Positions 1 through 64,000 of a DNA stretch of 64,000 bases are shown here, one piece after another. This DNA is from Roseimicrobium gellanilyticum (GTDB taxonomy: Bacteria > Verrucomicrobiota > Verrucomicrobiia > Verrucomicrobiales > Verrucomicrobiaceae), in the NCBI RefSeq assembly GCF_003315205.1, contig NZ_QNRR01000002.1, positions 1,032,857 to 1,096,856 of the forward strand, read 5' to 3'. A program made the position numbers and the translations under genes. The notes under the pieces were generated by a model that did no database searches, was not told the origin of the DNA, and worked only from the letters and a program-made list of their open reading frames with translations. Numbering within the stretch: the stretch's first letter is position 1; the number at the start of each line of letters is the position of its first letter.

Positions 1-2
1 GC

Positions 3-317
3 TCTGGATTGGGCAAAGGGAACTCAGATCTCGTCATTGGTGGCGTCGCGAAGCGTGCACCGTCCCATCAGTGGGATGGTCGCATCGAAAGTGCACGGAT
101 TGTCCGCGGTCATCTCCCCGAAGCCGCGATGAATCCCAACGCTGACCAGTGGGAAGTGCCGGCCATCGCCGCATGGAATGCGAAAAATGGACCGGTCACT
201 CCGCTGCAATGGGCCGGTGCAGATCGCTCGGGCGGCGCTCAAGATCCCCGACAGCAGGCTCTCGCAGACCTCTGCCACGTGCTGCTCAACGCAAACGAAT
301 TTCTCTATCTCCACTGA
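3..317 (+). CDS. DUF1553 (PSD1)-type protein with LamG-like segment, 3' end only
   Basis: This is the 3' part of a gene that begins before the window. The visible ~104 residues start with a LamG/concanavalin-like stretch (LVIGG, then QWDGRIESARI), which is common inside PVC-group DUF1549/DUF1553 proteins. They end with ALADLCHVLLNANEFLYLH, the typical C-terminus of the DUF1553 family; the DUF1549 protein at 40265-42127 ends the same way (LINTSEFLFLH). Family members are exported and often carry cytochrome-like CxxCH motifs near the N-terminus, which cannot be seen here. The DUF1501 gene follows after 9 bases, as in the usual DUF1553-DUF1501 pairs of Planctomycetes and Verrucomicrobia. The exact biochemical role of the family is unknown; a part in polysaccharide degradation has been proposed. 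The start is outside the window. Confidence 0.85.
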   Translation, partial: SGLGKGNSDLVIGGVAKRAPSHQWDGRIESARIVRGHLPEAAMNPNADQWEVPAIAAWNAKNGPVTPLQWAGADRSGGAQDPRQQALADLCHVLLNANEFLYLH

Positions 318-326
318 TTTCCCGCC

Positions 327-1751
327 ATGCCCTGTCATAACTACGATATCCCGACCTCCCGTCGTCAGTTCCTGCGCCGCGCTGGCTGCGGCTTCGGTGC
401 CGTGGCGCTCGCCGCGCTGATGAAGGAATCCGTACTGGGTGCAGGTACTGCACCGAGCCAGGCTCTGGCAAGGATCCCGCAGCACTTCGGTCGCGCCAAG
501 AGTGTGATCTTTTGCTTCATGGAAGGTGGGCCCAGCCATCTGGACACCTTCGACAGGAAGCCACTGCTGAACCAGCTCGCCGGTCAGCAGCTGCCGCCCA
601 GCTTCAAGGAACCAGTGCTCGCCATGGGCGAGAGTGGTGCTCCCTTGCTGGAATCACGCCGCTCGTGGAAACAATATGGCCAGAGCGGGCTTTGGGTTTC
701 GGACTGGTTCCAAAACGTCGCAGAGCATGCGGATGATCTCGCGGTGATCCATTCCTGCGTCTCGGATGGCATCAATCACGCCGGTGGTGTGTGCCAGATG
801 AATACGGGCTCCATCTTCGGAGGCCGTCCCTCCCTCGGCGCCTGGGTGAACTATGGCCTGGGTTCGGCAAATCATGACCTGCCTGGCTTTGTGGTCATCA
901 AGGACAGTGAAGGCACCGTGGTAAACGGTGTGCGCAATTGGGGCAGTGGCTTCATGCCAGCGGTGCATCAGGGCGTGGAGTTCAGTTCCGACGGCCAGCC
1001 CATCAAGTATCTCTCTCCACCGAAGGGCGTGAGTGCACAACAGCAACGCGACAAACTCGACCTGCTCGCTGAACTCAACGGGGACTACAATGCAACCCGC
1101 CAGGACAATACCGAACTGGAAGCTCGCATCCGCGCCTATGAACTGGCTTACACCATGCAGGCGGAGGCACCGCAGGCCGTCGATTTGAGCAAGGAGACGG
1201 AGGCCACCAAAAAACTCTACGGCATGGATGCCCCTGAAACTGCGGTATACGGGCGGAACTGCCTGCTCGCCCGTCGTCTCGTGGAACACGGAGTGCGATT
1301 CGTGCAGCTCTACAGCGGTGCCGGAAGCAAGTGGGATTCCCACAATCGTTTGGAGGAAAATCATGGCCGTCTCTGCCGCGCCGTGGACCGCCCCATCGCG
1401 GGCCTGCTCACTGATTTGAAGCAGCGCGGCCTTCTGGATGAGACACTGGTGATCTGGGGTGGTGAGTTTGGCCGCACCCCCATGAGCGAGCAGGGCGGCG
1501 GACGCGATCACAATCCCAATGGCTTCACCATGTGGATGGCCGGCGGTGGTGTGAAGGGCGGCCAGACCATCGGTGCCACCGATGAACTCGGCCTGTACGC
1601 GGTGCAGGACAAGATGCATGTGCATGACCTGCACTCCACCATCCTGCATCTGCTCGGCGTGGATCACACCCAGCTCATCTACCATCACAAGGGCCGCCCT
1701 GAGCGTATCGACCAGAATGAAGGTCATGTGAACAAGGCGCTGCTGGGGTAA
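327..1751 (+). CDS. DUF1501 domain protein, Tat-exported
   Basis: A 474-residue member of DUF1501, a sulfatase/alkaline-phosphatase-like family abundant in PVC bacteria. The N-terminus holds a twin-arginine signal (SRRQFLRRAGCGFGAVALAAL, residues ~12-31), so the folded protein is probably exported. Family landmarks are FCFMEGGPSHLDTFD (~57-71), GGEFGRTPMSEQGGGRDHNP (~378-397) and the C-terminal HVHDLHSTILHLLGVDH. The conserved Asp and His residues resemble metal ligands of the alkaline phosphatase superfamily, but catalytic activity has not been established for the family. It lies 9 bases downstream of the DUF1553-type gene and is almost certainly co-transcribed with it. A second, quite different DUF1501 protein lies at 33900-35420. 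Length is normal for the family. Confidence 0.93.
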   Translation: MPCHNYDIPTSRRQFLRRAGCGFGAVALAALMKESVLGAGTAPSQALARIPQHFGRAKSVIFCFMEGGPSHLDTFDRKPLLNQLAGQQLPPSFKEPVLAMGESGAPLLESRRSWKQYGQSGLWVSDWFQNVAEHADDLAVIHSCVSDGINHAGGVCQMNTGSIFGGRPSLGAWVNYGLGSANHDLPGFVVIKDSEGTVVNGVRNWGSGFMPAVHQGVEFSSDGQPIKYLSPPKGVSAQQQRDKLDLLAELNGDYNATRQDNTELEARIRAYELAYTMQAEAPQAVDLSKETEATKKLYGMDAPETAVYGRNCLLARRLVEHGVRFVQLYSGAGSKWDSHNRLEENHGRLCRAVDRPIAGLLTDLKQRGLLDETLVIWGGEFGRTPMSEQGGGRDHNPNGFTMWMAGGGVKGGQTIGATDELGLYAVQDKMHVHDLHSTILHLLGVDHTQLIYHHKGRPERIDQNEGHVNKALLG

Positions 1752-1781
1752 TCCAGCAGTGCACCTTGGTCGTCCAAATTT

Positions 1782-2335
<554 letters not shown>

Positions 2336-2560
2336 GACACGGCAGCGAACCGGAGCCCGACAAGCACGTGCAACTCCGGGCAAGCCCCGAGGTTTGCTCA
2401 TGGCAATGAAAACCATCGCTTCCATCCCGCGCACCTGCAAATCGCCTCCACAGGCATAGTAGGCATGTAACTCAGAGCATCTCGCCCCTCCAACTGTAAA
2501 TGGATGGTTACTTGACGGGGGTGTGAGGTTTCCACACACTTTGTCCGCTTCCACACATTC

Positions 2561-3295
2561 ATGGCTCGACTCCCCCTCCCGCCAGCCTCCCTTCGCCTCC
2601 TGCTTTGTCTTTTTCTGGGCGCATTCGCGATCCCAAACGCATTGGCCGAAAAAGCGGAGCCCTTTGTGTTTGTCCCTTCCAAGGGAGAAGGTCCCTTTCC
2701 CGTGGCCCTCTGGCTCCATGGATATCGGGGATATTCACCCAGCGGCTACTTTCCAGGTGAAAGCGCCGAAGCCATGCAGAAGCATGCAGACGCGCTCGGC
2801 GCAGTGATCGTCGGTTTCCCCGCCACGACCGAACTGGGAGATGACACACAACAGTGGTCTGAGGAGCCGGTCGCCGATCATGCCTATGTTCAGGAACGGC
2901 TCCGGTCCCTGAAGACCCCAGCCAAGCTCGACCTGAACCGCGTGGGTCTTTTTGGATTCTCCCAAGGCGCCATGGTGGCTGCAGCTCTGGCCACCGTGTA
3001 TCCCGAGAATTACCTTGGCGCCATACTCATGTCGCCGGGAGGCATGAGCAATCCCAAGGGCAGCAACATCAAGCTGCCCCTTCACGCAAAGCAGGTCTAC
3101 TACTGCTTCTGCGGAGCCGCGGAACAAGAGGGCAATGTGATGCTCACCAAGGGCTATGCCGAGCATTTTGAAAAAGTCCTGGGCGCGAAAGTGACGCTGA
3201 AATTGTACGAGGGCGTCTCGAAGCATACCCGTCCTGCCGACTTCATGGAGAAGTTTCCCGAGTGGATGGGCGCCATCCTGAAATCACGCGAATGA
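2561..3295 (+). CDS. Secreted alpha/beta hydrolase (dienelactone hydrolase/esterase type)
   Basis: A 244-residue alpha/beta-hydrolase with an N-terminal signal peptide (hydrophobic LRLLLCLFLGAFAIPNALA, cleavage expected near residue 29). The oxyanion-hole region is LWLHGYRGYSP (~51-61), the nucleophile elbow is GFSQG (~133-137; Ser is the nucleophile) and the late histidine is in GVSKHTRPADF (~224). The order fits the dienelactone hydrolase/phospholipase-carboxylesterase group, which cleaves esters of small molecules or polysaccharides; the substrate is unknown. A small secreted protein follows after 10 bases and may be co-expressed. The ATG at 2561 is chosen because it gives a complete signal peptide. 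Confidence 0.82.
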   Translation: MARLPLPPASLRLLLCLFLGAFAIPNALAEKAEPFVFVPSKGEGPFPVALWLHGYRGYSPSGYFPGESAEAMQKHADALGAVIVGFPATTELGDDTQQWSEEPVADHAYVQERLRSLKTPAKLDLNRVGLFGFSQGAMVAAALATVYPENYLGAILMSPGGMSNPKGSNIKLPLHAKQVYYCFCGAAEQEGNVMLTKGYAEHFEKVLGAKVTLKLYEGVSKHTRPADFMEKFPEWMGAILKSRE

Positions 3296-3305
3296 CATCA
3301 CACCT

Positions 3306-3698
3306 ATGAAACAGTTCCTCCTTTCCATTTTCCTGATGACAGTCGTGTCTTCGCTTCACGCCGCGGACACGGTGGCGAGAATCGCTGTGGGCATGGACCA
3401 CAAGGAATCCATCGCCCTTCTGAAAAAGCACAGCGCGGAAGACATCACACCTGGCCTCGCCATCGTCGGCCCCAACGGCGAGCATCCTTTGCACGGCCTC
3501 GTCTGGGCGCTCCGTGACTATGACGCCATCATTGAACTGGCTGAACAGAACGGCAAGATCACAACTCTGACCTACTGGACGAAAAAGGACTTCGGAACCA
3601 GCAAGGACCATCGGGCAAGGACGGAGCAGAACGTCAAGTCACTCACGCTCGACCCGAAAGGTCACGCGGTCTCAGTAGAGAAACAGAAGGAGGGCTGA
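3306..3698 (+). CDS. Small secreted protein of unknown function
   Basis: A 130-residue protein with a clear signal peptide (MKQFLLSIFLMTVVSSLHAA, cleavage after AHAA-like HAA). The mature part is about 110 residues, hydrophilic and without cysteines, and contains the phrase VGMDHKESIALLKKHS near its start. I do not recognise a family; the VGMD..E...LL pattern is seen in small periplasmic proteins of the SmpA/BamE-like type (two helices plus beta-sheet), but this is only a resemblance. It sits 10 bases after the esterase gene on the same strand, so the two are probably one transcript. Confidence 0.7.
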   Translation: MKQFLLSIFLMTVVSSLHAADTVARIAVGMDHKESIALLKKHSAEDITPGLAIVGPNGEHPLHGLVWALRDYDAIIELAEQNGKITTLTYWTKKDFGTSKDHRARTEQNVKSLTLDPKGHAVSVEKQKEG

Positions 3699-3952
3699 GA
3701 CCGAACGGCTTGGTTGAGCAGTCTACTGTGCAGCCGCGGGAGCGGGTCCAGCAGCGTTTGCCTGGCCGATGCCGCCTCGGTTTCCAAGTGCCTGGACTCG
3801 AGGCAACTTGCGGTCGTCAACTTGGCGCGCATCCGTGCGATCAGAGGAGAGTTCGAGGCATCTGACCTCGCCATGGTGAACTTTATCCAACAAGGCGATT
3901 GAAGTGTCAGAGAAAAGAGCACCTTTTCAGCCTCCTTGCCCTCCCCCGTCCC

Positions 3953-4294
3953 ATGCCCCCACTCATTGTCTCCATCGCCCTGCTCTCCCTTTCCAACGTC
4001 TTCATGACCTTCGCGTGGTATGCCCACCTGAAGGACATGAAGAGCAAGCCGTGGATCATCGCGGCCTTGTTCAGTTGGGGAATTGCCCTGTTTGAGTACC
4101 TGCTTCAGGTCCCGGCAAACCGGATCGGCAGCCAGACGATGAACCTGCCGCAGCTCAAGATCCTGCAGGAGGTGATTACCCTCACGGTATTCGTCCCCTT
4201 TGTGCTCCTCTACATGAAGCAGCCTCTGAAGTGGGACTATCTGTGGGCCGCCATGTGCATGTGCGGGGCAGTGTATTTCATCTTCCGAAAGTAG
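3953..4294 (+). CDS. DUF486 (DMT-like) inner-membrane protein
   Basis: A 113-residue integral membrane protein beginning MPPLIVSIALLSLSNVFMTF. It carries the DUF486 landmarks FAWYAHLKDM (~19-28), SWGIALFEYLLQVPANRIG (~43-61) and QLKILQEVITLTVF (~69-82). Four hydrophobic segments are visible, as expected for this small family related to the drug/metabolite transporter fold. Substrate and role are unknown. The upstream in-frame codons from 3899 are rejected because family members start at this Met and are close to 110 residues. A strong bidirectional terminator follows at 4330-4361. Confidence 0.9.
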   Translation: MPPLIVSIALLSLSNVFMTFAWYAHLKDMKSKPWIIAALFSWGIALFEYLLQVPANRIGSQTMNLPQLKILQEVITLTVFVPFVLLYMKQPLKWDYLWAAMCMCGAVYFIFRK

Positions 4295-4329
4295 CCTTCG
4301 CGCCAACGGGTCAGATGCAGCCAATAAAA

Positions 4330-4361
4330 AAGCGGAAGGCTCCAGACGAAGCCTTCCGCTT
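4330..4361. terminator. Bidirectional rho-independent terminator
   Basis: A perfect 12-bp stem (AAGCGGAAGGCT with AGCCTTCCGCTT) encloses an 8-base loop. It is flanked by AAAAAA on the left and TTTT on the right, so it can end transcription of the DUF486 gene (plus) and of the beta-helix gene at 4379-7492 (minus). Confidence 0.9.
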
Positions 4362-4378
4362 TTCATATCATTCAAAAC

Positions 4379-7300
4379 TTACGGACTGACCGGTGCGCCG
4401 TTCAGGAAGAAATCGCCGCTCGGGTTGCCTACCACATCCATCGGACTGAGGAAGAACTCAGACACGAAATTGCTCGCAGCCGGATCAAACGTGCCATCGA
4501 CAGTCAACTTGCTCCCGCCATCTTCCCGGAAGAAGAAGCCAACCGAATCCGGGTTTGTCCCGGAGCCAAGCACGAGGTTACGATCGAATCCTTTGATCCT
4601 CAGACGGGAGCCATCATTGCTCCGTGCCTTGAGGAATGCGTCATTGACCACACCATCTGCACTGAGGATGTTGTCTGCGACGGTTGCGGCGAGACGGCCT
4701 CCGTGCTGGCTCTTAAGCTGGATGGCGTTGTCCTCGAATCCTCCGTGGAAGACGTTTCCGGTCACCGTGCCCTTCAGGACTGCGTCATGCTCCGCGAGGA
4801 GGAAGATGCCGCTCGCGTCATAGTCTCCGAAGAACTGGTTGTTGGTGATGGTCACCTTCAAGCGGTCGCCGTCCTCGTCATCATAGTGGTGGGCGGCCAC
4901 TTTAAGCGCATCACGCCCGAACTCGCCGTTCAACACGTTGTTCGAGAAGGTCAGGGTCATGCGCGACCAATCGCGCTTGTCCGCATCCAAAGCGTGGTCA
5001 AAATCACCCACGAAGGTATTGCCCAGGATGTCCGCCCTCAGGGTCGAGCCGTCCCTGGACTTCGCGGCAATGGCGATCTCGCCGCAGCCATCTCCCTCGA
5101 AGGTGTTGCCGGAGATGGAAGCGATAAGCGTGGCCCCCTCGAAGGAATCCAGCGTGAGCATGCCATCATAGCTTTCGCCGCTGATGGCATTGTTCGCGAT
5201 CGTGGCGGTCATGGTAGCACCTTCGAAAGCCACGAAGCCGAACCCGACTCCGTACTCCGAATCCGCGAGGATAGTGTTTCCAGTGACCGTCGCATTCAGG
5301 ATGGATTCATACTCGCTGTAGAAACCCGAGACCACCTGATTGAAGTATCCCTCGTAGATGTTGCCCGTGAGTTGCACATTCGCGATGGCGCCATCATAGG
5401 TCTCAACCAAAGTAGCCATCCCGAATTCCGGCCCGTCGAAGCCAAATTCGCCCAGGAAGAAGTTGTTTGAAAGGTTGGCATTCACGGTCGAGCCACCGCC
5501 AGCAGTGATGTACATGCCCGCCATGTACGCATTGTTGATGATGTTGTTCGTGGCAAGGATGTTCACGATGGGTGAAGAACCCCCACCGCAACCGCAGTCC
5601 AACGCACTCAGCGCCGGCGGCCCAAAGATTCCCAAATCGAGTCCCGCACCCACAAAGAGAGCTCCGAACACCTCGTTGAACTCATTGTTCTGAACGATGA
5701 TGTTGTGCGTGCCTCCATCGGAGTCAGCGAGGACGGACACGGAGGAAAGGAACAAGGGAAGCAACTCTTCGATTTCCGGGAATTCAGGGAACTCTCCAAA
5801 AGGAGGAAGTTCTCCCATGGTGAACAAATTGTCCTGCACGATCAGAGTACCTGGGTTCAAGGCGATCACTGACGGCCCGAAGCCCCCCATGATGCCACCG
5901 CGGAAGTCATAACCCTGAACGATCAGAGTGTTGATCTCAAATGCGCCGAAGCCTCCATAAAGCACCGGACGATCTGTATCGCCCCCAAAGTTCCGGCCAC
6001 CGAGACCCACGATGGGCACATAGGAACTGGTGAAGCGAGTGCTTCCGGAGACCATCACCGAGTCTTCATAGTCGATGCCTGTGCCGCCCTGGGTATACAC
6101 GGTCCAGAGCTTGCCAGTGGCATTGCTGTTGGCACCGGCGAGATTGGCACCTTCCACGATGGTATCGAAGGGACGCTCGGCCGTGCCAGTGGCGCCGTCC
6201 ACTTGGGCGGTACCAGCCTGGATGCCATTGCCCACCGCACCACCGTTGTTCACAAAGATGATGTCATCTTCCAGCACCACCTGGCCAGGACGCTGCGATA
6301 CGACCTTCGTCACGCGCTTCACCTTGGTCTCGGTGTTGGTCTCTGTATCCACGGTGTTAGCCACCTTGATGGCCGCGTTCTGACGGCGCACCGGCTCAGC
6401 CAGACGCTCCACCAGGTGACGGCGGCGAGGAGTGAAGGAGTCACCGATGCGGCTCCAGAAGTTCTTGCCATCACCCAGGTCGCCCATCTCGAAGGGCACC
6501 TGAAGCTGTACACCTGCGGTCCAGTCGCTGCCGGTCAGGCGCTCATCTTCATACCAGGTGCCTGTGAGAATCACCGCAGGCACAGGGCGGATCTCCACGC
6601 CGGCCTTCCAGCCTTCCACATTGCCCGTGCCGCCTTCCTGCGGACCGAAGGGCTGGTTGTCGAACTTGTAGTAACCACCGATAAAGCGCAGATCGAAGTA
6701 TCGATCCAGTCCCGGAACCAGGAATGCGATTTCCGCGTCCCAGCCTTCCATCCCCTCTTCGTAACGACGGAAGAGACGTTCGATGGTCGTCGTGCTGATG
6801 GTCGTCGTCGCCGTGGTGGTGAAGAGCGCATTCTGCGCCACGCTGCTGCCCGAGGCATACGGATCGCTCGTGGGCGTCACCGACTGCGATGTGCTGGTGC
6901 TGGAGCGCTGGATGGTGTCCACCGTGCGCGTCTCCTCCGCGAGCTGCTTGTCTGAGAGCGGAATGTAATAGTTACCACGCACTTCCACGTAGCGGGTACC
7001 CACTTCCAGACCCACACCGAGCTGCCAGAACTGATTGTCCGCCTCGGTGTCCATCATGTCGATGAACACGTTCGCGCCCACGAAGATGCCTTCATCGAAG
7101 AATCCGGCCTGTGGGGCATCATAGTTCCTCAATGCGGAGACCGACTGTGAACCAAAAAGGTGTCTCCAGCCCAGGCCCAGCGAGGCAGCCACCTCACCAC
7201 GCTCACCCCAGGAGGTGTAAGGCTCAAGGTAAATCACGTCACCACTCAGGGTGGCATCCGCGCCCAAGGTGCTCCATACCGGGGCCACGATGGAGAAGTT

Positions 7301-7492
7301 CCCCTCCGTGTAGGCATCGCTTGTCTTTACCCCTCCGGTGACGGTGCCCAAATACATGGGGTGAGCCTCCACCACGACCTCCTTCGGATTCTTGATAGGA
7401 GGGCCCGCGAGAACCGCGGAAGTGAGGCTGCCGAGTGATAGCAAACCGACGGTGCATGCCCGGACCAAACGGGCAGGAGTAGGAATGTACAT
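4379..7492 (-). CDS. Inverse-autotransporter-like barrel plus long parallel beta-helix surface protein
   Basis: A 1037-residue exported protein. After a signal peptide (RACTVGLLSLGSLTSAVLAG, ~10-30) come ~300 residues with outer-membrane beta-barrel character. They include GANVFIDMMDTEADNQFWQLG and GTRYVEVRGNYYIPLS, which match the inverse-autotransporter (intimin/invasin-type) beta domain pattern. A second barrel-like part holds GWDAEIAFLVPGLDRYFDLR and ends near residue 370. From ~420 onward the protein is a long run of 20-25-residue units rich in N-N and G (VQNNEFNEVFG, ISGNTFEGDG, TGNVFHGGF), typical of right-handed parallel beta-helices (pectate-lyase/DUF4347-like passenger). A CGCGGG motif lies near ~635. 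The likely topology is an N-terminal barrel in the outer membrane with the helix displayed outside, perhaps as an adhesin. Binding partner unknown. Confidence 0.72.
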   Translation of the reverse strand: MYIPTPARLVRACTVGLLSLGSLTSAVLAGPPIKNPKEVVVEAHPMYLGTVTGGVKTSDAYTEGNFSIVAPVWSTLGADATLSGDVIYLEPYTSWGERGEVAASLGLGWRHLFGSQSVSALRNYDAPQAGFFDEGIFVGANVFIDMMDTEADNQFWQLGVGLEVGTRYVEVRGNYYIPLSDKQLAEETRTVDTIQRSSTSTSQSVTPTSDPYASGSSVAQNALFTTTATTTISTTTIERLFRRYEEGMEGWDAEIAFLVPGLDRYFDLRFIGGYYKFDNQPFGPQEGGTGNVEGWKAGVEIRPVPAVILTGTWYEDERLTGSDWTAGVQLQVPFEMGDLGDGKNFWSRIGDSFTPRRRHLVERLAEPVRRQNAAIKVANTVDTETNTETKVKRVTKVVSQRPGQVVLEDDIIFVNNGGAVGNGIQAGTAQVDGATGTAERPFDTIVEGANLAGANSNATGKLWTVYTQGGTGIDYEDSVMVSGSTRFTSSYVPIVGLGGRNFGGDTDRPVLYGGFGAFEINTLIVQGYDFRGGIMGGFGPSVIALNPGTLIVQDNLFTMGELPPFGEFPEFPEIEELLPLFLSSVSVLADSDGGTHNIIVQNNEFNEVFGALFVGAGLDLGIFGPPALSALDCGCGGGSSPIVNILATNNIINNAYMAGMYITAGGGSTVNANLSNNFFLGEFGFDGPEFGMATLVETYDGAIANVQLTGNIYEGYFNQVVSGFYSEYESILNATVTGNTILADSEYGVGFGFVAFEGATMTATIANNAISGESYDGMLTLDSFEGATLIASISGNTFEGDGCGEIAIAAKSRDGSTLRADILGNTFVGDFDHALDADKRDWSRMTLTFSNNVLNGEFGRDALKVAAHHYDDEDGDRLKVTITNNQFFGDYDASGIFLLAEHDAVLKGTVTGNVFHGGFEDNAIQLKSQHGGRLAATVADNILSADGVVNDAFLKARSNDGSRLRIKGFDRNLVLGSGTNPDSVGFFFREDGGSKLTVDGTFDPAASNFVSEFFLSPMDVVGNPSGDFFLNGAPVSP

Positions 7493-7730
7493 GTAGGGTG
7501 TTAGGAGAGCTTGGGGGTGAAGCGGGTTGTCTTTTCTTTGGGAGTTGTGCCGTTGTTACGTTAACAGAATTTCCGTATTTATCTCGGGAATTCTTGCAAA
7601 AACCACAAACAATAAACCTTCATTCACCACTCCCCTTTGAGTTAGCATAAGCATAATACCTAAACCCCAGATCTCATTCCGCTTGAGGCTGCGACCACTG
7701 AAGAAACCCAGTCATTTCGGTCACCCGGCG
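7493..7730 (-). promoter_or_regulatory. AT-rich upstream region of the beta-helix gene
   Basis: This stretch is much more AT-rich than its surroundings, especially 7555-7670, and lies just upstream of the minus-strand start at 7492. It must hold the promoter of that gene, but I could not pick one -35/-10 pair with confidence. No coding region is evident. Confidence 0.45.
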
Positions 7731-7759
7731 CAAAAAACCGCCCGGCATCTCCAGCCGGG
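7731..7759 (-). terminator. Rho-independent terminator, copy B of a duplicated gene end
   Basis: On the minus strand a CCCGGC/GCCGGG stem is followed by GGTTTTTTG. It would end transcription of the protease gene at 7855-9249. It closely resembles the terminator at 9381-9403 and belongs to the same duplicated segment. Confidence 0.75.
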
Positions 7760-7836
7760 TGTTTGTCATTTAGCTTCAAGATCCCTGCGAGAGTTACTTC
7801 GCCGCAGGAGGAGCGCCGGGCATGGGCAGCGAGGTA
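7760..7836 (-). pseudogene. Relic of the 3' end of a second copy of the PVC dehydrogenase gene
   Basis: Positions 7794-7829 on the minus strand encode LPMPGAPPAAK plus TAA, identical at peptide level to the last 11 residues of the dehydrogenase gene that ends at 9436. The following bases (GTCATTTAG spacer, then the hairpin) also match the sequence after that gene. Upstream, the match resumes with GAGGTAGG after a deletion of about 20 bases and is then lost. This is a decayed paralogue end and not a functional gene. Confidence 0.85.
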
Positions 7837-7854
7837 GGGTGGCACCGCTCGTCA

Positions 7855-9249
7855 TTAGCGATAGCGGGTGGCACCCTGACTGACGAACTCATCGTGCACC
7901 AGCCTGCGCATTTCCAGCATGGCCGGGATGTACTGCTTCAAGTAAGGAACACGATCGGAACTCTTCATCGACTTGGATTGGTTGGTTGATTCCAAGGTGA
8001 CCGTTGCGAAGAATTCCTGGAAAATCGGAACAGCAGTCGCCATGGAACGCGTGGCACTCGCTGAGCCCAGCTTCTGGTTTACCCGCGCGATCCCGCTGGC
8101 GATCACACTACCAAGGCGGTAACCACTTCCGCCCACGATCACTTCACGCACAATGTAGTCCCCCTTCTTGGTACTGGGCGCGGCAAAACCGCCACGGTTT
8201 GACGTTGGGTTCAAGAAGCAAGCAGCAGCAAGAGTCAGGGTATCCCGGTCAAACGCGCTTAGTTCTGCCAGTGCCATCATCAGTGAAGTGTATTTCATCT
8301 TGCGCCACTTGGTCACCTGCTCGGGACGGATGGCAAACCGGCGCACCTTTTCAAACGTGGTTCCCTTCGCCCAGATGTCACGTTTACCATCGGTTAGATA
8401 GGTTGATACCCCCAGGATCGTCTTCGTACCCCCGAGGACGACAGGACCTCCGCTGTTCCCGGGCACAATTTCACAGTCGATCTCAATCCGGTCTGTTCCC
8501 ACCCCGACAATCTTGCCATCCAACCCTGTGATGACGCTGCCTCCAAGGCTGTTTCCGTAGGCGATAACCTCCTTGTTCAGTTCAGGAACGCTGTCCGCTT
8601 TCCCGATTTCGTACAAGCCAGATGTGGCTTCCACGACCACTTCAAATCTCGCCAGGTCCTCAAGACCGTTGGGCGCATTAGGATCAAAAGTTTCGGACAG
8701 TTCCAAATCGACAGGCAGCGCCAGCTTTTTGCCAGCCGCAGTAGTAATGCTCTCAATCTTCGTGGCGAAGCTACCTGGCTCTCCACACAACACGTGGGCA
8801 TTCGTGTAGACATAGGTGATTTTGTCGGCTTTCGCGATGAAACCTGAACCAACTCCCTTGTCCGTTTTGATGAAGACGAGATGCTGTGGATCGAATGAGG
8901 AAACCACGGCACCGGAAACACCCGGCTGGGCAGGAGCAGCGGGCTGAACTGGAGGAGCAACGGTAGCAGGAGAGCTGGGAGATTCCTGCTTCTTCGGAGG
9001 GGTGTATTTCCCCTTCCAAACTTCAGGCAGGTGTTCGAATGCCAACAAGGAGACTCCCGCATCGTGGGCAATTTTCACCCCTTGCTCAGTCACACTAAGG
9101 ACTGTTGCATTGGTGAAGACCTTGCTTCCGACAACGGACGGCACTTCGATCCTATCGACCTTGCCCTGCCCCACTAAGTTCGCGCTAAAAGCCAAGAGAC
9201 CCACGCAAGCTGTAAGCGTGGACATTAGTCCTGAGGTTTCACGAATCAT
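7855..9249 (-). CDS. Secreted trypsin-like serine protease with N-terminal SLA1-like/beta domain
   Basis: A protein of about 464 residues, counted from the Met at 9249, which puts a signal peptide at the N-terminus (LTACVGLLAFSANLVGQG). Residues ~35-80 (VPSVVGSKVFTNATVLSVTE, then the HLPEVWKGKY end) form a small domain common in Verrucomicrobia that also occurs in the protein at 27581-28501. A Pro/Ala-rich linker follows (~88-112), then a chymotrypsin/DegP-like protease domain: His152 in TNAHVLCG, Asp198 in NGLEDLARF and Ser266 in VPGNSGGPV. No PDZ domain is visible. The C-terminal ~170 residues are alpha-helical and unknown. The longer reading from 9318 adds an Arg-rich N-terminus that would spoil the signal and is rejected. 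Confidence 0.82.
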   Translation of the reverse strand: MIRETSGLMSTLTACVGLLAFSANLVGQGKVDRIEVPSVVGSKVFTNATVLSVTEQGVKIAHDAGVSLLAFEHLPEVWKGKYTPPKKQESPSSPATVAPPVQPAAPAQPGVSGAVVSSFDPQHLVFIKTDKGVGSGFIAKADKITYVYTNAHVLCGEPGSFATKIESITTAAGKKLALPVDLELSETFDPNAPNGLEDLARFEVVVEATSGLYEIGKADSVPELNKEVIAYGNSLGGSVITGLDGKIVGVGTDRIEIDCEIVPGNSGGPVVLGGTKTILGVSTYLTDGKRDIWAKGTTFEKVRRFAIRPEQVTKWRKMKYTSLMMALAELSAFDRDTLTLAAACFLNPTSNRGGFAAPSTKKGDYIVREVIVGGSGYRLGSVIASGIARVNQKLGSASATRSMATAVPIFQEFFATVTLESTNQSKSMKSSDRVPYLKQYIPAMLEMRRLVHDEFVSQGATRYR

Positions 9250-9380
9250 ATGGTTGGGAGTGAAGGTGTGCAGACGATAGATACGGAGAATCCTTAGGAT
9301 ACGTGCACGCAATACCATTATTACTCAACAGAAAGCCGTAATTTTTCGCCTGCCATTTAGTAACCTCCGACAACAAAATC

Positions 9381-9403
9381 CGCCCGGCATGTGCTGCCGG
9401 GCG
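9381..9403 (-). terminator. Rho-independent terminator of the PVC dehydrogenase gene
   Basis: A perfect 9-bp stem (CGCCCGGCA with TGCCGGGCG) with a 5-base loop is followed on the minus strand by GATTTTGTTG. It lies 33 bases after the stop codon of the dehydrogenase gene. Confidence 0.85.
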
Positions 9404-9435
9404 GTAGTCATTTAGATTTAATCTCGCTGCACGAT

Positions 9436-12400
9436 TTACTTCGCGGCAGGAGGAGCTCCGGGCATGGGCAGCTCAAACTTCGGATTGGCCGCGAGGTAGG
9501 CATCCACATCCGCCGTCACGATGATCTTGCCCCACATGATCATCCAGTGACCGGGAAAGGTGCACACGAACTCAAGCTGACCTTCCTTGTCAGGTGCCTT
9601 GAGCTTGAGGGTTTCCTTTTGCCCGGGATTCAGCAGATGGGTGGCATCGACGAAGGGCTGGCCCTTCGGCAGGAACTGGCGGTTGCGTGCCTTCTCCACT
9701 TCGGTGGGGCTCATGGTCTGCGCGGCCATGCCGATGACACCGTGCTTCTCATTGCCCACGACCACGAGGTTGTGCGGCATCACGTCGTCGTTCTCGAAGA
9801 TGATTTCGAACGACTTGCCCTTCTCCACCACAATACGCTGGGTATCAAAGCGGAGCTGCTCATGCACCGTCTTCACAACGAATACCGCCACACTCAGACC
9901 ACGCAGTTCCTTGCGCAGTGCGGTATTCCCCGCGAGTGAGGCCATCTCCATACCGAGCTGATTCACTTCCACAAACGACTGCTCCGAGCGCTTCTCCGCC
10001 GGCACAGACTTCGCATAAGCCAGCACGCTCTGTGCGATGCCTTCCGCCTTGTCCTTGTCCCACGCCGTGCGAGGAAGCTGCATGATGGCCGTGGTGGCGG
10101 CGTTGCGCTCGTTGCCATCAATGACGTGCTTCGAGAGCACCGCAAAGTTTGCCGGGGCATTGTCCGCACCCATGAGAGACAGAGCCTTCAGCGCGGCCTG
10201 GCGTTGCTCGCCTTTCACACTACCGTCATTGAGCAAGGCGGTGATCAGGTGCTGGAACCCCGTGCGCAGCGTGGGATCCGGCACCAGACCGATGCCCTGC
10301 ACCAGAGCTGTGCGCCATTCGCTTTTGTCAGCGGACGCAACCCACACATCATCCGGCTTGCGGTCCTGCACAATGAGCGCGGCCCACACGGAGCGGCGCA
10401 CTTCAGGAAGGTTCGCGGAGCGCGCCAGTGAGGCGAGTTGATCCTTTGCCTTCGTAAGAGCCTCGACCGGGGAAGTGATGAGCATCTTGCCCAGGTCCGA
10501 TGCCGCCTGTGCGGATGCGCCACTCTTCGCATCGATACGCTTGAGCGCGGCCACGATTTCTGTCGCGCGATCGCTCTTGTTGAGCTTCACCAGTTCCTCG
10601 ATGGCCTTGTCCCGGGTGAGCAGGTCGTAGCTTTTGCGTTCCAGCTTGGCATGCAACACGGCAGCCACATTGTTCGGCATGCCCTTGAGCTCATTGTCAT
10701 CCATGCGGCTGAGCAATGCGTCGAGGGTGGCGGGATCGCTGGGCAGCATCTTCTCCTTGGCGCCGGACTGGAGTTGCTTGAGCGTCTCCTTCAGGCAGTA
10801 GTCGATGTAGTAGTCCCCTTCATGCTTGAGCGAGGCGTAGGCCACCTCGAGTGCCTTCGGCACATCTGCGCCGCCATAGAAGCTCGCAGCGCGAATGGCT
10901 TCGAGGCGCACGCGCGGGCTCTCGTCACCAGCTGCCTTCTTGAAGATCTCAAGCGCCTCGGGAATGCGGTCGCGCTGGTAGCACACCACGCGCACAGCCT
11001 GCGCACGGGCACGGGGCTCGGGCGAGGCCAGCACAGTATTGATGAGCTCCTTGTTCACCACGTTGTGCCACTGGTGCACCCAGAGGGCCTCCAGGATGTG
11101 GTGCGCGTCTTCCACCTTCTGCGGGTCGAATTGCTTCACCCACTTCTGCACGGCGGCGACCACGGCCTTGGAGTCATGCTTGTCGAGCTCAATCTTGGCG
11201 CGGATGCGCACGTCGTTCTCGGGCTCCTTCAGCAGGTCGAGCAGCTTCTCGATGGGCTGGCCATCGACCTTCTTCACTTCAAGCAGCGGGCGGCCCTCGA
11301 AGGTCACACGGTAGACACGACCATGGATCTGGTCGCGGTTCGGGTCACGCAGGTGATGCTGCATGTGACCGATGATGGCATTCGACCAGTCAGCAAAGTA
11401 CAGGGAGCCATCCGGAGCCACACTCGCGCAGGAGGGGCGGAAGGTGCCGACCTCCGCAGGGCTGCACTCCACGAGGGTATTCAGCTTCTCCGGCGTGGTC
11501 GAGCCCGGCTTGGTGTACTCATGGTAGAGCGTCTCACCCTTCAGACCGGAGCCCACTTCAGAGAACTTCGCGCGGAAGATGCCCTGCACGCTGATGACAT
11601 TGCAGTTCAGGAAATTGTCGCGGAACTCATCCGGGAAGTGACGGCTGGAAAGAATCGTCGTACCAGCGCACGGACGGGACGGGTGCTGCCAGACGATATC
11701 ATACTTCGAGTGCTTGTTCGGCTCGCTGATGAAGCCGCTGAAGCCGGGGCCGTAGTAGTTGTTGTTGCCTGTGGCGTCTGTGATGATGTCATTGCCCCAG
11801 TAGTCAAAGACGCGGCCGTGCGGATTCGCGAAGCCATACGCGGCATAACGCTCGAACTTGCCCGTGCGGGGCTCATAGCGGTAGATGCAGCCATCCTTGT
11901 TGCGCACGGGACCTTCGGGAGTCTCCACCTGCGTGGCGTGGAAGACACCGTCCGAGCAGTACACGGCACCGCCAGGCTCATAGCAGATGGAGTTCGTTTC
12001 GTGGTGCGAGTCCGCGGCATCCAGACCGCTGAGGATACGCTCAAACTTGTCTGCGCGACCATCGCCATCCGTATCGCGAGCATAGAGGAGATTCGGCGAC
12101 TTCATGACTAGCACGCCATCCTTGTAGAACTGGAATCCGGTGGGGCAGTTCAGGTCATCCATGAAAGGCGTGCACTTGTCCGCCTTGCCGTCGTTGTTGG
12201 TATCTTCGAGCACCAGGAGGCTGTCCCCCTTCGTGCTCCAGGGAGTGCGGCTGGGATAGTTGCGCCACGAAGCGACCCAGAGGCGACCCTTGGTATCAAA
12301 TGCCATCTGCACCGGCTTGATGAGTTCGGGGAACATCTTCTCATCCGCAAAGAGCTGGACCTTGATGCCCTTGGGCGTCTTCATTTTGCCCACCACTTCC

Positions 12401-13536
12401 TCGCCACTGGGGAATTCCACGAGACCTGTCTTCGCATCCACCTTGAAGCCGGTCATCGGCGTCTTGTTGAAGGTGTCGCCACCGACCGGCAGATTCGTCT
12501 CGACCTTCGTCACTGGAGGCACGTTGGAGTCATCCACCTTCAGGTCGCCACCCTTCGCCACGGCCCACACGCGCTTTTCGCGATTCTCCGTCATCACGTC
12601 ACGCACGGACATCTCCTGCTGCATGACCTGGTAGTTCGAGACGTACGGCGGCTCGGGGGTCTTCTGATTTTGCAGGAAGGCACCCGTGTGCGCCTTGTAC
12701 GCGAGGCCCGAGCGACCGCCGTGAATGTTGTAGCTATCCACCGTACGGTAGCGGCTGTGCCATTCCTCATTACGGTCCAAAATGGCACCACGCAGCTTTT
12801 CCAGCCCCTTGTAAGAGGGAGCATCCTTGCCGAAGAGCGACTTGTAGATCACCGGAGCCAGTACCTTGTCTCCCTCCACCGTGAGGTGAATGCCGTTGAA
12901 GGTCAGCGGTTGCTTCGCGGCAGCATAGGCCTTCTGCGAGGCATCGAAGAGGTCCACGAACTGCACGCCATTCGCCGCGGCCACTTCCTTCATCGCGGAG
13001 GCGTAGTTCTGCAGGTTGGTGTTGTTCTCCTCGGGCTTGGCGATGTCCGGATTGGACTGCTTTTCCGCCGCCGTGGGAGAGAAGAGCACCACCCGCGGTG
13101 CGCCCTCACCTCCGTAGTTCTTCGTCTTCAGCTCCTTCAGGAAGGCGTCGAGGTTCTTCTTGAACTCCTCAATGCCCTCATAGCCCTTGAACGATTCATT
13201 GAATCCATAAAAGGCGAAGACCACATCCGCGCCCACCTTCAGCAGCCACTGGTCACGCGTGCCGAAGTCCTCGGAGCGGTGCCATGTATTCACCTCATCC
13301 GCTGCCACGGCCAGATTCCGGATCACGAGGTCCTTGTCCTTGTTCTCAGCATGGATCAGTGTCTCCAGCCAGCCGGAGTGCTGCTGCCGGTCCGCCAGCA
13401 GGCTGCCGACGATGGCGATGTGGTCACCTTTCTTGAGTTCCAGAGAAACAGGAGCCTGTGCCTGAAGTTGCGCCTGCCCATGCAGGGCAAGACCCGAAAC
13501 CAGGCCGGCGAGGAGGGTGTGGAAGCGTCGATTCAT
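9436..13536 (-). CDS. SGNH hydrolase - PVC-type dehydrogenase - HEAT - cupredoxin fusion
   Basis: A 1366-residue exported enzyme starting at MNRRFHTLLAGLVSGLALHG, a signal peptide; the longer reading to 13827 is not credible because the duplicated 5' end at 14284 begins at the same Met. Domains in order: an SGNH/GDSL-like hydrolase (~25-265; IAIVGSLLADR at block I, GIHLT near the end); the PVC-type membrane-bound dehydrogenase propeller (~370-790; MAFDTKGRLWVASWRNYPSR, TGFQFYKDGVLV, CYEPGGAVYCSDG, HPSRPCAGTTILSSRHFP); HEAT-like repeats (~810-1200); and a type-I copper domain (~1220-1366) with ligands His in VMPHNLVVVG and Cys/His/Met in FVCTFPGHWMIM. Many relatives end in a cytochrome c; here no CxxCH is seen and the cupredoxin would be the electron acceptor. 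The substrate is probably a sugar or other alcohol, but this is an inference. Confidence 0.88.
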   Translation of the reverse strand: MNRRFHTLLAGLVSGLALHGQAQLQAQAPVSLELKKGDHIAIVGSLLADRQQHSGWLETLIHAENKDKDLVIRNLAVAADEVNTWHRSEDFGTRDQWLLKVGADVVFAFYGFNESFKGYEGIEEFKKNLDAFLKELKTKNYGGEGAPRVVLFSPTAAEKQSNPDIAKPEENNTNLQNYASAMKEVAAANGVQFVDLFDASQKAYAAAKQPLTFNGIHLTVEGDKVLAPVIYKSLFGKDAPSYKGLEKLRGAILDRNEEWHSRYRTVDSYNIHGGRSGLAYKAHTGAFLQNQKTPEPPYVSNYQVMQQEMSVRDVMTENREKRVWAVAKGGDLKVDDSNVPPVTKVETNLPVGGDTFNKTPMTGFKVDAKTGLVEFPSGEEVVGKMKTPKGIKVQLFADEKMFPELIKPVQMAFDTKGRLWVASWRNYPSRTPWSTKGDSLLVLEDTNNDGKADKCTPFMDDLNCPTGFQFYKDGVLVMKSPNLLYARDTDGDGRADKFERILSGLDAADSHHETNSICYEPGGAVYCSDGVFHATQVETPEGPVRNKDGCIYRYEPRTGKFERYAAYGFANPHGRVFDYWGNDIITDATGNNNYYGPGFSGFISEPNKHSKYDIVWQHPSRPCAGTTILSSRHFPDEFRDNFLNCNVISVQGIFRAKFSEVGSGLKGETLYHEYTKPGSTTPEKLNTLVECSPAEVGTFRPSCASVAPDGSLYFADWSNAIIGHMQHHLRDPNRDQIHGRVYRVTFEGRPLLEVKKVDGQPIEKLLDLLKEPENDVRIRAKIELDKHDSKAVVAAVQKWVKQFDPQKVEDAHHILEALWVHQWHNVVNKELINTVLASPEPRARAQAVRVVCYQRDRIPEALEIFKKAAGDESPRVRLEAIRAASFYGGADVPKALEVAYASLKHEGDYYIDYCLKETLKQLQSGAKEKMLPSDPATLDALLSRMDDNELKGMPNNVAAVLHAKLERKSYDLLTRDKAIEELVKLNKSDRATEIVAALKRIDAKSGASAQAASDLGKMLITSPVEALTKAKDQLASLARSANLPEVRRSVWAALIVQDRKPDDVWVASADKSEWRTALVQGIGLVPDPTLRTGFQHLITALLNDGSVKGEQRQAALKALSLMGADNAPANFAVLSKHVIDGNERNAATTAIMQLPRTAWDKDKAEGIAQSVLAYAKSVPAEKRSEQSFVEVNQLGMEMASLAGNTALRKELRGLSVAVFVVKTVHEQLRFDTQRIVVEKGKSFEIIFENDDVMPHNLVVVGNEKHGVIGMAAQTMSPTEVEKARNRQFLPKGQPFVDATHLLNPGQKETLKLKAPDKEGQLEFVCTFPGHWMIMWGKIIVTADVDAYLAANPKFELPMPGAPPAAK

Positions 13537-13850
13537 GCAGGGAAACTGAAATGAGGGAAGTCCAATACGGGATGCCAATAGCGGAGTGATCCTGCTTTTT
13601 GACATGGAAAATGAAGTTTTTTTTGGAGCCCCCAACGTAGTCCGCGAGTCCCTTCGCGGTCCGGAGAAGCCAGTGTCGCAAGCCAACAATACAACCTCTT
13701 CAAGCTTGCACTCTGGACAACCCCCGCAGAAATCGCCCGGCACTAGTGAAATGACCGCCAACGCCTGGCGAGGCACTGCGGCCAACACCTCTGGGGGCAG
13801 CGATATCTGGGAGTGAAGCAGTCGCACCGACCTTGCCCGGAGGAGAACAC
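13537..13850. promoter_or_regulatory. Upstream region of the PVC dehydrogenase and glyoxalase genes
   Basis: This is a 314-base divergent intergenic region. The part next to the dehydrogenase (13537-13620) is duplicated at 14285-14354, which implies that it carries that gene's promoter. Copy 1 has an extra 13 bases in front of the start, producing a short tandem of ATTGG. A dispersed 29-base hairpin repeat occupies 13633-13661. The rest, 13662-13840, shows nothing recognisable; the glyoxalase ribosome binding site AGGAGAA is at 13840-13846. Confidence 0.5.
13633..13661. repeat. Dispersed 29-base hairpin repeat, copy 1
   Basis: The 29 bases from CAACGTAGTC to TTCGCGGTC are identical to 18232-18260. 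The core can fold as CCGCGA-6-TCGCGG. No transposase is attached, so it resembles a REP-type dispersed element. Confidence 0.8.
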
Positions 13851-14210
13851 ATGAACCTGCAGAAGATCTACACCTCGCTGCTCACCTCAGATTTGGCGGC
13901 AGCTGAAGACTGGTACACGAAGCTGCTCGGTCGCAGACCGGACAACCGCCCGATGGACACGCTGGTGCAGTGGGAGTTGTTCGATCATGCCGGGTTCATG
14001 CTTTCAAGCAGCGATGAGATTGCCGGCCACGGCGTGTTCTTCCTTTATGTCGCCGATCTCGCGGTCGAACGCCGCCGATTGCAGAGCCTTGGGATCATCC
14101 TCGGTGACGACATCGGAGGCGACTACTCGACACTGGCCCAAGTGCGTGATCCTGATGGCAACCTGATCACACTGGCGTCACCTCCCTCGCGCCCCTTTCC
14201 ACAGGCATGA
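13851..14210 (+). CDS. VOC/glyoxalase-fold protein
   Basis: A 119-residue single-unit vicinal-oxygen-chelate protein starting MNLQKIYTSLLTSDLAAAEDWY. It shows the family pattern: first beta-strand with DL..AE.WY..LLGR (~10-26), LVQWELFDHAGFML (~35-48), and a second half ending DPDGNLITLA (~101-110), where the conserved metal-binding Glu position is replaced by Thr-Leu-Ala. This suggests a non-enzymatic or altered member, such as a binding or resistance-like protein. An AGGAGAA ribosome binding site precedes the ATG at 13851 by 4 bases, so the start at 13833 is rejected. The gene lies inside the segment bounded by the two copies of the dehydrogenase 5' end and opens the accessory plus-strand stretch. 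Confidence 0.85.
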   Translation: MNLQKIYTSLLTSDLAAAEDWYTKLLGRRPDNRPMDTLVQWELFDHAGFMLSSSDEIAGHGVFFLYVADLAVERRRLQSLGIILGDDIGGDYSTLAQVRDPDGNLITLASPPSRPFPQA

Positions 14211-14218
14211 CCGCATCA

Positions 14219-14354
14219 GACCCAGCCACGCGGGACAAGACCCGAAACCAGGCTGGCGAGGAGGGTGTGGAAGTGTCGATTCATGCAGGGAACTGAAATG
14301 AGGGAAGTCCAATAGCGGAGTGATCCTGCCTTTTGACATGGAAAATGAAGTTTT
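14219..14354 (-). pseudogene. Relic of the 5' end and promoter of a second PVC dehydrogenase gene
   Basis: Positions 14284 down to 14219 encode MNRHFHTLLASLVSGLVPRG and two more codons (WV) before TGA. This is a mutated version of the signal peptide of the dehydrogenase at 13536 (MNRRFHTLLAGLVSGLALHG). The 70 bases upstream of the Met match the region in front of 13536 almost base for base, with one 13-base gap. The similarity begins near 14228 and ends at 14354. It cannot make a functional protein. Confidence 0.9.
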
Positions 14355-14413
14355 GTTCTTGCTGCTCGTCCCTCCGACGGCCGACAGGAACACCCTGCCA
14401 AAATCACCACCCT

Positions 14414-14869
14414 ATGAACAATGAAAAGTGGAGCCCAGTCACGCATGAGAACTGCAACCACATGCACGGCCCATTCTATCACGGCACGAAGGTTGAGTTT
14501 GCGATAGGCGATTTGCTGTCACCCGGCCATCCCTCCAACTACGACGAAAGCCGGGTTCTTAACCACCTCTACTTCTCCGCCATCTTGGACCCTGCGATCT
14601 GGGGAGCAGAACTCGCGATGGCGTTGGCAAATTTAGAAGGTCGCGGCCGCATCTACGTCGTCGAGCCAACTGGCACCTTTGAGGACGATCCGAATCTCAC
14701 CAACAAGCGATTTCCTGGTAACCCGACGAAGTCCTATCGCACACGTGATCCACTCAGGATCGTCGGAGTCGTCGAGGACTGGCAGGGACACCCGGTGGAA
14801 GCAGTTCAAGGAATGCTAAATTCCCTTCGAGACCTGAAACGCCGCGGGCTTGCCATCATTGAGGACTAG
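14414..14869 (+). CDS. arr: NAD(+)--rifampin ADP-ribosyltransferase (Arr)
   Basis: A 151-residue Arr enzyme that transfers ADP-ribose from NAD+ to the C23 hydroxyl of rifamycins and inactivates them. Conserved blocks: GPFYHGTKVEFAIGDLLSPG near residues 19-38 (His in YHGT), LYFSAILDPAIWGAELA (~52-68), GRGRIYVVEPTGTFEDDPNL (~76-95), KRFPGNPTKSYRTRDPLRIV (~98-117) and EDWQGHPVEA (~121-130). Length agrees with Arr proteins of mycobacteria and Gram-negative cassettes (about 140-150 residues). The ATG at 14414 gives the usual N-terminus; the extension to 14333 runs into duplicated non-coding DNA. It is a chromosomal arr homologue; whether it confers resistance here is not shown. Confidence 0.93.
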   Translation: MNNEKWSPVTHENCNHMHGPFYHGTKVEFAIGDLLSPGHPSNYDESRVLNHLYFSAILDPAIWGAELAMALANLEGRGRIYVVEPTGTFEDDPNLTNKRFPGNPTKSYRTRDPLRIVGVVEDWQGHPVEAVQGMLNSLRDLKRRGLAIIED

Positions 14870-14902
14870 ACTCCTGCCAAATCCAAGTGACCCAATCAAC
14901 CG

Positions 14903-15967
14903 GTGACCTCCAGGCTTTTCATCCCACTCTGCATATCCCTTCTCCTCAGCGCTGCCACGCTCCACCGAGCGCCAGCCGCTGAGAAGTTGCGCTCCTCTGA
15001 GCCACTGACACCATCAAGCCGCCCCTTGATCGGCGCCATCCGATGGGACGGCTGGGGAAATAACTGCGTGATCGGGAAGGACTCCGAACGAGTTCTCAGT
15101 CCAGACAAGCACCAACATCGCGCTCCGTTCTTTGTGGATACTGCTGGGCCGAATGTCATCACCTTCAAACCTCTCTCCCAAGGAATCATGGACACGGAGA
15201 TTGGCTACGCCATCCACGCCGGCATCGATTACTGGGCGTTTGACTGGTATCCGCCGGGCAATGGGATGGAACTCGCGCGAAATCTTTTTCTGACATCCCG
15301 CAAACGGGAGCGCCTCAAGTGGTGTGTTGTATTGGGCACCAATCCCTTCGACATGAATCGAGACGCGCCCTGGCTCGCGGCGGAGTTTGCCAAGCCGGGG
15401 TACCAGAAGGTTCTCGACGGCCGTCCGTTGGTGTATCTCTTTACACCCATGGCCCGCGCGGACCTTGCAGCGTTGCGAGAGCTCTCGCTGAAATCCTGCG
15501 GCAAGACTCCCTACGTCGCCATGATGGGCTGGACTGCCACGGAGGCAGCACAGGCTTGCGAAGCGGTCGGCGCCGACGCTGTCACCATGTACGCCGGCGG
15601 AATGGAGAAGAACTGGGAGGAATACTCCAAGCTCAAAGAACTCATTCCCAATGTGGGCACCGGTTGGGATCCAACCCCTTTTCGGGACACGCAAGTCACT
15701 TGGTATCCCCATGAAAATATCGTGAAGGATTTTGTCGGCTGGTCAGCGACACCAAAGCAATTGGTTGCCAGTATGGAAGCTGCTTTTGCCTGGACTAAAG
15801 CCAATCCAGGAAAAGTTCCCGCCAATGCCATTCTGGTATACGCGTGGAATGAACACTCCGAAGGCGGCTGGCTGTGTCCCACGTTCAATCCGCAAGGTCC
15901 GAACACTGAAAGGATCGACGCGCTTCACGAATGGCTGTTTGGCCGGACTTCAGTTCAGGGAAACTGA
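14903..15967 (+). CDS. Secreted glycoside hydrolase 99-like (WbsX-type) protein
   Basis: A 354-residue exported protein. It reads from a GTG start into a signal peptide (TSRLFIPLCISLLLSAATLH, cleavage near APAA). The mature part has the TIM-barrel landmarks of the GH99-like/WbsX group: GAIRWDGW (~44-51), AIHAGIDYWAFDWYPPGNGM (~104-123), LGTNPFD (~145), PYVAMMGWTA, and the C-terminal VYAWNEHSEGGWLCPTFNPQ (~313-332), where NE and the Trp are typical. GH99 enzymes are endo-alpha-mannosidases; the related domains are mostly uncharacterised, so an endo-acting sugar hydrolase is likely but the substrate is open. No good ribosome binding site is seen before the GTG. Confidence 0.75.
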   Translation: MTSRLFIPLCISLLLSAATLHRAPAAEKLRSSEPLTPSSRPLIGAIRWDGWGNNCVIGKDSERVLSPDKHQHRAPFFVDTAGPNVITFKPLSQGIMDTEIGYAIHAGIDYWAFDWYPPGNGMELARNLFLTSRKRERLKWCVVLGTNPFDMNRDAPWLAAEFAKPGYQKVLDGRPLVYLFTPMARADLAALRELSLKSCGKTPYVAMMGWTATEAAQACEAVGADAVTMYAGGMEKNWEEYSKLKELIPNVGTGWDPTPFRDTQVTWYPHENIVKDFVGWSATPKQLVASMEAAFAWTKANPGKVPANAILVYAWNEHSEGGWLCPTFNPQGPNTERIDALHEWLFGRTSVQGN

Positions 15968-16143
15968 CAGGAGCCGTCCTCTACGGGGATCCACCTACTT
16001 TGTTACCCATCGTCGGTGAACTGGGCATCTCCGCTGACGATTCACTCCTTCAGCCCTACACCGAGCCGTTTGAGCAGAGGTGAGTTCAGGAGCATCGATG
16101 CGATGCTTGCCAATGCAAACTGCTTTGCACTACTATAGTAGAA

Positions 16144-16407
16144 ATGACGCGAGACGAGTACAGACGGCAGACGATCAAGACGCGCCGTTGGTCCAAGTTC
16201 TGGCTTGGGCTGAAATTCTTCGTGTGCCTTCCCCTGCTGCTGCCCATATTCCTCGGAGACATCTTTTCCTTTCCATTTGTCGCTCGCCGTCACGAGAGCT
16301 TTTTCCGGTGGTCGCTCTATATGTTCGCCCAGTCCCTTGCGCCAGCCATCATCATCGGTACATGCATTGGGTACCTTCTCGTATTGGCAATGAGAAGATG
16401 GCACTGA
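16144..16407 (+). CDS. Small membrane protein of unknown function
   Basis: An 87-residue protein with two predicted transmembrane helices: FWLGLKFFVCLPLLLPIFLG (~19-38) and SLAPAIIIGTCIGYLLVLAM (~64-83). A basic N-terminus (RDEYRRQTIKTRRWSK) suggests the N-terminus is cytoplasmic. No family recognised. A weak TTGCCA/TATAGT-like promoter may lie just upstream. It is one of several small plus-strand genes between 13.8 and 22.5 kb with no obvious functional link. Confidence 0.6.
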   Translation: MTRDEYRRQTIKTRRWSKFWLGLKFFVCLPLLLPIFLGDIFSFPFVARRHESFFRWSLYMFAQSLAPAIIIGTCIGYLLVLAMRRWH

Positions 16408-16524
16408 GGTACGCCCCTTCGACCGCCCTGCTTGAGGGACTTGATGGCGTCAACGTTCGTCTGACAAAGGAAGCTCATCAAAGTCCCTTGCGCGGCCCCA
16501 CACAGTAGCTGAGCATCGCGACCC

Positions 16525-17064
16525 ATGGGGGCATCCTTATCCTGGTATGCAGTGCGCGGCAAAACTCCGGAGATGGTCTTGCGAGATTTCGGACTCAGAA
16601 GAGCAGTCAGCAAAGAGTATCGCCATACGCCCTTCCGCGGAGGGCCCCTGCCAAACGGCTGGTTTGTCATGATTCACGGACGGCACGAATTCACGAGTGA
16701 TGAAATGCGGCATCTATCGAGCGCTTGCGAGGTGGTCGCATGTTTTGTGGAAGAGCACGTGATGGTCAGCCGTTCGGCATGCTGGAAAAATGGTGTACAG
16801 GTTTGGGAGGTCACCCACGACTCAGAGGAGAGCGAACATCATCTGGATATCCGGGGCGAGCCGCCTGCCGGTTTTGGAGCGATTCGCGATCGACTGACCA
16901 AACAGCAGAAGGAAGATGATGAGGATGGATGCGTCGACTTCATCTTCAATATTCCAGTGGACCTGGCCGAGGAAGTCACGGGATTCAATCACCTGGGATC
17001 ATCGGACACTGGGTTCGGGAATTTTGTGAAACCGACGTTCCTCCAGAGACTATTCGAACGATAG
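16525..17064 (+). CDS. Hypothetical cytoplasmic protein, 179 residues
   Basis: A soluble protein without signal peptide, starting MGASLSWYAVRGKTPEMVLR. It is acidic in the middle (HDSEESEHHLDIRGEPPAGF; KQQKEDDEDGCVDFIFNIPV) and has the pattern ACEVVACFVEEHVMVSRSAC of a mixed alpha/beta domain. I do not recognise the family, though this kind of protein (WYAVRGK at the N-terminus, long acidic body) occurs as an orphan in many accessory regions and next to polymorphic toxin loci. No toxin gene is visible here. Codon use agrees with coding DNA and the frame is open to a natural stop. Confidence 0.65.
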   Translation: MGASLSWYAVRGKTPEMVLRDFGLRRAVSKEYRHTPFRGGPLPNGWFVMIHGRHEFTSDEMRHLSSACEVVACFVEEHVMVSRSACWKNGVQVWEVTHDSEESEHHLDIRGEPPAGFGAIRDRLTKQQKEDDEDGCVDFIFNIPVDLAEEVTGFNHLGSSDTGFGNFVKPTFLQRLFER

Positions 17065-17108
17065 TGGCGCCTGCACGCGTACGTCTCACAGCCTTTCACA
17101 CCCCATAC

Positions 17109-17507
17109 ATGAGCCCCGCTTCTCCCCCCCAGGAAGTATTTGTCATCAGCTTCTTCACCGAAAAGGCAGGAGCCGCTGCACAAGGCACTGTTTCATTGAT
17201 TGATCAGGTGCCGAAATCCACCTGGACCATCCAGTCCAACGGCAGCCGGCAAACCTTCGACCGCCCCATCTCCGAGGACAGCTTCCGCCATATCTGGGAC
17301 CGGATTTCGGCCCTGACCGAGTTGGACTCCTACCTCTCCACCGATCCCGGTCAGGCGATGTCCTTCACGGACCACTACATTGTCGGAATCATCTATGTGC
17401 TTTCCGGCAAGGAAGGCCGGCGTCTGTACATGATTCCCCACAACTGTTCGGCACAGAGTGTCCTTTCATGGGTCCAGGATATCGAGTCGACCTCAAAGGG
17501 GTCCTGA
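17109..17507 (+). CDS. Hypothetical protein, 132 residues
   Basis: The protein starts MSPASPPQEVFVISFFTEKA and has no signal peptide. Two compact parts are seen: STWTIQSNGSRQTFDRPISE (~35-54), with an alternating beta pattern, and FTDHYIVGIIYVLSGKEGRR followed by YMIPHNC (~86-112). The family is not recognised. It starts 44 bases after the preceding hypothetical gene and 45 bases before the next one, so the three may be one transcript. The upstream in-frame extension to 16929 overlaps the preceding gene and is not used. Confidence 0.6.
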   Translation: MSPASPPQEVFVISFFTEKAGAAAQGTVSLIDQVPKSTWTIQSNGSRQTFDRPISEDSFRHIWDRISALTELDSYLSTDPGQAMSFTDHYIVGIIYVLSGKEGRRLYMIPHNCSAQSVLSWVQDIESTSKGS

Positions 17508-17552
17508 AATCCGATCGCTCGCACCAGGGGCAGCCACCCTGGCTTGCACATC

Positions 17553-18239
17553 ATGGATTCGCTCTTCTCCAGAATGACTGCCTTGCTCGCAAGCACGGTG
17601 CTCCTTCTCCCGATGGTCTGTAGCGAGCAAACACCTTCCGAACGCAAGATGAGTTTTACTGTTCCAACCTTACAACCAGATTCCATCCAATCGTTCGGTT
17701 ACAAATGCCGCTGGATAGCCATTCGCACCGACGATCTTCAAGCCGTCATTTCCACTCTCGGGCTGCAGGATTGCAGAGTGGGTTCGTGGGCGGAGGGCAT
17801 CCAAACCGCCTACAAGTATCCAGACGGGGAAGTCTTCGTCACTCCGCCGGTTAATGGCTACATCCTTTGCGTGTCGCGCTCCCTCCCGGAGTTTCCAACT
17901 TCTGACCTTCCCGACGAAATCACACCGATTCTCAAACGGTTGGCAGCTCGATTCGCTGACGTCCAGTACTTCTTCACCTACCGGGTCTCCGATGGTCAAG
18001 CTTGGGCGCGCTTCACAAACGGCACCTGCACGCGCGCATTCGCCATCTTCCAGGGAGATCTGTCATGGAACAGCGGAGAGCTCACGCCCGTGGAGAAGGG
18101 TCTCGACCTGGAGTTTCCATCTGAGCAGGACGTAATGAAGGTCGCCGGGAACTGGAGTATCGATCCATCCGAGTTCGAGAAGAAGCCCGTAGATGTCACA
18201 CAAGGAATTGTGGGAAAGTTGACGCCTCCTTCAACGTAG
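17553..18239 (+). CDS. Secreted hypothetical protein, 228 residues
   Basis: A signal peptide is visible (MDSLFSRMTALLASTVLLLP, cleavage near VCSEQ). The mature protein contains ..FGYKCRWIAIRTDDLQAVIS (~50-68), DGEVFVTPPVNGYILCVSRS and a C-terminal EFPSEQDVMKVAGNWSIDPS (~190-209). The pattern resembles uncharacterised proteins of accessory regions that report on single residues of a partner; no function can be given. The last three codons fall inside the dispersed 29-base repeat at 18232-18260, so the repeat supplies the stop codon. Confidence 0.65.
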   Translation: MDSLFSRMTALLASTVLLLPMVCSEQTPSERKMSFTVPTLQPDSIQSFGYKCRWIAIRTDDLQAVISTLGLQDCRVGSWAEGIQTAYKYPDGEVFVTPPVNGYILCVSRSLPEFPTSDLPDEITPILKRLAARFADVQYFFTYRVSDGQAWARFTNGTCTRAFAIFQGDLSWNSGELTPVEKGLDLEFPSEQDVMKVAGNWSIDPSEFEKKPVDVTQGIVGKLTPPST

Positions 18240-18260
18240 TCCGCGAGTCCCTTCGCGGTC
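18232..18260. repeat. Dispersed 29-base hairpin repeat, copy 2
   Basis: Identical to 13633-13661. It overlaps the stop codon of the preceding gene and is followed by GAAGCGAAGCGCTGGCTAACGCC, which is not shared with copy 1. Confidence 0.8.
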
Positions 18261-18507
18261 AGGAAGCGAAGCGCTGGCTAACGCCTAGCCTGCATTTGGC
18301 GATCCCTGCATTCGCGTCAGCTAACTCCGGCTCAAATCCCGCAGATCATTTTCGAAAAAAAGCCCATCATTCCTGTATAGTTGCAGGATAAGTCGCTGAT
18401 TTTGCATGCTTTTCTGCAGCACGCGAGCCTCAGGCCCGGAAATAGCCTGCAAAGCTGCAAGCTACTGCGGGGTTGATTTTTTCTGTACTTTTGTAGAAAA
18501 TCTCTAT
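18261..18507 (+). other. Gene-free stretch, possible attI-like or decayed cassette end
   Basis: No gene is seen. The stretch ends directly at the core site GTTAGGC (18508-18514) that opens the first cassette. A TTGATT at 18473 followed about 16 bases later by TAGAAA could be a weak outward promoter reading into the cassettes. No palindromic attC partner for this core site was found upstream, so this could be an attI-like site, but no integrase gene is in the window to support it. Confidence 0.35.
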
Positions 18508-18556
18508 GTTAGGCGTTTCCTCGCGTCTCCTGTGAAAGGAGTCAACCAAGCCACCA

Positions 18557-19006
18557 ATGAAGATTCTAGCGTCACTTCTATTCTTGTTCACCGTGACCGG
18601 AGGGCAGGCAGCAGAGACAGTTCAGGCGGCAGCCGAGCCAATCACCACAGCGGTTCCGCTTCTTTCGCCTCAACACGTTTACAACCTACTCGTTTACGCG
18701 ATTTGTGGTTCTCTTGGTGCCCTCGGACTTCTGCTCGGCCTCGACAAGGTTATCATCATGCTTTTCCGCAAAGGTGACGGCGACGCCATCCAGAAGTATT
18801 CCTCGGACAGCGTCGCCCGCATCCTTCCAATCGTTATCGAGGGCATCACAGTTATTCTCGTCGTCCTCACCATCATCATACTTGGCATCCTCCGTATTAT
18901 CACCGCCGAGGGCACTTTGGGTATTCTCGGTTCGGTCGTCGGATACGTCCTCGGCAAGAGCAACCGGAAATCACCACCGCCAAAAAATGGGAACGGGAAC
19001 GCCTAA
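18557..19006 (+). CDS. Cassette gene 1: membrane protein of unknown function
   Basis: A 149-residue protein with a signal peptide or first helix (MKILASLLFLFTVTGGQAAE), then YNLLVYAICGSLGALGLLLG (~47-66), and a second strong helix (VIEGITVILVVLTIIILGIL, ~93-112) followed by GTLGILGSVVGYVLGKSN. The C-terminus is a basic, Pro/Gly/Asn-rich tail. It is probably a small inner-membrane protein with two or three membrane spans; no family recognised. The TAA stop is inside the GCCTAAC core site of the attC-like element, the hallmark arrangement for integron cassette genes. Confidence 0.75.
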   Translation: MKILASLLFLFTVTGGQAAETVQAAAEPITTAVPLLSPQHVYNLLVYAICGSLGALGLLLGLDKVIIMLFRKGDGDAIQKYSSDSVARILPIVIEGITVILVVLTIIILGILRIITAEGTLGILGSVVGYVLGKSNRKSPPPKNGNGNA

Positions 19007-19120
19007 CCATGCGCCGCAACGGACGGCTCTGAACGTCACAGCCGCCGCGCCTCACGCCACTTTCCCACCACGCAGCGGCAGCGCCAGCCTCCGCCGTCGC
19101 TGAGCTTGGGATTGTTCACC
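19001..19120 (+). other. attC-like recombination site 1
   Basis: The site runs from GCCTAAC (19001-19007) to the next core GTTCACC (19114-19120), about 120 bases. Inside, GACGGC (19022-19027) pairs with GCCGTC (19093-19098), and GCTGAGCTTGGG precedes the right core as in many attC sites. The spacer can be translated, which produces spurious ORFs beginning NHAPQRTAL. Confidence 0.6.
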
Positions 19121-19135
19121 TAAATCCACCACGTC

Positions 19136-19708
19136 ATGGGTCTATTCGTTCATAGCCTCAAAGAGTTGCCAATCACAGCGGAAAGAAGCTACTACTTGTA
19201 TCTCCTGAATGGCGGATGGGCTGGACCTTTGGAGCGCTCAATCGAGCAGAACTACCATGCCATGTCTGACATGGCGTCTCGGAACGACGCTATAGTGATT
19301 CAGGGGTGTGAGCGCTGGCACTTCCAGAACGAGGTCTTCTCTTGGCATCACCTCAATGGCGAGGAGGCCGAAACGTTACTGCCAGCAATCCTGCTCACCA
19401 CAATTCATCCAAGCCGCTTCGCCAACGAGTCCGACCCATATTGGCAGACTGCCAAGCAGTCAGACCATCTTGTCCTCATCCCGCTAAAGGATCACTGCAA
19501 TACTGGGGATGAAGTCGTCACTTTTATCCGCAAGGTGTTTGAAGATATTAAGTCCAAGAAGGCTTTGATTGACTTTCAGGTTGTAGGAGAGATGAGCCCC
19601 AATCGAGGCAAAGCGTTTCTCGACGGGTTAGTCCTACGTCCGACTTTCATGGGGGTGGGCTTCGACTTGAAGACTCTGCCAGAACTATTCAGAAGAAAGA
19701 AACGGTGA
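19136..19708 (+). CDS. Cassette gene 2: hypothetical protein, 190 residues
   Basis: A soluble protein starting MGLFVHSLKELPITAERSYY. Features are RNDAIVIQGCERWHFQNEVF (~49-68), LLPAILLTTIHPSRFANESD (~80-99), HLVLIPLKDHC (~110) and a C-terminal GLVLRPTFMGVGFDLK. The arrangement suggests an alpha/beta domain with a buried VLIPL strand, but no family is recognised. Its ATG lies 16 bases after the GTTCACC core site and its TGA stop lies inside the GGTGAAC site at its end, so the gene fills the cassette completely. Confidence 0.75.
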   Translation: MGLFVHSLKELPITAERSYYLYLLNGGWAGPLERSIEQNYHAMSDMASRNDAIVIQGCERWHFQNEVFSWHHLNGEEAETLLPAILLTTIHPSRFANESDPYWQTAKQSDHLVLIPLKDHCNTGDEVVTFIRKVFEDIKSKKALIDFQVVGEMSPNRGKAFLDGLVLRPTFMGVGFDLKTLPELFRRKKR

Positions 19709-19798
19709 ACAAGAACGCGACGGACGCGAACGAGGCGCTAGCGACGCCCAGCTCCACGTTCACACCGTCCCGACGCTCGGCACAGCTAGACGTCACGC
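19704..19798 (+). other. attC-like recombination site 2
   Basis: The site begins with GGTGAACAA (19704-19712). GGACG (19722-19726) can pair with CGTCC (19766-19770). The right core should be near GTCACGC (19792-19798), one base off the GTTRRRY consensus start, so this end may have decayed. Confidence 0.5.
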
Positions 19799-19807
19799 AT
19801 TAATTCC

Positions 19808-20464
19808 ATGAGCAAATTTCTATCAGACCTCAAGAAGCTAAGGGCCGACTTGAGCGAATGGCTGGTCCACTTCACCAGTGGCGACAATATCGAAGGCGCA
19901 CGCATTCTTTCCAAAATACTATCGGAGGGCAAACTCCGGTCATCTTACTATCCGCCAGCCGTGTGCTTCAGCGAAGCTCCACTAGCTGAGCTGAACAAGC
20001 TCTTCACGCTCTACAGGGCATATAGCAAACCCCGCTTCGCTCCGTTCGGAGTAGCTGTGCGTAAGACATGGTTGTTCAATCAAGGTGGCCGCCCGGTTAT
20101 CTACGGTAAGAAGGACGAACGTGAGGAGCTTCCTGCGAGTGTGAGATTTCGACACGTAGCATACGATCCCGCAAACCACGACTTCACGTGGCTCCGGGAA
20201 TGGAGAGTCGCAGGTGCGACCCTTCCACTTGACCCATCAGAGACAATAATCATCTGTCCCACTGATGCCGATGCTGCTGGCTTGGCATGGGACGTTGAGG
20301 TGGATTATGAATATGAGGGTCCCAACGAGATCAGCACCAGCGCCTGCGTAGTTCGTGATTGGTATTCTGTTACACTGGATGAGGTCAGCCGACTCAAGAC
20401 GCACTCGGACGAAATACTCGTTAAGGCTCTTTCAATGCAGAAACTCCGCACTGAAGCGCAATAG
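19808..20464 (+). CDS. Putative AbiGi-like (DUF2743) phage-resistance antitoxin family protein
   Basis: A 218-residue soluble protein. The order LSEWLVHFTSGDNIEGARIL (~16-35), KILSEGKLRSSYYPPAVCFS (~37-56), EAPLAELNKLF, FAPFGVAVRKTWLFNQGGRP followed by VIYG (~77-100) and DFTWLREWRV matches the outline of the AbiGi/DUF2743-DUF2971 group. These proteins have an ADP-ribosyltransferase-like fold with HFT near the start, CF.E.PL in the middle and an FGV...W...G..PV.Y block. AbiGi is the antitoxin-side gene of the lactococcal AbiG abortive infection pair; the AbiGii partner is not visible here. An ADP-ribosyltransferase toxin or an orphan antitoxin are alternatives. It follows the second attC-like site, so it may be a third cassette. 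Confidence 0.55.
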   Translation: MSKFLSDLKKLRADLSEWLVHFTSGDNIEGARILSKILSEGKLRSSYYPPAVCFSEAPLAELNKLFTLYRAYSKPRFAPFGVAVRKTWLFNQGGRPVIYGKKDEREELPASVRFRHVAYDPANHDFTWLREWRVAGATLPLDPSETIIICPTDADAAGLAWDVEVDYEYEGPNEISTSACVVRDWYSVTLDEVSRLKTHSDEILVKALSMQKLRTEAQ

Positions 20465-20465
20465 C

Positions 20466-20678
20466 GCCTGATTAAAATGCGATTGCTCGTGGTGAGCATG
20501 GAAACGTCCGGGGCAAAGATGCCTTGTGGAAATACTTTCGAGAGAACAAGGACAAGAGTTGGAGTAACGCTCTCGGCGCGCATGATTTGCTTTGACCACT
20601 GAGCCATCTCCCTTCGCGGCTGCGCATTGACCGCTAGGCGGTACTGGACGCTCCAGCCATTCCCGCTATTCTCGCGCC
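20466..20678 (+). other. Gene-free stretch after the cassettes
   Basis: It begins GCCTGAT (20466-20472) right after the stop of the AbiGi-like gene, two mismatches from the complement of GTCACGC at 19792, so a decayed attC end is possible. The remainder shows no gene and only TCCCTTCGCGGC in common with the dispersed repeat. Confidence 0.3.
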
Positions 20679-21227
20679 ATGCGCCCGCTTCGATATTCCA
20701 TCAACCTCACCCTGGACGGATGCTGCGACCATCAGGCAGGGGTCATGCCAGACGAAGAGATGCATCGTCACTCGACCGAGCTCATCAGGCAGGCGGATGC
20801 TCTTCTCTTTGGCCGGGTGACGTATGAGATGATGGAGATCGCGTTTCGTCCGGCGTGGACGGGAGAGATGCCAGCTTGGATGGAACCCTTCCGCAACACC
20901 ATCGACGCGGCGAAGAAATACGTCGTGTCGAGCACACTTCCCCAAGTCGATTGGAACGCGGAATTCCTGCGCGGGGATTTGGCGGAGGCCGTTCAGCAAC
21001 TCAAGAACGAGCCTGGCAACGGACTATTCACCGGTGGCGTAAAACTCCCCATGGCCTTGGCAGAACTGGGATTGATCGACGAATACGAATTCATCGTGCA
21101 TCCCAGGATTGCAGGCCACGGACCGTCGTTATTCGCGGGCCTATCGAAGTGTGTCGATTTGAAACTTGTGAGCCAGAAAGAGTTCGCCTCGGGCGCAGTG
21201 GCGATGCAGTATGAGCCGAGAAGGTAG
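20679..21227 (+). CDS. RibD-C/dihydrofolate reductase-like family protein
   Basis: A 182-residue member of the RibD C-terminal/dihydrofolate reductase-like group. The landmarks are RYSINLTLDGCCD (~5-17), IRQADALLFGRVTYEMM (~36-52), KYVVSSTLPQVDWNAEFLRG (~81-100), GNGLFTGGVKLPMALAELGL (~113-132) and DEYEFIVHPRIAGHGPSLFA (~134-153). These proteins bind NADPH and act on small pteridine-like or unknown compounds; most are uncharacterised and are not the essential folate enzyme. The length and motif order are complete. It is on the plus strand, 9 bases ahead of the next small gene. Confidence 0.88.
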   Translation: MRPLRYSINLTLDGCCDHQAGVMPDEEMHRHSTELIRQADALLFGRVTYEMMEIAFRPAWTGEMPAWMEPFRNTIDAAKKYVVSSTLPQVDWNAEFLRGDLAEAVQQLKNEPGNGLFTGGVKLPMALAELGLIDEYEFIVHPRIAGHGPSLFAGLSKCVDLKLVSQKEFASGAVAMQYEPRR

Positions 21228-21236
21228 GTGTAGCAC

Positions 21237-21713
21237 ATGAAACCTGCTTACGGCTGGCTCTGTGGTCGAGACTTCCGGAGCGAATGGTTCCACACGCGAG
21301 CTGGTGGTGAGATGGTCCGATTCCGTGACTACGAGAAGTTGCCTCATGACATTGTCGGACATCCCCCGGGATTCGAATGGTTCTGTCGGGAGCACGCCGC
21401 CGCCGCACGCGTGTTGTCGCATTTGGATTCTGCCGACGCCCTGATTGAACTGCAACGACAGTTTGGCAGTTTCCCCAAGAACATCGAACCATCGCTTATG
21501 CGTGCCCCTTCCTTGCGGGTGCTGGAGGTTGGGCCGCAGCGGTCACGAGTGCTGGCTGTGATTCAGCAAGCGACAGGACGCACCGCGACTGAAGCCCTGA
21601 TCTCACTCCGCGCAGCCCCATTCGAGTTGGCTCGAGGATGGCCCGCCTCGTTTCAAAGCTGGCGGATAGAATTGGAATCTGCCGGAGCTCGTATCGAAAT
21701 CCGATACGACTAA
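21237..21713 (+). CDS. Orphan protein with a ribosomal L7/L12 C-terminal-like domain
   Basis: A 158-residue protein with two parts. The first ~95 residues (KPAYGWLCGRDFRSEWFHTR and so on) are unfamiliar. The last ~55 (LAVIQQATGRTATEALISLR, then the E.ARGWPASFQSWRIELESAGARIEIR end) follow the L7/L12 C-terminal pattern: VI...TG...EA..L....P, then a helix and ..LE.AGA.IEI. In ribosomes that domain recruits translation factors; a free-standing copy with an unrelated front is seen in bacteria but not understood. No lysine-rich factor-binding face is conserved (the usual KPVKEGV... is replaced), so a ribosomal role is doubtful. Confidence 0.65.
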   Translation: MKPAYGWLCGRDFRSEWFHTRAGGEMVRFRDYEKLPHDIVGHPPGFEWFCREHAAAARVLSHLDSADALIELQRQFGSFPKNIEPSLMRAPSLRVLEVGPQRSRVLAVIQQATGRTATEALISLRAAPFELARGWPASFQSWRIELESAGARIEIRYD

Positions 21714-21787
21714 ATTTCACGCAGTATCCTTCCCATCCTTTGTTTGGCGTGAATTGGAGAAACCGTAAATCAATACAGCAAATCGCC

Positions 21788-22519
21788 ATGGACATCGACA
21801 AGGTTATTGAGGCTGCTAACCGCAAAGGTCTGACACTCCATGAGGACTTCATCCGCATGGTTGCAAAAACCACGGTTGACATTCGATTGGCTGGTAACGC
21901 CGGCGAGTTCCTGGGAAGCCGGTTCGGCGGCGCTCCAGTTCTCCCGCCTGATTTTAACTGGCCCAGGCATGAGGTAGGGACCTACCAGTTCCTCGGTCAG
22001 ATCAATTTTTCCGAGATCGAGTCGGCGCCATCAGAACTGCCTGCCACAGGATTGCTAAGTCTATTCTTCGCAACGGATCCCAACAACGAGATTTTCTGGG
22101 GCGACCCGGGCTATGTCCTTGGCTACTACTCACCCGATACTACGGAAGCGATCGCCCACCGCGCGCCTGATGCTTCCGAGCCACCGTCCTTAAAAGTCCT
22201 CCTGCAGAAGTCCGTGAGCCTGCCAGGCTCTCCTTTTCTAAGTTTCAACTGGCCCTTTTCTGACGAAGTTGAGGACGTCTTTTTTCACGAACTTCCAGAG
22301 GAGCTGGGAAAGGCGTCTGACTACCTTCTTGGGTATCCTTCGTTCAACACGCTGGCATATGACCCCACCCCCGAGGGTGGTTGGATTTCATTGATCACGC
22401 TGCAATCTCATGACCAGCTGGGCTGGAACTGGCACGACGGTGACAAGCTGATGGTATTCATTGAGAAGGAGAAGCTTGCAGCATGTGATTTCACCAACCT
22501 CATCTGTGACGCAGGCTAG
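21788..22519 (+). CDS. DUF1963 (YwqG-like) protein
   Basis: A 243-residue protein of the DUF1963/YwqG family. Family marks are GSRFGGAPVLPPDFNWPRHE (~42-61), YQFLGQINFSEI (~66-77), GLLSLFFA (~89-96), FHELPEELGKASDYLLGYPS (~172-191) and QLGWNWHDGDKLMVFIEKEK (~212-231). The C-terminal part with W.WHDGD..M.FI is typical. The structure of YwqG is known as a beta-rich fold, but the role is not. The start at 21788 (MDIDKVIEAANRK) is used; the extension to 21638 overlaps the preceding gene. It ends the plus-strand accessory stretch. Confidence 0.88.
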   Translation: MDIDKVIEAANRKGLTLHEDFIRMVAKTTVDIRLAGNAGEFLGSRFGGAPVLPPDFNWPRHEVGTYQFLGQINFSEIESAPSELPATGLLSLFFATDPNNEIFWGDPGYVLGYYSPDTTEAIAHRAPDASEPPSLKVLLQKSVSLPGSPFLSFNWPFSDEVEDVFFHELPEELGKASDYLLGYPSFNTLAYDPTPEGGWISLITLQSHDQLGWNWHDGDKLMVFIEKEKLAACDFTNLICDAG

Positions 22520-22620
22520 GTGCGCATCGGCTGGGCACAGGAGCAGCAGGAAACGAAAAGATTTGCCGATGGAAGTGGCTTTTCCTGTCCGATTTCCCTA
22601 TCCTGTGACCTTTCCCCAGC

Positions 22621-23889
22621 ATGACCTCACGCCGCACCTTCCTCAGAAATTCTGGTCTCGTCCTCGGTGCTGCCGCCCTGCCGGCTGCTGCCCAGACCAC
22701 CAGTCCGCAGAAGACCGTCCTGCTGCATTGTGGCTGGGCGACGAAGAACATCGGTGACATCGGCCACACGCCGGGGACGCTGCGTTTTCTGGAGCAGTAT
22801 CTTCCGGGGGCCAAGGTCATCCTCTGGGCGGCCAATACCAATGAAGCGGTGGATGCGATGCTGATGAAGCGATTTCCGAAGCTGGAAATCGTGAAGGGCT
22901 CGCTATCCAAGGAAGACGGTGCTGTCGCGGATGCGATCAAGCGGTCAGACTTTTTCCTGCGCGGTCCTGGCATGGGACAGCCCACCGATTTCATGAAGTA
23001 TTGCGACAAGGCTGGCAAGCCCTGGGGCCTGCAGGCCCAGTCGTACTTCCCGGACATGGTCACAGGCAAGGGTGCGGAAGAGCGCATCGCCTTGCTCAAC
23101 AGCGCCGCCTTCATCTACTGCCGCGATTCGAAGACACTCAAATTGCTTCAGGATACCGGTGTGAAGCCACCTGTCCTCGAGTGGGCACCCGATGGCTGCT
23201 TCGGCATCGATGTCCGTGATGAGGAGAAAGCGCTCGCCCGATTGAAAAAGCATGGATTGGAGGAAAAGAAATTCATCACCATCCAACTCCGCACCCACTC
23301 CCCCACCAGCCCCGGCGTGGATGACAAGCGCCCGCAGAAGCTGAACCCGCTGCACCCCACTCCGGAGAACATCGCCGACGACACCCGTCGCGCGAAGGTG
23401 TATCAGGACCTGATTGCCATGTGGGTGAAGGAGACCGGCTGGAAGGTGGTGATTGCTCCCGAGGTCTACAAGGAGATGGAGTACAACAAGAAGTTCATTT
23501 ACGACACGCTGCCCGACGACCTCAAGAAGCACGTGGTGAACTTCGACGAGTTCTGGAACGTGGATGAGGCCTGCTCCTTCTACGCCCGCGCCCACACCGT
23601 CATCTGCCACGAGCCGCACACCCCCATCATGGCTCTGGCCATGGGCACGCCGATCATACACACCTTCTCCGAGTTCCACTCGCCCAAGTGCTGGATGTTC
23701 AAGGACATCGGTCTCGAAGAATGGGCGCCGGAATTCGACGCCACACCCGCGAGCAAGATGTTCGAGATCCTGATGGGCATCCACAAGGACTACCCCGCCG
23801 CCCAGGCGAAGGTGAAGAAAGCCATGGCCTACGTCGAGGAGAGAGCGCAGTCCCAGATGAAGGTGCTGAAGGGTGTAATCAAGGCGTGA
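22621..23889 (+). CDS. Polysaccharide pyruvyl transferase family protein, Tat-exported
   Basis: A 422-residue protein with a Tat signal (TSRRTFLRNSGLVLGAAALP, residues 2-21). The core belongs to the polysaccharide pyruvyl transferase (WcaK/CsaB-like) superfamily. It has a GT-B-like N-terminal half (NIGDIGHTPGTLRFLEQYLP, ~42-61), RGPGMGQPTDF in the middle and a C-terminal half with ARAHTVICHEPHTPIMALAM (~322-341), GTPIIH and FSEFHSPKCWMFKDIGLEEW (~349-368). Classical members add pyruvate ketals to cell-surface sugars from phosphoenolpyruvate inside the cell. An exported member is therefore odd: either it uses a different donor or it has become a binding protein. Such Tat-tagged members occur in Planctomycetes and Verrucomicrobia. 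Confidence 0.8.
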   Translation: MTSRRTFLRNSGLVLGAAALPAAAQTTSPQKTVLLHCGWATKNIGDIGHTPGTLRFLEQYLPGAKVILWAANTNEAVDAMLMKRFPKLEIVKGSLSKEDGAVADAIKRSDFFLRGPGMGQPTDFMKYCDKAGKPWGLQAQSYFPDMVTGKGAEERIALLNSAAFIYCRDSKTLKLLQDTGVKPPVLEWAPDGCFGIDVRDEEKALARLKKHGLEEKKFITIQLRTHSPTSPGVDDKRPQKLNPLHPTPENIADDTRRAKVYQDLIAMWVKETGWKVVIAPEVYKEMEYNKKFIYDTLPDDLKKHVVNFDEFWNVDEACSFYARAHTVICHEPHTPIMALAMGTPIIHTFSEFHSPKCWMFKDIGLEEWAPEFDATPASKMFEILMGIHKDYPAAQAKVKKAMAYVEERAQSQMKVLKGVIKA

Positions 23890-24048
23890 AGCTATCCAAC
23901 ATCGATTGCCCACCGTCCTATGAAGCAAATGCCACAATACCCTTACTTCTGGCAGCATACCTTCTCCTGACTGCAGACGAGAAGGAGCCTGCAGAGGAGA
24001 TTCCCTGGCAGTTCATTCGAACTCGTGCCGTAGTCATAGAACTCACGC

Positions 24049-25569
24049 ATGACGCCTTCGCGACTCATCCTCCCTGCCCTCCTGCTCCTCCAAATGCAGG
24101 CGGCGGTTCATGCTGCCCCCGTCTCCTTCACCAGGGACCTCGCACCCATCCTCGCGGACAAGTGTGTGACCTGCCATGAGGAGAAGAAGGCCAAGGGCCG
24201 TTATCGCGTCGACACGTTCGAACTCGTAGGCAAGGCTGGCAGCAGTGATGAGCCCTCGCTCACTCCAGGGAAACCGGATGCCAGCACACTCTACACCCGG
24301 CTCGTCTCGCATGATGAAGATGAGCGCATGCCACAGAAGGATGATCCGCTGCCGCCGGCACAGATCGCTCTCTTTAAACAGTGGATTGAAGAAGGCGGGA
24401 AATTCGATGGGCCGGATCCCAAGACACCACTCGCGGAGTTGCTTGCCGCTTCCAAGAAAGAGGCTCCTGCCACACCGGAAAAGTACCCGCGTCCCGTCCC
24501 TGTCACAGCGCTGGTGTTCGCGCCAGATGGCCGGTCGTACTTCTCCAGCGGCTACCATGAAGTGCAGGAATGGAGTGCAAGCGACGGATCCCTGCGACGT
24601 CGCCTCGCTGGAGCGCCGGAGCGCGTGCTGGCGATTGCCGCGCAGCAGACCGGTGACCACATCGCAGCCGCAGGCGGCACGCCTGGGCGCAGTGGTGAGG
24701 TGGTGATTCTCTCCCGCGCCAGTGGCAAGGTCGTGCATCGCCTGCCCAACGCAAAGGACACGATCCTCGCGGCCGCTTTCTCCCCTGACGGCTTACTGCT
24801 CGCTGTGGGTGGAGCGGACAATCTCATCCGCGTCTTCCGCACCACGGACTGGAAGCAGGCCTGGAAGGCGGAGGCACATGCAGACTGGATTACCTTCCTC
24901 GCCTTCGCCCCGGACGGTCAGCATCTGGTGAGCACCAGCCGGGACCGCACCGCACGCATCTTCACCGCGGCCAAGGGCGAGCCAGGCATCACATTTACCA
25001 ACCACAGCAGTGCCGTGACCTGCGCCGCTTGGAATGCAGAGGGCAAATTCGTCTACACCTCCTCTGCCGATGGCGAGGTGCGCCGCTGGCAGTGGGATTC
25101 CGAAGTAGATGGCGGTGGCAAGGCAAAAGACACAGTACTGAAAGGCGGGAGGCAGGAAGTCACCCGTATCGCCATGGCAGGGCCGCGCCTCCTTTCCGCC
25201 TCGGCGGACGGACGCATTCGTTCCTTCCAGGTCACCGTGAAAATCGTCCAGCCCGCCCCTGAGAAGAAGCTGGAGGCGAAGGAGAAGGGCAAGGACCAGC
25301 CCAAGGACAAAGGCAAAGACACGGATCTAGCCAAGAAAGACGAGGCGAAGAGAAAGAAGGAAGAGGAGGCCAGGAAGAAGCAGCAGCCCAAGGAGGTCAC
25401 GGAGATCGATACCAAGGAGCTGGCCACCTTCGGCCATCGCGTGGACGCCCTGGCGGTCGACGGCACCTCCTCACAGGCGGTCTTCGCCGGACAGGAGGGG
25501 AAACTGCGCCTCATTCAGCTCCCGGACAACAAGGTCCTGTTGGAGCGGACTGCCGCGCCAGGGTGGTAG
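24049..25569 (+). CDS. Planctomycete-type cytochrome c with WD40 repeats
   Basis: A 506-residue exported protein with a signal peptide (LILPALLLLQMQAAVHA). The first domain is a Planctomycete-type cytochrome c (PSCyt1): FTRDLAPILADKCVTCHEEK with heme-binding Cys39, Cys42 and His43. It is followed by the conserved LVSHDEDERMPQKDDPLPPA (~88-107), whose Met could be the distal heme ligand. From ~150 come WD40-type repeats (VTALVFAPDGRSYFSSGYHE, ILAAAFSPDGLLLAVGG, ITFLAFAPDGQHLVSTSRDR). A Lys/Glu-rich segment of about 60 residues (~400-465), low in complexity, interrupts the propeller before the last repeat. The function in electron transfer or sugar metabolism is not known. Confidence 0.88.
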   Translation: MTPSRLILPALLLLQMQAAVHAAPVSFTRDLAPILADKCVTCHEEKKAKGRYRVDTFELVGKAGSSDEPSLTPGKPDASTLYTRLVSHDEDERMPQKDDPLPPAQIALFKQWIEEGGKFDGPDPKTPLAELLAASKKEAPATPEKYPRPVPVTALVFAPDGRSYFSSGYHEVQEWSASDGSLRRRLAGAPERVLAIAAQQTGDHIAAAGGTPGRSGEVVILSRASGKVVHRLPNAKDTILAAAFSPDGLLLAVGGADNLIRVFRTTDWKQAWKAEAHADWITFLAFAPDGQHLVSTSRDRTARIFTAAKGEPGITFTNHSSAVTCAAWNAEGKFVYTSSADGEVRRWQWDSEVDGGGKAKDTVLKGGRQEVTRIAMAGPRLLSASADGRIRSFQVTVKIVQPAPEKKLEAKEKGKDQPKDKGKDTDLAKKDEAKRKKEEEARKKQQPKEVTEIDTKELATFGHRVDALAVDGTSSQAVFAGQEGKLRLIQLPDNKVLLERTAAPGW

Positions 25570-25696
25570 GAGATTTGCTCTTCTTGATTTTGAATGTGGT
25601 TTGCCGTTTGAAGTTTGAGGACGGCTCCCTACAATGTTGTGCCCGCACTCCGCGTGGCCCGACGCCCGACTGACTCCCACCACCGTATCTCTTCCC

Positions 25697-27013
25697 ATGC
25701 CGAAACTCATCAAGATGCCCAAGCTCAGTGACACCATGACCGAGGGGACCCTCGTGAAGTGGCACATCAAGGAAGGTGACGCGGTGGACATGGGCAAGAT
25801 CATCGCGGACGTGGAGACGGACAAGGCGACGATGGAGATGCAGTCCTTCGAAACGGGCACCATTGCGAAGCTCGTGGTGAAGGAAGGCGGCAAGGTCGCC
25901 CTCGGCGCCCCCATGGCCGTGGTGCTTGCCGCTGGTGAAGCAGCCCCGGCAGACCTCGATGCATTCATCGCCGCGAACAGCGAGGCTGCTCCGGCCAAGA
26001 CCGAGGCTCCGGCAGCGAAGTCCGCCGAGACGACTGCCGCTCCGGCCAAGAAGGGCGCCTTTGCAGGAACCCTTCCCCCCACCGGCCCCGCTCCCAAGAA
26101 GCGCGCCGCAGCCGCCGCCAATGGCGTGCGTGTGAAGGCATCTCCCCTCGCCCGCAAGGTCGCTGAAGAACGTGGAGTGGACCTCACCAAGCTCCAAGGC
26201 ACGGGCCCTGGCGGACGCATTGTCCGGGCCGATGTGGAAAGTGCACCCGTAGGTGGCACGGCATCTGGTGGCAGCGCTCCCGCAAAGGCAGTCCCCTCGA
26301 TTCGTCCCGTTGCCGGTCCTGATGATCAACGCATCCCGCTCACCGGCATGCGCAACATCATCGCTGAACGCCTCCTCGCGTCGAAGACCCAAATCCCGCA
26401 TTTTTACCTCCAGATCGAGGTGGATGCTGCTCCTCTCATGGCTTTCCGCAAGCACATCAATGATGCAGCAGAGAAGACCGGCGGCGTGAAATTCACCGTC
26501 AACGACTTCATTCTGAAGGCCGTCATCCGCAGCGCGGTGGCGGTCCCGGCCGTGAATGCCTCCTTCGACGGAGATGCCATCGTCCAGTTCAAGCATGTGA
26601 ACCTCAGCGTGGCCATCGCCATTCCTGAAGGCCTGGTCACCCCGGTCATTCGCGAGGCAGAAACGAAGACTCTCCAGGAAATCAGCGCCGCGGTGAAGGA
26701 CCTTGCCACCCGTGCGAAGAACAAGAAGCTGAGCCCGGATGAGTTCCAAGGCGGCACGCTGACCGTGAGCAACCTCGGCTCCTACGGCATCGACCAGTTC
26801 TCCGCCATCATCAACCCTCCCCAAGCCATGATTCTCAGCGTGGGAAGCATTCGCAATGTACCCGTAGTGAACGACAAAGGCGCCATCGTGGCCGGTCAGC
26901 GCATGTGGCTCGGTCTCAGCGGCGACCACCGCGTGGTGGATGGTGCAGTCGGCGCCACTTTTCTCCAGGAAATGCGCAAGCTGGTGGAGAATCCGGCATT
27001 GATGGTGGTGTAG
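25697..27013 (+). CDS. pdhC: Dihydrolipoamide acetyltransferase (E2) of the pyruvate dehydrogenase complex
   Basis: A 438-residue E2 component that transfers acetyl groups from lipoamide to CoA. One lipoyl domain lies at the N-terminus (MPKLIKMPKLSDTMTEGTLV; lipoylated Lys in ETDKATMEMQ, ~40). A Pro/Ala linker leads to a peripheral subunit-binding domain (SPLARKVAEERGVDLTKLQG, then TGPGGRI, ~145-175). The catalytic domain runs from ~205 to the end with IPLTGMRNIIAERLL and the active-site block LSGDHRVVDG (His and Asp, ~410). The start at 25697 is used because the family begins with this lipoyl strand. No E1 or E3 genes are adjacent, so the gene stands alone. A branched-chain or other 2-oxoacid E2 is the alternative. 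Confidence 0.93.
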   Translation: MPKLIKMPKLSDTMTEGTLVKWHIKEGDAVDMGKIIADVETDKATMEMQSFETGTIAKLVVKEGGKVALGAPMAVVLAAGEAAPADLDAFIAANSEAAPAKTEAPAAKSAETTAAPAKKGAFAGTLPPTGPAPKKRAAAAANGVRVKASPLARKVAEERGVDLTKLQGTGPGGRIVRADVESAPVGGTASGGSAPAKAVPSIRPVAGPDDQRIPLTGMRNIIAERLLASKTQIPHFYLQIEVDAAPLMAFRKHINDAAEKTGGVKFTVNDFILKAVIRSAVAVPAVNASFDGDAIVQFKHVNLSVAIAIPEGLVTPVIREAETKTLQEISAAVKDLATRAKNKKLSPDEFQGGTLTVSNLGSYGIDQFSAIINPPQAMILSVGSIRNVPVVNDKGAIVAGQRMWLGLSGDHRVVDGAVGATFLQEMRKLVENPALMVV

Positions 27014-27197
27014 TCCACCAGCCATCACAAACACGGAGTCATCGTCTCAACAGCTGGCCCTCAAGTGGGAGGCCAGCTAATGCGCTGCATACGGTGAGTT
27101 TAGGCATACTCTTGCAGGACAGGCCAACGATTCTTCGTAAACAAAAAAATAGCAGTGTCGAATTGCCAACATCAACGAGGTGGGGAATATACCTTAT

Positions 27198-27536
27198 ATG
27201 GTGTCTCCAAGATCCCTCTCTCGTGCCCTGTTTCTACTTAGCGCAATGACCGCAGTCTTTTGCTCTGGTTGCAAAGAGCATGAAAAACTGGCGGCACAGA
27301 CGAAGGAAATCCAAGAGAGAGTCGAGGAGCTAAAGGCTCAGCGCGAGGAAATTTCCAGTACAGTCGAAAAGGTAAAGCTTCCCCCGGCAGCTCGAAAAGG
27401 CCCGAAAGCACTTCAAGGCACCATCACCGTACAGCAGAGTGATGTCGCTGCCTTGGAGGCCCGCAAGCAGGCCCTTGAGGATGAAGTCTCCGTGCTTCAG
27501 AAAGACTTTGCCGACTACCGGGCAAAGAATCGCTAG
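27198..27536 (+). CDS. Small coiled-coil lipoprotein
   Basis: A 112-residue protein with a lipoprotein signal (SRALFLLSAMTAVFCSGC; lipobox CSGC, Cys near residue 25). The mature part is a coiled coil (KLAAQTKEIQERVEELKAQR and LEARKQALEDEVSVLQKDFA) split by a short Pro-rich hinge. It is probably anchored to a membrane by lipid and interacts through the coiled coil, possibly with the protein encoded 44 bases downstream, which has the same character. No family recognised. The ATG at 27198 is used because it gives a complete lipoprotein signal. Confidence 0.7.
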   Translation: MVSPRSLSRALFLLSAMTAVFCSGCKEHEKLAAQTKEIQERVEELKAQREEISSTVEKVKLPPAARKGPKALQGTITVQQSDVAALEARKQALEDEVSVLQKDFADYRAKNR

Positions 27537-27580
27537 TCACACACCCTTCCCCATTCTCCCACTCACCACTCTCCCTTCTC

Positions 27581-28501
27581 ATGGACTTTAAAATCTGGGC
27601 CTTGGTGGCCGTCACTGTGTTCATCGGTGGCTTTGCGAGTTTCACCGGATATTTCTCAAAATTGGATTCGGCTCAGCACGCCTATGCTGAGGCAAAGGCC
27701 GAGCTTGAAGAGCTTGAGAAAGAGCTCGGTGAGGGGGATGAATCTGAAGCGCCGGGGGAATCGGATGCCGACAAACTCAAGCAACTGGTTGCCGTGTATG
27801 AGGGCCTCGAAGCCAAGAAAAGAGCCCTCTCTGATGAAATCGCAGAACTCGAAGGACGGAAAACCTCCGGCCTGAAAGTTTTTCGTGATGTCGTGGATGA
27901 TGCGCGTGCAGGATCCGTAGGGATGCCTTCGGCAGATGTCCCCTACCGCAATGGCCAGATCCTTAAGGAAGTTCGCATCCAAAAGGTGACCGACACAGAA
28001 CTCACCCTCGCCCATAGCGAAGGTGTAGCCAAACTGCGTGCAGACGAACTTCCACCCGATCTCAAGGATCGATTCCGCCTGGGGATGGAGCCGTACATTA
28101 GCATGGCCAAGATTGAAGCGTTGAACCCTGCACCGGCAACAGCTGCCAAGTCCGCTCCAAATTCAAAAGCTACGACAGCAAGCACCTATCCATCGGTTTC
28201 GGCGGTCGAGGCGATTCAACAGTCCATTGCAGCCAACGAAGAAAAGATCACATCGACGCGGGCTATCTGGGTTACGTGGGCCAATCGTGTGACATCCCTG
28301 AGGTTTCAGGCCTCCAATGCGAAAGCCGCAGGCCGCCCCACTTACACTCTCAACCAGCAAGCAGCCGAGGCTGAAAAGCAGGCGCATGACTTGGATCAGC
28401 AGCTTACGCAGTTGCGTGCCGAGGACGAAAGGCTGCGTCGGAAGCTGACCCAAGCAAGGAAAGACGCCGTTCAGGCTAGGTCGTCCGGTTCACAGCGCTG
28501 A
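27581..28501 (+). CDS. Membrane-anchored coiled-coil protein with a Verrucomicrobia-type beta domain
   Basis: A 306-residue protein with one N-terminal transmembrane helix (FKIWALVAVTVFIGGFASFT, ~3-22). Long coiled coils flank it (SAQHAYAEAKAELEELEKEL, ~30-49; VYEGLEAKKRALSDEIAELE) and the C-terminal part (~245-300). In the middle, YRNGQILKEVRIQKVTDTEL followed by TLAHSEGVAKLRADELPPDL (~122-161) is the small domain also seen in the secreted protease at 7855-9249 and widespread in Verrucomicrobia. It probably spans the periplasm next to the lipoprotein before it. The last 26 bases overlap the convergent leuA gene, which is unusual. Confidence 0.75.
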   Translation: MDFKIWALVAVTVFIGGFASFTGYFSKLDSAQHAYAEAKAELEELEKELGEGDESEAPGESDADKLKQLVAVYEGLEAKKRALSDEIAELEGRKTSGLKVFRDVVDDARAGSVGMPSADVPYRNGQILKEVRIQKVTDTELTLAHSEGVAKLRADELPPDLKDRFRLGMEPYISMAKIEALNPAPATAAKSAPNSKATTASTYPSVSAVEAIQQSIAANEEKITSTRAIWVTWANRVTSLRFQASNAKAAGRPTYTLNQQAAEAEKQAHDLDQQLTQLRAEDERLRRKLTQARKDAVQARSSGSQR

Positions 28502-30137
28502 GCACCGCCTTGATGGAAGCGAGCTCGATATTCGTATCGACGCCCGCCCCCCAGCACATCTTGCCATCGGCGCGCTTCACCTGAATGAAGGAAAGCGCGC
28601 TCGCCTCGCTGCCGGATCCCAGCGACTGTTCGCGGTAGTTCGCCACCTCAAAGGTGGGTACACCATGTGACACCATCGCTTGCACGAAGGCGGCGATGGG
28701 ACCATTCCCCTCCCCGGTCACCTGGATTTCCCTGCCGTTCTCATACAGGCTGGCGCGACAGCGGAAGACTCCAGTGGTGCCGTCTGCATGGAAATGCTTC
28801 AGCTCATAGGGCTGGTTGCGCTCGATATATTCCTTCCAGAACATCGCCTTCAGTTCAGCAGCGCTGACTTCCCGGCCGAGGGCATCCACCGCGTCATTGG
28901 CAATGGGGCCAAACTCACGCTGCAATTCCTTCGGAAGCTCGATGCCAAACTCGCTCTCCAGCAGGTAGGCCACACCGCCCTTGCCGCTCTGGCTGTTCAC
29001 ACGAATGACCTCGCGGTACTCCCGGCCGATGTCCTGGGGATCAATGGTCAGGTAGGGCACATCCCATGCCCCCTGATGTCCCTCATAGGCTGCCAGCCCC
29101 TTCTTGATCGCATCCTGATGGGAGCCGCTGAAGGCGGTAAAGACCAGCTCGCCAGAGTAGGGATGCCGCGGCGGTACGGTCATGCCGGTGCAGCGCTCAT
29201 ACACTTCCCGCAGGGCATTCAGGTCGGAGAAGTCCAGCTTTGGATCGATACCGTGCATGTACAGGTTCATCGCCACCTGGACGACATCCAGATTACCGGT
29301 GCGCTCCCCATTTCCAAAGAGAGTCCCCTCCACGCGGTCGGCGCCGGCCAGCATGCCCATCTCGGTGGCAGCGGTACCCGTGCCGCGATCGTTGTGTGTA
29401 TGCAGGCTGATGATCAAGCTCTCGCGGTTCTTGATGTTGCGGCACATCCATTCGATCTGATCCGCGTACACATTGGGCCCGGCAACCTCAACCGTGTCCG
29501 GCAAGTTCAGAATCATCTTTCTCTCCGGGGTGGGTTGCCAGACATCCATCACCGCCTCGCTCACCTCCTTGGCGAACTCAACTTCCGTGGCGCTGAAACT
29601 TTCCGGGGAGTACTGCAGCATCACCTTGGTGCCGCTGTCTTCCAGCCGCTTAATGCGATCCTTGATCCACTGCGCCCCACGTACGGCCACCTTCACGATA
29701 TCCGCCTTCTCCATGCCGAAAACGTAGCGACGCTGCGCGGGAGACGTGGAATTGTACAAGTGGATGATCACGCTCCTGGCACCCATCAGCGACTGGACTG
29801 TCTTCTCGATCAGGTCTTCGCGAGCCTGTACCAGGCACTGGATGGTTACGTCATCTGGGATGCGGCCATCCTCGATCAGGCGGCGATTGAAAGAGAACTC
29901 CGTGTTCGAAGCCGAGGGGAAACCCACTTCGATTTCCTTGAATCCGCACTTCACCAGTGCTTCGAACATCTCCAGCTTTTGGGAGACGTTCATGGGCACG
30001 GCCAGCGCCTGATTGCCATCACGGAGATCCACACTGCACCAGATGGGGGCCTGCGTGAGCACACGCGCGGGCCATTGACGGTTGGGCAAATCAATCGACG
30101 GGAACGGACGGTATTTCTGGATGGGTGAAAAGGACAT
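28476..30137 (-). CDS. leuA: 2-isopropylmalate synthase
   Basis: A 553-residue LeuA of the long (type 2) kind, which condenses acetyl-CoA with 2-ketoisovalerate in leucine synthesis. The TIM barrel carries the metal-binding CSVDLRDGNQAL (~34-45), GFKEIEVGFPSAS (~66-78) and SLHTHNDRGTGTAATEMGML followed by AGADRVEGTLFGNGERTGNL (~240-279). The C-terminal regulatory domain for leucine feedback is complete (VFRCRASLYENGREIQVTGE near 460, ending TNIELASIKAVLSAV). Length equals that of the family. It overlaps the convergent coiled-coil gene by 26 bases. No other leu genes are adjacent. A leader with a GGGCGG/CCGCCC-type hairpin lies at about 30205-30230. Confidence 0.96.
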   Translation of the reverse strand: MSFSPIQKYRPFPSIDLPNRQWPARVLTQAPIWCSVDLRDGNQALAVPMNVSQKLEMFEALVKCGFKEIEVGFPSASNTEFSFNRRLIEDGRIPDDVTIQCLVQAREDLIEKTVQSLMGARSVIIHLYNSTSPAQRRYVFGMEKADIVKVAVRGAQWIKDRIKRLEDSGTKVMLQYSPESFSATEVEFAKEVSEAVMDVWQPTPERKMILNLPDTVEVAGPNVYADQIEWMCRNIKNRESLIISLHTHNDRGTGTAATEMGMLAGADRVEGTLFGNGERTGNLDVVQVAMNLYMHGIDPKLDFSDLNALREVYERCTGMTVPPRHPYSGELVFTAFSGSHQDAIKKGLAAYEGHQGAWDVPYLTIDPQDIGREYREVIRVNSQSGKGGVAYLLESEFGIELPKELQREFGPIANDAVDALGREVSAAELKAMFWKEYIERNQPYELKHFHADGTTGVFRCRASLYENGREIQVTGEGNGPIAAFVQAMVSHGVPTFEVANYREQSLGSGSEASALSFIQVKRADGKMCWGAGVDTNIELASIKAVLSAVNRTT

Positions 30138-30421
30138 TGAATGATGATGGCAGAAGGGTGAGCAAGGAGTTGAAGCGGCCCTTTGTCAAAGGCATCTCAG
30201 CTTCAGGAAGCATCGGGCGGTTCGTGCCGCCCCCAACGGGCTGGAGGGAAAATTATCGGGTCGCCACCCCGAGAAGGAGGAGGCTGAGCCCAAGCAGCGC
30301 GTTGAAAGCTGAAATCATTCGGCGGGAAACTAACCAAGGCTGGCGGGATGTCCAGAAGGAAATTTTCCAGAGCGTGCGCCGTGGCTGCCCGACTGGGGAA
30401 TTACCTTTGCTCGAGGGGATG
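30138..30421 (-). promoter_or_regulatory. leuA upstream region
   Basis: 284 bases between the kinase and leuA, both on the minus strand. A GGGCGG-8-CCGCCC-type hairpin near 30207-30226 is the only structure noticed. It could be a leader attenuator or the end of the kinase transcript. No gene is supported; a 20-residue hydrophobic piece can be translated near 30256-30320 but lacks coding character. Confidence 0.35.
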
Positions 30422-33037
30422 CTAATTGCGTACCGCCGGCTTCCTCGCCGCAATCTGGCGACGCACCTCCTGCACCTCGCGAACCCGGGCATCTTTGTTT
30501 CGGGCAAGCTCTTCGACGTAGGAATCCAAGGCACCGAGGTAGATATCGTACAACACCGCGTCCGCCTTGTCCCTGGCGACAAGATATTTTGCCACCTCGG
30601 CACGATACGTGGATCGCAGTTTGAGCAGGGGCTCGGGAGTGCCCGGCGCATCAGCGTCAGGCGGTGGAGTGCCTGCCTTTGTCCTTGCCGACTCTTCATC
30701 GAGCAATGCCACGTGGGAGCTGTTGCCCTGTTTTTCGGCAGTCTTCCGCGCTGCCGCGAGTGCACGCACATAGCCGGCATTTAGCGTCGCCATTGCTGTG
30801 GTGAATGGCTTCTGCGCATCGGACTCGCGCCGTGACTGGAACCCCGACTCGAGTTTCAGGAGCCGTGCATCAGCTTGAATCGTTGCCGGAAATGGCGCCG
30901 GGGAGCTTCCGGCATCAATGTAGTTTTCAGAAGCAGGGGGAATGGATGAAGCAGCTTGGCTCACCTGCGCCACAGGCTGGCCCGCAGCTCCGGTATCTGG
31001 CGCACGGAGTCTCACCGCTCTGCCCTCGAAGACTGTGAGCTGCCACATCTGTATCACATAGGAATCACTGGGCACGAAGAGCGAGGCCATGGCCTTCCCA
31101 TCAATTTCAGGATGCGATTCCCCTGCCCTGCCCAGCGGTCCAAAACGTCCCCTCCAATTCAGAAGCTCTCTTCCACTGATCGCATCTCGAATCACCAGCC
31201 GATCTTCGCCCTCGCCACCTCTTCTCCGTACTACGCGGATGATGGCGTGCACCACGGACGCATTGCGCGGCCAGCTTGCTCCCTCCTTTTCATTGAGGAT
31301 GCGACTTGTGGGATCATTGAGGATGAGCGGCAATATCCGTCCTGTCGCCAGCGGAAGATCCACATGAATGCGGCCATTGCCGCTGCTGCGCTCAGCACGA
31401 AACTCAATCTCATAGTCCCGGCATTCGAATGACACGGGAGCCACCAACTTCCCGGACCGACCATCACTCCTGTACATGAGAGCTGACCCCACGCGCGCCC
31501 ACTCGTTTTTGTCTACTCCGGGAGGGGTGGACACGCGATCGCGGACGGGATCTGTCAACGCAAGCAGGTCCAGTCTTTGAAGTGGAGGCAGGGTGGGAAG
31601 AATGGAAGGCCCATCGGCTGACGCTTCTGATTTTGATCCGGTCGCGACTGATACCGACGATGACGCCGTCCCTGAAGAAGTCGAGACAGCATCCGTCTTC
31701 GCCAGGTTCGCGGAAGAAGCCGCGGTTGCTGCAGATGGGCCTGAGTGCCTGGAAGTCAGGAATGCTGCAGAACCTCCGAGCAAAAGCAGCGCGAGCAATC
31801 CCGCGACCACAGGCACTCCGGACCTCTTCTTCGGAACGGGCACCACATGGTAAGACGATTGCGGAGTCGGTATGGGAACTACACGTGGAACGGGCGGCGT
31901 GGGATGCGGGGCTGTGGGCTTCGCAATGGTCGGGACCCTGCCTGTCATGGTGGATGGGTGGCCTGCCATGGTTGGCACACGCCCCGTCATAGTCGGAACT
32001 CTTCCCGTCATGGTAGGAACCCGCCCCGTCATGGCACTCGCATGACCGTTGCCCACGACCACACGACCTGTCTGCATGATGACGCGAGGCCGCGGAGGCG
32101 CCATCCATGTGGTGAGGATGTGCTGCATGTCCACTTTGAGTTGCTCCACGCTTTGGTAGCGCTCTACGCGGTCATTCTCCATTGCCTTTTGCAGCACTAC
32201 ATCCAGACGTGTGTCCACCTGGACGAGCCGCGAGGCCAGCTTGTACGCGCCGCGAGGGAGGTGGCCAGTCAGCATCTGGTAAAACATCACGCCCAGCGAG
32301 TAGATATCCACCCGGTGATCCAGATCGGCGCATTCCTCGTACTGCTCAGGCGCGGCATAGTCCGGGGTACCCATCCCCAATCCGGCCTGGGTCACGAAGG
32401 TGGTATGCGCGTCGCAGCGTTTCGCCAGACCAAAGTCCGCCACCTTCGGACGCGAGTCCATCGTGAGAAAAATGTTCGCCGGCTTGATGTCGCGATGCAC
32501 GAGCCCGTGCTCATGAGCCGCCTGCACGCCCTCACAAATCGGGATCAACATCTGCAGGGCGGAGGCCAGGGTCAATTGCCCATGACGCATGGCCTGGCTG
32601 AGATCTCCTCCCTCCACCAGCTCCATGCTGATGAACAGGAAGTCCTCACCGGCATCACCGCAATCATACACCTGCACCACGTTTGGGTGGATGAGCGTCG
32701 CCATGGAATAGGCCTCACGACGGAACCGATCCTCGAAGTGGTAGTCGTCTTCGGTACGCCTGCGCTGCAGGATTTTGATGGCCACGGGCCTTTTGAGGGG
32801 CATCTGCAAACCCTGGTACACGGCTCCCATGCCCCCCTGTCCGAGGAAGTTTTCCACGATGTATTCACCCTCTGGGAGAAGCTGGGACAGCTCCTCTGGA
32901 AGCGGGAGTTCCATGGCGACGCCCTTTTGCGGTACAGTCGAATGCCGCGACTCCGACAACGAAGTTGCCCCTCCAGTCAAACGCTGGGACTCCATGGGAT
33001 TCATGGCACAGTGGGGGCAACCGCAGGCTAGCCCCAT
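30422..33037 (-). CDS. Transmembrane Ser/Thr protein kinase (Hanks type)
   Basis: An 871-residue kinase. A short Cys/His N-terminus (GLACGCPHCAMN) could bind zinc. The kinase domain (~60-310) has G-loop LGQGGMGAVYQG, Lys in VAIKIL, catalytic HRDIKPANIF, DFG in VADFGLAK and APE in GTPDYAAPEQY. Next come seven-residue repeats TMTGRVP (~330-370), a Pro-rich segment, a transmembrane helix (VVAGLLALLLLGGSAAFLTS, ~405-424) and a large extracytoplasmic part. That part has a Ser/Thr-rich stretch and then a beta-sandwich region (YEIEFRAERSSGNGRIHVDL, ~550-569) like the ligand-binding folds of PVC kinases. The C-terminal ~120 residues are coiled-coil-like. The start at 33037 is preferred over TTG 33076. 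Confidence 0.93.
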   Translation of the reverse strand: MGLACGCPHCAMNPMESQRLTGGATSLSESRHSTVPQKGVAMELPLPEELSQLLPEGEYIVENFLGQGGMGAVYQGLQMPLKRPVAIKILQRRRTEDDYHFEDRFRREAYSMATLIHPNVVQVYDCGDAGEDFLFISMELVEGGDLSQAMRHGQLTLASALQMLIPICEGVQAAHEHGLVHRDIKPANIFLTMDSRPKVADFGLAKRCDAHTTFVTQAGLGMGTPDYAAPEQYEECADLDHRVDIYSLGVMFYQMLTGHLPRGAYKLASRLVQVDTRLDVVLQKAMENDRVERYQSVEQLKVDMQHILTTWMAPPRPRVIMQTGRVVVGNGHASAMTGRVPTMTGRVPTMTGRVPTMAGHPSTMTGRVPTIAKPTAPHPTPPVPRVVPIPTPQSSYHVVPVPKKRSGVPVVAGLLALLLLGGSAAFLTSRHSGPSAATAASSANLAKTDAVSTSSGTASSSVSVATGSKSEASADGPSILPTLPPLQRLDLLALTDPVRDRVSTPPGVDKNEWARVGSALMYRSDGRSGKLVAPVSFECRDYEIEFRAERSSGNGRIHVDLPLATGRILPLILNDPTSRILNEKEGASWPRNASVVHAIIRVVRRRGGEGEDRLVIRDAISGRELLNWRGRFGPLGRAGESHPEIDGKAMASLFVPSDSYVIQMWQLTVFEGRAVRLRAPDTGAAGQPVAQVSQAASSIPPASENYIDAGSSPAPFPATIQADARLLKLESGFQSRRESDAQKPFTTAMATLNAGYVRALAAARKTAEKQGNSSHVALLDEESARTKAGTPPPDADAPGTPEPLLKLRSTYRAEVAKYLVARDKADAVLYDIYLGALDSYVEELARNKDARVREVQEVRRQIAARKPAVRN
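31911..32037 (-). repeat. In-frame tandem repeats of seven codons in the kinase gene
   Basis: Five to six degenerate 21-base units encode TMTGRVP, with one variant TMAGHPS in the middle. They lie between the kinase domain and the transmembrane helix and add Thr residues that could be phosphorylated. Copy number probably varies between strains. Confidence 0.8.
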
Positions 33038-33258
33038 TGATTTCGTTGTCCATGAATTGTTTTGGGATTCCCTCAATTAACACCACGAATACCCCTAAGT
33101 ATTAAATTTAGCATGGCCCGAAAGTTGCTACGGCTCATCGACCCAAGCTGGCTCGCAGCCAGCGGCAACATACACCGCGAAGGATTACCATTATGGTGTA
33201 TCAGGAACGGATAACTTATTGCCTCCGCCGCGGACGGCAAATCTCCTCTGCCCTCCCT

Positions 33259-33903
33259 TCACTCTTCCTCGCTGGGAGCTGCCTCATCCTGGATGACGTC
33301 ATCCGGCGTCCACAGCTTCTGATCCGGCCCGGCTGAGCGTACCTCAAGCGTATCGCTACTCACAGGATGGAAGTGGAATGGAGTGCCCCATCGATCGAGC
33401 AGTCGCCCTTGCGGGTCGATGAACGGATGATCCGGTGGAAACACGGCGAGCCGATTTCCCTTCGCTCCTGTCAATTGCGCGACAATCTCGTCGTTCTCGC
33501 CGCCCTGCGGATTCGTGCCATGATTCATCTTGCGATAGGCATCCAGCAGGACATCGACGATCTCTAGATCACGTTCAACCGTAGAGCCCGGTGCATTCAG
33601 CTCGCGTGCAGATTCTGCCAGCTCAGGAAGCACGAGTGCACCGGTATTGTCGGGCAAGACCACTCTCGCTGTGCCCGCATCCGCAGCTGCCTGGGCTCTG
33701 ATTGAAATGTTGGAAGGTGTCTTTGCGGAAAGGGATGGCATCACCGTGCCTGCCTGCGCCCCAGCAGGAGGCACGGTGCGCCTTGCTCCACTTACCCAAT
33801 AGAGTCCGGCGGTCACCACCAGCAGCGTGCAGGAGAGGACCCACACACTGCTGGGAATCCCACCGTCGCCCTTGAAACGCGTGGAAGATTGCTGATGGCT
33901 CAT
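33259..33903 (-). CDS. Pseudopilin-like protein (GspG-type C-terminus)
   Basis: A 214-residue protein with one N-terminal membrane helix (VWVLSCTLLVVTAGLYWVSG, ~20-39). The C-terminal third has the pattern FIDPQGRLLDRWGTPFHFHP, LEVRSAGPDQKLWTPDDVIQ, the end pattern of type II secretion pseudopilins (DPWG.P..Y.......RS.GPD...G..DDI). The usual prepilin cleavage motif (G|FTLIE) is not present, so it is not a standard pseudopilin. Its ATG overlaps the TGA of the DUF1501 gene (ATGA, 33900-33903), so the two are translationally coupled. Such triads of DUF1800, DUF1501 and a pseudopilin-like protein recur in Verrucomicrobia. Confidence 0.75.
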   Translation of the reverse strand: MSHQQSSTRFKGDGGIPSSVWVLSCTLLVVTAGLYWVSGARRTVPPAGAQAGTVMPSLSAKTPSNISIRAQAAADAGTARVVLPDNTGALVLPELAESARELNAPGSTVERDLEIVDVLLDAYRKMNHGTNPQGGENDEIVAQLTGAKGNRLAVFPPDHPFIDPQGRLLDRWGTPFHFHPVSSDTLEVRSAGPDQKLWTPDDVIQDEAAPSEEE

Positions 33904-35420
33904 ACCGTGACGTATCCCAGATTCGCACTGCCACCGAAGGGATCGCTGAAGCGGCCCAGGTTGGGGAAGATGGTGCTCAGGTTTCCCTGACTCACCCCCA
34001 GCCAACGCGCGGCCACAGAGGCATATTGATCCACTGCCGTGGTGGGAATCCAGCGGCCGCGATTGCTGGAGCCTGCATCCAGGTCCTGACCGAGCTTCAG
34101 ACTAGGGAAGGTCCCGTACACCTGACCTCCATGCACGGGACCACCCAACACGATCTGATGCCCACCCCAGCCATGGTCAGAACCCGCCGTGGCAGCATCC
34201 TGCCCATTGGGTGTGAGCGTACGGGTGAAGTCGGAATGCGTGACCGTCAGCACGTTGTCATTCACGCCGAGGGCAATGAGTGTGTCGCTGAAGGCCTTGA
34301 GGCCACCGCTCAGTTCGCCCAGCAGATTCACCTGCGCATCGAGCTGATCCTGGTGCGTGTCGAATCCACCAATGCTGGCGAAGAAGATCTGGCGGCGGTT
34401 ACCGAGGCTGTTTCTGCCGGCGATGAGCTTCGCAATCGTCTTGAGCTGATCGCCCAGATTCGTCTGGGCGCTGGTGAAAATCGTGTCGAAGTCCACCCCA
34501 CTCGCGGCCGCCTCCGTGAAGGCTGCGCCGATGAGTCCTTCGTTCGCTTGCGCCCGCTTCACCACATGAGCGTGATCATCCTCCAGCAGATGCTGATACG
34601 TGTAGTTCGTGATGTCATTGAAGGCCTTGAGGCGCTTGCCCTGCAGGTTGGTCTTGTAGCTTCCATCGGCATTGAGCGCCGCGCCGTAGGGGCCATTGGC
34701 ATTGCTGTAGCCGGAGAGTGGGATGGCTCCGTCTGAAGTGAGCGCATACTGGATCTCCTGCTCACCAAGCTGCAGGCTGTTGATACCCGCAAGACTCACC
34801 GAGAGAGATACCTGCCCTTCGGCATAGCTTTGGGAGGCGAGCAGGTCTGCCACTCTCCCGCCCCAGCCGCTCGTGAGGGGCTGGTCCGGGACCGAACTCT
34901 GCCACTGCACCTGCTGATCCGAGTGCGAGAAAAGCTGCGGCGGCAGAGGCACAGAGCCCGCATTGAACTGGGCTCTCGTGGTGGGATACACCAGCGTACC
35001 CACGTTTGCCACGAAGGCGAGCTCGCCCGCATTGAACAGGCTCGCAATGCCTAGTGCGGCCGGATGCACGCCATAGTCCCCACTCGGTGTGGTAAGCGGG
35101 ATGGATGCCGGATTGCCGGACACGTACGCAGAGTCGGTGCTGTCGAGAATCTTCAGCACCCCACGGCCGCTCTTGTAGTCGGCATATCCGGGATGATTCT
35201 TCTGCGGAATGAGCAGGTTGTTGGAGTCATTGCCCCCGAAGAGGAAGAGCACCACGAGCGCCTTGTAGTCCGGCAGCGGACCCGCTTGCGCGAGCGCGGA
35301 GTTCACCAGGCGCAGATGCGCGAGGGTATTCACCACGCCTGTGATGCCAAGCGCGGAGCACGCGGACTGGCGCAGGAACCGGCGGCGTGACGTGAGCAAT
35401 TCTTTGTCGTTCTTTTTCAT
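33900..35420 (-). CDS. DUF1501 protein, Tat-exported, partner of the DUF1800 gene
   Basis: A 506-residue DUF1501 protein of the DUF1800-associated subtype. The Tat signal reads TSRRRFLRQSACSALGITGV (~10-29). Then LVVLFLFGGNDSNNLLIP (~55-72), FFASIGGFDTHQDQLDAQVN (~353-372), TVTHSDFTRTLTPNG (~395-409) and GSDHGWGGHQIVLGGPVHGG (~416-435) are all characteristic; the Asp/His set resembles the metal sites of the alkaline-phosphatase fold. It begins 46 bases after the DUF1800 gene and overlaps the next start codon. The role is unknown; both partners are exported and are proposed to act together at the cell surface. Confidence 0.93.
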   Translation of the reverse strand: MKKNDKELLTSRRRFLRQSACSALGITGVVNTLAHLRLVNSALAQAGPLPDYKALVVLFLFGGNDSNNLLIPQKNHPGYADYKSGRGVLKILDSTDSAYVSGNPASIPLTTPSGDYGVHPAALGIASLFNAGELAFVANVGTLVYPTTRAQFNAGSVPLPPQLFSHSDQQVQWQSSVPDQPLTSGWGGRVADLLASQSYAEGQVSLSVSLAGINSLQLGEQEIQYALTSDGAIPLSGYSNANGPYGAALNADGSYKTNLQGKRLKAFNDITNYTYQHLLEDDHAHVVKRAQANEGLIGAAFTEAAASGVDFDTIFTSAQTNLGDQLKTIAKLIAGRNSLGNRRQIFFASIGGFDTHQDQLDAQVNLLGELSGGLKAFSDTLIALGVNDNVLTVTHSDFTRTLTPNGQDAATAGSDHGWGGHQIVLGGPVHGGQVYGTFPSLKLGQDLDAGSSNRGRWIPTTAVDQYASVAARWLGVSQGNLSTIFPNLGRFSDPFGGSANLGYVTV

Positions 35421-35466
35421 CTGAGGAAGAAGGTGAGGTGTTCGTATTCGACTGGCACTGCCGGGA

Positions 35467-38400
35467 CTATTTTTGGTGGATGTATTCAGGAGAGCTCACG
35501 AGCAAGTAGAGGAGCTCCTTCACGCGGGCCTGCGTGGTGGTGGCAGCGGCAAGCGACGCCACCGAAGTGATGAGGATGCTTCGCGGATTCGGCGTGGCAG
35601 CTGTGGCATAGCGTTGCTTGAAGTTGCCGGCCGTCAGCACGAGATCCAACTGGTCCAGAACCGTGGTGCTCGCCTGAGTCACCGTTTTACCCGCGGTGAT
35701 CTCCGCATCGTACAACTGCTCAAACGGCGTGCGCACCAGGGCGATGTTGTCCTCGGGTCCGTTCGTGGTGCCGTAGTAGATGTCCACGCTCTGACCGTTG
35801 TCCACATTCGTGAGCTGGTAGTGGTAGTTGATCGCCTGGATGACAGTCGTCTCCGTGCTGAGTTCCAACTCCGGCGCCACCAGTCCCGCAGCACCAATCT
35901 GGCCGCCGGGATTGAAGTCTGGCAGGAACCAGTTGAACACGCTCGGTGCGCTCTGCGGTGTCTGAGCCAGTCTCGTATCCGTGTTCGGATAGCGATAGAG
36001 CGTGGCGCCCGCCGGGAAGTTGTCGAGTTGCGCGGCGGGATAACCGAAGGTGGACAGCGCACTCAGCGGAAGCTGGGACTGGCCACCCAAGGCGCGGATG
36101 AGTTGCACGTAGCGGACGATGGGCTCCTTCTGCTTGCCGTAGCCGATATTGTCGATCACATCGGGACTGCGAGCTTCATAGTCCAGCAGGATGGCGCGCA
36201 CCACAGCCTTCAGGTTGCCACGCACGCCGGAGCCGTTGTTCTCAAACTTCTGCGCGACACGATGGATATATCCTGCGCTGGGGTTTGAGGTGACAAGACG
36301 CTGAATCAGAAGGCGGCTGATGAACGGCGCGACATTGGGATGATTGAAGATGATGTCGAGCGCCGCGGTCAGATCCTGCTGGCCATTGAGTCCCGAGGCG
36401 ATGTTGCTGCCCAGCACCGTCTTCGCGCCTGTGTCGTGGTAAGCGGCGAAGTTCTTGAGCGGATTTGTCCAGGAAGCCTGAAAGTAGGCCGGTCCCTGCC
36501 CTTGAAGGAAGTTGGTATTGTCCTCCACAGGATACCCCTGGTTCTTCGCACCGTGCCGTTTGCTGAAACTCCAACCGGTGAAGACACGCGCAAGGTTTGT
36601 GATGTCGTTGTTGTTGTAGGTCTGAATGGGGAGGCCATCAGCACCCAGCTTCAGCGTGCCATCAGGATGGCGATGCACCAGACCGATGGAGAAGAGCTGG
36701 AGAATCTCGCGAGCGTAGTTCTCATCCGGGCTCACCAGCACATTCCCCTGGCCATCGAGAATCGCCTTCTGATTCTGCAGGTGGCTCAGGTACTTGCCCA
36801 TGACCGGGCTCTTGCTCACGTCCTCCAGCAATGTCCGGAAGTTTCCATCCGCACGGGTGGCGAGCAGATCGTAATAGTTTGCCAGGCCATAGTGCCGGGT
36901 GCGCAGTGTCGCGAGCTGATCCGAGGTGACAAAGACCTCGCTCAAGGCAAAGGCCACGCGCTGGCGCAGCTGATCGTGCGCGCTCGTGGCAATCGTCCAC
37001 CAGCCACGACGCCGGTTGTGATGGCGCGGCTCGTTGTTGTTGGTGAAGTTGATGGGATCTTCACCACGCAGGTCCCACTCATGAGCGTCCGCTGCCTGGG
37101 TGTAGTCCAGCAGCCTTGTTTGATCGAGGGCGAACTGCGCATTGATCCACGCGGAGTACGCGGCGATGCGGTCACCCGCGTAGGTGGTGTTGATCTCATC
37201 CACCAGCGCCTGTATCTCCTGCTGCGTGGGGCCAAAGGAGGCCTGCGTGAGGAAGCGGGCGACATCGCGCGTGAGAGCATCGCCCGTGAGGGTCGCAAGC
37301 GTCGGCGGCGCAGGAGGTGGCGTAAACGTGCCGGAGCCGGTCTGCCTCGAGAGGATGCCTGCAATCTCACCGGCGGGATAGGTACCGGTGCCGATATTCA
37401 GATACACCCACTTGCCTCCGACTTGATACAGGGAGTCCACAATGTCCTGCCCCGTCAGAGCTCCTACCGGAACGATGTTCCAAGGCTCATTGCTCACCTG
37501 ACCGATGGGCAACGTGGGGCGCAGTTCCGGTCCCACACCCGCAGTGACACCGTAGCGGATGTACGCGTTCGTTTGATTCGAGGTGAGGCCGCTGAAGTGG
37601 AGATTCACCCGCGCCGCATTCTTCGGGCCATTGAGATAGATGGTGACAATCCCGGAAGCGTACGTCTGTGCCGTGCCCTGTTTGCTCAGAAGGCCTACAA
37701 AGAGGGACTCATTCGCAGGAATCGGTGACGCGTCGCTCACGTTCACGGTACCGCTATTCCCCGAGCCCACGGCATAGCGTGGATTGGCCGTCACGGTGAG
37801 CGTGACAGTCTCCGGATATTCATTCACTGTATCCAGCACCGGCTCGATCACGACATCCGCCGATGTGGCTTCGAAAGGAATGGTGATCGAGCCCGTAAGC
37901 ACCGTGCCCGCATTGTTCGTTGTGGTGTAGTCAGCACCACTCTGCCCTGGCGCCGCCGCACGACCGGACAGTGCATATGTGACCGTCACCGGTACTGTGC
38001 CACCCGTCCTGGAGATGGTGAAACGGGCAGCCGTGCCCTCCTTCTCATACGCTTCCGTGACGGAAGGCACCACAATAATGGTGCCGCCACTGTCGAAGGT
38101 GTTCGGATTCGTACCGTAGGCATACTCATTGAGATTGCTGATGCCATCGCCATCAGGATCGAGAGCCGCATCAGAGGCATCATTGGGATTCAGCCCCAAC
38201 GATGTCTCCCAGGCATCCGGCAGACCATCTTCATCAAGGTCCAGCGATCCTGAGACAATCAGGTAACCCACACTCTCCGAGGCATGCGTGACGTCGGCAT
38301 TGACCGAGGCTTCCTCTTGAGCGCGCACATCCACGTTGGAGACGCTGGCATTGCGCTGGCGCAGCACCACGGGGTCGGAGTCATTCCGCGTCTGCACATC

Positions 38401-39930
38401 GGCAATCACGAAGGGATCCGCGAGCTTGCGGGTGAAGTTCAGCGCGCGGAAGGTCTGGGTGACATTCACCGCAGAGGCGCCAGCCTCGAACACGTGCTGA
38501 TTGGAAACGATGCGGCCACTCCCCTTCTGCACCGCCACGAAGTGCACCGTTTCACCCGCGTGCGTTTGGTTGGCCGCCTGTTCTTCTTCGAGCTGCACTG
38601 AGAATCCAGTCGCAGTGATATTGCTGAGACGCGAGGCCACCGCACTCGCTTCATTCGTAGTCGCCACCTGCGAAAGCACCACAGGCGCCGCAGGGAATGC
38701 CTCGGAGAATGTCTTGTTCGCCGCGGTATTCGTCACGCCCGTGCTGCGGCCAAACTCCCACAGCAGACCGCCGATGCGATAGGTCCCCTGCTCCGCCACG
38801 ATGTAGTGCACCGTTTCCTCGCCATGGGTGCCATCGAGGTAGTCCCATTCCTCCAGCTGCCATTCGAATCCCAGGCTGGTCACGTTGCGCACACGCACAT
38901 GCACGGGGTCACCATTCTTCTGAGTCACCGGACCAAACACCACCACGGGATTGGTGTAGGATTGAGGGAAAGTTTCACTGTGCCAGGTGCTTCCATTGGT
39001 CTGGGACTCTGTGATGTCGCCCAACGCCAGCTTGGCACGTAGTTCACCGACGCTCTCGCTGAGCACGAGATAGCCCACATCTTCTGCCACATGATTCACC
39101 TCCGTGCCGGCTGACTGTTCCTCCTGCAGGAAGATCTCCACTCCGGTCGCGGTAAGATTGCGCTGACGGAGAGTGAAGGGATCTGCACCGTTGACGGTCT
39201 GCCCTTGGGCAAAGAAGGAAGGCTGGCGATGCGTGCCCGTGAACGCGATGGCGCTCCACGCCTGCGTGACGTTCGCTCCGGTACGCGCTGCCACAAAGCT
39301 CGCTCCATCAATAGTGCCAGAGCCAGGAGCAACGGCAATCCATCCAATGGACTCACCCGAAAGCGTCGTGGTATCGGACTCCTGCGAAATCAGCTTGAGA
39401 TTGAAATTGGTCGTCGTCGCCAGACTCACACGCGCGGATACCGCCTTCGCATTTGTCACACTCTCCACCTGGGCCAGCACGACTGGAGCGGCTGCGAATC
39501 CCGAGGCGAAAGTCACCGTCTGTCCTGTGCGTGTGATGCCCGGGGAGCGCCCGGCATGCCAGGTCACTCCACCGATGGCATGCACACCCGGCTCCAGGGC
39601 GAGATACGGAAATGTCTCCGAACCATGCGCGCCATCGAGATAGTCCCACTCGTCGAGCTGATACTCGAAGCTTGTAGCGGTCACGTTGCGCACACGTGTG
39701 GTGAGCGCCTGTGAGTCTCCGTGTGAGGGAGTGCCCAGCACCACCACCGGTGGCGCGGCAAAGGGAGTGGCAAAGTTTACCGTGCGCCACGTGGTGGCAT
39801 TTGGCTGATTGTTCGTCAGCACGCCGGTTTCATATTTCGGAGCGGCCGATGCGGAGAACGCCAGCACCGACGAGAGGACGCCAATAGTGACGAGGGCAGC
39901 GACACGCCGCCTGAGCTTGAGCTGTATCAT
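35467..39930 (-). CDS. DUF1800 protein with lectin-like repeats, Calx-beta and CHRD domains
   Basis: A 1487-residue exported protein starting MIQLKLRRRVAALVTIGVLS with a signal peptide (cleavage near SASA). Parts in order: a run of H-type-lectin-like repeats (~25-590; units such as VVVLGTPSHGDSQALTTRVR and VVVFGPVTQKNGDPVHVRVR alternate with FEYQLDEWDYLDGAHG and FEWQLEEWDYLDGTHG); calcium-binding thrombospondin type 3-like DLDEDGLPDAWE and DPDGDGISNLNEYAYGTNPN; a Calx-beta-like domain; a CHRD domain (~770-890); and DUF1800 (~900-1480), with FLTQASFGPTQQEIQALVDE, NFRTLLEDVSKSPVMGKYLS and NYAREILQLFSIGLVHRHPD. It belongs with the DUF1501 gene downstream. A role in binding surface or extracellular glycans is inferred. 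Confidence 0.9.
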   Translation of the reverse strand: MIQLKLRRRVAALVTIGVLSSVLAFSASAAPKYETGVLTNNQPNATTWRTVNFATPFAAPPVVVLGTPSHGDSQALTTRVRNVTATSFEYQLDEWDYLDGAHGSETFPYLALEPGVHAIGGVTWHAGRSPGITRTGQTVTFASGFAAAPVVLAQVESVTNAKAVSARVSLATTTNFNLKLISQESDTTTLSGESIGWIAVAPGSGTIDGASFVAARTGANVTQAWSAIAFTGTHRQPSFFAQGQTVNGADPFTLRQRNLTATGVEIFLQEEQSAGTEVNHVAEDVGYLVLSESVGELRAKLALGDITESQTNGSTWHSETFPQSYTNPVVVFGPVTQKNGDPVHVRVRNVTSLGFEWQLEEWDYLDGTHGEETVHYIVAEQGTYRIGGLLWEFGRSTGVTNTAANKTFSEAFPAAPVVLSQVATTNEASAVASRLSNITATGFSVQLEEEQAANQTHAGETVHFVAVQKGSGRIVSNQHVFEAGASAVNVTQTFRALNFTRKLADPFVIADVQTRNDSDPVVLRQRNASVSNVDVRAQEEASVNADVTHASESVGYLIVSGSLDLDEDGLPDAWETSLGLNPNDASDAALDPDGDGISNLNEYAYGTNPNTFDSGGTIIVVPSVTEAYEKEGTAARFTISRTGGTVPVTVTYALSGRAAAPGQSGADYTTTNNAGTVLTGSITIPFEATSADVVIEPVLDTVNEYPETVTLTVTANPRYAVGSGNSGTVNVSDASPIPANESLFVGLLSKQGTAQTYASGIVTIYLNGPKNAARVNLHFSGLTSNQTNAYIRYGVTAGVGPELRPTLPIGQVSNEPWNIVPVGALTGQDIVDSLYQVGGKWVYLNIGTGTYPAGEIAGILSRQTGSGTFTPPPAPPTLATLTGDALTRDVARFLTQASFGPTQQEIQALVDEINTTYAGDRIAAYSAWINAQFALDQTRLLDYTQAADAHEWDLRGEDPINFTNNNEPRHHNRRRGWWTIATSAHDQLRQRVAFALSEVFVTSDQLATLRTRHYGLANYYDLLATRADGNFRTLLEDVSKSPVMGKYLSHLQNQKAILDGQGNVLVSPDENYAREILQLFSIGLVHRHPDGTLKLGADGLPIQTYNNNDITNLARVFTGWSFSKRHGAKNQGYPVEDNTNFLQGQGPAYFQASWTNPLKNFAAYHDTGAKTVLGSNIASGLNGQQDLTAALDIIFNHPNVAPFISRLLIQRLVTSNPSAGYIHRVAQKFENNGSGVRGNLKAVVRAILLDYEARSPDVIDNIGYGKQKEPIVRYVQLIRALGGQSQLPLSALSTFGYPAAQLDNFPAGATLYRYPNTDTRLAQTPQSAPSVFNWFLPDFNPGGQIGAAGLVAPELELSTETTVIQAINYHYQLTNVDNGQSVDIYYGTTNGPEDNIALVRTPFEQLYDAEITAGKTVTQASTTVLDQLDLVLTAGNFKQRYATAATPNPRSILITSVASLAAATTTQARVKELLYLLVSSPEYIHQK

Positions 39931-40264
39931 GAGAGGAAGGGTGAGTTCCGGGGCCGCAGACACTGCGGAAGGACCGTCCGGCCCGGTGGTTCGTGAGGAC
40001 AGGCCCGCATGAGGTGGCTCGCGGGCAAAGCCTCCGAAGCGTCCGGTAGGCATTCCAGTCAGTGTCCCTCCATCACTCCTGGTTGGGACACGCTCCGCTC
40101 CCCATGGTCAGGGTCGAATTCGGAGACAGGCCGAGATTCTTACGCACGCAATGTACACTGGCAAGATATGAATTTGAAATTTTCGTCTTTGAATCCACAT
40201 TCAGCAATCCAATTGCATTCGCCCGAGCCATCTAAGGGAGGAATGCTCCGCGCGTTGTAAAGGC
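39931..40264. promoter_or_regulatory. Divergent region between the DUF1800 and DUF1549 genes
   Basis: 334 bases with both promoters expected. The stretch 40150-40260 is AT-richer than the neighbourhood (TTTGAAATTTTCG, AATTGCATTC) and probably holds the plus-strand promoter. No clear -35/-10 pair, operator or small gene could be fixed. Confidence 0.45.
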
Positions 40265-42127
40265 ATGCGCATACGCCTGCTGCTCTCTGGATGTCTCTTT
40301 CTTCTCGTGGCGTGTGATGCCCCCTCGGGCAAGCGGGCACATGGCCCCTCCTCCCCTGCGCCTGCACCCCTTTCCGAAACGCAGCTCCGCACCATGGCGG
40401 ATTCCATCGATGTCGCTGTCGAAGACATCTATGCAAAGCTGATCGCCATCCTGCCACCGGAAGCGACGGACGAGGCATTCCTCAGACGTGCCCATGTGAG
40501 CATCACCGGCCAGCTTCCTTCGTCACAGGAGGCCTCCCAGTTCCTCGGGGATGTCACTCCCAACAAGCGCGACCTGTTGATCGATCGACTTGTGGAATCA
40601 CCACAGGCCGCGGATCACCTGTTCCAGAATTTCGCCGGCATGCTGCGCCTGCGGGATGAAGCCCTCGGCGCATCCCAGAGGCCCTTCCATGACTGGATGC
40701 GGGACTCCCTGCGCAAGAACATGCCCTACGATGAAATGGTCCACCGCATGCTCACAGCGACCGGCACGCTGGCGGCAGACCCCGCTGTAGGCTGGCTGCT
40801 CGCCGCGGAGGGGCGCCCGGTACCGGCTGCGGTCGACACCTGCCACGTGTGGCTCGGCTACGACCTTCAGTGCGCCATGTGCCATGACCATCCTTTTGCA
40901 GACTCCACCCAAAAGGAGCTCTACCAGATCACGGCCTACTTCGCCGGGCTGCGCACCGTGCAGAAAACTCCCGACGGCAAAGAACACGAGTTCCATGGCG
41001 ATGGTCCATCTTTCGCATCCGCAGTGCCCGCGATCACAGAAGGACGACTCGTCCGCCTACGACTGCCCAGTGACTACAAGTACCGCGACGGCAATCCCAT
41101 GGAGCCCGTGAAGCCAGTACTACCGCGCTTGGGTGGCGGGGGCTCTTCCAAAACCTGGGAACCTGCCAGCCCTTATGCACCCCTGAAGAGAACCTCGGAA
41201 TACCCCGTGCCAAAGGACTTCCAGGAATCGCTCGCTCACTGGGTCACGGTGGAGAATGCCGATCGATTCTCTCACATGATCGCAGGACGCCTATGGGTGG
41301 GCATGCTGGGTGAGGGAGAGTCCTTCCCACTCCATGCAACCGATCTGCGGGAGCCACTGGATACGCCAAGACTGGAGGATCTGGTGTCGCTTATGGACAT
41401 CGGCTACTCCGGCACCCGGCGTTGGCAATGCCTCGCCGGCCCCACCCGACGGATGAGGTCCGTAGGTACCCGGGGCGACTCACTGGAGAAGGAGCAGCTC
41501 ACTCATCCGGTGATGCTGGCGCTCGCTACAGTCATGAGAAATGTCTCTTACGATCTGCGCGAGTTTCAAAGAGTGATCTGGCGGACACGCGTCGCGCAGC
41601 GGCAGGCCATGGATCCCTTTGACTTCGGTGCCATCGGAAGGACAAAGCCCACCGCTCTGGCCGACACCTCAGCATCTCCCTATCTGCGCCGCATGAGTGC
41701 CGACCAGCTTTGGGATGCGCTGATTTCGCTGGCTGGAGAGAACACCACTGAGAAGAAGAGCAGCGAGATGCCTCTCATCCTTCCGGACGGTCACCCTCTG
41801 CGTGAACTCGGTCGCAGTACCCACGGATGGAGTGATGACTCGCACGCGTCCATCGGTCCCGCAGTAGCACGCTGGATGATGCACAGCCCACTCGTGGTGG
41901 CAGCAGCATCGCCCGGCAGCAGAGTCATGAAGGAGATGAACCGCGCCAGTGACCCCGATGCGCGCATCCGGCAGGCATTCCTTGCCATCCTCTCGCGGAA
42001 TCCCACTACTCGGGAATTGGAGCGCGCGAGGGAACTCTACGGCAGCACGGAGATGGATACCCCCTCTGTCGATAGCATGTTGGTTTGGACGCTCATCAAC
42101 ACGTCCGAGTTCCTTTTCCTCCATTAA
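40265..42127 (+). CDS. DUF1549/DUF1553 lipoprotein
   Basis: A 620-residue exported protein. The signal ends in a lipobox (FLLVAC, Cys17), so it is a lipoprotein. The DUF1549 (PSCyt2) domain (~60-270) has FLRRAHVSITGQLPSSQEAS, VWLGYDLQCAMCHDHPFADS with a CAMCH heme-type motif, and the conserved P.D......L. In the second half the DUF1553 (PSD1) domain runs to LINTSEFLFLH at the end, with IGRTKPTALADTSASPYLRR near the middle. It is transcribed away from the DUF1800/DUF1501 operon and probably belongs to the same functional group; the partial gene at 3-317 is a relative. The enzymatic role is not established. Confidence 0.92.
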   Translation: MRIRLLLSGCLFLLVACDAPSGKRAHGPSSPAPAPLSETQLRTMADSIDVAVEDIYAKLIAILPPEATDEAFLRRAHVSITGQLPSSQEASQFLGDVTPNKRDLLIDRLVESPQAADHLFQNFAGMLRLRDEALGASQRPFHDWMRDSLRKNMPYDEMVHRMLTATGTLAADPAVGWLLAAEGRPVPAAVDTCHVWLGYDLQCAMCHDHPFADSTQKELYQITAYFAGLRTVQKTPDGKEHEFHGDGPSFASAVPAITEGRLVRLRLPSDYKYRDGNPMEPVKPVLPRLGGGGSSKTWEPASPYAPLKRTSEYPVPKDFQESLAHWVTVENADRFSHMIAGRLWVGMLGEGESFPLHATDLREPLDTPRLEDLVSLMDIGYSGTRRWQCLAGPTRRMRSVGTRGDSLEKEQLTHPVMLALATVMRNVSYDLREFQRVIWRTRVAQRQAMDPFDFGAIGRTKPTALADTSASPYLRRMSADQLWDALISLAGENTTEKKSSEMPLILPDGHPLRELGRSTHGWSDDSHASIGPAVARWMMHSPLVVAAASPGSRVMKEMNRASDPDARIRQAFLAILSRNPTTRELERARELYGSTEMDTPSVDSMLVWTLINTSEFLFLH

Positions 42128-42348
42128 TCGACCGGGCACACGGCTGGGGCAAGTCCGCAAAAGAGCGCAGAGAACACAAGGGAATAGAAACGGGGCAAGC
42201 GGTCCCGGCGACACGAGGCGAGCCCCCCGCGAAGGCACTGGCTACCCGTGCCCACCTTCTGCGTTCTTTTGCCGCCATTCCTCTTTGGGCAGCACTTTCC
42301 CCCGAAGGTCGTCTCCATCCCGGTGACAGGTGTTTTGCAAAGCTCTAG
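42128..42348 (+). other. Gene-free stretch before the efflux regulator
   Basis: No gene is supported. Several short overlapping frames are open on both strands, but none shows family similarity or a ribosome binding site. The promoter and operator of the TetR gene begin at its right end. Confidence 0.4.
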
Positions 42349-42384
42349 TTGACAGGCTGGAATAAATTCATACGTATGTATGAA
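42349..42384 (+). promoter_or_regulatory. Promoter and TetR-type operator of the efflux operon
   Basis: A perfect -35 box TTGACA (42349-42354) is followed by an 18-base imperfect palindrome TTCATACGTATGTATGAA (42367-42384) that covers the expected -10 position. The repressor gene starts 8 bases later, so autorepression by steric block is likely. A half site CGTATGA overlaps the start codon region. Confidence 0.7.
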
Positions 42385-42392
42385 ACGAACGT

Positions 42393-43094
42393 ATGACTCC
42401 CGGCCAGCCCATTCCCCTACCCGTCGCCGCGGCCTCCGCCCGGGCCGCCCACTCCACCAAGGAGGCGCTCATGGATGCAGCCGAGACGTTGCTGGCCCAG
42501 CATGGCGTGGCCGGAGCCTCCGCACGGGACATCACCCGGGAAGCCGGCGCTAACCTTGGCGCGATCAATTACCACTTCGGCTCAAAGGATAATCTGGTGC
42601 TCGAGGTCTTCGCCCGTCGCATGCGCCCCATGAACCGGGAGCGCATCGCCCAGCTCGACGCCCTGGAGAAGACCTCCGGTCCCGGAGGCCCCAAGTTGGA
42701 ACAGATCGTCGAAGTGTTGGTACGTCCCGTGGTAGAAGCGCGGGAATCCCAAGGCAAAGAGTTCGAGGTGATGCAACTCATCTGTCGCGGCTTCCAAGAA
42801 GCGAATCCGCAGGTGAAATCCTTCCTGGAACAGGAGTTCGCCGAGATCGCCCAGCGCTTTGAGGAAGCCGTCCGCAAAGCAGTGCCCGGTCTCGCTCCTG
42901 AGGAAGTGTACTGGCGCATGAAGTTCCTCGGCGGGGCGATGAACCACGGTCTCGACGTGTGGTCGCGCTTCGACGACATGCCACATCCCAATCCCAAGGT
43001 CCAGCCTGCCCGCCTGGACCGCGAAGCCTTCATCAAACGGCTCGTGGCATTTGTATCAGCCGGCATGGCTGCCGCGCTGCCTGCGCAGGCCTGA
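42393..43094 (+). CDS. TetR-family regulator of the efflux operon
   Basis: A 233-residue TetR/AcrR-type regulator. The helix-turn-helix domain (~22-70) reads KEALMDAAETLLAQHGVAGA, ARDITREAGANLGAINYHFG and SKDNLVLEVFARRM; the NYHFGSKDNL stretch is the recognition-helix region of this family. The C-terminal ligand-binding domain (~85-225) resembles the DUF1956/CerR type. It lies directly ahead of the MFP and RND genes (70 bases to the first) on the same strand, with a palindromic operator over its own promoter. Induction by pump substrates is expected. Confidence 0.9.
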   Translation: MTPGQPIPLPVAAASARAAHSTKEALMDAAETLLAQHGVAGASARDITREAGANLGAINYHFGSKDNLVLEVFARRMRPMNRERIAQLDALEKTSGPGGPKLEQIVEVLVRPVVEARESQGKEFEVMQLICRGFQEANPQVKSFLEQEFAEIAQRFEEAVRKAVPGLAPEEVYWRMKFLGGAMNHGLDVWSRFDDMPHPNPKVQPARLDREAFIKRLVAFVSAGMAAALPAQA

Positions 43095-43163
43095 CCGCCG
43101 GGAAATTTCCCTCCGGTGTCTATTTTGCTGCTGCCCGTTCGTCCACTTTAAAACCCCCACCTT

Positions 43164-44420
43164 ATGACCTCCCCCAAACGTGCTCTCAACCTCCCCCAAG
43201 ATACCGCAGGCCGTCTCCTGCGCTCATGGCAGCCGTTGCTTCTCCTGCCGATGCTTGCCCTGTCGCTAACGGGCTGCGGAAAGAAACCTGCCGGACCGCC
43301 TGCCGGCATGGGCATGATGGGTGGCCCGATGGAAGTCGGAGTACTGACGCTTGCTGCCACGCCGATCACGCTCACACAGGATCTGCCCGGACGCACCTCC
43401 GCCTTCCGCGTGGCGGAAGTCCGTGCTCGCGTCAATGGCATCGTGCTGAAGCGCCTCTTCAACGAGGGCAGCGACGTGAAGGAAGGGGATGTGCTCTATG
43501 AGATCGATCCCGCTCCCTACCAGGCTGAGCTGGATCGTGCCATTGGCGCCCTGGCCCGCTCCGAAGCGAATGCGGAAGCAGCGCGCATCAAGGAGGAACG
43601 CTACAAGCACCTCGTCTCCACCAAGGCCATCAGCCAGCAGGAGCTCGACGATGCCACCGCGTCGTTGCATGCTTTCGAGGCGGACATCATCTCCGGCAAG
43701 GCGGCGGTGCAGGCGGCGAAGATCAACCTTGGATACACCAAGGTGACCTCACCGGTGAGTGGTCGCGTGGGCATCTCCCAGGTGACGGAGGGCGCGTATG
43801 TGCAGGCCGGCACAGCCACCCTGCTCGTAACGGTGCAGCAGCTGGATCCCATGTATGTGGACGTCACCCAGTCCAGCAATGATCTCATGCGTCTGAAGAA
43901 GGCGCTGGCTGCCGGTGAACTCAGCAATGAAAAACAAGCCCACGCTAAAGTGGAGCTGTTGCTCGATGACGGCGAGGTGCACAAGCAACAGGGCACGCTG
44001 CAATTCTCCGACATCTCGGTGAATCCCAGCACGAGCTCAGTGACGGTGCGCGCCATCTTCCCCAACCCGAAGGCTGAACTGCTGCCCGGCATGTTTGTGC
44101 GCGCCCGTCTGGTGGAGGGTCGCAAGACCGACGCTCTACTGGTGCCGCAGTTCGCGGTTTCGCGAAACTCCAAGGGTGAAGCCACGGCCTTCGTCGTGGG
44201 TGCCGAAGACAAGGCGGAAATCCGCGTGCTCGCCGCAGACCGCACGGTGGGAAATCAGTGGCTCATCACGAGCGGCCTGAAGTCCGGCGACCGCGTCATC
44301 ATGAACAACCTCCAGAAGTTGCGTCCCGGCGCTCCCGTGAAGAGCGTGCCCTACGCACCGCCTGGAGCTCCAGCTCCCGCTGCCAAGCCGAACACCGGAG
44401 CGAACACGGCCTCGCGCTGA
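43164..44420 (+). CDS. RND efflux periplasmic adaptor (MFP) lipoprotein
   Basis: A 418-residue membrane-fusion protein of the AcrA/MexA type. The signal ends in a lipobox (LSLTGC, Cys near residue 38), so it is a lipoprotein anchored in the inner membrane. The order is complete: first lipoyl half [20 protein letters not shown] (~82-101), a coiled-coil hairpin ([20 protein letters not shown], ~120-139), second lipoyl half [20 protein letters not shown] (~190-209), the beta-barrel and a membrane-proximal domain ([20 protein letters not shown], ~304). It links the RND pump encoded 76 bases downstream with an outer-membrane channel, whose gene is not present in this operon. Confidence 0.95.
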
Positions 44421-44496
44421 TCTGATTCCGCGAGTTCCCGTTTCGCCACAGTCCCCCCAAAGCAGACAAAAAACCCCACCCCCGTCTTCGTCCTGC

Positions 44497-47400
44497 ATGT
44501 CCCGCTTCTTTATTGATCGTCCCATCTTCGCGTGGGTTATCGCGATCGTGATCATGATCGGTGGCACCATTGCCATGCTGAACCTGCCCATCACGCAGTA
44601 TCCCAGCATCGCGCCGCCCACCATTGCCATCACGGCCACCTATCCTGGTGCTTCCGCCAAGACGGTGGAGGACACCGTCACCCAGGTCATCGAGCAAAAG
44701 CTCAACGGCATCGACCACCTGCGCTACATCGAGTCCTCCAGTGACTCGAACGGCGGCGCGACCATCACGGTGACCTTCGACGGAGGCACAAACCCGGACA
44801 CGGCGCAGGTACAGGTGCAAAACAAACTGCAGCTCGCCATGCCGCTCCTTCCGCAGGAAGTGCAGCGCCAGGGCGTGAGCGTGACCAAGTCTGTGCGCAA
44901 CTTCCTCCTGGTCGTCAGCCTCGTGTCCGAAGATGGCAAGATGAACAACGCCGACCTGGGCGACTATCTCATCAGCACCCTGCTGGATCCGGTGAGCCAG
45001 ATCACGGGCGTGGGTGAGATTCAGAGCTTCAGCACGCAGTACGCCATGCGCATCTGGGTGGATCCGGACAAGCTCACAGAATACGGCCTCACCTCGTCTG
45101 ACGTGACGGCTTCCATCCGTGAACAGAATGTGCAGGTCTCCTCCGGCGCGGTGGGTGGACTTCCCGCAGCACCAGGCCAATTGATGACAGCGCCCATCGT
45201 GGCTCAGGGTCGTCTGCAAACGACTGAGCAGTTTGGCAACATCCTGCTGCGTGTGAACCCCGACGGCTCGCGTGTGTTCCTGCGCGACGTGGCCCGCATC
45301 GAGCTGGGCAGCGAGAACTACAACAACCTTGCCCGCTTCAATCGCCAGCCTGCCGCAGGCATGGCGCTCAAGCCAGCCGTGGGCGCGAACGCCCTGGAAA
45401 CCGTGGAAGCGGTGAAGAAGAAAGTCACCGAACTCTCCGCCTTCTTCCCTCCCGGCGTGAAGGTCATCTATCCCTACGACACCACGCCCTTCGTGCGTCA
45501 CTCCATCCGTGAGGTGGTGAAGACGCTCATCGAAGCGGTGATCCTCGTGTTCCTGGTAATGTACCTCTTCCTGCAGAACTGGCGCGCCACCCTCATCCCC
45601 ACGCTGGCCGTGCCAGTGGTGCTCCTGGGTACCTTCGGTGTACTCGCAGTGGCGGGATACACCATCAACACACTCACCCTCTTCGGCCTTGTGCTGGCCA
45701 TTGGTCTCCTCGTGGACGATGCCATCGTGGTGGTTGAGAACGTGGAGCGTGTGATGGAGGAGGAAGGTCTCGCTCCACGCGAGGCCACCATCAAATCCAT
45801 GGGGCAGATTTCCGGCGCGCTGGTGGGCATTGGCTTGGTGCTCTCCGCGGCCTTCGTACCCATGGCCTTCTTTGGGAACTCGACTGGCGTGATTTACCGC
45901 CAGTTCGCCATCACGCTGGTTTCCGCTGTGTCACTCTCGGTGCTGGTGGCTTTGATCTTCACTCCGGCCCTGTGCGCCACGATGCTGAAGCCGGTCAAGC
46001 ATGGCGCCACGCACAAGCAGCGCGGCTTCTTTGGCTGGTTCAACCGCACCTTCAACCGCACGGCGGACAAGTACGCCACCAGTGTGGGCTACATCCTGAA
46101 GCGCCGCGCCCTGCCGCTCATCGCGTATGCCGGCATCGCAGTTGGTGTATTCTTCCTCTTCAAGCATCTGCCCACCGGCTTCCTTCCAGATGAAGATACT
46201 GGCTTCCTCTTCACCACGGCTCAGCTTCCTCCCGGTTCGACCCGTGAGCAGTCCGTGGCCCTGCTGGAGCGCATGGAAAATCACCTCTTTGAAAAGCATG
46301 GCGACTCACTCATGGGCGTTTTCGGCATCGCAGGATTCAGCTTCTTCGGCTCCGGCCAAAACCAGGTGCTCACCTTCTGTCCGCTGAAGGACTGGAAGGA
46401 ACGAACAGGGCCCGGTCAGAGTGTGAAAGCAATCCAAGGGGAGACCATGGGCACCTTCATGCAATTCAAGGAAGCGCTCGCCTTTGCCTTCGCCCCGCCT
46501 GCCGTGCTCGAGCTTGGCAACGTGAATGGCTTTGACCTTCGTCTGGTGGACAACGCGGGCCTCGGTCACGAGGCGCTGATGAATGCACGCATGCAATTGA
46601 TCGGCATGGCGGCGCAAAATCCCAAGCTGGTGGGCGTTCGTCCCAACGGCTTGAGCGACACGCCGCAGATGAAGCTGGACGTCGACAACGAAAAGGCCAG
46701 CGCGCTGGGCATCTCCCTCGCGGCAATCAATGCGGAACTCGCCAACGTGTGGGGCTCCTCCTATGTGAATGATTTCATCGACAAGGGTCGTGTGAAGAAG
46801 GTCTTCATCCAGGGTGATGCCAGCTCACGCATGTCGCCGGATGACATCGGCAAATGGTACGTGCGCAACAACAAGGGTGAGATGGTTCCCTTCACGGCCT
46901 TCGCCAGTGTGAGCTGGATGCTCGACTCCCCCAAGCGTGAGCGTTTCAATGGCGCCCCCTCCGTGGCCATCAGTGGTGAACCCGCACCGGGCAACAGTTC
47001 CGGTGAGGCCATGCGGATCATGGAGGACCTCGCCAAGCAGCTGCCTCCCGGCATCGGCTACGCCTGGGCTGGCCTGTCCTACGAAGAGCAGCTCTCCGGT
47101 GCGAACTCCGGCGTGCTGTACATCCTCTCGCTGCTCATGGTGTTCCTGTGCCTTGCGGCGTTGTATGAAAGCTGGTCCATCCCGCTCTCCGTGATGATGG
47201 ACATGCCACTGGGCGCGCTGGGCGTGCTTGCCGCAACCTCGTTGCGCGGCCTGCCGAATGACATCTACTTCCAGATTGGTTTCATCACCATCATCGGTCT
47301 CTCTGCGAAGAACGCGATTCTCGTGATCGAGTTCGCCAAGGAAGCCTATGACGAGGGAGCGACACTCATCGATGCCGCCATGCATGCCGTGCGGCAACGT

Positions 47401-47676
47401 TTGCGCCCCATCTTGATGACCTCGATTGCCTTCTGCCTTGGCGTGCTGCCCCTCGCCACCAGCACTGGCGCCGGCGCGGGCAGCCAGAATGCCATCGGCA
47501 CAGGTGTCGTGGGTGGCACCATCACCACGACCATCCTCGGCTTGTTCTTCGTGCCGCTCTACTTCGTGACCGTGATGGCCCTCTTCAAGGTGAAACGCTC
47601 CACGCTGAAAAGCCGCGCGAGTGGTCAGACCAAGCAGCCGGAAGGTGAAGCGACGATGGTGCCAGCCGGAGCGTGA
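44497..47676 (+). CDS. RND multidrug efflux transporter permease (HAE1/AcrB type)
   Basis: A 1059-residue AcrB-like inner-membrane pump. It starts [20 protein letters not shown] and has the twelve-helix plan with two large periplasmic loops. Signature segments are [20 protein letters not shown] (~35), the TM4 region [20 protein letters not shown] (~403-422; Asp-Asp proton relay), the TM10 region [20 protein letters not shown] (~935; Lys), and [12 protein letters not shown] near the C-terminus. The family expels drugs, detergents and dyes with proton import. It is encoded after TetR and MFP genes in one operon; a TolC-like channel gene is not next to it and must come from elsewhere. Confidence 0.97.
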
Positions 47677-47812
47677 TGATGAGTGGTCCGCACACGCCGT
47701 GGTGCGGGTCTGGGGGAAGCAGCGAGCTTCCCCCAACATCACTTCAAGTTACAGCACTTGCACAAAGCAATCCGCGGTGACCGCACATGGAGAGTGCGGA
47801 CCATCATCACGG
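47672..47812. repeat. Inverted repeat and hairpins between the convergent RND and PP2C genes
   Basis: The left arm GTGATGATG-AGTG-GTCCGCAC (47673-47693) and the right arm GTGCGGACCATCATCAC (47794-47810) are complementary except for four inserted bases. The arms overlap the ends of both genes. Inside, GGGGGAAG/CTTCCCCC (47712-47734) forms an 8-bp stem, and CCGCAC/GTGCGG pairs form smaller ones. It may serve as a shared terminator, although no T-run follows. Confidence 0.6.
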
Positions 47813-48640
47813 AACCTTCACCAGCGCCACAGTCGTGTTGTCCTGCTTGGGATGTTCCGCGCAACGTACGGCGAAGACGAGGGCGTCCACGAGCTTGCCG
47901 GCAGGCGAGGTCTTTCCAAAGGTGAGCATCTCCTCGATTTGATCCATGTCGAGTGTGAGCAGGCCATCGCTGGCGACGACGATGATATCACCGCTCTCGA
48001 TGGGATAGGGCTCCATGCGCGCATCCACCAGCGTGAGAGGAAGGCCCATGCAGGCAGATTGCAAGACGTGGCGATCCGGATGGTGCGCCGCCTCTTCCTC
48101 GGTCATCTCGCCTTTCTTCACGCGCTCATCGAGCAACGGGGCGAGCGAGTGGTCCGCATTGAGACGGATGAGCTTGTCCTTGCGGAAGAGATAAAGCAGC
48201 GAGTCACCCACGCTGACCCAGTGCAGGTGCGACTGCGTCACCACGATGCCCACGAACGTGCTGCCCATCGGCGCCTTGTCGCAGTTCAGACGGTTGGAAA
48301 TCACTCGCAGGCTTTCATTCGCGGACTCCAGGGAGACACGCATGCGCCACGGCACGCTGAGCGTGCTGCGCTTGTAGGCCTTTACGAATTCGCTCACCAG
48401 CTGGTAGCTGGCAACGTTTCCGCCGATGTGCGCTCCAAGGCCGTCACCGAGGGCGACGAGCAGCTTGGTGACAGGTTTCTCCTTCTTGTCCGAGGCGTCG
48501 GCAAAGGCGTAGTAGTCCTCCTGCTTTTCACGATAGCCCACATACTGTCGACCCGCGAAATCGCGTTCAACGTGGAAAGGGCCGGCAGTATCTGCGGGGA
48601 CGGGCGATGGTGGTGGTGTGGGTGCCGCGATGTCGTTCAC
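47807..48640 (-). CDS. PP2C-family Ser/Thr phosphatase
   Basis: A 277-residue PP2C (PPM) phosphatase. The motifs are GYREKQEDYYAF (~35-46), VALGDGLGAHIGG (~63-75; the metal-binding Asp of the family's DG pair), GSTFVGIVV (~127-135), WVSVGDSLLYLF (~141-152), VASDGLLTLD (~223-232) and DNTTVALVKV at the end. These cover all metal-binding aspartates. It removes phosphate from Ser/Thr and may counter the kinase at 30422-33037. It starts 4 bases after the aldose epimerase stop, so the two form an operon, an unusual combination. Confidence 0.93.
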   Translation of the reverse strand: MNDIAAPTPPPSPVPADTAGPFHVERDFAGRQYVGYREKQEDYYAFADASDKKEKPVTKLLVALGDGLGAHIGGNVASYQLVSEFVKAYKRSTLSVPWRMRVSLESANESLRVISNRLNCDKAPMGSTFVGIVVTQSHLHWVSVGDSLLYLFRKDKLIRLNADHSLAPLLDERVKKGEMTEEEAAHHPDRHVLQSACMGLPLTLVDARMEPYPIESGDIIVVASDGLLTLDMDQIEEMLTFGKTSPAGKLVDALVFAVRCAEHPKQDNTTVALVKVP

Positions 48641-48644
48641 TTAG

Positions 48645-49781
48645 TTACTCCGCGCTAAACTTGTAGATGCAGGTGTGCTGGTAGGTATCGCCCGGCCGCA
48701 GAACGGTGGAGGGGAATTCGGGACGATTGGGGCTGTCTGGGAAGTGCTGGGTTTCGAAGCAGAAACCAGTGCGGAAGTCGTAGGTGTGGCCATTTTTGCA
48801 CCCCGTGAGCTTCTTTTGATGATTTCCGGTGTAAAACTGTACACCAGGTTCGGTCGTAAGCACCTCCAACACGCGTCCAGATGCAGGATCTTTTGCTCTT
48901 GCGGCAGTTTTCAGCCCCGAACCGCCATTCAACACATAGTTATGGTCATATCCCTGCCCATAGCGAATGGCGGTATTCGACGAACCAATGCGCGCGCCAA
49001 TGCGCTGGGGTGACCGGAAATCAAGCGGCGTGCCTTCCACGGAAGCAATCTGTCCGGTGGGGATGAGTCCTGAGTCGGTCGGAGTGAAGGAGTCCGCGTT
49101 GATGCTCACCACATGATTGGTGATGGTACCACTCCCCTCGCCTGCGAGATTGAAGTAGCTGTGATTCGTGAGATTCACCACGGTGGGAGCGTCAGTGGAG
49201 GCAGCGTATTCAATCTCCAGAGCATTCTCGTTGGTCAGGACATAGGTGACCTTGCAGTCGAGCTTGCCGGGATAACCCTCTTCCATATCCCGGCTGGTAT
49301 AGGTCATCTCCACGCCCGCGCCATTGGCCCGGGAGATCTCGCGGGACTTCCACACCTTCTTGTCAAAACCCACCTTGCCCCCGTGCAAGTGATTGGGGCC
49401 GTTATTTACGGCCAGGGTGTATTCCTTCCCATCAAGGGTGAATTTACCTTTACCTATGCGATTGGCATAACGACCGGTGATGCAGCCGAAGTGCGGGCTG
49501 CGCGCCTCGTAGTCTTGGAGATTGTCGAAGCCGAGGACGACATCGGCGAATTTGCCATCACGATCCGGCGCGTTCAGGCTCACGATGACGCCGCCATAGT
49601 CCATGATGCGCGCCTCCATGCCCCTGCTGTTGCGCAGAGTATAGAGGGTGACTTTTTCACCGCTTTTCGTTGTTCCCCAAGTTTGACTGTTCACGCTCGT
49701 GCCTGCCTGACCTACCGACTGGCAGGAACTCAAGCCGAGCGTGGCAACCACGGCAAAGGAAAACAACAGAGCGTGCTTCAT
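48645..49781 (-). CDS. galM: Aldose 1-epimerase (mutarotase), lipoprotein
   Basis: A 378-residue galactose mutarotase starting MKHALLFSFAVVATLGLSSC, a lipoprotein signal (LSSC). Family marks are ARIMDYGGVIVSLNAPDRDG (~55-74), CITGRYANRIGKGKF (~100-114), NGPNHLHGGKVGFDKKVW (~127-144; His), VNLTNHSYFNLAG (~205-217; catalytic His) and GFCFETQHFPDSPNRPEFPS (~330-349; catalytic Glu). It interconverts alpha and beta anomers of aldoses; as an exported lipoprotein it would act on sugars outside the cytoplasm. The extension to 49829 would hide the lipobox and is rejected. The PP2C gene follows after 4 bases. Confidence 0.95.
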   Translation of the reverse strand: MKHALLFSFAVVATLGLSSCQSVGQAGTSVNSQTWGTTKSGEKVTLYTLRNSRGMEARIMDYGGVIVSLNAPDRDGKFADVVLGFDNLQDYEARSPHFGCITGRYANRIGKGKFTLDGKEYTLAVNNGPNHLHGGKVGFDKKVWKSREISRANGAGVEMTYTSRDMEEGYPGKLDCKVTYVLTNENALEIEYAASTDAPTVVNLTNHSYFNLAGEGSGTITNHVVSINADSFTPTDSGLIPTGQIASVEGTPLDFRSPQRIGARIGSSNTAIRYGQGYDHNYVLNGGSGLKTAARAKDPASGRVLEVLTTEPGVQFYTGNHQKKLTGCKNGHTYDFRTGFCFETQHFPDSPNRPEFPSTVLRPGDTYQHTCIYKFSAE

Positions 49782-49931
49782 ATTGTGCAATTTAGGGCGC
49801 ATCATTGCAAGTCGGTCAGGCGGCGTCAATACCTACAGTGTCGCGGTGAAAAGACGTCGACTCCCGGCACGAAAGTTCATTGAATATCAATGCGTATTCG
49901 CCAGACGATCGATCCGCAATCTCTCCCGCTC

Positions 49932-51053
49932 ATGAAGCATTGCTTACTTATTGCCAGCGCCACCGCCCTCATCACGACCGCAAGCCTGCCTCTCTCGCTT
50001 GCAGCGCAAGCTGCTCCTGCCGCGCCTGCACCCGCACCAGCGCCCGAGAAAAAGGCAGATGCGCCGAAGCCAGCTGAAAACAAACCCACAGCGACTCCTG
50101 CCCCCACGCCCGCCACTCCCAAACCTGAAGAGAAAAAGGCAGACCCGGCCAAGCCCGCCGAGAAAAAGCCGGAACCGCCCAAACCTGCTCCCGCACCTGC
50201 CACTGCGGAAAAGAAACCGGACGCTCCCAAGCCAGCCCCCACGCCCGCTCCCGCTGAGAAGAAACCGGAGCCACCCAAGCCGCAGCCCATCTTCAAGGAC
50301 AAGAACCTTGAGGCTGCCGTGCGGAAGCAGGTCTTCGCCAAACGCGAGAACAACGAACCCATCGTGGCCGCCGATGTGGAGAGCGTTTCCTTTGTGCAAG
50401 GCAAGGGCATGAAGATCAGCGACCTCAGCGGTCTCGAGCACTGCAAGGCTCTCGCGCAACTCGAACTCCCCAACAACGAGATCAAGGATCTCTCCGCCAT
50501 CAAGAACCTGGAGCGTCTTCAGTTCGTGGACCTGCAGAACAACCAGATCAGCGACATCACCCCCATCGGCACTCTCAAAGCCCTGCAGTTCCTGGAGCTC
50601 ACCAACAACAAGGTCGTGGACGTCACGCCACTGGGGAACATTCCGGCGCTGACCTCGGTGTATCTCACCAACAATCAGGTGAAGGATGCCAGCGCGCTCT
50701 TCAAGCTGCCCAAGCTTTCATCCCTGTATCTGGAGGGCAATCAGCTCACCAGCATCAACGGCATTGGCACGTGCAAGTGGCTCGGCATGCTGAATCTGAA
50801 GAACAATCAGGTCGTGGACCTCGCTCCGCTGGAGCCTCTGATGGAACTGCGCTGGCTCTTCATCGACGGCAACAAAGTCACCGACCTTGCTCCGCTGCAC
50901 CGCATGCTGAAGAAGGACATGGATGGTCCGCGCGAATTCGCACCGTACCTCAATCTCTACCTCGGCGGCAACCCTCTTTCCGATCCCTCCAAGGCACTGA
51001 TGGAAGAATTCAAGAAGATGGGCCTGCGGGTGCATGACACGGTGGCGAAGTAG
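49932..51053 (+). CDS. Secreted leucine-rich-repeat protein
   Basis: A 373-residue exported protein. A signal peptide (MKHCLLIASATALITTASLP) is followed by ~100 residues rich in Ala, Pro and Lys (APAAPAPAPAPEKKADAPKP and related runs; low complexity, probably a cell-wall or membrane spacer). From ~125 come internalin-like LRR units of 22 residues: LAQLELPNNEIKDLSAIKNL, LQFVDLQNNQISDITPIGTL, LQFLELTNNKVVDVTPLGNI, and three or four more, up to LRWLFIDGNKVTDLAPLHRM. The repeat LxxLxLxxNxIxDI is the SDS22/internalin type. A role in protein binding is expected. The start at 49932 gives the intact signal. Confidence 0.88.
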   Translation: MKHCLLIASATALITTASLPLSLAAQAAPAAPAPAPAPEKKADAPKPAENKPTATPAPTPATPKPEEKKADPAKPAEKKPEPPKPAPAPATAEKKPDAPKPAPTPAPAEKKPEPPKPQPIFKDKNLEAAVRKQVFAKRENNEPIVAADVESVSFVQGKGMKISDLSGLEHCKALAQLELPNNEIKDLSAIKNLERLQFVDLQNNQISDITPIGTLKALQFLELTNNKVVDVTPLGNIPALTSVYLTNNQVKDASALFKLPKLSSLYLEGNQLTSINGIGTCKWLGMLNLKNNQVVDLAPLEPLMELRWLFIDGNKVTDLAPLHRMLKKDMDGPREFAPYLNLYLGGNPLSDPSKALMEEFKKMGLRVHDTVAK

Positions 51054-51076
51054 GTCGTCGCAGCTTCTTGGGGAAC

Positions 51077-51559
51077 ATGACGGACGAGAGTCTGGCGCTG
51101 GAAATCAGTGAGCGTTTTGAAAAAACGGGAAATCCGTCTCACTGGATCAAAATTTTTTCCAAGCTAAGCACATCCATTCAGCGGGAATTGCTGACTGGGG
51201 CAGACCTTGCACCAGCCGAGATCCCCTTGTTTGGCGGCGCCTGGAGGGAAGCGCAGAGGAAAGCCGGGGCCGTTCTCAAAGAGCGCGTCCATCTTCTGGT
51301 CACCACGCGCCGCGTCCAGTGGAGCATCGGCCGAGCCCGGTGGCTATTCCCACCAGAGAGCGTCATGCACATTGAGGACGCATCTACAGCCAACCGGCAC
51401 TTTGCCTCCCGGGGCTACTTTGGACTCCGGAGGTTCACCTTGGAACTCGACGATTGCACCAAAGTCGAACTCCCTTCGAAAGGAGGCGGAGCGGCAACCT
51501 CCGTGTGGATGGCCCTGGCCCTGCTCTCCATTCGCCGTCGCGAAGCCGCCAAGCCTTAA
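51077..51559 (+). CDS. Hypothetical protein, 160 residues
   Basis: A soluble protein without signal peptide starting MTDESLALEISERFEKTGNP. The first half is helical; the second half (KERVHLLVTTRRVQWSIGRA and FGLRRFTLELDDCTKVELPS, ~72-135) alternates like a PH-like beta barrel, as in small bacterial PH-domain proteins. No family can be named. It starts 23 bases after the LRR gene, and the L,D-transpeptidase gene follows after 70 bases on the same strand. Confidence 0.6.
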   Translation: MTDESLALEISERFEKTGNPSHWIKIFSKLSTSIQRELLTGADLAPAEIPLFGGAWREAQRKAGAVLKERVHLLVTTRRVQWSIGRARWLFPPESVMHIEDASTANRHFASRGYFGLRRFTLELDDCTKVELPSKGGGAATSVWMALALLSIRRREAAKP

Positions 51560-51629
51560 ATATCAGGTCAAGAGAGTCTGGTCCTTGTCACGAGGCAATT
51601 TGTGCTTATGTAGTGCGACTGTTCCCTTC

Positions 51630-52328
51630 ATGAAATCCCCCCAGCTCGCAGCCAAAGCACCCTTCGCCCAACTACTGACAGTCCGGTTTCTGACATTGGC
51701 AGTCGCTTCGGCACTTGGCCTGACGCTCGCTTCGTGCGCCTCCAAGCCCAAGCCGCCAGTGCCCCAGCAGCCGCAGGCGTTCAGGATGTATGAGTGGAAC
51801 GCCGAGGAAGCGGCCAAAGCCACCGGCCCGGCCTCCGTGGTGATCTACCTGGATAAACAGAAGGCGCATTTCTTCAAGGGTCGCCAACAGGTGGGCTGGA
51901 CGTATGTGGCCTCCGGCACCGCCTCTCATCCTACGCCAAGCGGCAACTTCAAGGTCATGGAGAAGACGCCGGACAAGATCTCCAACCTCTACGGCAAGCT
52001 GCTCGACTTCGACGGCAACGTCGTGGACGGCGACTTCAACATCACCAAGGAGACACTGCCGGAAGGCTACCGCTTCTCCCCTGCCCGCATGCCACTCTAC
52101 ATGCGCCTCACCAGTGACGGCGTGGGCATGCACGTGGGTCCGATTCCCAAGCCTGGCCGCGCCGCTTCACACGGGTGCATCCGCCTGCCACGCCCCATGG
52201 CCGAGAAATTCTTTGCCAATGTCTCCGTGGGTACTCCGGTGACCATTCACGCCACCAGCCCGGCTGACGGCGTCGCTGTGCCGCCCGCTGGACCAGCGAA
52301 GAAGAAGGGCCTCTTCGGCGGATCGTAG
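51630..52328 (+). CDS. L,D-transpeptidase (YkuD), lipoprotein
   Basis: A 232-residue enzyme that makes 3-3 peptidoglycan cross-links or attaches proteins to the wall. A lipoprotein signal ends at LASC (Cys ~34). The YkuD domain (~60-220) holds VVIYLDKQKAHFFKGRQQVG (~70-89), SGTASHPTPSGNFKVMEK (~96-113), and the catalytic block HVGPIPKPGRAASHGCIRLP (~170-190; His...SHGCIRL with catalytic Cys). The C-terminus is Pro/Lys-rich. The start at 51630 is used because the reading from 51207 overlaps the preceding gene and lacks a signal. Confidence 0.93.
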   Translation: MKSPQLAAKAPFAQLLTVRFLTLAVASALGLTLASCASKPKPPVPQQPQAFRMYEWNAEEAAKATGPASVVIYLDKQKAHFFKGRQQVGWTYVASGTASHPTPSGNFKVMEKTPDKISNLYGKLLDFDGNVVDGDFNITKETLPEGYRFSPARMPLYMRLTSDGVGMHVGPIPKPGRAASHGCIRLPRPMAEKFFANVSVGTPVTIHATSPADGVAVPPAGPAKKKGLFGGS

Positions 52329-52331
52329 GAT

Positions 52332-52676
52332 TCACCTGGGCCCCTCATAAAACAGCTCTTCACACCAGAGCCTGTACCGTTGGAAGACGGCGGCAAATGA
52401 AGGAAATTGCTCCATGAAGTGCACGGGCGCGTACAGGAACTGCATCCACTTCGGTCGCGGCACGGGCGCAATGATGTCCAACTCGAGTATTTCAAATTGC
52501 TCCCCCTGGATGGATCCCCGGCGAGGGGCCGGGCCGGAGCCGACAGTGTTGGTCGCGCTGCTGTACCGCTCACTCTCATGCCACGCCTCGACGGGTGGGC
52601 AGCTCGCCACGTAGAGCAAAACACCAGCAGTCACCCAAAACCCTAGATGTAGTCTCCCACTGGGGGATTTGCTCAT
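52332..52676 (-). CDS. Small secreted or membrane-anchored hypothetical protein
   Basis: A 114-residue protein on the opposite strand, ending 3 bases after the L,D-transpeptidase stop. It has one N-terminal hydrophobic segment (LGFWVTAGVLLYVASCPPVE, ~11-30). The rest is mixed, with EILELDIIAPVPRPKWMQFL (~62-81) and RYRLWCEELFYEGPR at the end. The cysteine at ~26 (VASC) fits a lipobox. No family recognised. Support comes from the open frame, the plausible signal and the absence of another gene here. Confidence 0.5.
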   Translation of the reverse strand: MSKSPSGRLHLGFWVTAGVLLYVASCPPVEAWHESERYSSATNTVGSGPAPRRGSIQGEQFEILELDIIAPVPRPKWMQFLYAPVHFMEQFPSFAAVFQRYRLWCEELFYEGPR

Positions 52677-52799
52677 GGGCGGAGTATGATCAAATGAACC
52701 ATGTCAGGCAATGCCTAAGAGCAAAAGCCTTCCCGCGCTCTCATGGCAGCTCTGCTGCTTTGCGATTTCTCCCAAGGCAGCAGAACAGAGCCACACGGA

Positions 52800-54653
52800 C
52801 TACGCCGCCACGGCTTGCGCGTAAAGGCGGATCGCCGCGACACGCACCGTGCGATTGACCCCGGAATCCGTGGGCACCTCGGCCTCTTCTCCTGGCCTTT
52901 TGCCGATGAGGGCCTTCGCCATTTCGGAGAGGTAGGACAGGATGTGTTTGTCCGGATCGCCGTCCCAGGCACCCAGGATGGTGTAGGTCTGCTTCGCTCC
53001 CGTGGCGACATCCTCGATGTCCACGATGGTACCGATGCCAACGCTCTCCGTACTGCAGCCAATGAAATCCGTGCCACGAGCATTGCGCAGCTCGCGCTCA
53101 TACTTGGACTGCAGACGCAGAAGAACTGCCTGCTGCTGACGGGCAGACTTGTACTCGAAGTTTTCGCGAAGGTCGCCGTACTCACGAGCAATCTGGATGT
53201 CCTTCTTGTTTTGCGGGATCTTGTTTTTGACCAGGTCCTCAAGGTCCACCTTGCGTTTCTCCATGCTCTCCCACGAGACCACGAGCGCGGACTCCTGGCG
53301 GCTGGTATTGCTCTCCATCAGCTCCTGGGTTTCCGGGCGAGCCTTGATGAGGCGGCCCATGAGGGAGCGGCGGGTGAGATCGTCAAACACCTGGGATGAG
53401 AGAATGCGCTTCGTGAAGAGCCTCAGTTCGTCGTCATCGGCGTCCTTCACCATCTCGCCGAGAAGGCCGGGGTCTTCCGCGAAGGCATCATAGAGACGTC
53501 CCACACGCTTCGGTCCGCCAGCAGCATTGTCATCCTCAATGGCGCTGATGATCGCGTTGCCAAGATCAATGTCGAAGACACTCTCGGACTTGCCCTTTCG
53601 CTCCTTGCACATCCAGATGAGAAGGTCGGTGCTGAGCTGGCGGTTGCGCACGGAGCGCTTCAGGAATTCCGCGAGCTGATCCAGTTCATCATTCGCATCG
53701 AGCACAGCGGCGATTTCCGCGACGGCGCGACCACCGGTCTTGGTCAGGTGATTGAGTGACTCCTGCACCCAGGCGCGCTCCGGGAAGGCAACGGGGAAGG
53801 CACGGTAAAAGCGGCTCAGCAACGCCGCAGGCAGACCCGAGCTGGCCTCAGCCAGTGTCGGGCGCGCTTCGCGCAGGAGTTCCTCTGCTTTGAAGGAGCT
53901 CTCAGGAAGCGGCACCTTGGCCACGTCCGCCAGTTCATCGCGGGCAAGGAGAAGTTGCAGGGCCTCCTTCGGATGCAATCTCCATGCCTTGCGCACGGTG
54001 TTGCTTACCTCGTCAAAGGCAGGCACCAGCTCCGTGGATTTGTCAGAGAAAAGGTCCAGGTCTTTCTGGATGCGTGCCAGGGCATTGAGCTTGGCCCTCA
54101 TGTCGCGGGCTTTGGCCAGGTCATCGATCATCGCCTGTGCATTGCTCACACCGCCGGTCTCACGACGCGCCAGCATCTCTGTCCGCTTGGCGGGCACCAC
54201 GATGTGGCGACGGTCCTTCAGCGCTTTCTTCGCGGCGGTCCACCACCCCTTGTATTCAGCAGCGGAAATGACACGGGGGGAGAGCAAGGCTTCCAGCGCA
54301 TCGAGGGACATGGTGTTGCCGTGGCTCTTCAGGGAGAGTTCCACGAGCTCGGCAGGATTGTCCTTTGCCAGTGCCTTCAGGCCATCGAGATCACTCACGC
54401 GGCGTGCGAGCAGATGACCTTCCGGAAGCAGATCCAGCGAACCGATGGCGAAGGCGAGCTTGAGTGGGTGGCCCTTCTTGTCTTCGAAGTCCACGACGAC
54501 GCGATCTCCGAGAAGGTCCCACTCCGCGATGCGCCCGGCACCCCAACTCTTGTGCACCACACAGGCTCCTACCGTGAGCTTGCTGAGTTTTTCCGCGTCG
54601 GGGCGGGAGAGCTTGCCTGCTTGAACCAGTTTTTCGGCCTCGGGATGCATCAT
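52800..54653 (-). CDS. Large GreA/GreB-domain transcription factor
   Basis: A 617-residue protein. The C-terminal ~150 residues form a GreA/GreB domain: the coiled-coil part LEDLVKNKIPQNKKDIQIAR, EYGDLRENFEYKSARQQQAV (~470-509) and the FKBP-like part SVGIGTIVDIEDVATGAKQT, YTILGAWDGDPDKHILSYLS (~540-583). In GreA the acidic tip DLRENAEY promotes RNA cleavage in stalled polymerase; here it reads GDLRENFEYK. The N-terminal ~450 residues hold a CarD/Tudor-like beta domain (VGACVVHKSWGAGRIAEWDL followed by LGDRVVVDFEDKKG, ~28-62) and a long helical body. Large GreA fusions are known from Chlamydiae, so this is a PVC-type architecture. Confidence 0.88.
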   Translation of the reverse strand: MMHPEAEKLVQAGKLSRPDAEKLSKLTVGACVVHKSWGAGRIAEWDLLGDRVVVDFEDKKGHPLKLAFAIGSLDLLPEGHLLARRVSDLDGLKALAKDNPAELVELSLKSHGNTMSLDALEALLSPRVISAAEYKGWWTAAKKALKDRRHIVVPAKRTEMLARRETGGVSNAQAMIDDLAKARDMRAKLNALARIQKDLDLFSDKSTELVPAFDEVSNTVRKAWRLHPKEALQLLLARDELADVAKVPLPESSFKAEELLREARPTLAEASSGLPAALLSRFYRAFPVAFPERAWVQESLNHLTKTGGRAVAEIAAVLDANDELDQLAEFLKRSVRNRQLSTDLLIWMCKERKGKSESVFDIDLGNAIISAIEDDNAAGGPKRVGRLYDAFAEDPGLLGEMVKDADDDELRLFTKRILSSQVFDDLTRRSLMGRLIKARPETQELMESNTSRQESALVVSWESMEKRKVDLEDLVKNKIPQNKKDIQIAREYGDLRENFEYKSARQQQAVLLRLQSKYERELRNARGTDFIGCSTESVGIGTIVDIEDVATGAKQTYTILGAWDGDPDKHILSYLSEMAKALIGKRPGEEAEVPTDSGVNRTVRVAAIRLYAQAVAA

Positions 54654-54814
54654 GGGATACTGAGCATAGGAAGCAGGACACCCGGCGCAAAGGAAATGTC
54701 ATGTCGCTCCGCGCACGTGAAGCGGATGTTTCAGGCAGAGAGATTTCCACCGGAAGAATGTGGTTTTCTGGCTTGCCAATGCATGGCGACTTTGGCTAAC
54801 TGGAATGGAATTTC

Positions 54815-55234
54815 ATGAAAAACCGAATTATCCTCCTCCTCGCCGGTGCTCTTCTCGTGGGCACGTACGCTTTTGGTGACATTCAGGCCTCCCCTGGCAG
54901 CAAGTGGGATTGGAGCCGCAAGCTCTCCCGCTCCCTCGCCAATGTCGCCTACGGCTGGGCTGAGTATCCCATCCAGTGGCAGAAGGTCGACAAGGAAGAC
55001 GGCACCAATGCCGCTTTCACCTCCGGCATTGTGCAGGGCACGCATCGCAGCGTGGTGCGCCTTGGCTACGGCATTTATGAGTTCGCCACCTTCCCCTTCC
55101 CGACTTACAAGGGTGGCTACCGTCCGCCTTACCGCACGAAGGAGCGCTTCGACACCTGGTACGGCTATCAGGAATTCCCACCGCAAGTGGGCTTCACCTC
55201 TCAGGCCGGCTACAGCCGCAACCAGAGCTGGTAA
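54815..55234 (+). CDS. Exosortase system-associated protein, TIGR04073 family
   Basis: A 139-residue secreted protein with a signal peptide (MKNRIILLLAGALLVGTYAF). The motif run is KLSRSLANVAYGWAEYPIQW (~36-55), then GIVQGTHRSVVRLGYGIYEF followed by ATFPFPTYKGGYRPPY (~68-103). It matches the TIGR04073 family, which occurs in Verrucomicrobia and Lentisphaerae that have exosortase (PEP-CTERM) systems. The function is not known. A strong terminator follows at 55268-55293. Confidence 0.88.
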   Translation: MKNRIILLLAGALLVGTYAFGDIQASPGSKWDWSRKLSRSLANVAYGWAEYPIQWQKVDKEDGTNAAFTSGIVQGTHRSVVRLGYGIYEFATFPFPTYKGGYRPPYRTKERFDTWYGYQEFPPQVGFTSQAGYSRNQSW

Positions 55235-55267
55235 GTCCTCCGAGAGGCGACTTCTGTATTTCAGAAT

Positions 55268-55293
55268 GCCCGGCAGCAATGCCGGGCTTTTTT
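55268..55293 (+). terminator. Rho-independent terminator after the TIGR04073 gene
   Basis: A perfect 8-bp stem GCCCGGCA/TGCCGGGC with loop GCAA is followed by TTTTTT. It ends the transcript of the preceding gene. Confidence 0.93.
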
Positions 55294-55365
55294 GTGCCCC
55301 GTTCTCACCTCGAAGCATTTCGAAATTAGTTGCAGCGGAATCCCCTCTGGGTGGTCTAAGCGGGG

Positions 55366-55848
55366 ATGAACTCGACCATAACCGTGCGGGTCCTTTTGAC
55401 CCTCTCGCTGGTGGCGAACATCGCGCTCGGCTGGATGCTGTGGCAACAGAGGCAGCACCCGGAACAAACGAAACCAACCGGCGAATACACGATTTCGGTT
55501 TCCCCCACGAAGGCCCAAACAACACCGGCTCAACCCTTACCGGCCTCCGTGGTGGATTCCGCCATCCAGCGTGCTCCTCGCATCGAACCGCCTCTGCCTC
55601 CTCCCACTCGTGGAGGTATGGCAACCACCAAGAGCGAGGCCCTGCTCTTCTCCAATCCGGAGGTAAAGCCAGTGGATCCCAGCAAGTTGCCTGCCTATCT
55701 GCGTTTGGAGACGCCTGAACGAAAGGCCTATGGACCTCCCCCACCCCCGAATCCACATGCAGTGCCACCATGGGAATTGCGCCTGCCTCATCGCGAAGAT
55801 CAAATGCAACGCGGGCTGTATTCCACCCCTTTGAAACTCGACAAATAG
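55366..55848 (+). CDS. Membrane-anchored Pro-rich hypothetical protein
   Basis: A 160-residue protein with one N-terminal transmembrane helix (VRVLLTLSLVANIALGWMLW, ~8-27). It is followed by a Gln/Thr/Pro-rich extracytoplasmic part (EQTKPTGEYTISVSPTKAQT, RIEPPLPPPTRGGM) and a short C-terminus with KAYGPPPPPNPHAVPPWELR. No family recognised. It lies 42 bases before recN on the same strand and may share its transcript. Its start is the ATG after a GGGG run, a modest ribosome binding site. Confidence 0.65.
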   Translation: MNSTITVRVLLTLSLVANIALGWMLWQQRQHPEQTKPTGEYTISVSPTKAQTTPAQPLPASVVDSAIQRAPRIEPPLPPPTRGGMATTKSEALLFSNPEVKPVDPSKLPAYLRLETPERKAYGPPPPPNPHAVPPWELRLPHREDQMQRGLYSTPLKLDK

Positions 55849-55890
55849 TTAAGATGCGTTTCACTCCGGGCGCACGAATCCACGCGCCCG

Positions 55891-57558
55891 ATGCTCTCCC
55901 TGCTCAAGATTCAGAATCTCGCCCTCGTCGAAGATCTTTCCTGGGAACTTGGCCCCGGCCTCGTCGGGGTGACAGGAGAGACGGGCGCAGGGAAATCGAT
56001 CATCGTGGGCGCGTTGAAGCTCATTCTTGGTGAGCGCGCGGACCGCGGCCTCATCCGCACTGGAGCGGAAACCTGCTCCGTAGAGGCCATGTTCGATCTG
56101 AAAAAGACCGACACGGTGGACGCCATCCTCGCCGAGAATGGGCTGGATCCGCTGGATGGCGAATCGCTCATCATCAGGCGCGTCATCGGAGCCAGCAGCA
56201 ACAAGCAATTCGTCAATGGCTCCCCAGTCGTCTCCCAGATGCTGAAGAAACTGGGTGAGCATCTGGTGGACCTGCATGGCCCGCACGACCACCAGACCTT
56301 GAATTCTCAGGAGCGCCAGCTTGAGATGCTCGATGCCTACGCGAGTGCCGATGATTTCGCGGCGAAATATGCAGCCGCTTATACCACCTGGCGGGAAGCG
56401 GTGCAGGAGTACGACAGCCTGGCCACCAGCGAGCGAGCCTCCGAGCAGGAAATCGACATGCTGCGCCACCAGATCAAGGACATCGAAGGCGCAGGCCTGA
56501 AGGAGGGCGAGGAGGAGGAAATCGAAAGTCGTCACCGCATCGCAGCCAATGGAGCTCGCTTGGTGGAGCTGTGCAATGGCGTGGCCGACCGCCTCAGCGA
56601 AGGCGGGAGCAGCATCCTGAGCGGCCTGCGTGACGTCGCCCGCATGGTGCATGAGCTGGAGAAGATCGATCCCAAGCTCGCCGAAAGCCTCGGAGGCTTC
56701 CAGTCCGCGCAGATCGAGTTGCAGGAAATGGAAATCACCATGCGCGACTACGTGGAGGACATCGAGATCGAGCCTGCCGAGTTGGAACGCATGGAGGAAC
56801 GCATGCATGTATTCCAGACCTTGAAGAGGAAGTACGGTGGCAGCATCCAGGCGGTGCTGGAGTTCAAGGAGCAGGCCAAAACCAAACTCGACCGGCTGGA
56901 AAACCGGGGCGACGCTCTGGAAAAGCTGAAGCAGGCTGTCGACCGCGCCCGCATCGAGGTGGACAAGCTGGGCCGTGAACTCTCCGCCAAACGCAAGGCC
57001 GCCGCGCCGAAGTTGGCCAAGGACATCAGCGGTCATTTGGCGGACTTGGGATTCAAGAAGGCCGTTTTTGAAGTACCCCTGACCGCGAACAAAGAACCTG
57101 AACGCGATGGTCTGGAGTCGGTCGATTTCCAGTTTGCCCCGAATCCAGGCGAGCCTCTCAAGCCCCTGCGTTTAACCGCTTCCAGCGGAGAAATGTCACG
57201 TGTCCTCCTAGCTGTGAAGAGCGCACTGGCCAAGCAAGATGGCATCCCCCTGATGGTCTTCGACGAAATCGATGCCAATGTAGGCGGGAACATCGCCGAG
57301 GCCGTGGGCCGCAAGATGGAGACCCTTGCCACCCGGCACCAAATCATCGCCATCACCCACATGCCCCAACTCGCGTCTCTGGCTCAGAGTCACTTTGTCG
57401 TGGTAAAGGAATTTGATGAAAAGAGGACGCGTTCCCTTCTCCGTGAAGTGAAAGCAGATGAGCGTGTGGACGAATTGGCGCGCATGCTCGGCGGCAAAAG
57501 CGAGAGCGCCCGGAAGCACGCGGAGAGTCTGTTGGCGGGCGCAAGCCGCGCCTCCTGA
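55891..57558 (+). CDS. recN: DNA repair protein RecN
   Basis: A 555-residue SMC-like ATPase for double-strand break repair. The N-terminal ATPase lobe begins MLSLLKIQNLALVEDLSWEL and holds Walker A GETGAGKS (29-36). Two long coiled-coil arms follow (~150-380), with TLNSQERQLEMLDAYASADD near the start and KLDRLENRGDALEKLKQAVD later. The second lobe has the signature LRLTASSGEMSRVLLAVKSA (~425-444), Walker B PLMVFDEIDANVGGNIAEAV (~452-471) and the switch His in IAITHMPQLASLAQSHF (~487-503). Length is standard. It stands 42 bases after a small membrane protein gene and converges with the CHAT gene. Confidence 0.97.
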   Translation: MLSLLKIQNLALVEDLSWELGPGLVGVTGETGAGKSIIVGALKLILGERADRGLIRTGAETCSVEAMFDLKKTDTVDAILAENGLDPLDGESLIIRRVIGASSNKQFVNGSPVVSQMLKKLGEHLVDLHGPHDHQTLNSQERQLEMLDAYASADDFAAKYAAAYTTWREAVQEYDSLATSERASEQEIDMLRHQIKDIEGAGLKEGEEEEIESRHRIAANGARLVELCNGVADRLSEGGSSILSGLRDVARMVHELEKIDPKLAESLGGFQSAQIELQEMEITMRDYVEDIEIEPAELERMEERMHVFQTLKRKYGGSIQAVLEFKEQAKTKLDRLENRGDALEKLKQAVDRARIEVDKLGRELSAKRKAAAPKLAKDISGHLADLGFKKAVFEVPLTANKEPERDGLESVDFQFAPNPGEPLKPLRLTASSGEMSRVLLAVKSALAKQDGIPLMVFDEIDANVGGNIAEAVGRKMETLATRHQIIAITHMPQLASLAQSHFVVVKEFDEKRTRSLLREVKADERVDELARMLGGKSESARKHAESLLAGASRAS

Positions 57559-57570
57559 CTTTAGGTTCTT

Positions 57571-60500
57571 CTATGGCTGGGGAGAGGGTGGCGGACGGTA
57601 CTTCACGCACGTCGGGCTCCCATAAAAGAAATAGGCCGCAAACGTCGGATCTCCGAAATACGGTCCTGGTCTATAGGCTTGGGCTCGTATGTCCCTGACG
57701 ATCTCGGCAAGCGGTATGGAAGGGTCGCTTTGGATACGTTTGTAGAACTGAACCGATGCGTCTCTGGCAGATTCATGCCCCACCGTCCAAATTGGAGCAA
57801 TAACAGCACCTGCATTGGTACTGATGAAGGCTGAAGGAAAACCTCCGATGCCTCCCAAAACCTCGCTAGATCCTGCGGCCTGGCACGCATTGATAAATAC
57901 GAGGCGGCAACGCTCCTTCCCCGCAAGATATGCCTGAACAGCCCCATTGGCTCTCACATAACTAGGATCGAAGTAACCGTCATTCAGCTGCAACCGATGT
58001 TCTTTCTGCTCCGTCTGACCGTGGCAAATAAAATGCAAGATGCCTGCAGAGCCATTTGCCAGCTTCTTTTCGAGCGTCGCACGAGTGGCAGGTTTAATTT
58101 CTTCGCTGCCCTTCGACTTCAGGACCTCGTTAGCCTCCTCTCTAGCGAATTTGCCAGATCCGTCACCAAAGGGACCTACCACAACAAAGGACTTCTCAAG
58201 TTCCAATTGCCCCGCGGGATTGCCGAAATTTTTGCGGACATCCGTAGTCCAGCGACCGACCACGGCCTGCACTCCGAGAGGTTCCAGCCACTTCGATGAG
58301 TCTTCCGGGTCGGGTAAATACACCATTTCCCAAGGAAAAACAGGTTCTTCGGAAGTTATGAAGATGGACCTGAGTTTTTTCTTTTCCACTAAGTCTGCAA
58401 CAACGTTCCGGAAGATCTCAGGTGAAAGCGAGTAACAGTCAATGCCAAGCTGCTTGAGCGCCGCCAGACGCTTCTCCGGGGTAACATTCTCCCGGCTGTT
58501 CAAAATTCCCGCCACATGGTTATCGACAAACTCCTTCGCATCATCTTGCCACCCAGTGGTCCACGTAGCTTCCTTGGAGGCTGGGTTGCAATGCGGCGAG
58601 GCCACTACAAATTTGTAGGCGCCCGGCCCAGTTCTGATGATTTCAAGAAACAGGTCCGCCTCGACTCCACGGACATTTACTTTCGGACCTTCCGAACTGG
58701 TCTTGGCCGGGGCTGGTGAGGGTGTTGCTGGCGCATCGTCTCTGGCCATGGGATTCCCCGCGCTATCCCACTGTCGACGAACACTTCCAACCTTGAAGCC
58801 AGCCTCATTGTAAAAGATGACCTGAAGAAAAGGAGGATCCCATAGTTGTTCCTTCGGTGGCGCAATCACCTCGACCTCGACCTCAAACTGCGCCACCGTA
58901 GATTTCGCCTCGCTGGGCCAAAGAGTAATCTTCTCCTCCAACGTGCCTTTGCGCAATTTGAAATGGGGCGAGGACACCAGTACGGCTTTCAAGTCAACAC
59001 TGTCCACCTGGCGCTTCAAAGAAACAATCACCGGAGTGACATCTTCTTTTGCGGACGAAATCTCAGTATCCAAATAGGCCTGCACCTGCAAGTTCGCGCC
59101 AGTTTTCAACTGCCGATCCGGTAAGACCTCCAGATGAGGAGTCCGTTCCAATTCATTTTGTACTGGTGCAGACAGGATGGTTTCGACCTCCACGTTCTTC
59201 GTCTCTGTCATTACCACCATGCGCTGGACCTCGCTCTTTTGCGCGAGCGTCATTTGCTTGCTGGCAAATATTTTTGTATCGATCGCCGTGGGGTTGTCTG
59301 GATCCAGCTTTTCAGCCAAGGCAGCGCAAAGGTAAGCCCGTTCAAAGTCAGCATTCGGATTGAGTGGGCTGGATTTGATCGCCGCCCTTCCATAAAGGGA
59401 CCCAAGCCTGGCCATGGCATGCGAACGAAATTTAGCGTCAGCACCGGATGCGTCTGCGAGCGTCAGGTAACATCTCGCTGCCATTTGAACGTCAGGCTTG
59501 CCCTGCTCTGTCCCCTTTTCCCACACTTCGCCCAGCCCCAGATTCGCCTCGGCTAATCCTGCTGCTGTGCTTTTTTTGAACCACCCGGCGGCCTCACCGA
59601 CATTTTTTTTCGTTCCATCACCGTAGAGATAGATAGCCCCCATCCTGTACATGGCATGCGGCGAACCGAGATTGGCTGCCCTCCGATATTGAACCAAGGC
59701 TGTGCCTTTGTTCATTTCCACACCGTATCCGTGCTCGTAAAACGAAGCCACATGGTAGCTGGCCTCTGGAAGGTTATTTCTCGCCGCAAGCGTGTACAAT
59801 TGAAACGCAGCCTCTGGATTGGCCTCAACCACTTCGCCATTTCGATAGAACTCTGCAAGCCATGCCTGGGCTAAGACATCATTCGCCGCCGCAGCTTTGG
59901 CGTAGTATTGCAGGGCCCGCTCAACATCTTTGGGTTTGCCCCCCAAACCTTCCTCATAGATTTTGCCCAAAGTGCGCAGGCCAATGGGATCTGAACGGGC
60001 GGCCAAAGTCTCGAACTGCGAAAGTACCGGGGCGGTTACCGCAGCGATGCCATGACTGTCCGCCTCTTTGAAGAGCCCATCCATCAGGCCCAAGGCAGTA
60101 GGATTGCCGCCATCCACCGCCCTGAGCAGCCACTTCGTGGCCTGTTCCACGTTCTGAGTTCCATGCAGACCGGTCGAATAGAGCTTGTAGAGTTCTAGAG
60201 CCGCTTCAGAATCACCGCGAGCAGCCGCCATTTCGAAGAGCGCCTCAGCTTTTTTTGTATCCTGCGATACTCCTCCCAGCCCCATCAGATAGACCGAGGC
60301 AAGGTTTCTTGTGGCCTCGGCAACGCCCGCATCCGAGGCCTCCTGGAGCAAATTCAGGCCTTCTGCTGATCTTTTTTCATCAGGCACCATCGCCGAAACC
60401 AGATGCCAGCCATAGCCGTTCATCGCCAGCAACTGCCCCTGGGCTGCCGCAAGTCTAAAGTATTGGATCGCCCCCTGTGGATTCTCTTTCCGCAAAAGAA

Positions 60501-60741
60501 CGCCCGCGGCAAACTGGGCATCGCGGTCTCCTTTTTCTGCCAGGGCACGAATCTTTTCGGTTACCGCCTCAACATTTTTTTCAGAACTCAAGGGTTTCCC
60601 TTTTGCTGCAGCATCAGTCGCATCCGCAAGGGCTTGAACTTGAGCAACCACCTCCGGACTGGGTGCCTTCCATACGGCCGTATCCAAGCCAAGGGCTGAC
60701 ACCATCACCACGGCTTTGAATGAGAACCCTAGAGAAACCAT
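57571..60741 (-). CDS. Sel1-repeat CHAT (caspase-like) protease, probably exported
   Basis: A 1056-residue protein. The N-terminus has a short hydrophobic signal-like stretch (FSFKAVVMVSALGLDTAVW). Sel1/TPR-like repeats cover ~50-500 (units such as LNLLQEASDAGVAEATRNLA and ALQYYAKAAAANDVLAQAWL). A beta-rich linker (~530-700) with VEVEVIAPPKEQLWDPPFLQ precedes a CHAT protease domain (~740-1045). The catalytic His907 lies in ILHFICHGQTEQ and Cys953 in VFINACQAAGSSEV, the normal order and spacing for the caspase/CHAT clan. The start of the CHAT domain is near EPVFPWEMVYLPD. The gene lies 102 bases downstream of the trypsin-like lipoprotein gene on the same strand, and they are probably co-expressed. 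Substrate unknown. Confidence 0.85.
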   Translation of the reverse strand: MVSLGFSFKAVVMVSALGLDTAVWKAPSPEVVAQVQALADATDAAAKGKPLSSEKNVEAVTEKIRALAEKGDRDAQFAAGVLLRKENPQGAIQYFRLAAAQGQLLAMNGYGWHLVSAMVPDEKRSAEGLNLLQEASDAGVAEATRNLASVYLMGLGGVSQDTKKAEALFEMAAARGDSEAALELYKLYSTGLHGTQNVEQATKWLLRAVDGGNPTALGLMDGLFKEADSHGIAAVTAPVLSQFETLAARSDPIGLRTLGKIYEEGLGGKPKDVERALQYYAKAAAANDVLAQAWLAEFYRNGEVVEANPEAAFQLYTLAARNNLPEASYHVASFYEHGYGVEMNKGTALVQYRRAANLGSPHAMYRMGAIYLYGDGTKKNVGEAAGWFKKSTAAGLAEANLGLGEVWEKGTEQGKPDVQMAARCYLTLADASGADAKFRSHAMARLGSLYGRAAIKSSPLNPNADFERAYLCAALAEKLDPDNPTAIDTKIFASKQMTLAQKSEVQRMVVMTETKNVEVETILSAPVQNELERTPHLEVLPDRQLKTGANLQVQAYLDTEISSAKEDVTPVIVSLKRQVDSVDLKAVLVSSPHFKLRKGTLEEKITLWPSEAKSTVAQFEVEVEVIAPPKEQLWDPPFLQVIFYNEAGFKVGSVRRQWDSAGNPMARDDAPATPSPAPAKTSSEGPKVNVRGVEADLFLEIIRTGPGAYKFVVASPHCNPASKEATWTTGWQDDAKEFVDNHVAGILNSRENVTPEKRLAALKQLGIDCYSLSPEIFRNVVADLVEKKKLRSIFITSEEPVFPWEMVYLPDPEDSSKWLEPLGVQAVVGRWTTDVRKNFGNPAGQLELEKSFVVVGPFGDGSGKFAREEANEVLKSKGSEEIKPATRATLEKKLANGSAGILHFICHGQTEQKEHRLQLNDGYFDPSYVRANGAVQAYLAGKERCRLVFINACQAAGSSEVLGGIGGFPSAFISTNAGAVIAPIWTVGHESARDASVQFYKRIQSDPSIPLAEIVRDIRAQAYRPGPYFGDPTFAAYFFYGSPTCVKYRPPPSPQP

Positions 60742-60842
60742 GATTCGATTCTATGATGATATGGTAAAACAACGCACCTGCACAAGGCAGGCATCCTCAT
60801 CAAAGACGCACAAAAATTCGAGAAAAGTAGTCTGTGACAAAT

Positions 60843-62009
60843 TTATTGAGGAGGAAAAACGATCCCTTTCCTTTTGCATTCCTTCGCGATCCAGCTGCGG
60901 TATCTGTCGACGCGCTCATAGACGCCACCATCACCACAGGGTTTGCCAACACCCTTCGCGGAACGTGAAGTGAGACCAGCCACCACAAGTTGCCGCGCAA
61001 TTTGCAAATAGGCAGGCCCCCCGCTATCCCCTCCACACGTATCTGATTTGGACGGAGCCGCGATCTTTCCCGCGACGAACTCCAAGAACCGACCACTCTC
61101 CTGGGCAAGCTCGTATGTCTCCAAATCCTTCCCCATGGGTACGGGAGGTTTGTCCGCCACCCGTTTGGTTCCATATCCCGCTCCTCCCTCATCCATGCTG
61201 TGTTTGTTGTAGCCAAAGCCCGTGAGAATGACATAACCCCGATTGGCATCGAATTCGGCTGTGGTTGCAAGTCGCGCTGGCGGCGCCTTGGAAACAGGAT
61301 TGTCCAGGAACACCAACGCCACATCATTTTTACGAGGCTCCCGATCTGCCGGGCTACCCTTCTCCCACGCATAGTTCTCATGGCGAACCGCGTCATATCG
61401 TGTACAAAGGTATCTATCTCCCTCTGCACCCTGCTGAGGAGTCTGGGTACCGACCCAGATCATGGCGTTTTTTCTCACCCGTCCCTGGCTGTCCACCACG
61501 ACATGGGCGGCCGTCAACACGACATTGGGCATGATAAGGACGCCTGAGCCTATGAAGTCAGTGGCGGCAAATCCCACCGCGACACACTCTTGATGTTCTT
61601 TCTTTTTGGCCTTGCGGCTTTTTCCAACAATTCTGACGCCAGAGCTGTCCGTAGCAAGAGGCAAATTGTACTTTGTCGCCAGCTCTTCATTGTGCACCAG
61701 ATTGTAAGCTCCATCGATGAAGACCTCGTCTTCAAGCAGCGAATCCACGTTTCCCGGCAGGAACACCTCAAATCCGCTGGGAACCATTTCAATCTTGGCC
61801 AGCTTTTCCACATACTCTCGCAAGCTTGCGAGCTTTTCTTTGGTCGTGAACCCGCTCCGGACCTCAGGCGGCGTCGGAGCAGCGCTACGTGCGCTTGCTA
61901 TCGGCTTTACCTCCGGCGCCACTTCCGTGATACTATTTGTGGCACTACATGCGGACAGCAATAAGACCAACAACAACGCGCCAGCGAACTGGACATAAGA
62001 GAGGGCCAT
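60843..62009 (-). CDS. Trypsin-like serine protease lipoprotein
   Basis: A 388-residue exported protease. The signal ends in LSAC (Cys21), so it is a lipoprotein. After a ~110-residue N-terminal region (KEKLASLREYVEKLAKIEMV and DSLLEDEVFIDGAYNLVHNE) comes an S1 chymotrypsin-fold domain (~140-388): His169 in VLTAAHVVVD, Asp229 in KNDVALVFLD and Ser329 in TCGGDSGGPAYL. The Asp at 323 (SDTCGGDSGG, six before Ser) predicts trypsin-like cleavage after Lys or Arg. Extra cysteine pairs (C142, C202, C325, and near the C-terminus) suggest disulfides. It stands upstream of the CHAT gene in the same direction, so it could activate or be activated by the CHAT protease. Confidence 0.9.
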   Translation of the reverse strand: MALSYVQFAGALLLVLLLSACSATNSITEVAPEVKPIASARSAAPTPPEVRSGFTTKEKLASLREYVEKLAKIEMVPSGFEVFLPGNVDSLLEDEVFIDGAYNLVHNEELATKYNLPLATDSSGVRIVGKSRKAKKKEHQECVAVGFAATDFIGSGVLIMPNVVLTAAHVVVDSQGRVRKNAMIWVGTQTPQQGAEGDRYLCTRYDAVRHENYAWEKGSPADREPRKNDVALVFLDNPVSKAPPARLATTAEFDANRGYVILTGFGYNKHSMDEGGAGYGTKRVADKPPVPMGKDLETYELAQESGRFLEFVAGKIAAPSKSDTCGGDSGGPAYLQIARQLVVAGLTSRSAKGVGKPCGDGGVYERVDRYRSWIAKECKRKGIVFPPQ

Positions 62010-62083
62010 GAATCAACGGATATCTCATCGCACAACTTTTTGTCAACACCTATCCATTCTCCAACAACGAAAGGAACTCAGGC

Positions 62084-62557
62084 ATGCATAATGTCAAGCC
62101 AGGAACCCTCAGCGCGGCCATAGCAGGCATCTCCCTGCTCCTCTGTGGCGCACCTCTTTTCGCCGGCGAGCCCCCCACCCTCACGCGCGTCGCTCTTCCT
62201 CCCAAGGAAACCCCGGCGGCGTCCGTATACTTCATGCTCACTGCGCCGCGCGATCGCGAGATCCATGTCATCGTCGATAAGGTGGCTGTGTCAGGCCCCT
62301 CGAAGCTCAACGGCGTTCCCGTCCGGCTGCCGCATCACAAGGTGGCGGAGTTGAAAAATGGCCGTTGGAAGGAAATCCGTACGGCCCAATGCGCCTCGCC
62401 AGACTACGTCCGGTTGAAACCCTCCCAAAAACTCGTGGTCAAGGTCGAGCCCCCGGAAAGCAAGTTGCCGTGGCGCATCGGCATTCCCGCCTATGCCGCG
62501 GCACCCGGGCCCAACGTGGCCGTGGAAACGGTTTGGGGACCTTCTAGTGCGAAGTGA
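62084..62557 (+). CDS. Secreted hypothetical protein, 157 residues
   Basis: A protein with a signal peptide (LSAAIAGISLLLCGAPLFAG, ~9-28). The mature ~130 residues contain DREIHVIVDKVAVSGPSKLN (~57-76), PVRLPHHKVAELKNGRWKEI and KLVVKVEPPESKLPWRIGIP, beta-rich and without cysteines except one. No family recognised. It starts 74 bases from the divergent trypsin-like gene and runs toward the metzincin gene 77 bases downstream, so it may belong to the protease cluster, for example as an inhibitor or substrate. This is only a guess. AAAGGA precedes the ATG. Confidence 0.7.
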   Translation: MHNVKPGTLSAAIAGISLLLCGAPLFAGEPPTLTRVALPPKETPAASVYFMLTAPRDREIHVIVDKVAVSGPSKLNGVPVRLPHHKVAELKNGRWKEIRTAQCASPDYVRLKPSQKLVVKVEPPESKLPWRIGIPAYAAAPGPNVAVETVWGPSSAK

Positions 62558-62634
62558 CTTCCCCAATTCGCCGTCACTGCACGCTGGAAAAAAAGAGTTT
62601 TGACTTCCACGCGTGTAACCGCTAACAACACGGC

Positions 62635-63900
62635 ATGAAATCTATCCATGTCTTTGGACTTTTGGTTTCCTCATCCAGTCTGCTGGCACTTTCCGCCTGC
62701 AACACCACGCCCTCCGGAAGTACAAGCCACGAGGTTGTCACTGACAACAACACCAAGGTCTACAGGTTCAAAATCGGGCGTGCTGGCAACGCCTCCCTCA
62801 ATGACGGAACGGCCGCTGGCATTCTCCGGGATGCCACGGAAATTGTCGCCGGAAAGCATCGGGACGATGATTTCACCGCCAACATTCGCTTTGAGCAATC
62901 CGGGCCAATCGACACAGTGTCCAGCAATGGCGTCGTCAACAGCGCCGAAGACTTCAGGGCGCTTTCGCGCCTGGGGCGCAACGTCGTCGTCGTTGACGCC
63001 ATCAACTACTGCGGAGGCTACATCCCGGGTGTTGTGGGTTGCGCGCCCGTGCCGGGGAGTTTCATGGCCGTGGTGCGGTATGGTTCGTTGGAGGGCATGA
63101 TCTGGGCCCATGAGTTCGGTCACAACTGCGGTCTCAATCACCGCGATCACTCGACAGCACTCATGCATCCTCAGATTGGGTCGGCCCACAAGAGTCTGAA
63201 TCAGCATGAGAGAGATAAATTCGAGCAGAAGGTCGCCTCAGGCCGGAGCCGGAGCGTACAGTCGGCCTCTGAATCCGAACGCGATGGTGCGCCTCCGAGT
63301 TCCGCACAAGAGTATCTGGACCGGGTGTATCTGCACGGCGTGCCCTATGCCCATGTTGAAGGCTTTGGCCCCCAACACATTCCGGCTCTCAAGGCTGCTC
63401 TGAATTCACCGAACCGCCTTCACAGTTGGTCCAATGCCGTGGTCGGGCTGGCAGCCATCGCCACACCGGAATCCGTCGAGGCCGTACTTTCGTTCGTGCG
63501 CGCAAACAACGTCTCCGTCTCTTCGGGCAGCTATCAGGTGAAACGGACGGCCGTCATGGCACTGGGATATGCCGTGCAAAAAGCCAGCACCTCCCAGGAT
63601 CCCGTCTATCGCGAAGCAAGGGCCAAAGCCCTTGCCCAGCTACAGCAAGCGGCATCCGGCAGCTATTGGAGGTCCCGTGTAGGCGGCACGGCCCGAAGCG
63701 TTTCGGGCGCAGATCCCACGGAAGGTCTCGTGACCTCTGCGCTCGCGGGTCTGGCACTTTCTGGTGCGCCTGAAGCGGCAGCATTCTTCGAGAATGCATC
63801 GCGCGGCACGGGCCGAAGCGTGGGCGACGACCCAATCGCGGAAGCCCGGAAAGAATATGCCAAGGTAAAGGCTCAGGGGGTGCGCTCCTATACGGACTGA
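62635..63900 (+). CDS. Metzincin-type zinc metalloprotease lipoprotein
   Basis: A 421-residue exported protein with a lipobox (LSAC, Cys22). The catalytic domain (~40-230) has the extended zinc motif HEFGHNCGLNH (His159, Glu160, His163, His169) and the Met-turn in TALMHPQIG (Met177), as in metzincins such as archaelysin or snapalysin-like groups. The position of the second glycine (GxxH) is kept. A cysteine pair sits just before it (NYCGGYIPGVVGC). The C-terminal ~200 residues (YLDRVYLHGVPYAHVEGFGP and onward) resemble HEAT-like repeats and may bind targets. It is the third exported protease in 6.5 kb, but lies on the opposite strand to the CHAT/trypsin pair. Confidence 0.88.
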   Translation: MKSIHVFGLLVSSSSLLALSACNTTPSGSTSHEVVTDNNTKVYRFKIGRAGNASLNDGTAAGILRDATEIVAGKHRDDDFTANIRFEQSGPIDTVSSNGVVNSAEDFRALSRLGRNVVVVDAINYCGGYIPGVVGCAPVPGSFMAVVRYGSLEGMIWAHEFGHNCGLNHRDHSTALMHPQIGSAHKSLNQHERDKFEQKVASGRSRSVQSASESERDGAPPSSAQEYLDRVYLHGVPYAHVEGFGPQHIPALKAALNSPNRLHSWSNAVVGLAAIATPESVEAVLSFVRANNVSVSSGSYQVKRTAVMALGYAVQKASTSQDPVYREARAKALAQLQQAASGSYWRSRVGGTARSVSGADPTEGLVTSALAGLALSGAPEAAAFFENASRGTGRSVGDDPIAEARKEYAKVKAQGVRSYTD

Positions 63901-63964
63901 TCTGGGTACCGCTCACTCACCCCAAAACAAGACCCCCTTCATACTTGGGCGCGGTCAGGGAGTC

Positions 63965-64000
63965 CTACCCCTCCCTCCGCGCCATCCACAACCCCGCGAG
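63965..64000 (-). CDS. Possible C-terminus of a minus-strand gene running off the window
   Basis: The last 36 bases read LAGLWMARREG and TAG on the minus strand. The end is hydrophobic then basic, like the C-terminus of a permease or membrane protein. Too short to identify; it is listed because the window ends inside it. Confidence 0.3.
   Translation of the reverse strand, partial: LAGLWMARREG

Follow-up and report, generated by a model that had tools for sequence, protein, structure and literature searches.

Probable integron gene cassettes in an apparently decaying CALIN of Roseimicrobium gellanilyticum

Two adjacent genes in the window (the whole stretch of 64,000 nucleotides of Roseimicrobium gellanilyticum DNA analysed here) are each enclosed by an inverted pair of core-like sequences. 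What kind of element put them there? The sequence-only reading took them for integron-like cassettes and, as the second pair departs from the textbook core, proposed a divergent recombination system. We believe, with a probability of roughly 85%, that both genes sit in integron gene cassettes (cassettes 1 and 2) of an apparently decaying CALIN, in a genome without a detectable intI gene. This is a known kind of element, and a new recombination system is not needed. The features under discussion are as follows.

18508-18514, + strand: core site GTTAGGC, left end of cassette 1, reverse complement of 19001-19007.
18509-19114, + strand: probable cassette 1, from the core pair and attC homology.
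18557-19006, + strand: ORF of 149 aa; hydrophobic segments are seen by eye, and no family match exceeds its cut-off.
19001-19120, + strand: attC1, type A; R'' 19001-19007, L'' about 19016-19027, L' about 19093-19105, R' 19114-19120.
19115-19792, + strand: probable cassette 2, from the core pair GTTCACC 19114-19120 / GGTGAAC 19704-19710.
19136-19708, + strand: ORF of 190 aa without assigned family; scattered relatives in Microcoleus, Micavibrio and Hyphomicrobiales MAGs.
19704-19798, + strand: attC2, an apparently damaged type-B site, from partial alignment to an attC of genome G234; R' GTCACGC.
19808-20464, + strand: ORF of 218 aa, AbiGi-like, below the Pfam cut-off.
20633-20639, + strand: GCTAGGC, aligned to GTTAGGC of the same-genus genome G387.

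Read directly from the sequence, with the cores rechecked, the first pair is GTTAGGCGTT (18508-18517) with AACGCCTAAC (18998-19007), and the second is TTGTTCACC (19112-19120) with GGTGAACAA (19704-19712); in each pair the two arms are exact reverse complements. Both genes have their stop codon inside the second arm (TAA 19004-19006 of the 149-residue ORF and TGA 19706-19708 of the 190-residue ORF). On both points the earlier description was accurate. The core at its end point is GTCACGC (19792-19798), not GTT. The arrangement by which an integron gene cassette is recognised, a gene followed by an attC with self-complementary cassette ends, is present, and the expected G^TT cut position lies after G18508. 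The cassette nature of the segment and the boundaries at 18508 and 19114 are supported; the limits of cassette 2 are to be held less firmly.

Can the pairs be accidental? Among 167 mechanically called ORFs of at least 100 residues (89 on the + strand, 78 on the - strand), an exact bounding pair of the form GTTNNNN / NNNNAAC is present in only two, the 149- and 190-residue ones. On the + strand these two compare with 0.7 expected, and at least two occurred in 13.5% of shuffles; on the - strand none was observed versus 0.96 expected. For both strands together, two pairs versus 1.65 expected is chance level, in a count that ignores the adjacency of the pairs and their longer arms. Judged by this count, and by the failure of the generic attC models on the window sites described below, chance inverted repeats could flank two ordinary chromosomal genes. 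We consider this very improbable; it is contradicted at the first site, where the homology to attC sites of relatives stops at both cores. The observation stands above chance because of this homology of 19001-19120, and not because of the repeats.

The homology comes from a nucleotide search of the 59 family genomes in which at most five candidate places per genome were scored: at least 15 of the 58 other genomes have a homologue of positions of about 19000-19116, with 69-77% identity (E 8.5e-16 in G429). G414, G437 and G429 each have an intI at a distance of 1.2 to 3.7 kb from the homologous site. The boxes CTAACCATGCGCTGCAGCGAAC and GTCGCTGAGCTTGGGGTCGTT are common to type-A sites with small changes only. 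A family-specific covariance model (R3), built from 12 type-A sites of relatives with the window left out, yet with 11 of the 12 selected by likeness to the window, matches 19001-19120 over its full length and with exact ends (87.3 bits, E 1.3e-18). The same model has matches in 39 of the 59 family genomes, the window's own included. By its sequence, 19001-19120 is a genuine integron attC.

The attC sites nonetheless appear to be decaying. attC1 differs from its relatives in the L'' box and beside R'. For its bottom strand two hairpins are predicted at -29.4 kcal/mol, with 11 of 200 shuffles equally good; the bottom strands of three relatives' sites are predicted to form a single hairpin from R'' to R' (-35.3 to -41.8 kcal/mol), which is absent from the attC1 prediction. 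The L'' variant is also found in the other attC cluster of the genome (L074:9028-9087); it may be old in this host, so that part of the apparent decay would be a host variant. As a separate observation, the start of cassette 1 past the core (18507-18553) resembles cassette starts of the family (L117 at E 4e-7, L116 at E 8e-6, others weakly), and type-A cassettes may have a common 5' leader.

Two generic attC models were made here. R1 is based on 14 attC sites (12 from plasmid-borne arrays and 2 from Verrucomicrobiota) and detects arrays at intI loci of the phylum. R2 is based on 42 sites, 39 of them from phylum intI loci and with the attC1 homologues outside the training set; its helices covary strongly (0.451 versus 0.139 shuffled). 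Neither window site scored with R1 or R2, the best matches of which elsewhere in the window reach 9.8 and 12.1 bits; another pairing at 19704-19764 gives 6.8 bits. In relatives, the site homologous to attC1 is also an R2 match at E <= 0.01 in 9 of 15 genomes, with no such match in the other 6. attC matches at E <= 0.1 occur in 35 of 40 family genomes. The covariance check thus gave a divided answer, negative for the generic models and positive for R3 at the first site.

The question of a divergent recombination system can be addressed through the cores of related arrays. In 71 of 82 cassettes (23 locus-strands) the four variable core positions of one end all match those of the other, and at the 12 intI loci this is so in 67 of 73; the mean agreement over the 82 is 3.76 of 4, versus 1.92 for shuffled ends. 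Self-complementary cassette ends are therefore the normal signature of related integrons. The core sequence is given as GTTRRRY in PMC8876359; this pattern fits only 20 of 123 R' cores of the related arrays (12 of 102 at the 12 intI loci), where GTTC is the commonest class (55 of 123, and 47 of 102 at the intI loci). One might propose that the cassettes come from a system that has a recombinase of its own and a core other than GTTRRRY, given the second core GTTCACC, the third, GTCACGC, and a genome without intI above the cut-off. Against this stand the frequency of GTTC just given, the occurrence of type-A and type-B sites at loci with TIGR02249 integrases, and the XerC/XerD-like character of the integrase-like matches of this genome (see below). 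We give such a system almost no credence, and the inference drawn earlier from the second core pair is not supported.

Strict scans for GTTRRRY/RYYYAAC pairs with complementary arms found few sites at phylum intI loci, because the textbook core was demanded, and were dropped. At an intI locus of G186, direct repeats with inverted arms (ATTCAACATC...GTTGAGC) were seen in L054 (18292-19258).

Is there an integrase in the genome? The assembly is 99.73% complete (32 contigs), and in the whole of it no gene matches the integrase model TIGR02249 over its cut-off of 265 bits. The best integrase-like candidate is a gene with two separate partial matches (82.1 and 41.5 bits); we read this gene as XerC/XerD-like. 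The absence noted in the sequence-only reading thus extends to the whole assembly; intI is nonetheless present in 20 of the 59 family genomes over the cut-off and in 22 at E <= 1e-60, and of 387 genomes sampled from the phylum, 107 have an integrase that exceeds the cut-off. The intI gene that marks a complete integron being undetectable throughout the assembly, the cassettes are assigned to a CALIN, i.e., an attC cluster without integrase.

The genome has a second and larger attC cluster about 0.8 Mb from the window locus (C2:215086-218433, or L074 at about 7087-10434), where R2 finds four attC sites and R3 one more. The leader of cassette 1 (18371-18513, + strand) resembles L074:8333-8475 (63% over 145 columns), and both end at a GTTAGG core; among the loci compared, this leader matches nowhere except L074. 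It may be the remnant of an attI, an attC that has decayed, or another element. That 18371-18508 is a cassette-landing site of its own kind in intI-less genomes, served by an integrase in trans, seems very improbable to us. A variant of our explanation has more weight: an integrase elsewhere could have inserted the cassettes at a secondary (attG-like) site, with no former complete integron here. It fits a genome with two separate attC clusters, and off-target insertion is named as one CALIN origin, beside loss of intI and rearrangement, in PMC8618304. The likeness of the two leaders is what a random target would not explain, and we hold this variant as a tentative one, at somewhat less than an even chance.

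attC2 is a weaker case than attC1, being, by sequence, only in part similar to the second attC type of the family. Its 3' arm (19747-19793) is 82% identical over 49 columns to an attC of G234 that stands at an intI locus (L040:3916-4042), with likeness also to G414; its 5' arm carries about 22 extra bases. None of R1, R2 and R3 gives it covariance support. With the R' core GTCACGC, for which no R'' partner was seen by eye after 20464, this suggests another arrangement: cassette 1 would be real, and 19115-20632 one non-cassette insert with the 190-residue and AbiGi-like genes. Such an insert would leave aside both the self-complementary 9-bp ends that flank the 190-residue gene and the match to the G234 attC arm; we regard it as unlikely but worth keeping in mind. 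The region of the 218-residue ORF is a possible third cassette; a search of 19793-20632 by eye and by BLAST against the compared loci gave no recognised attC.

The same-genus genome G387 (a single contig, in which nothing matches intI at E <= 1e-60) has the flanking genes in common with the window. Similarity ends at about 16083 and resumes at 20630, and window positions 16084-20629 correspond in G387 to unrelated DNA with other small genes. A tblastn search with the three window genes gave no match in either of the G387 stretches compared, two in number. The breakpoint reads CACCGTTAGGC in G387 and GACCGCTAGGC in the window, and the homology restarts three bases before the GTTAGGC/GCTAGGC core. 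No attC stands directly upstream of the G387 GTTAGGC, and this core at the breakpoint is suggestive only. The replaced G387 segment is larger than the cassettes, and no exact empty site was found. A type-B attC can be read in a neighbouring variable segment of G387 (R3 19.6 bits, E 0.022), and the syntenic segment contains a weak type-A-like R3 match (17.5 bits, E 0.066); R2 with filters off gives at best 12.6 bits on G387, with partial pairing.

Some other differences in this region deserve mention in their own right. The window carries an Arr (rifampin ADP-ribosyltransferase) gene at 14333-14869 (NCBIfam NF033144, 207.9 bits), and the segment around it (13630-14879) also differs from G387, in which the type-B attC stands there. 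Window positions 14226-14357 also match the G387 stretch that aligns just before 13629, and a piece of about 130 bases seems to be duplicated around an ORF that we read as glyoxalase-like. An exact 25-base hairpin-like repeat, GTAGTCCGCGAGTCCCTTCGCGGTC, is found at 13637-13661 and 18236-18260, in the same orientation and bracketing 4.6 kb; the genome contains six exact copies, and G387 three inexact ones.

Conserved gene order in distant relatives, which would have spoken against cassettes, was not observed. No match to the 149-residue gene turned up in 57 of the 58 other family genomes, its lone family relative being a partial weak match in G434 (E 4.4e-5). The 190-residue gene has a single distant match in a protein search of 287 other genomes of the phylum (a set that does not include G387). 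Three relatives of the latter, at 39-56% identity, lie on genome contigs of MAGs from other phyla, with none in viral contigs or plasmids; this scattered distribution fits mobile cargo. No attC match was found at the gene in the three relatives, and one 25.6-bit attC site lies 2.7 kb from the gene in one of them (L158). The 218-residue ORF matches AbiGi (Pfam PF10899) at 14.2 bits and E 0.046, short of the gathering score of 22.4, and the PADLOC AbiGi model at E 0.0058. An Rfam search of 16000-23000 gave no match up to E 1.

Our explanation is based on the core pairs, the homology of attC1, the lack of an intI over the cut-off, the replacement of the segment in G387 and the predicted loss of the single hairpin. 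Each cassette, a gene with its attC, would have been excised as a circle and joined at the G^TT core by IntI. Because of the circle step, the two ends are reverse-complementary within a cassette and neighbouring cores are different. We presume that an IntI of this family moved the cassettes, that cassettes 1 and 2 are of one kind, and that recombination has stopped; the intI would have disappeared, instead of working from a different locus or cell.

CALINs and the two-site threshold are described in PMC9024848, and two attC sites are needed by default in IntegronFinder 2. As in a CALIN, the window has two cassettes, no detectable intI, and in attC1 a homologue of sites in intI-bearing relatives; it differs in that just one of its attC sites, attC1, is recognised by a covariance model, and by a family-specific one only; attC2 shows partial similarity. 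PMC12444791 presents an intI-less cluster of two cassettes in Xanthomonas (pv. citri), with genes missing from the other genomes analysed there; it is similar in the lack of intI and in the two cassettes kept, and differs in belonging to another phylum and in that the window attC fold appears lost. The integron of G234, from the same family, has an intI (67-1005 of L040) and attC matches at 2022-5423. Each of the five cassettes between its model matches has self-complementary ends; three have GTTC cores (such as GTTCGGC and GTTCGCC) and two have GTTA cores. Its own type-B attC resembles part of attC2; unlike the window, it retains intI, and its attC sites are scored by R2.

Among the titles listed in literature searches, none was on Verrucomicrobiota integrons; the phylum is already among the integron-bearing ones in PMC8618304. 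The element reported here is an ordinary remnant, yet integron parts are widespread in this Verrucomicrobiota family. Such cassettes, decayed ones above all, would escape an annotation that insists on GTTRRRY or on a generic attC model.
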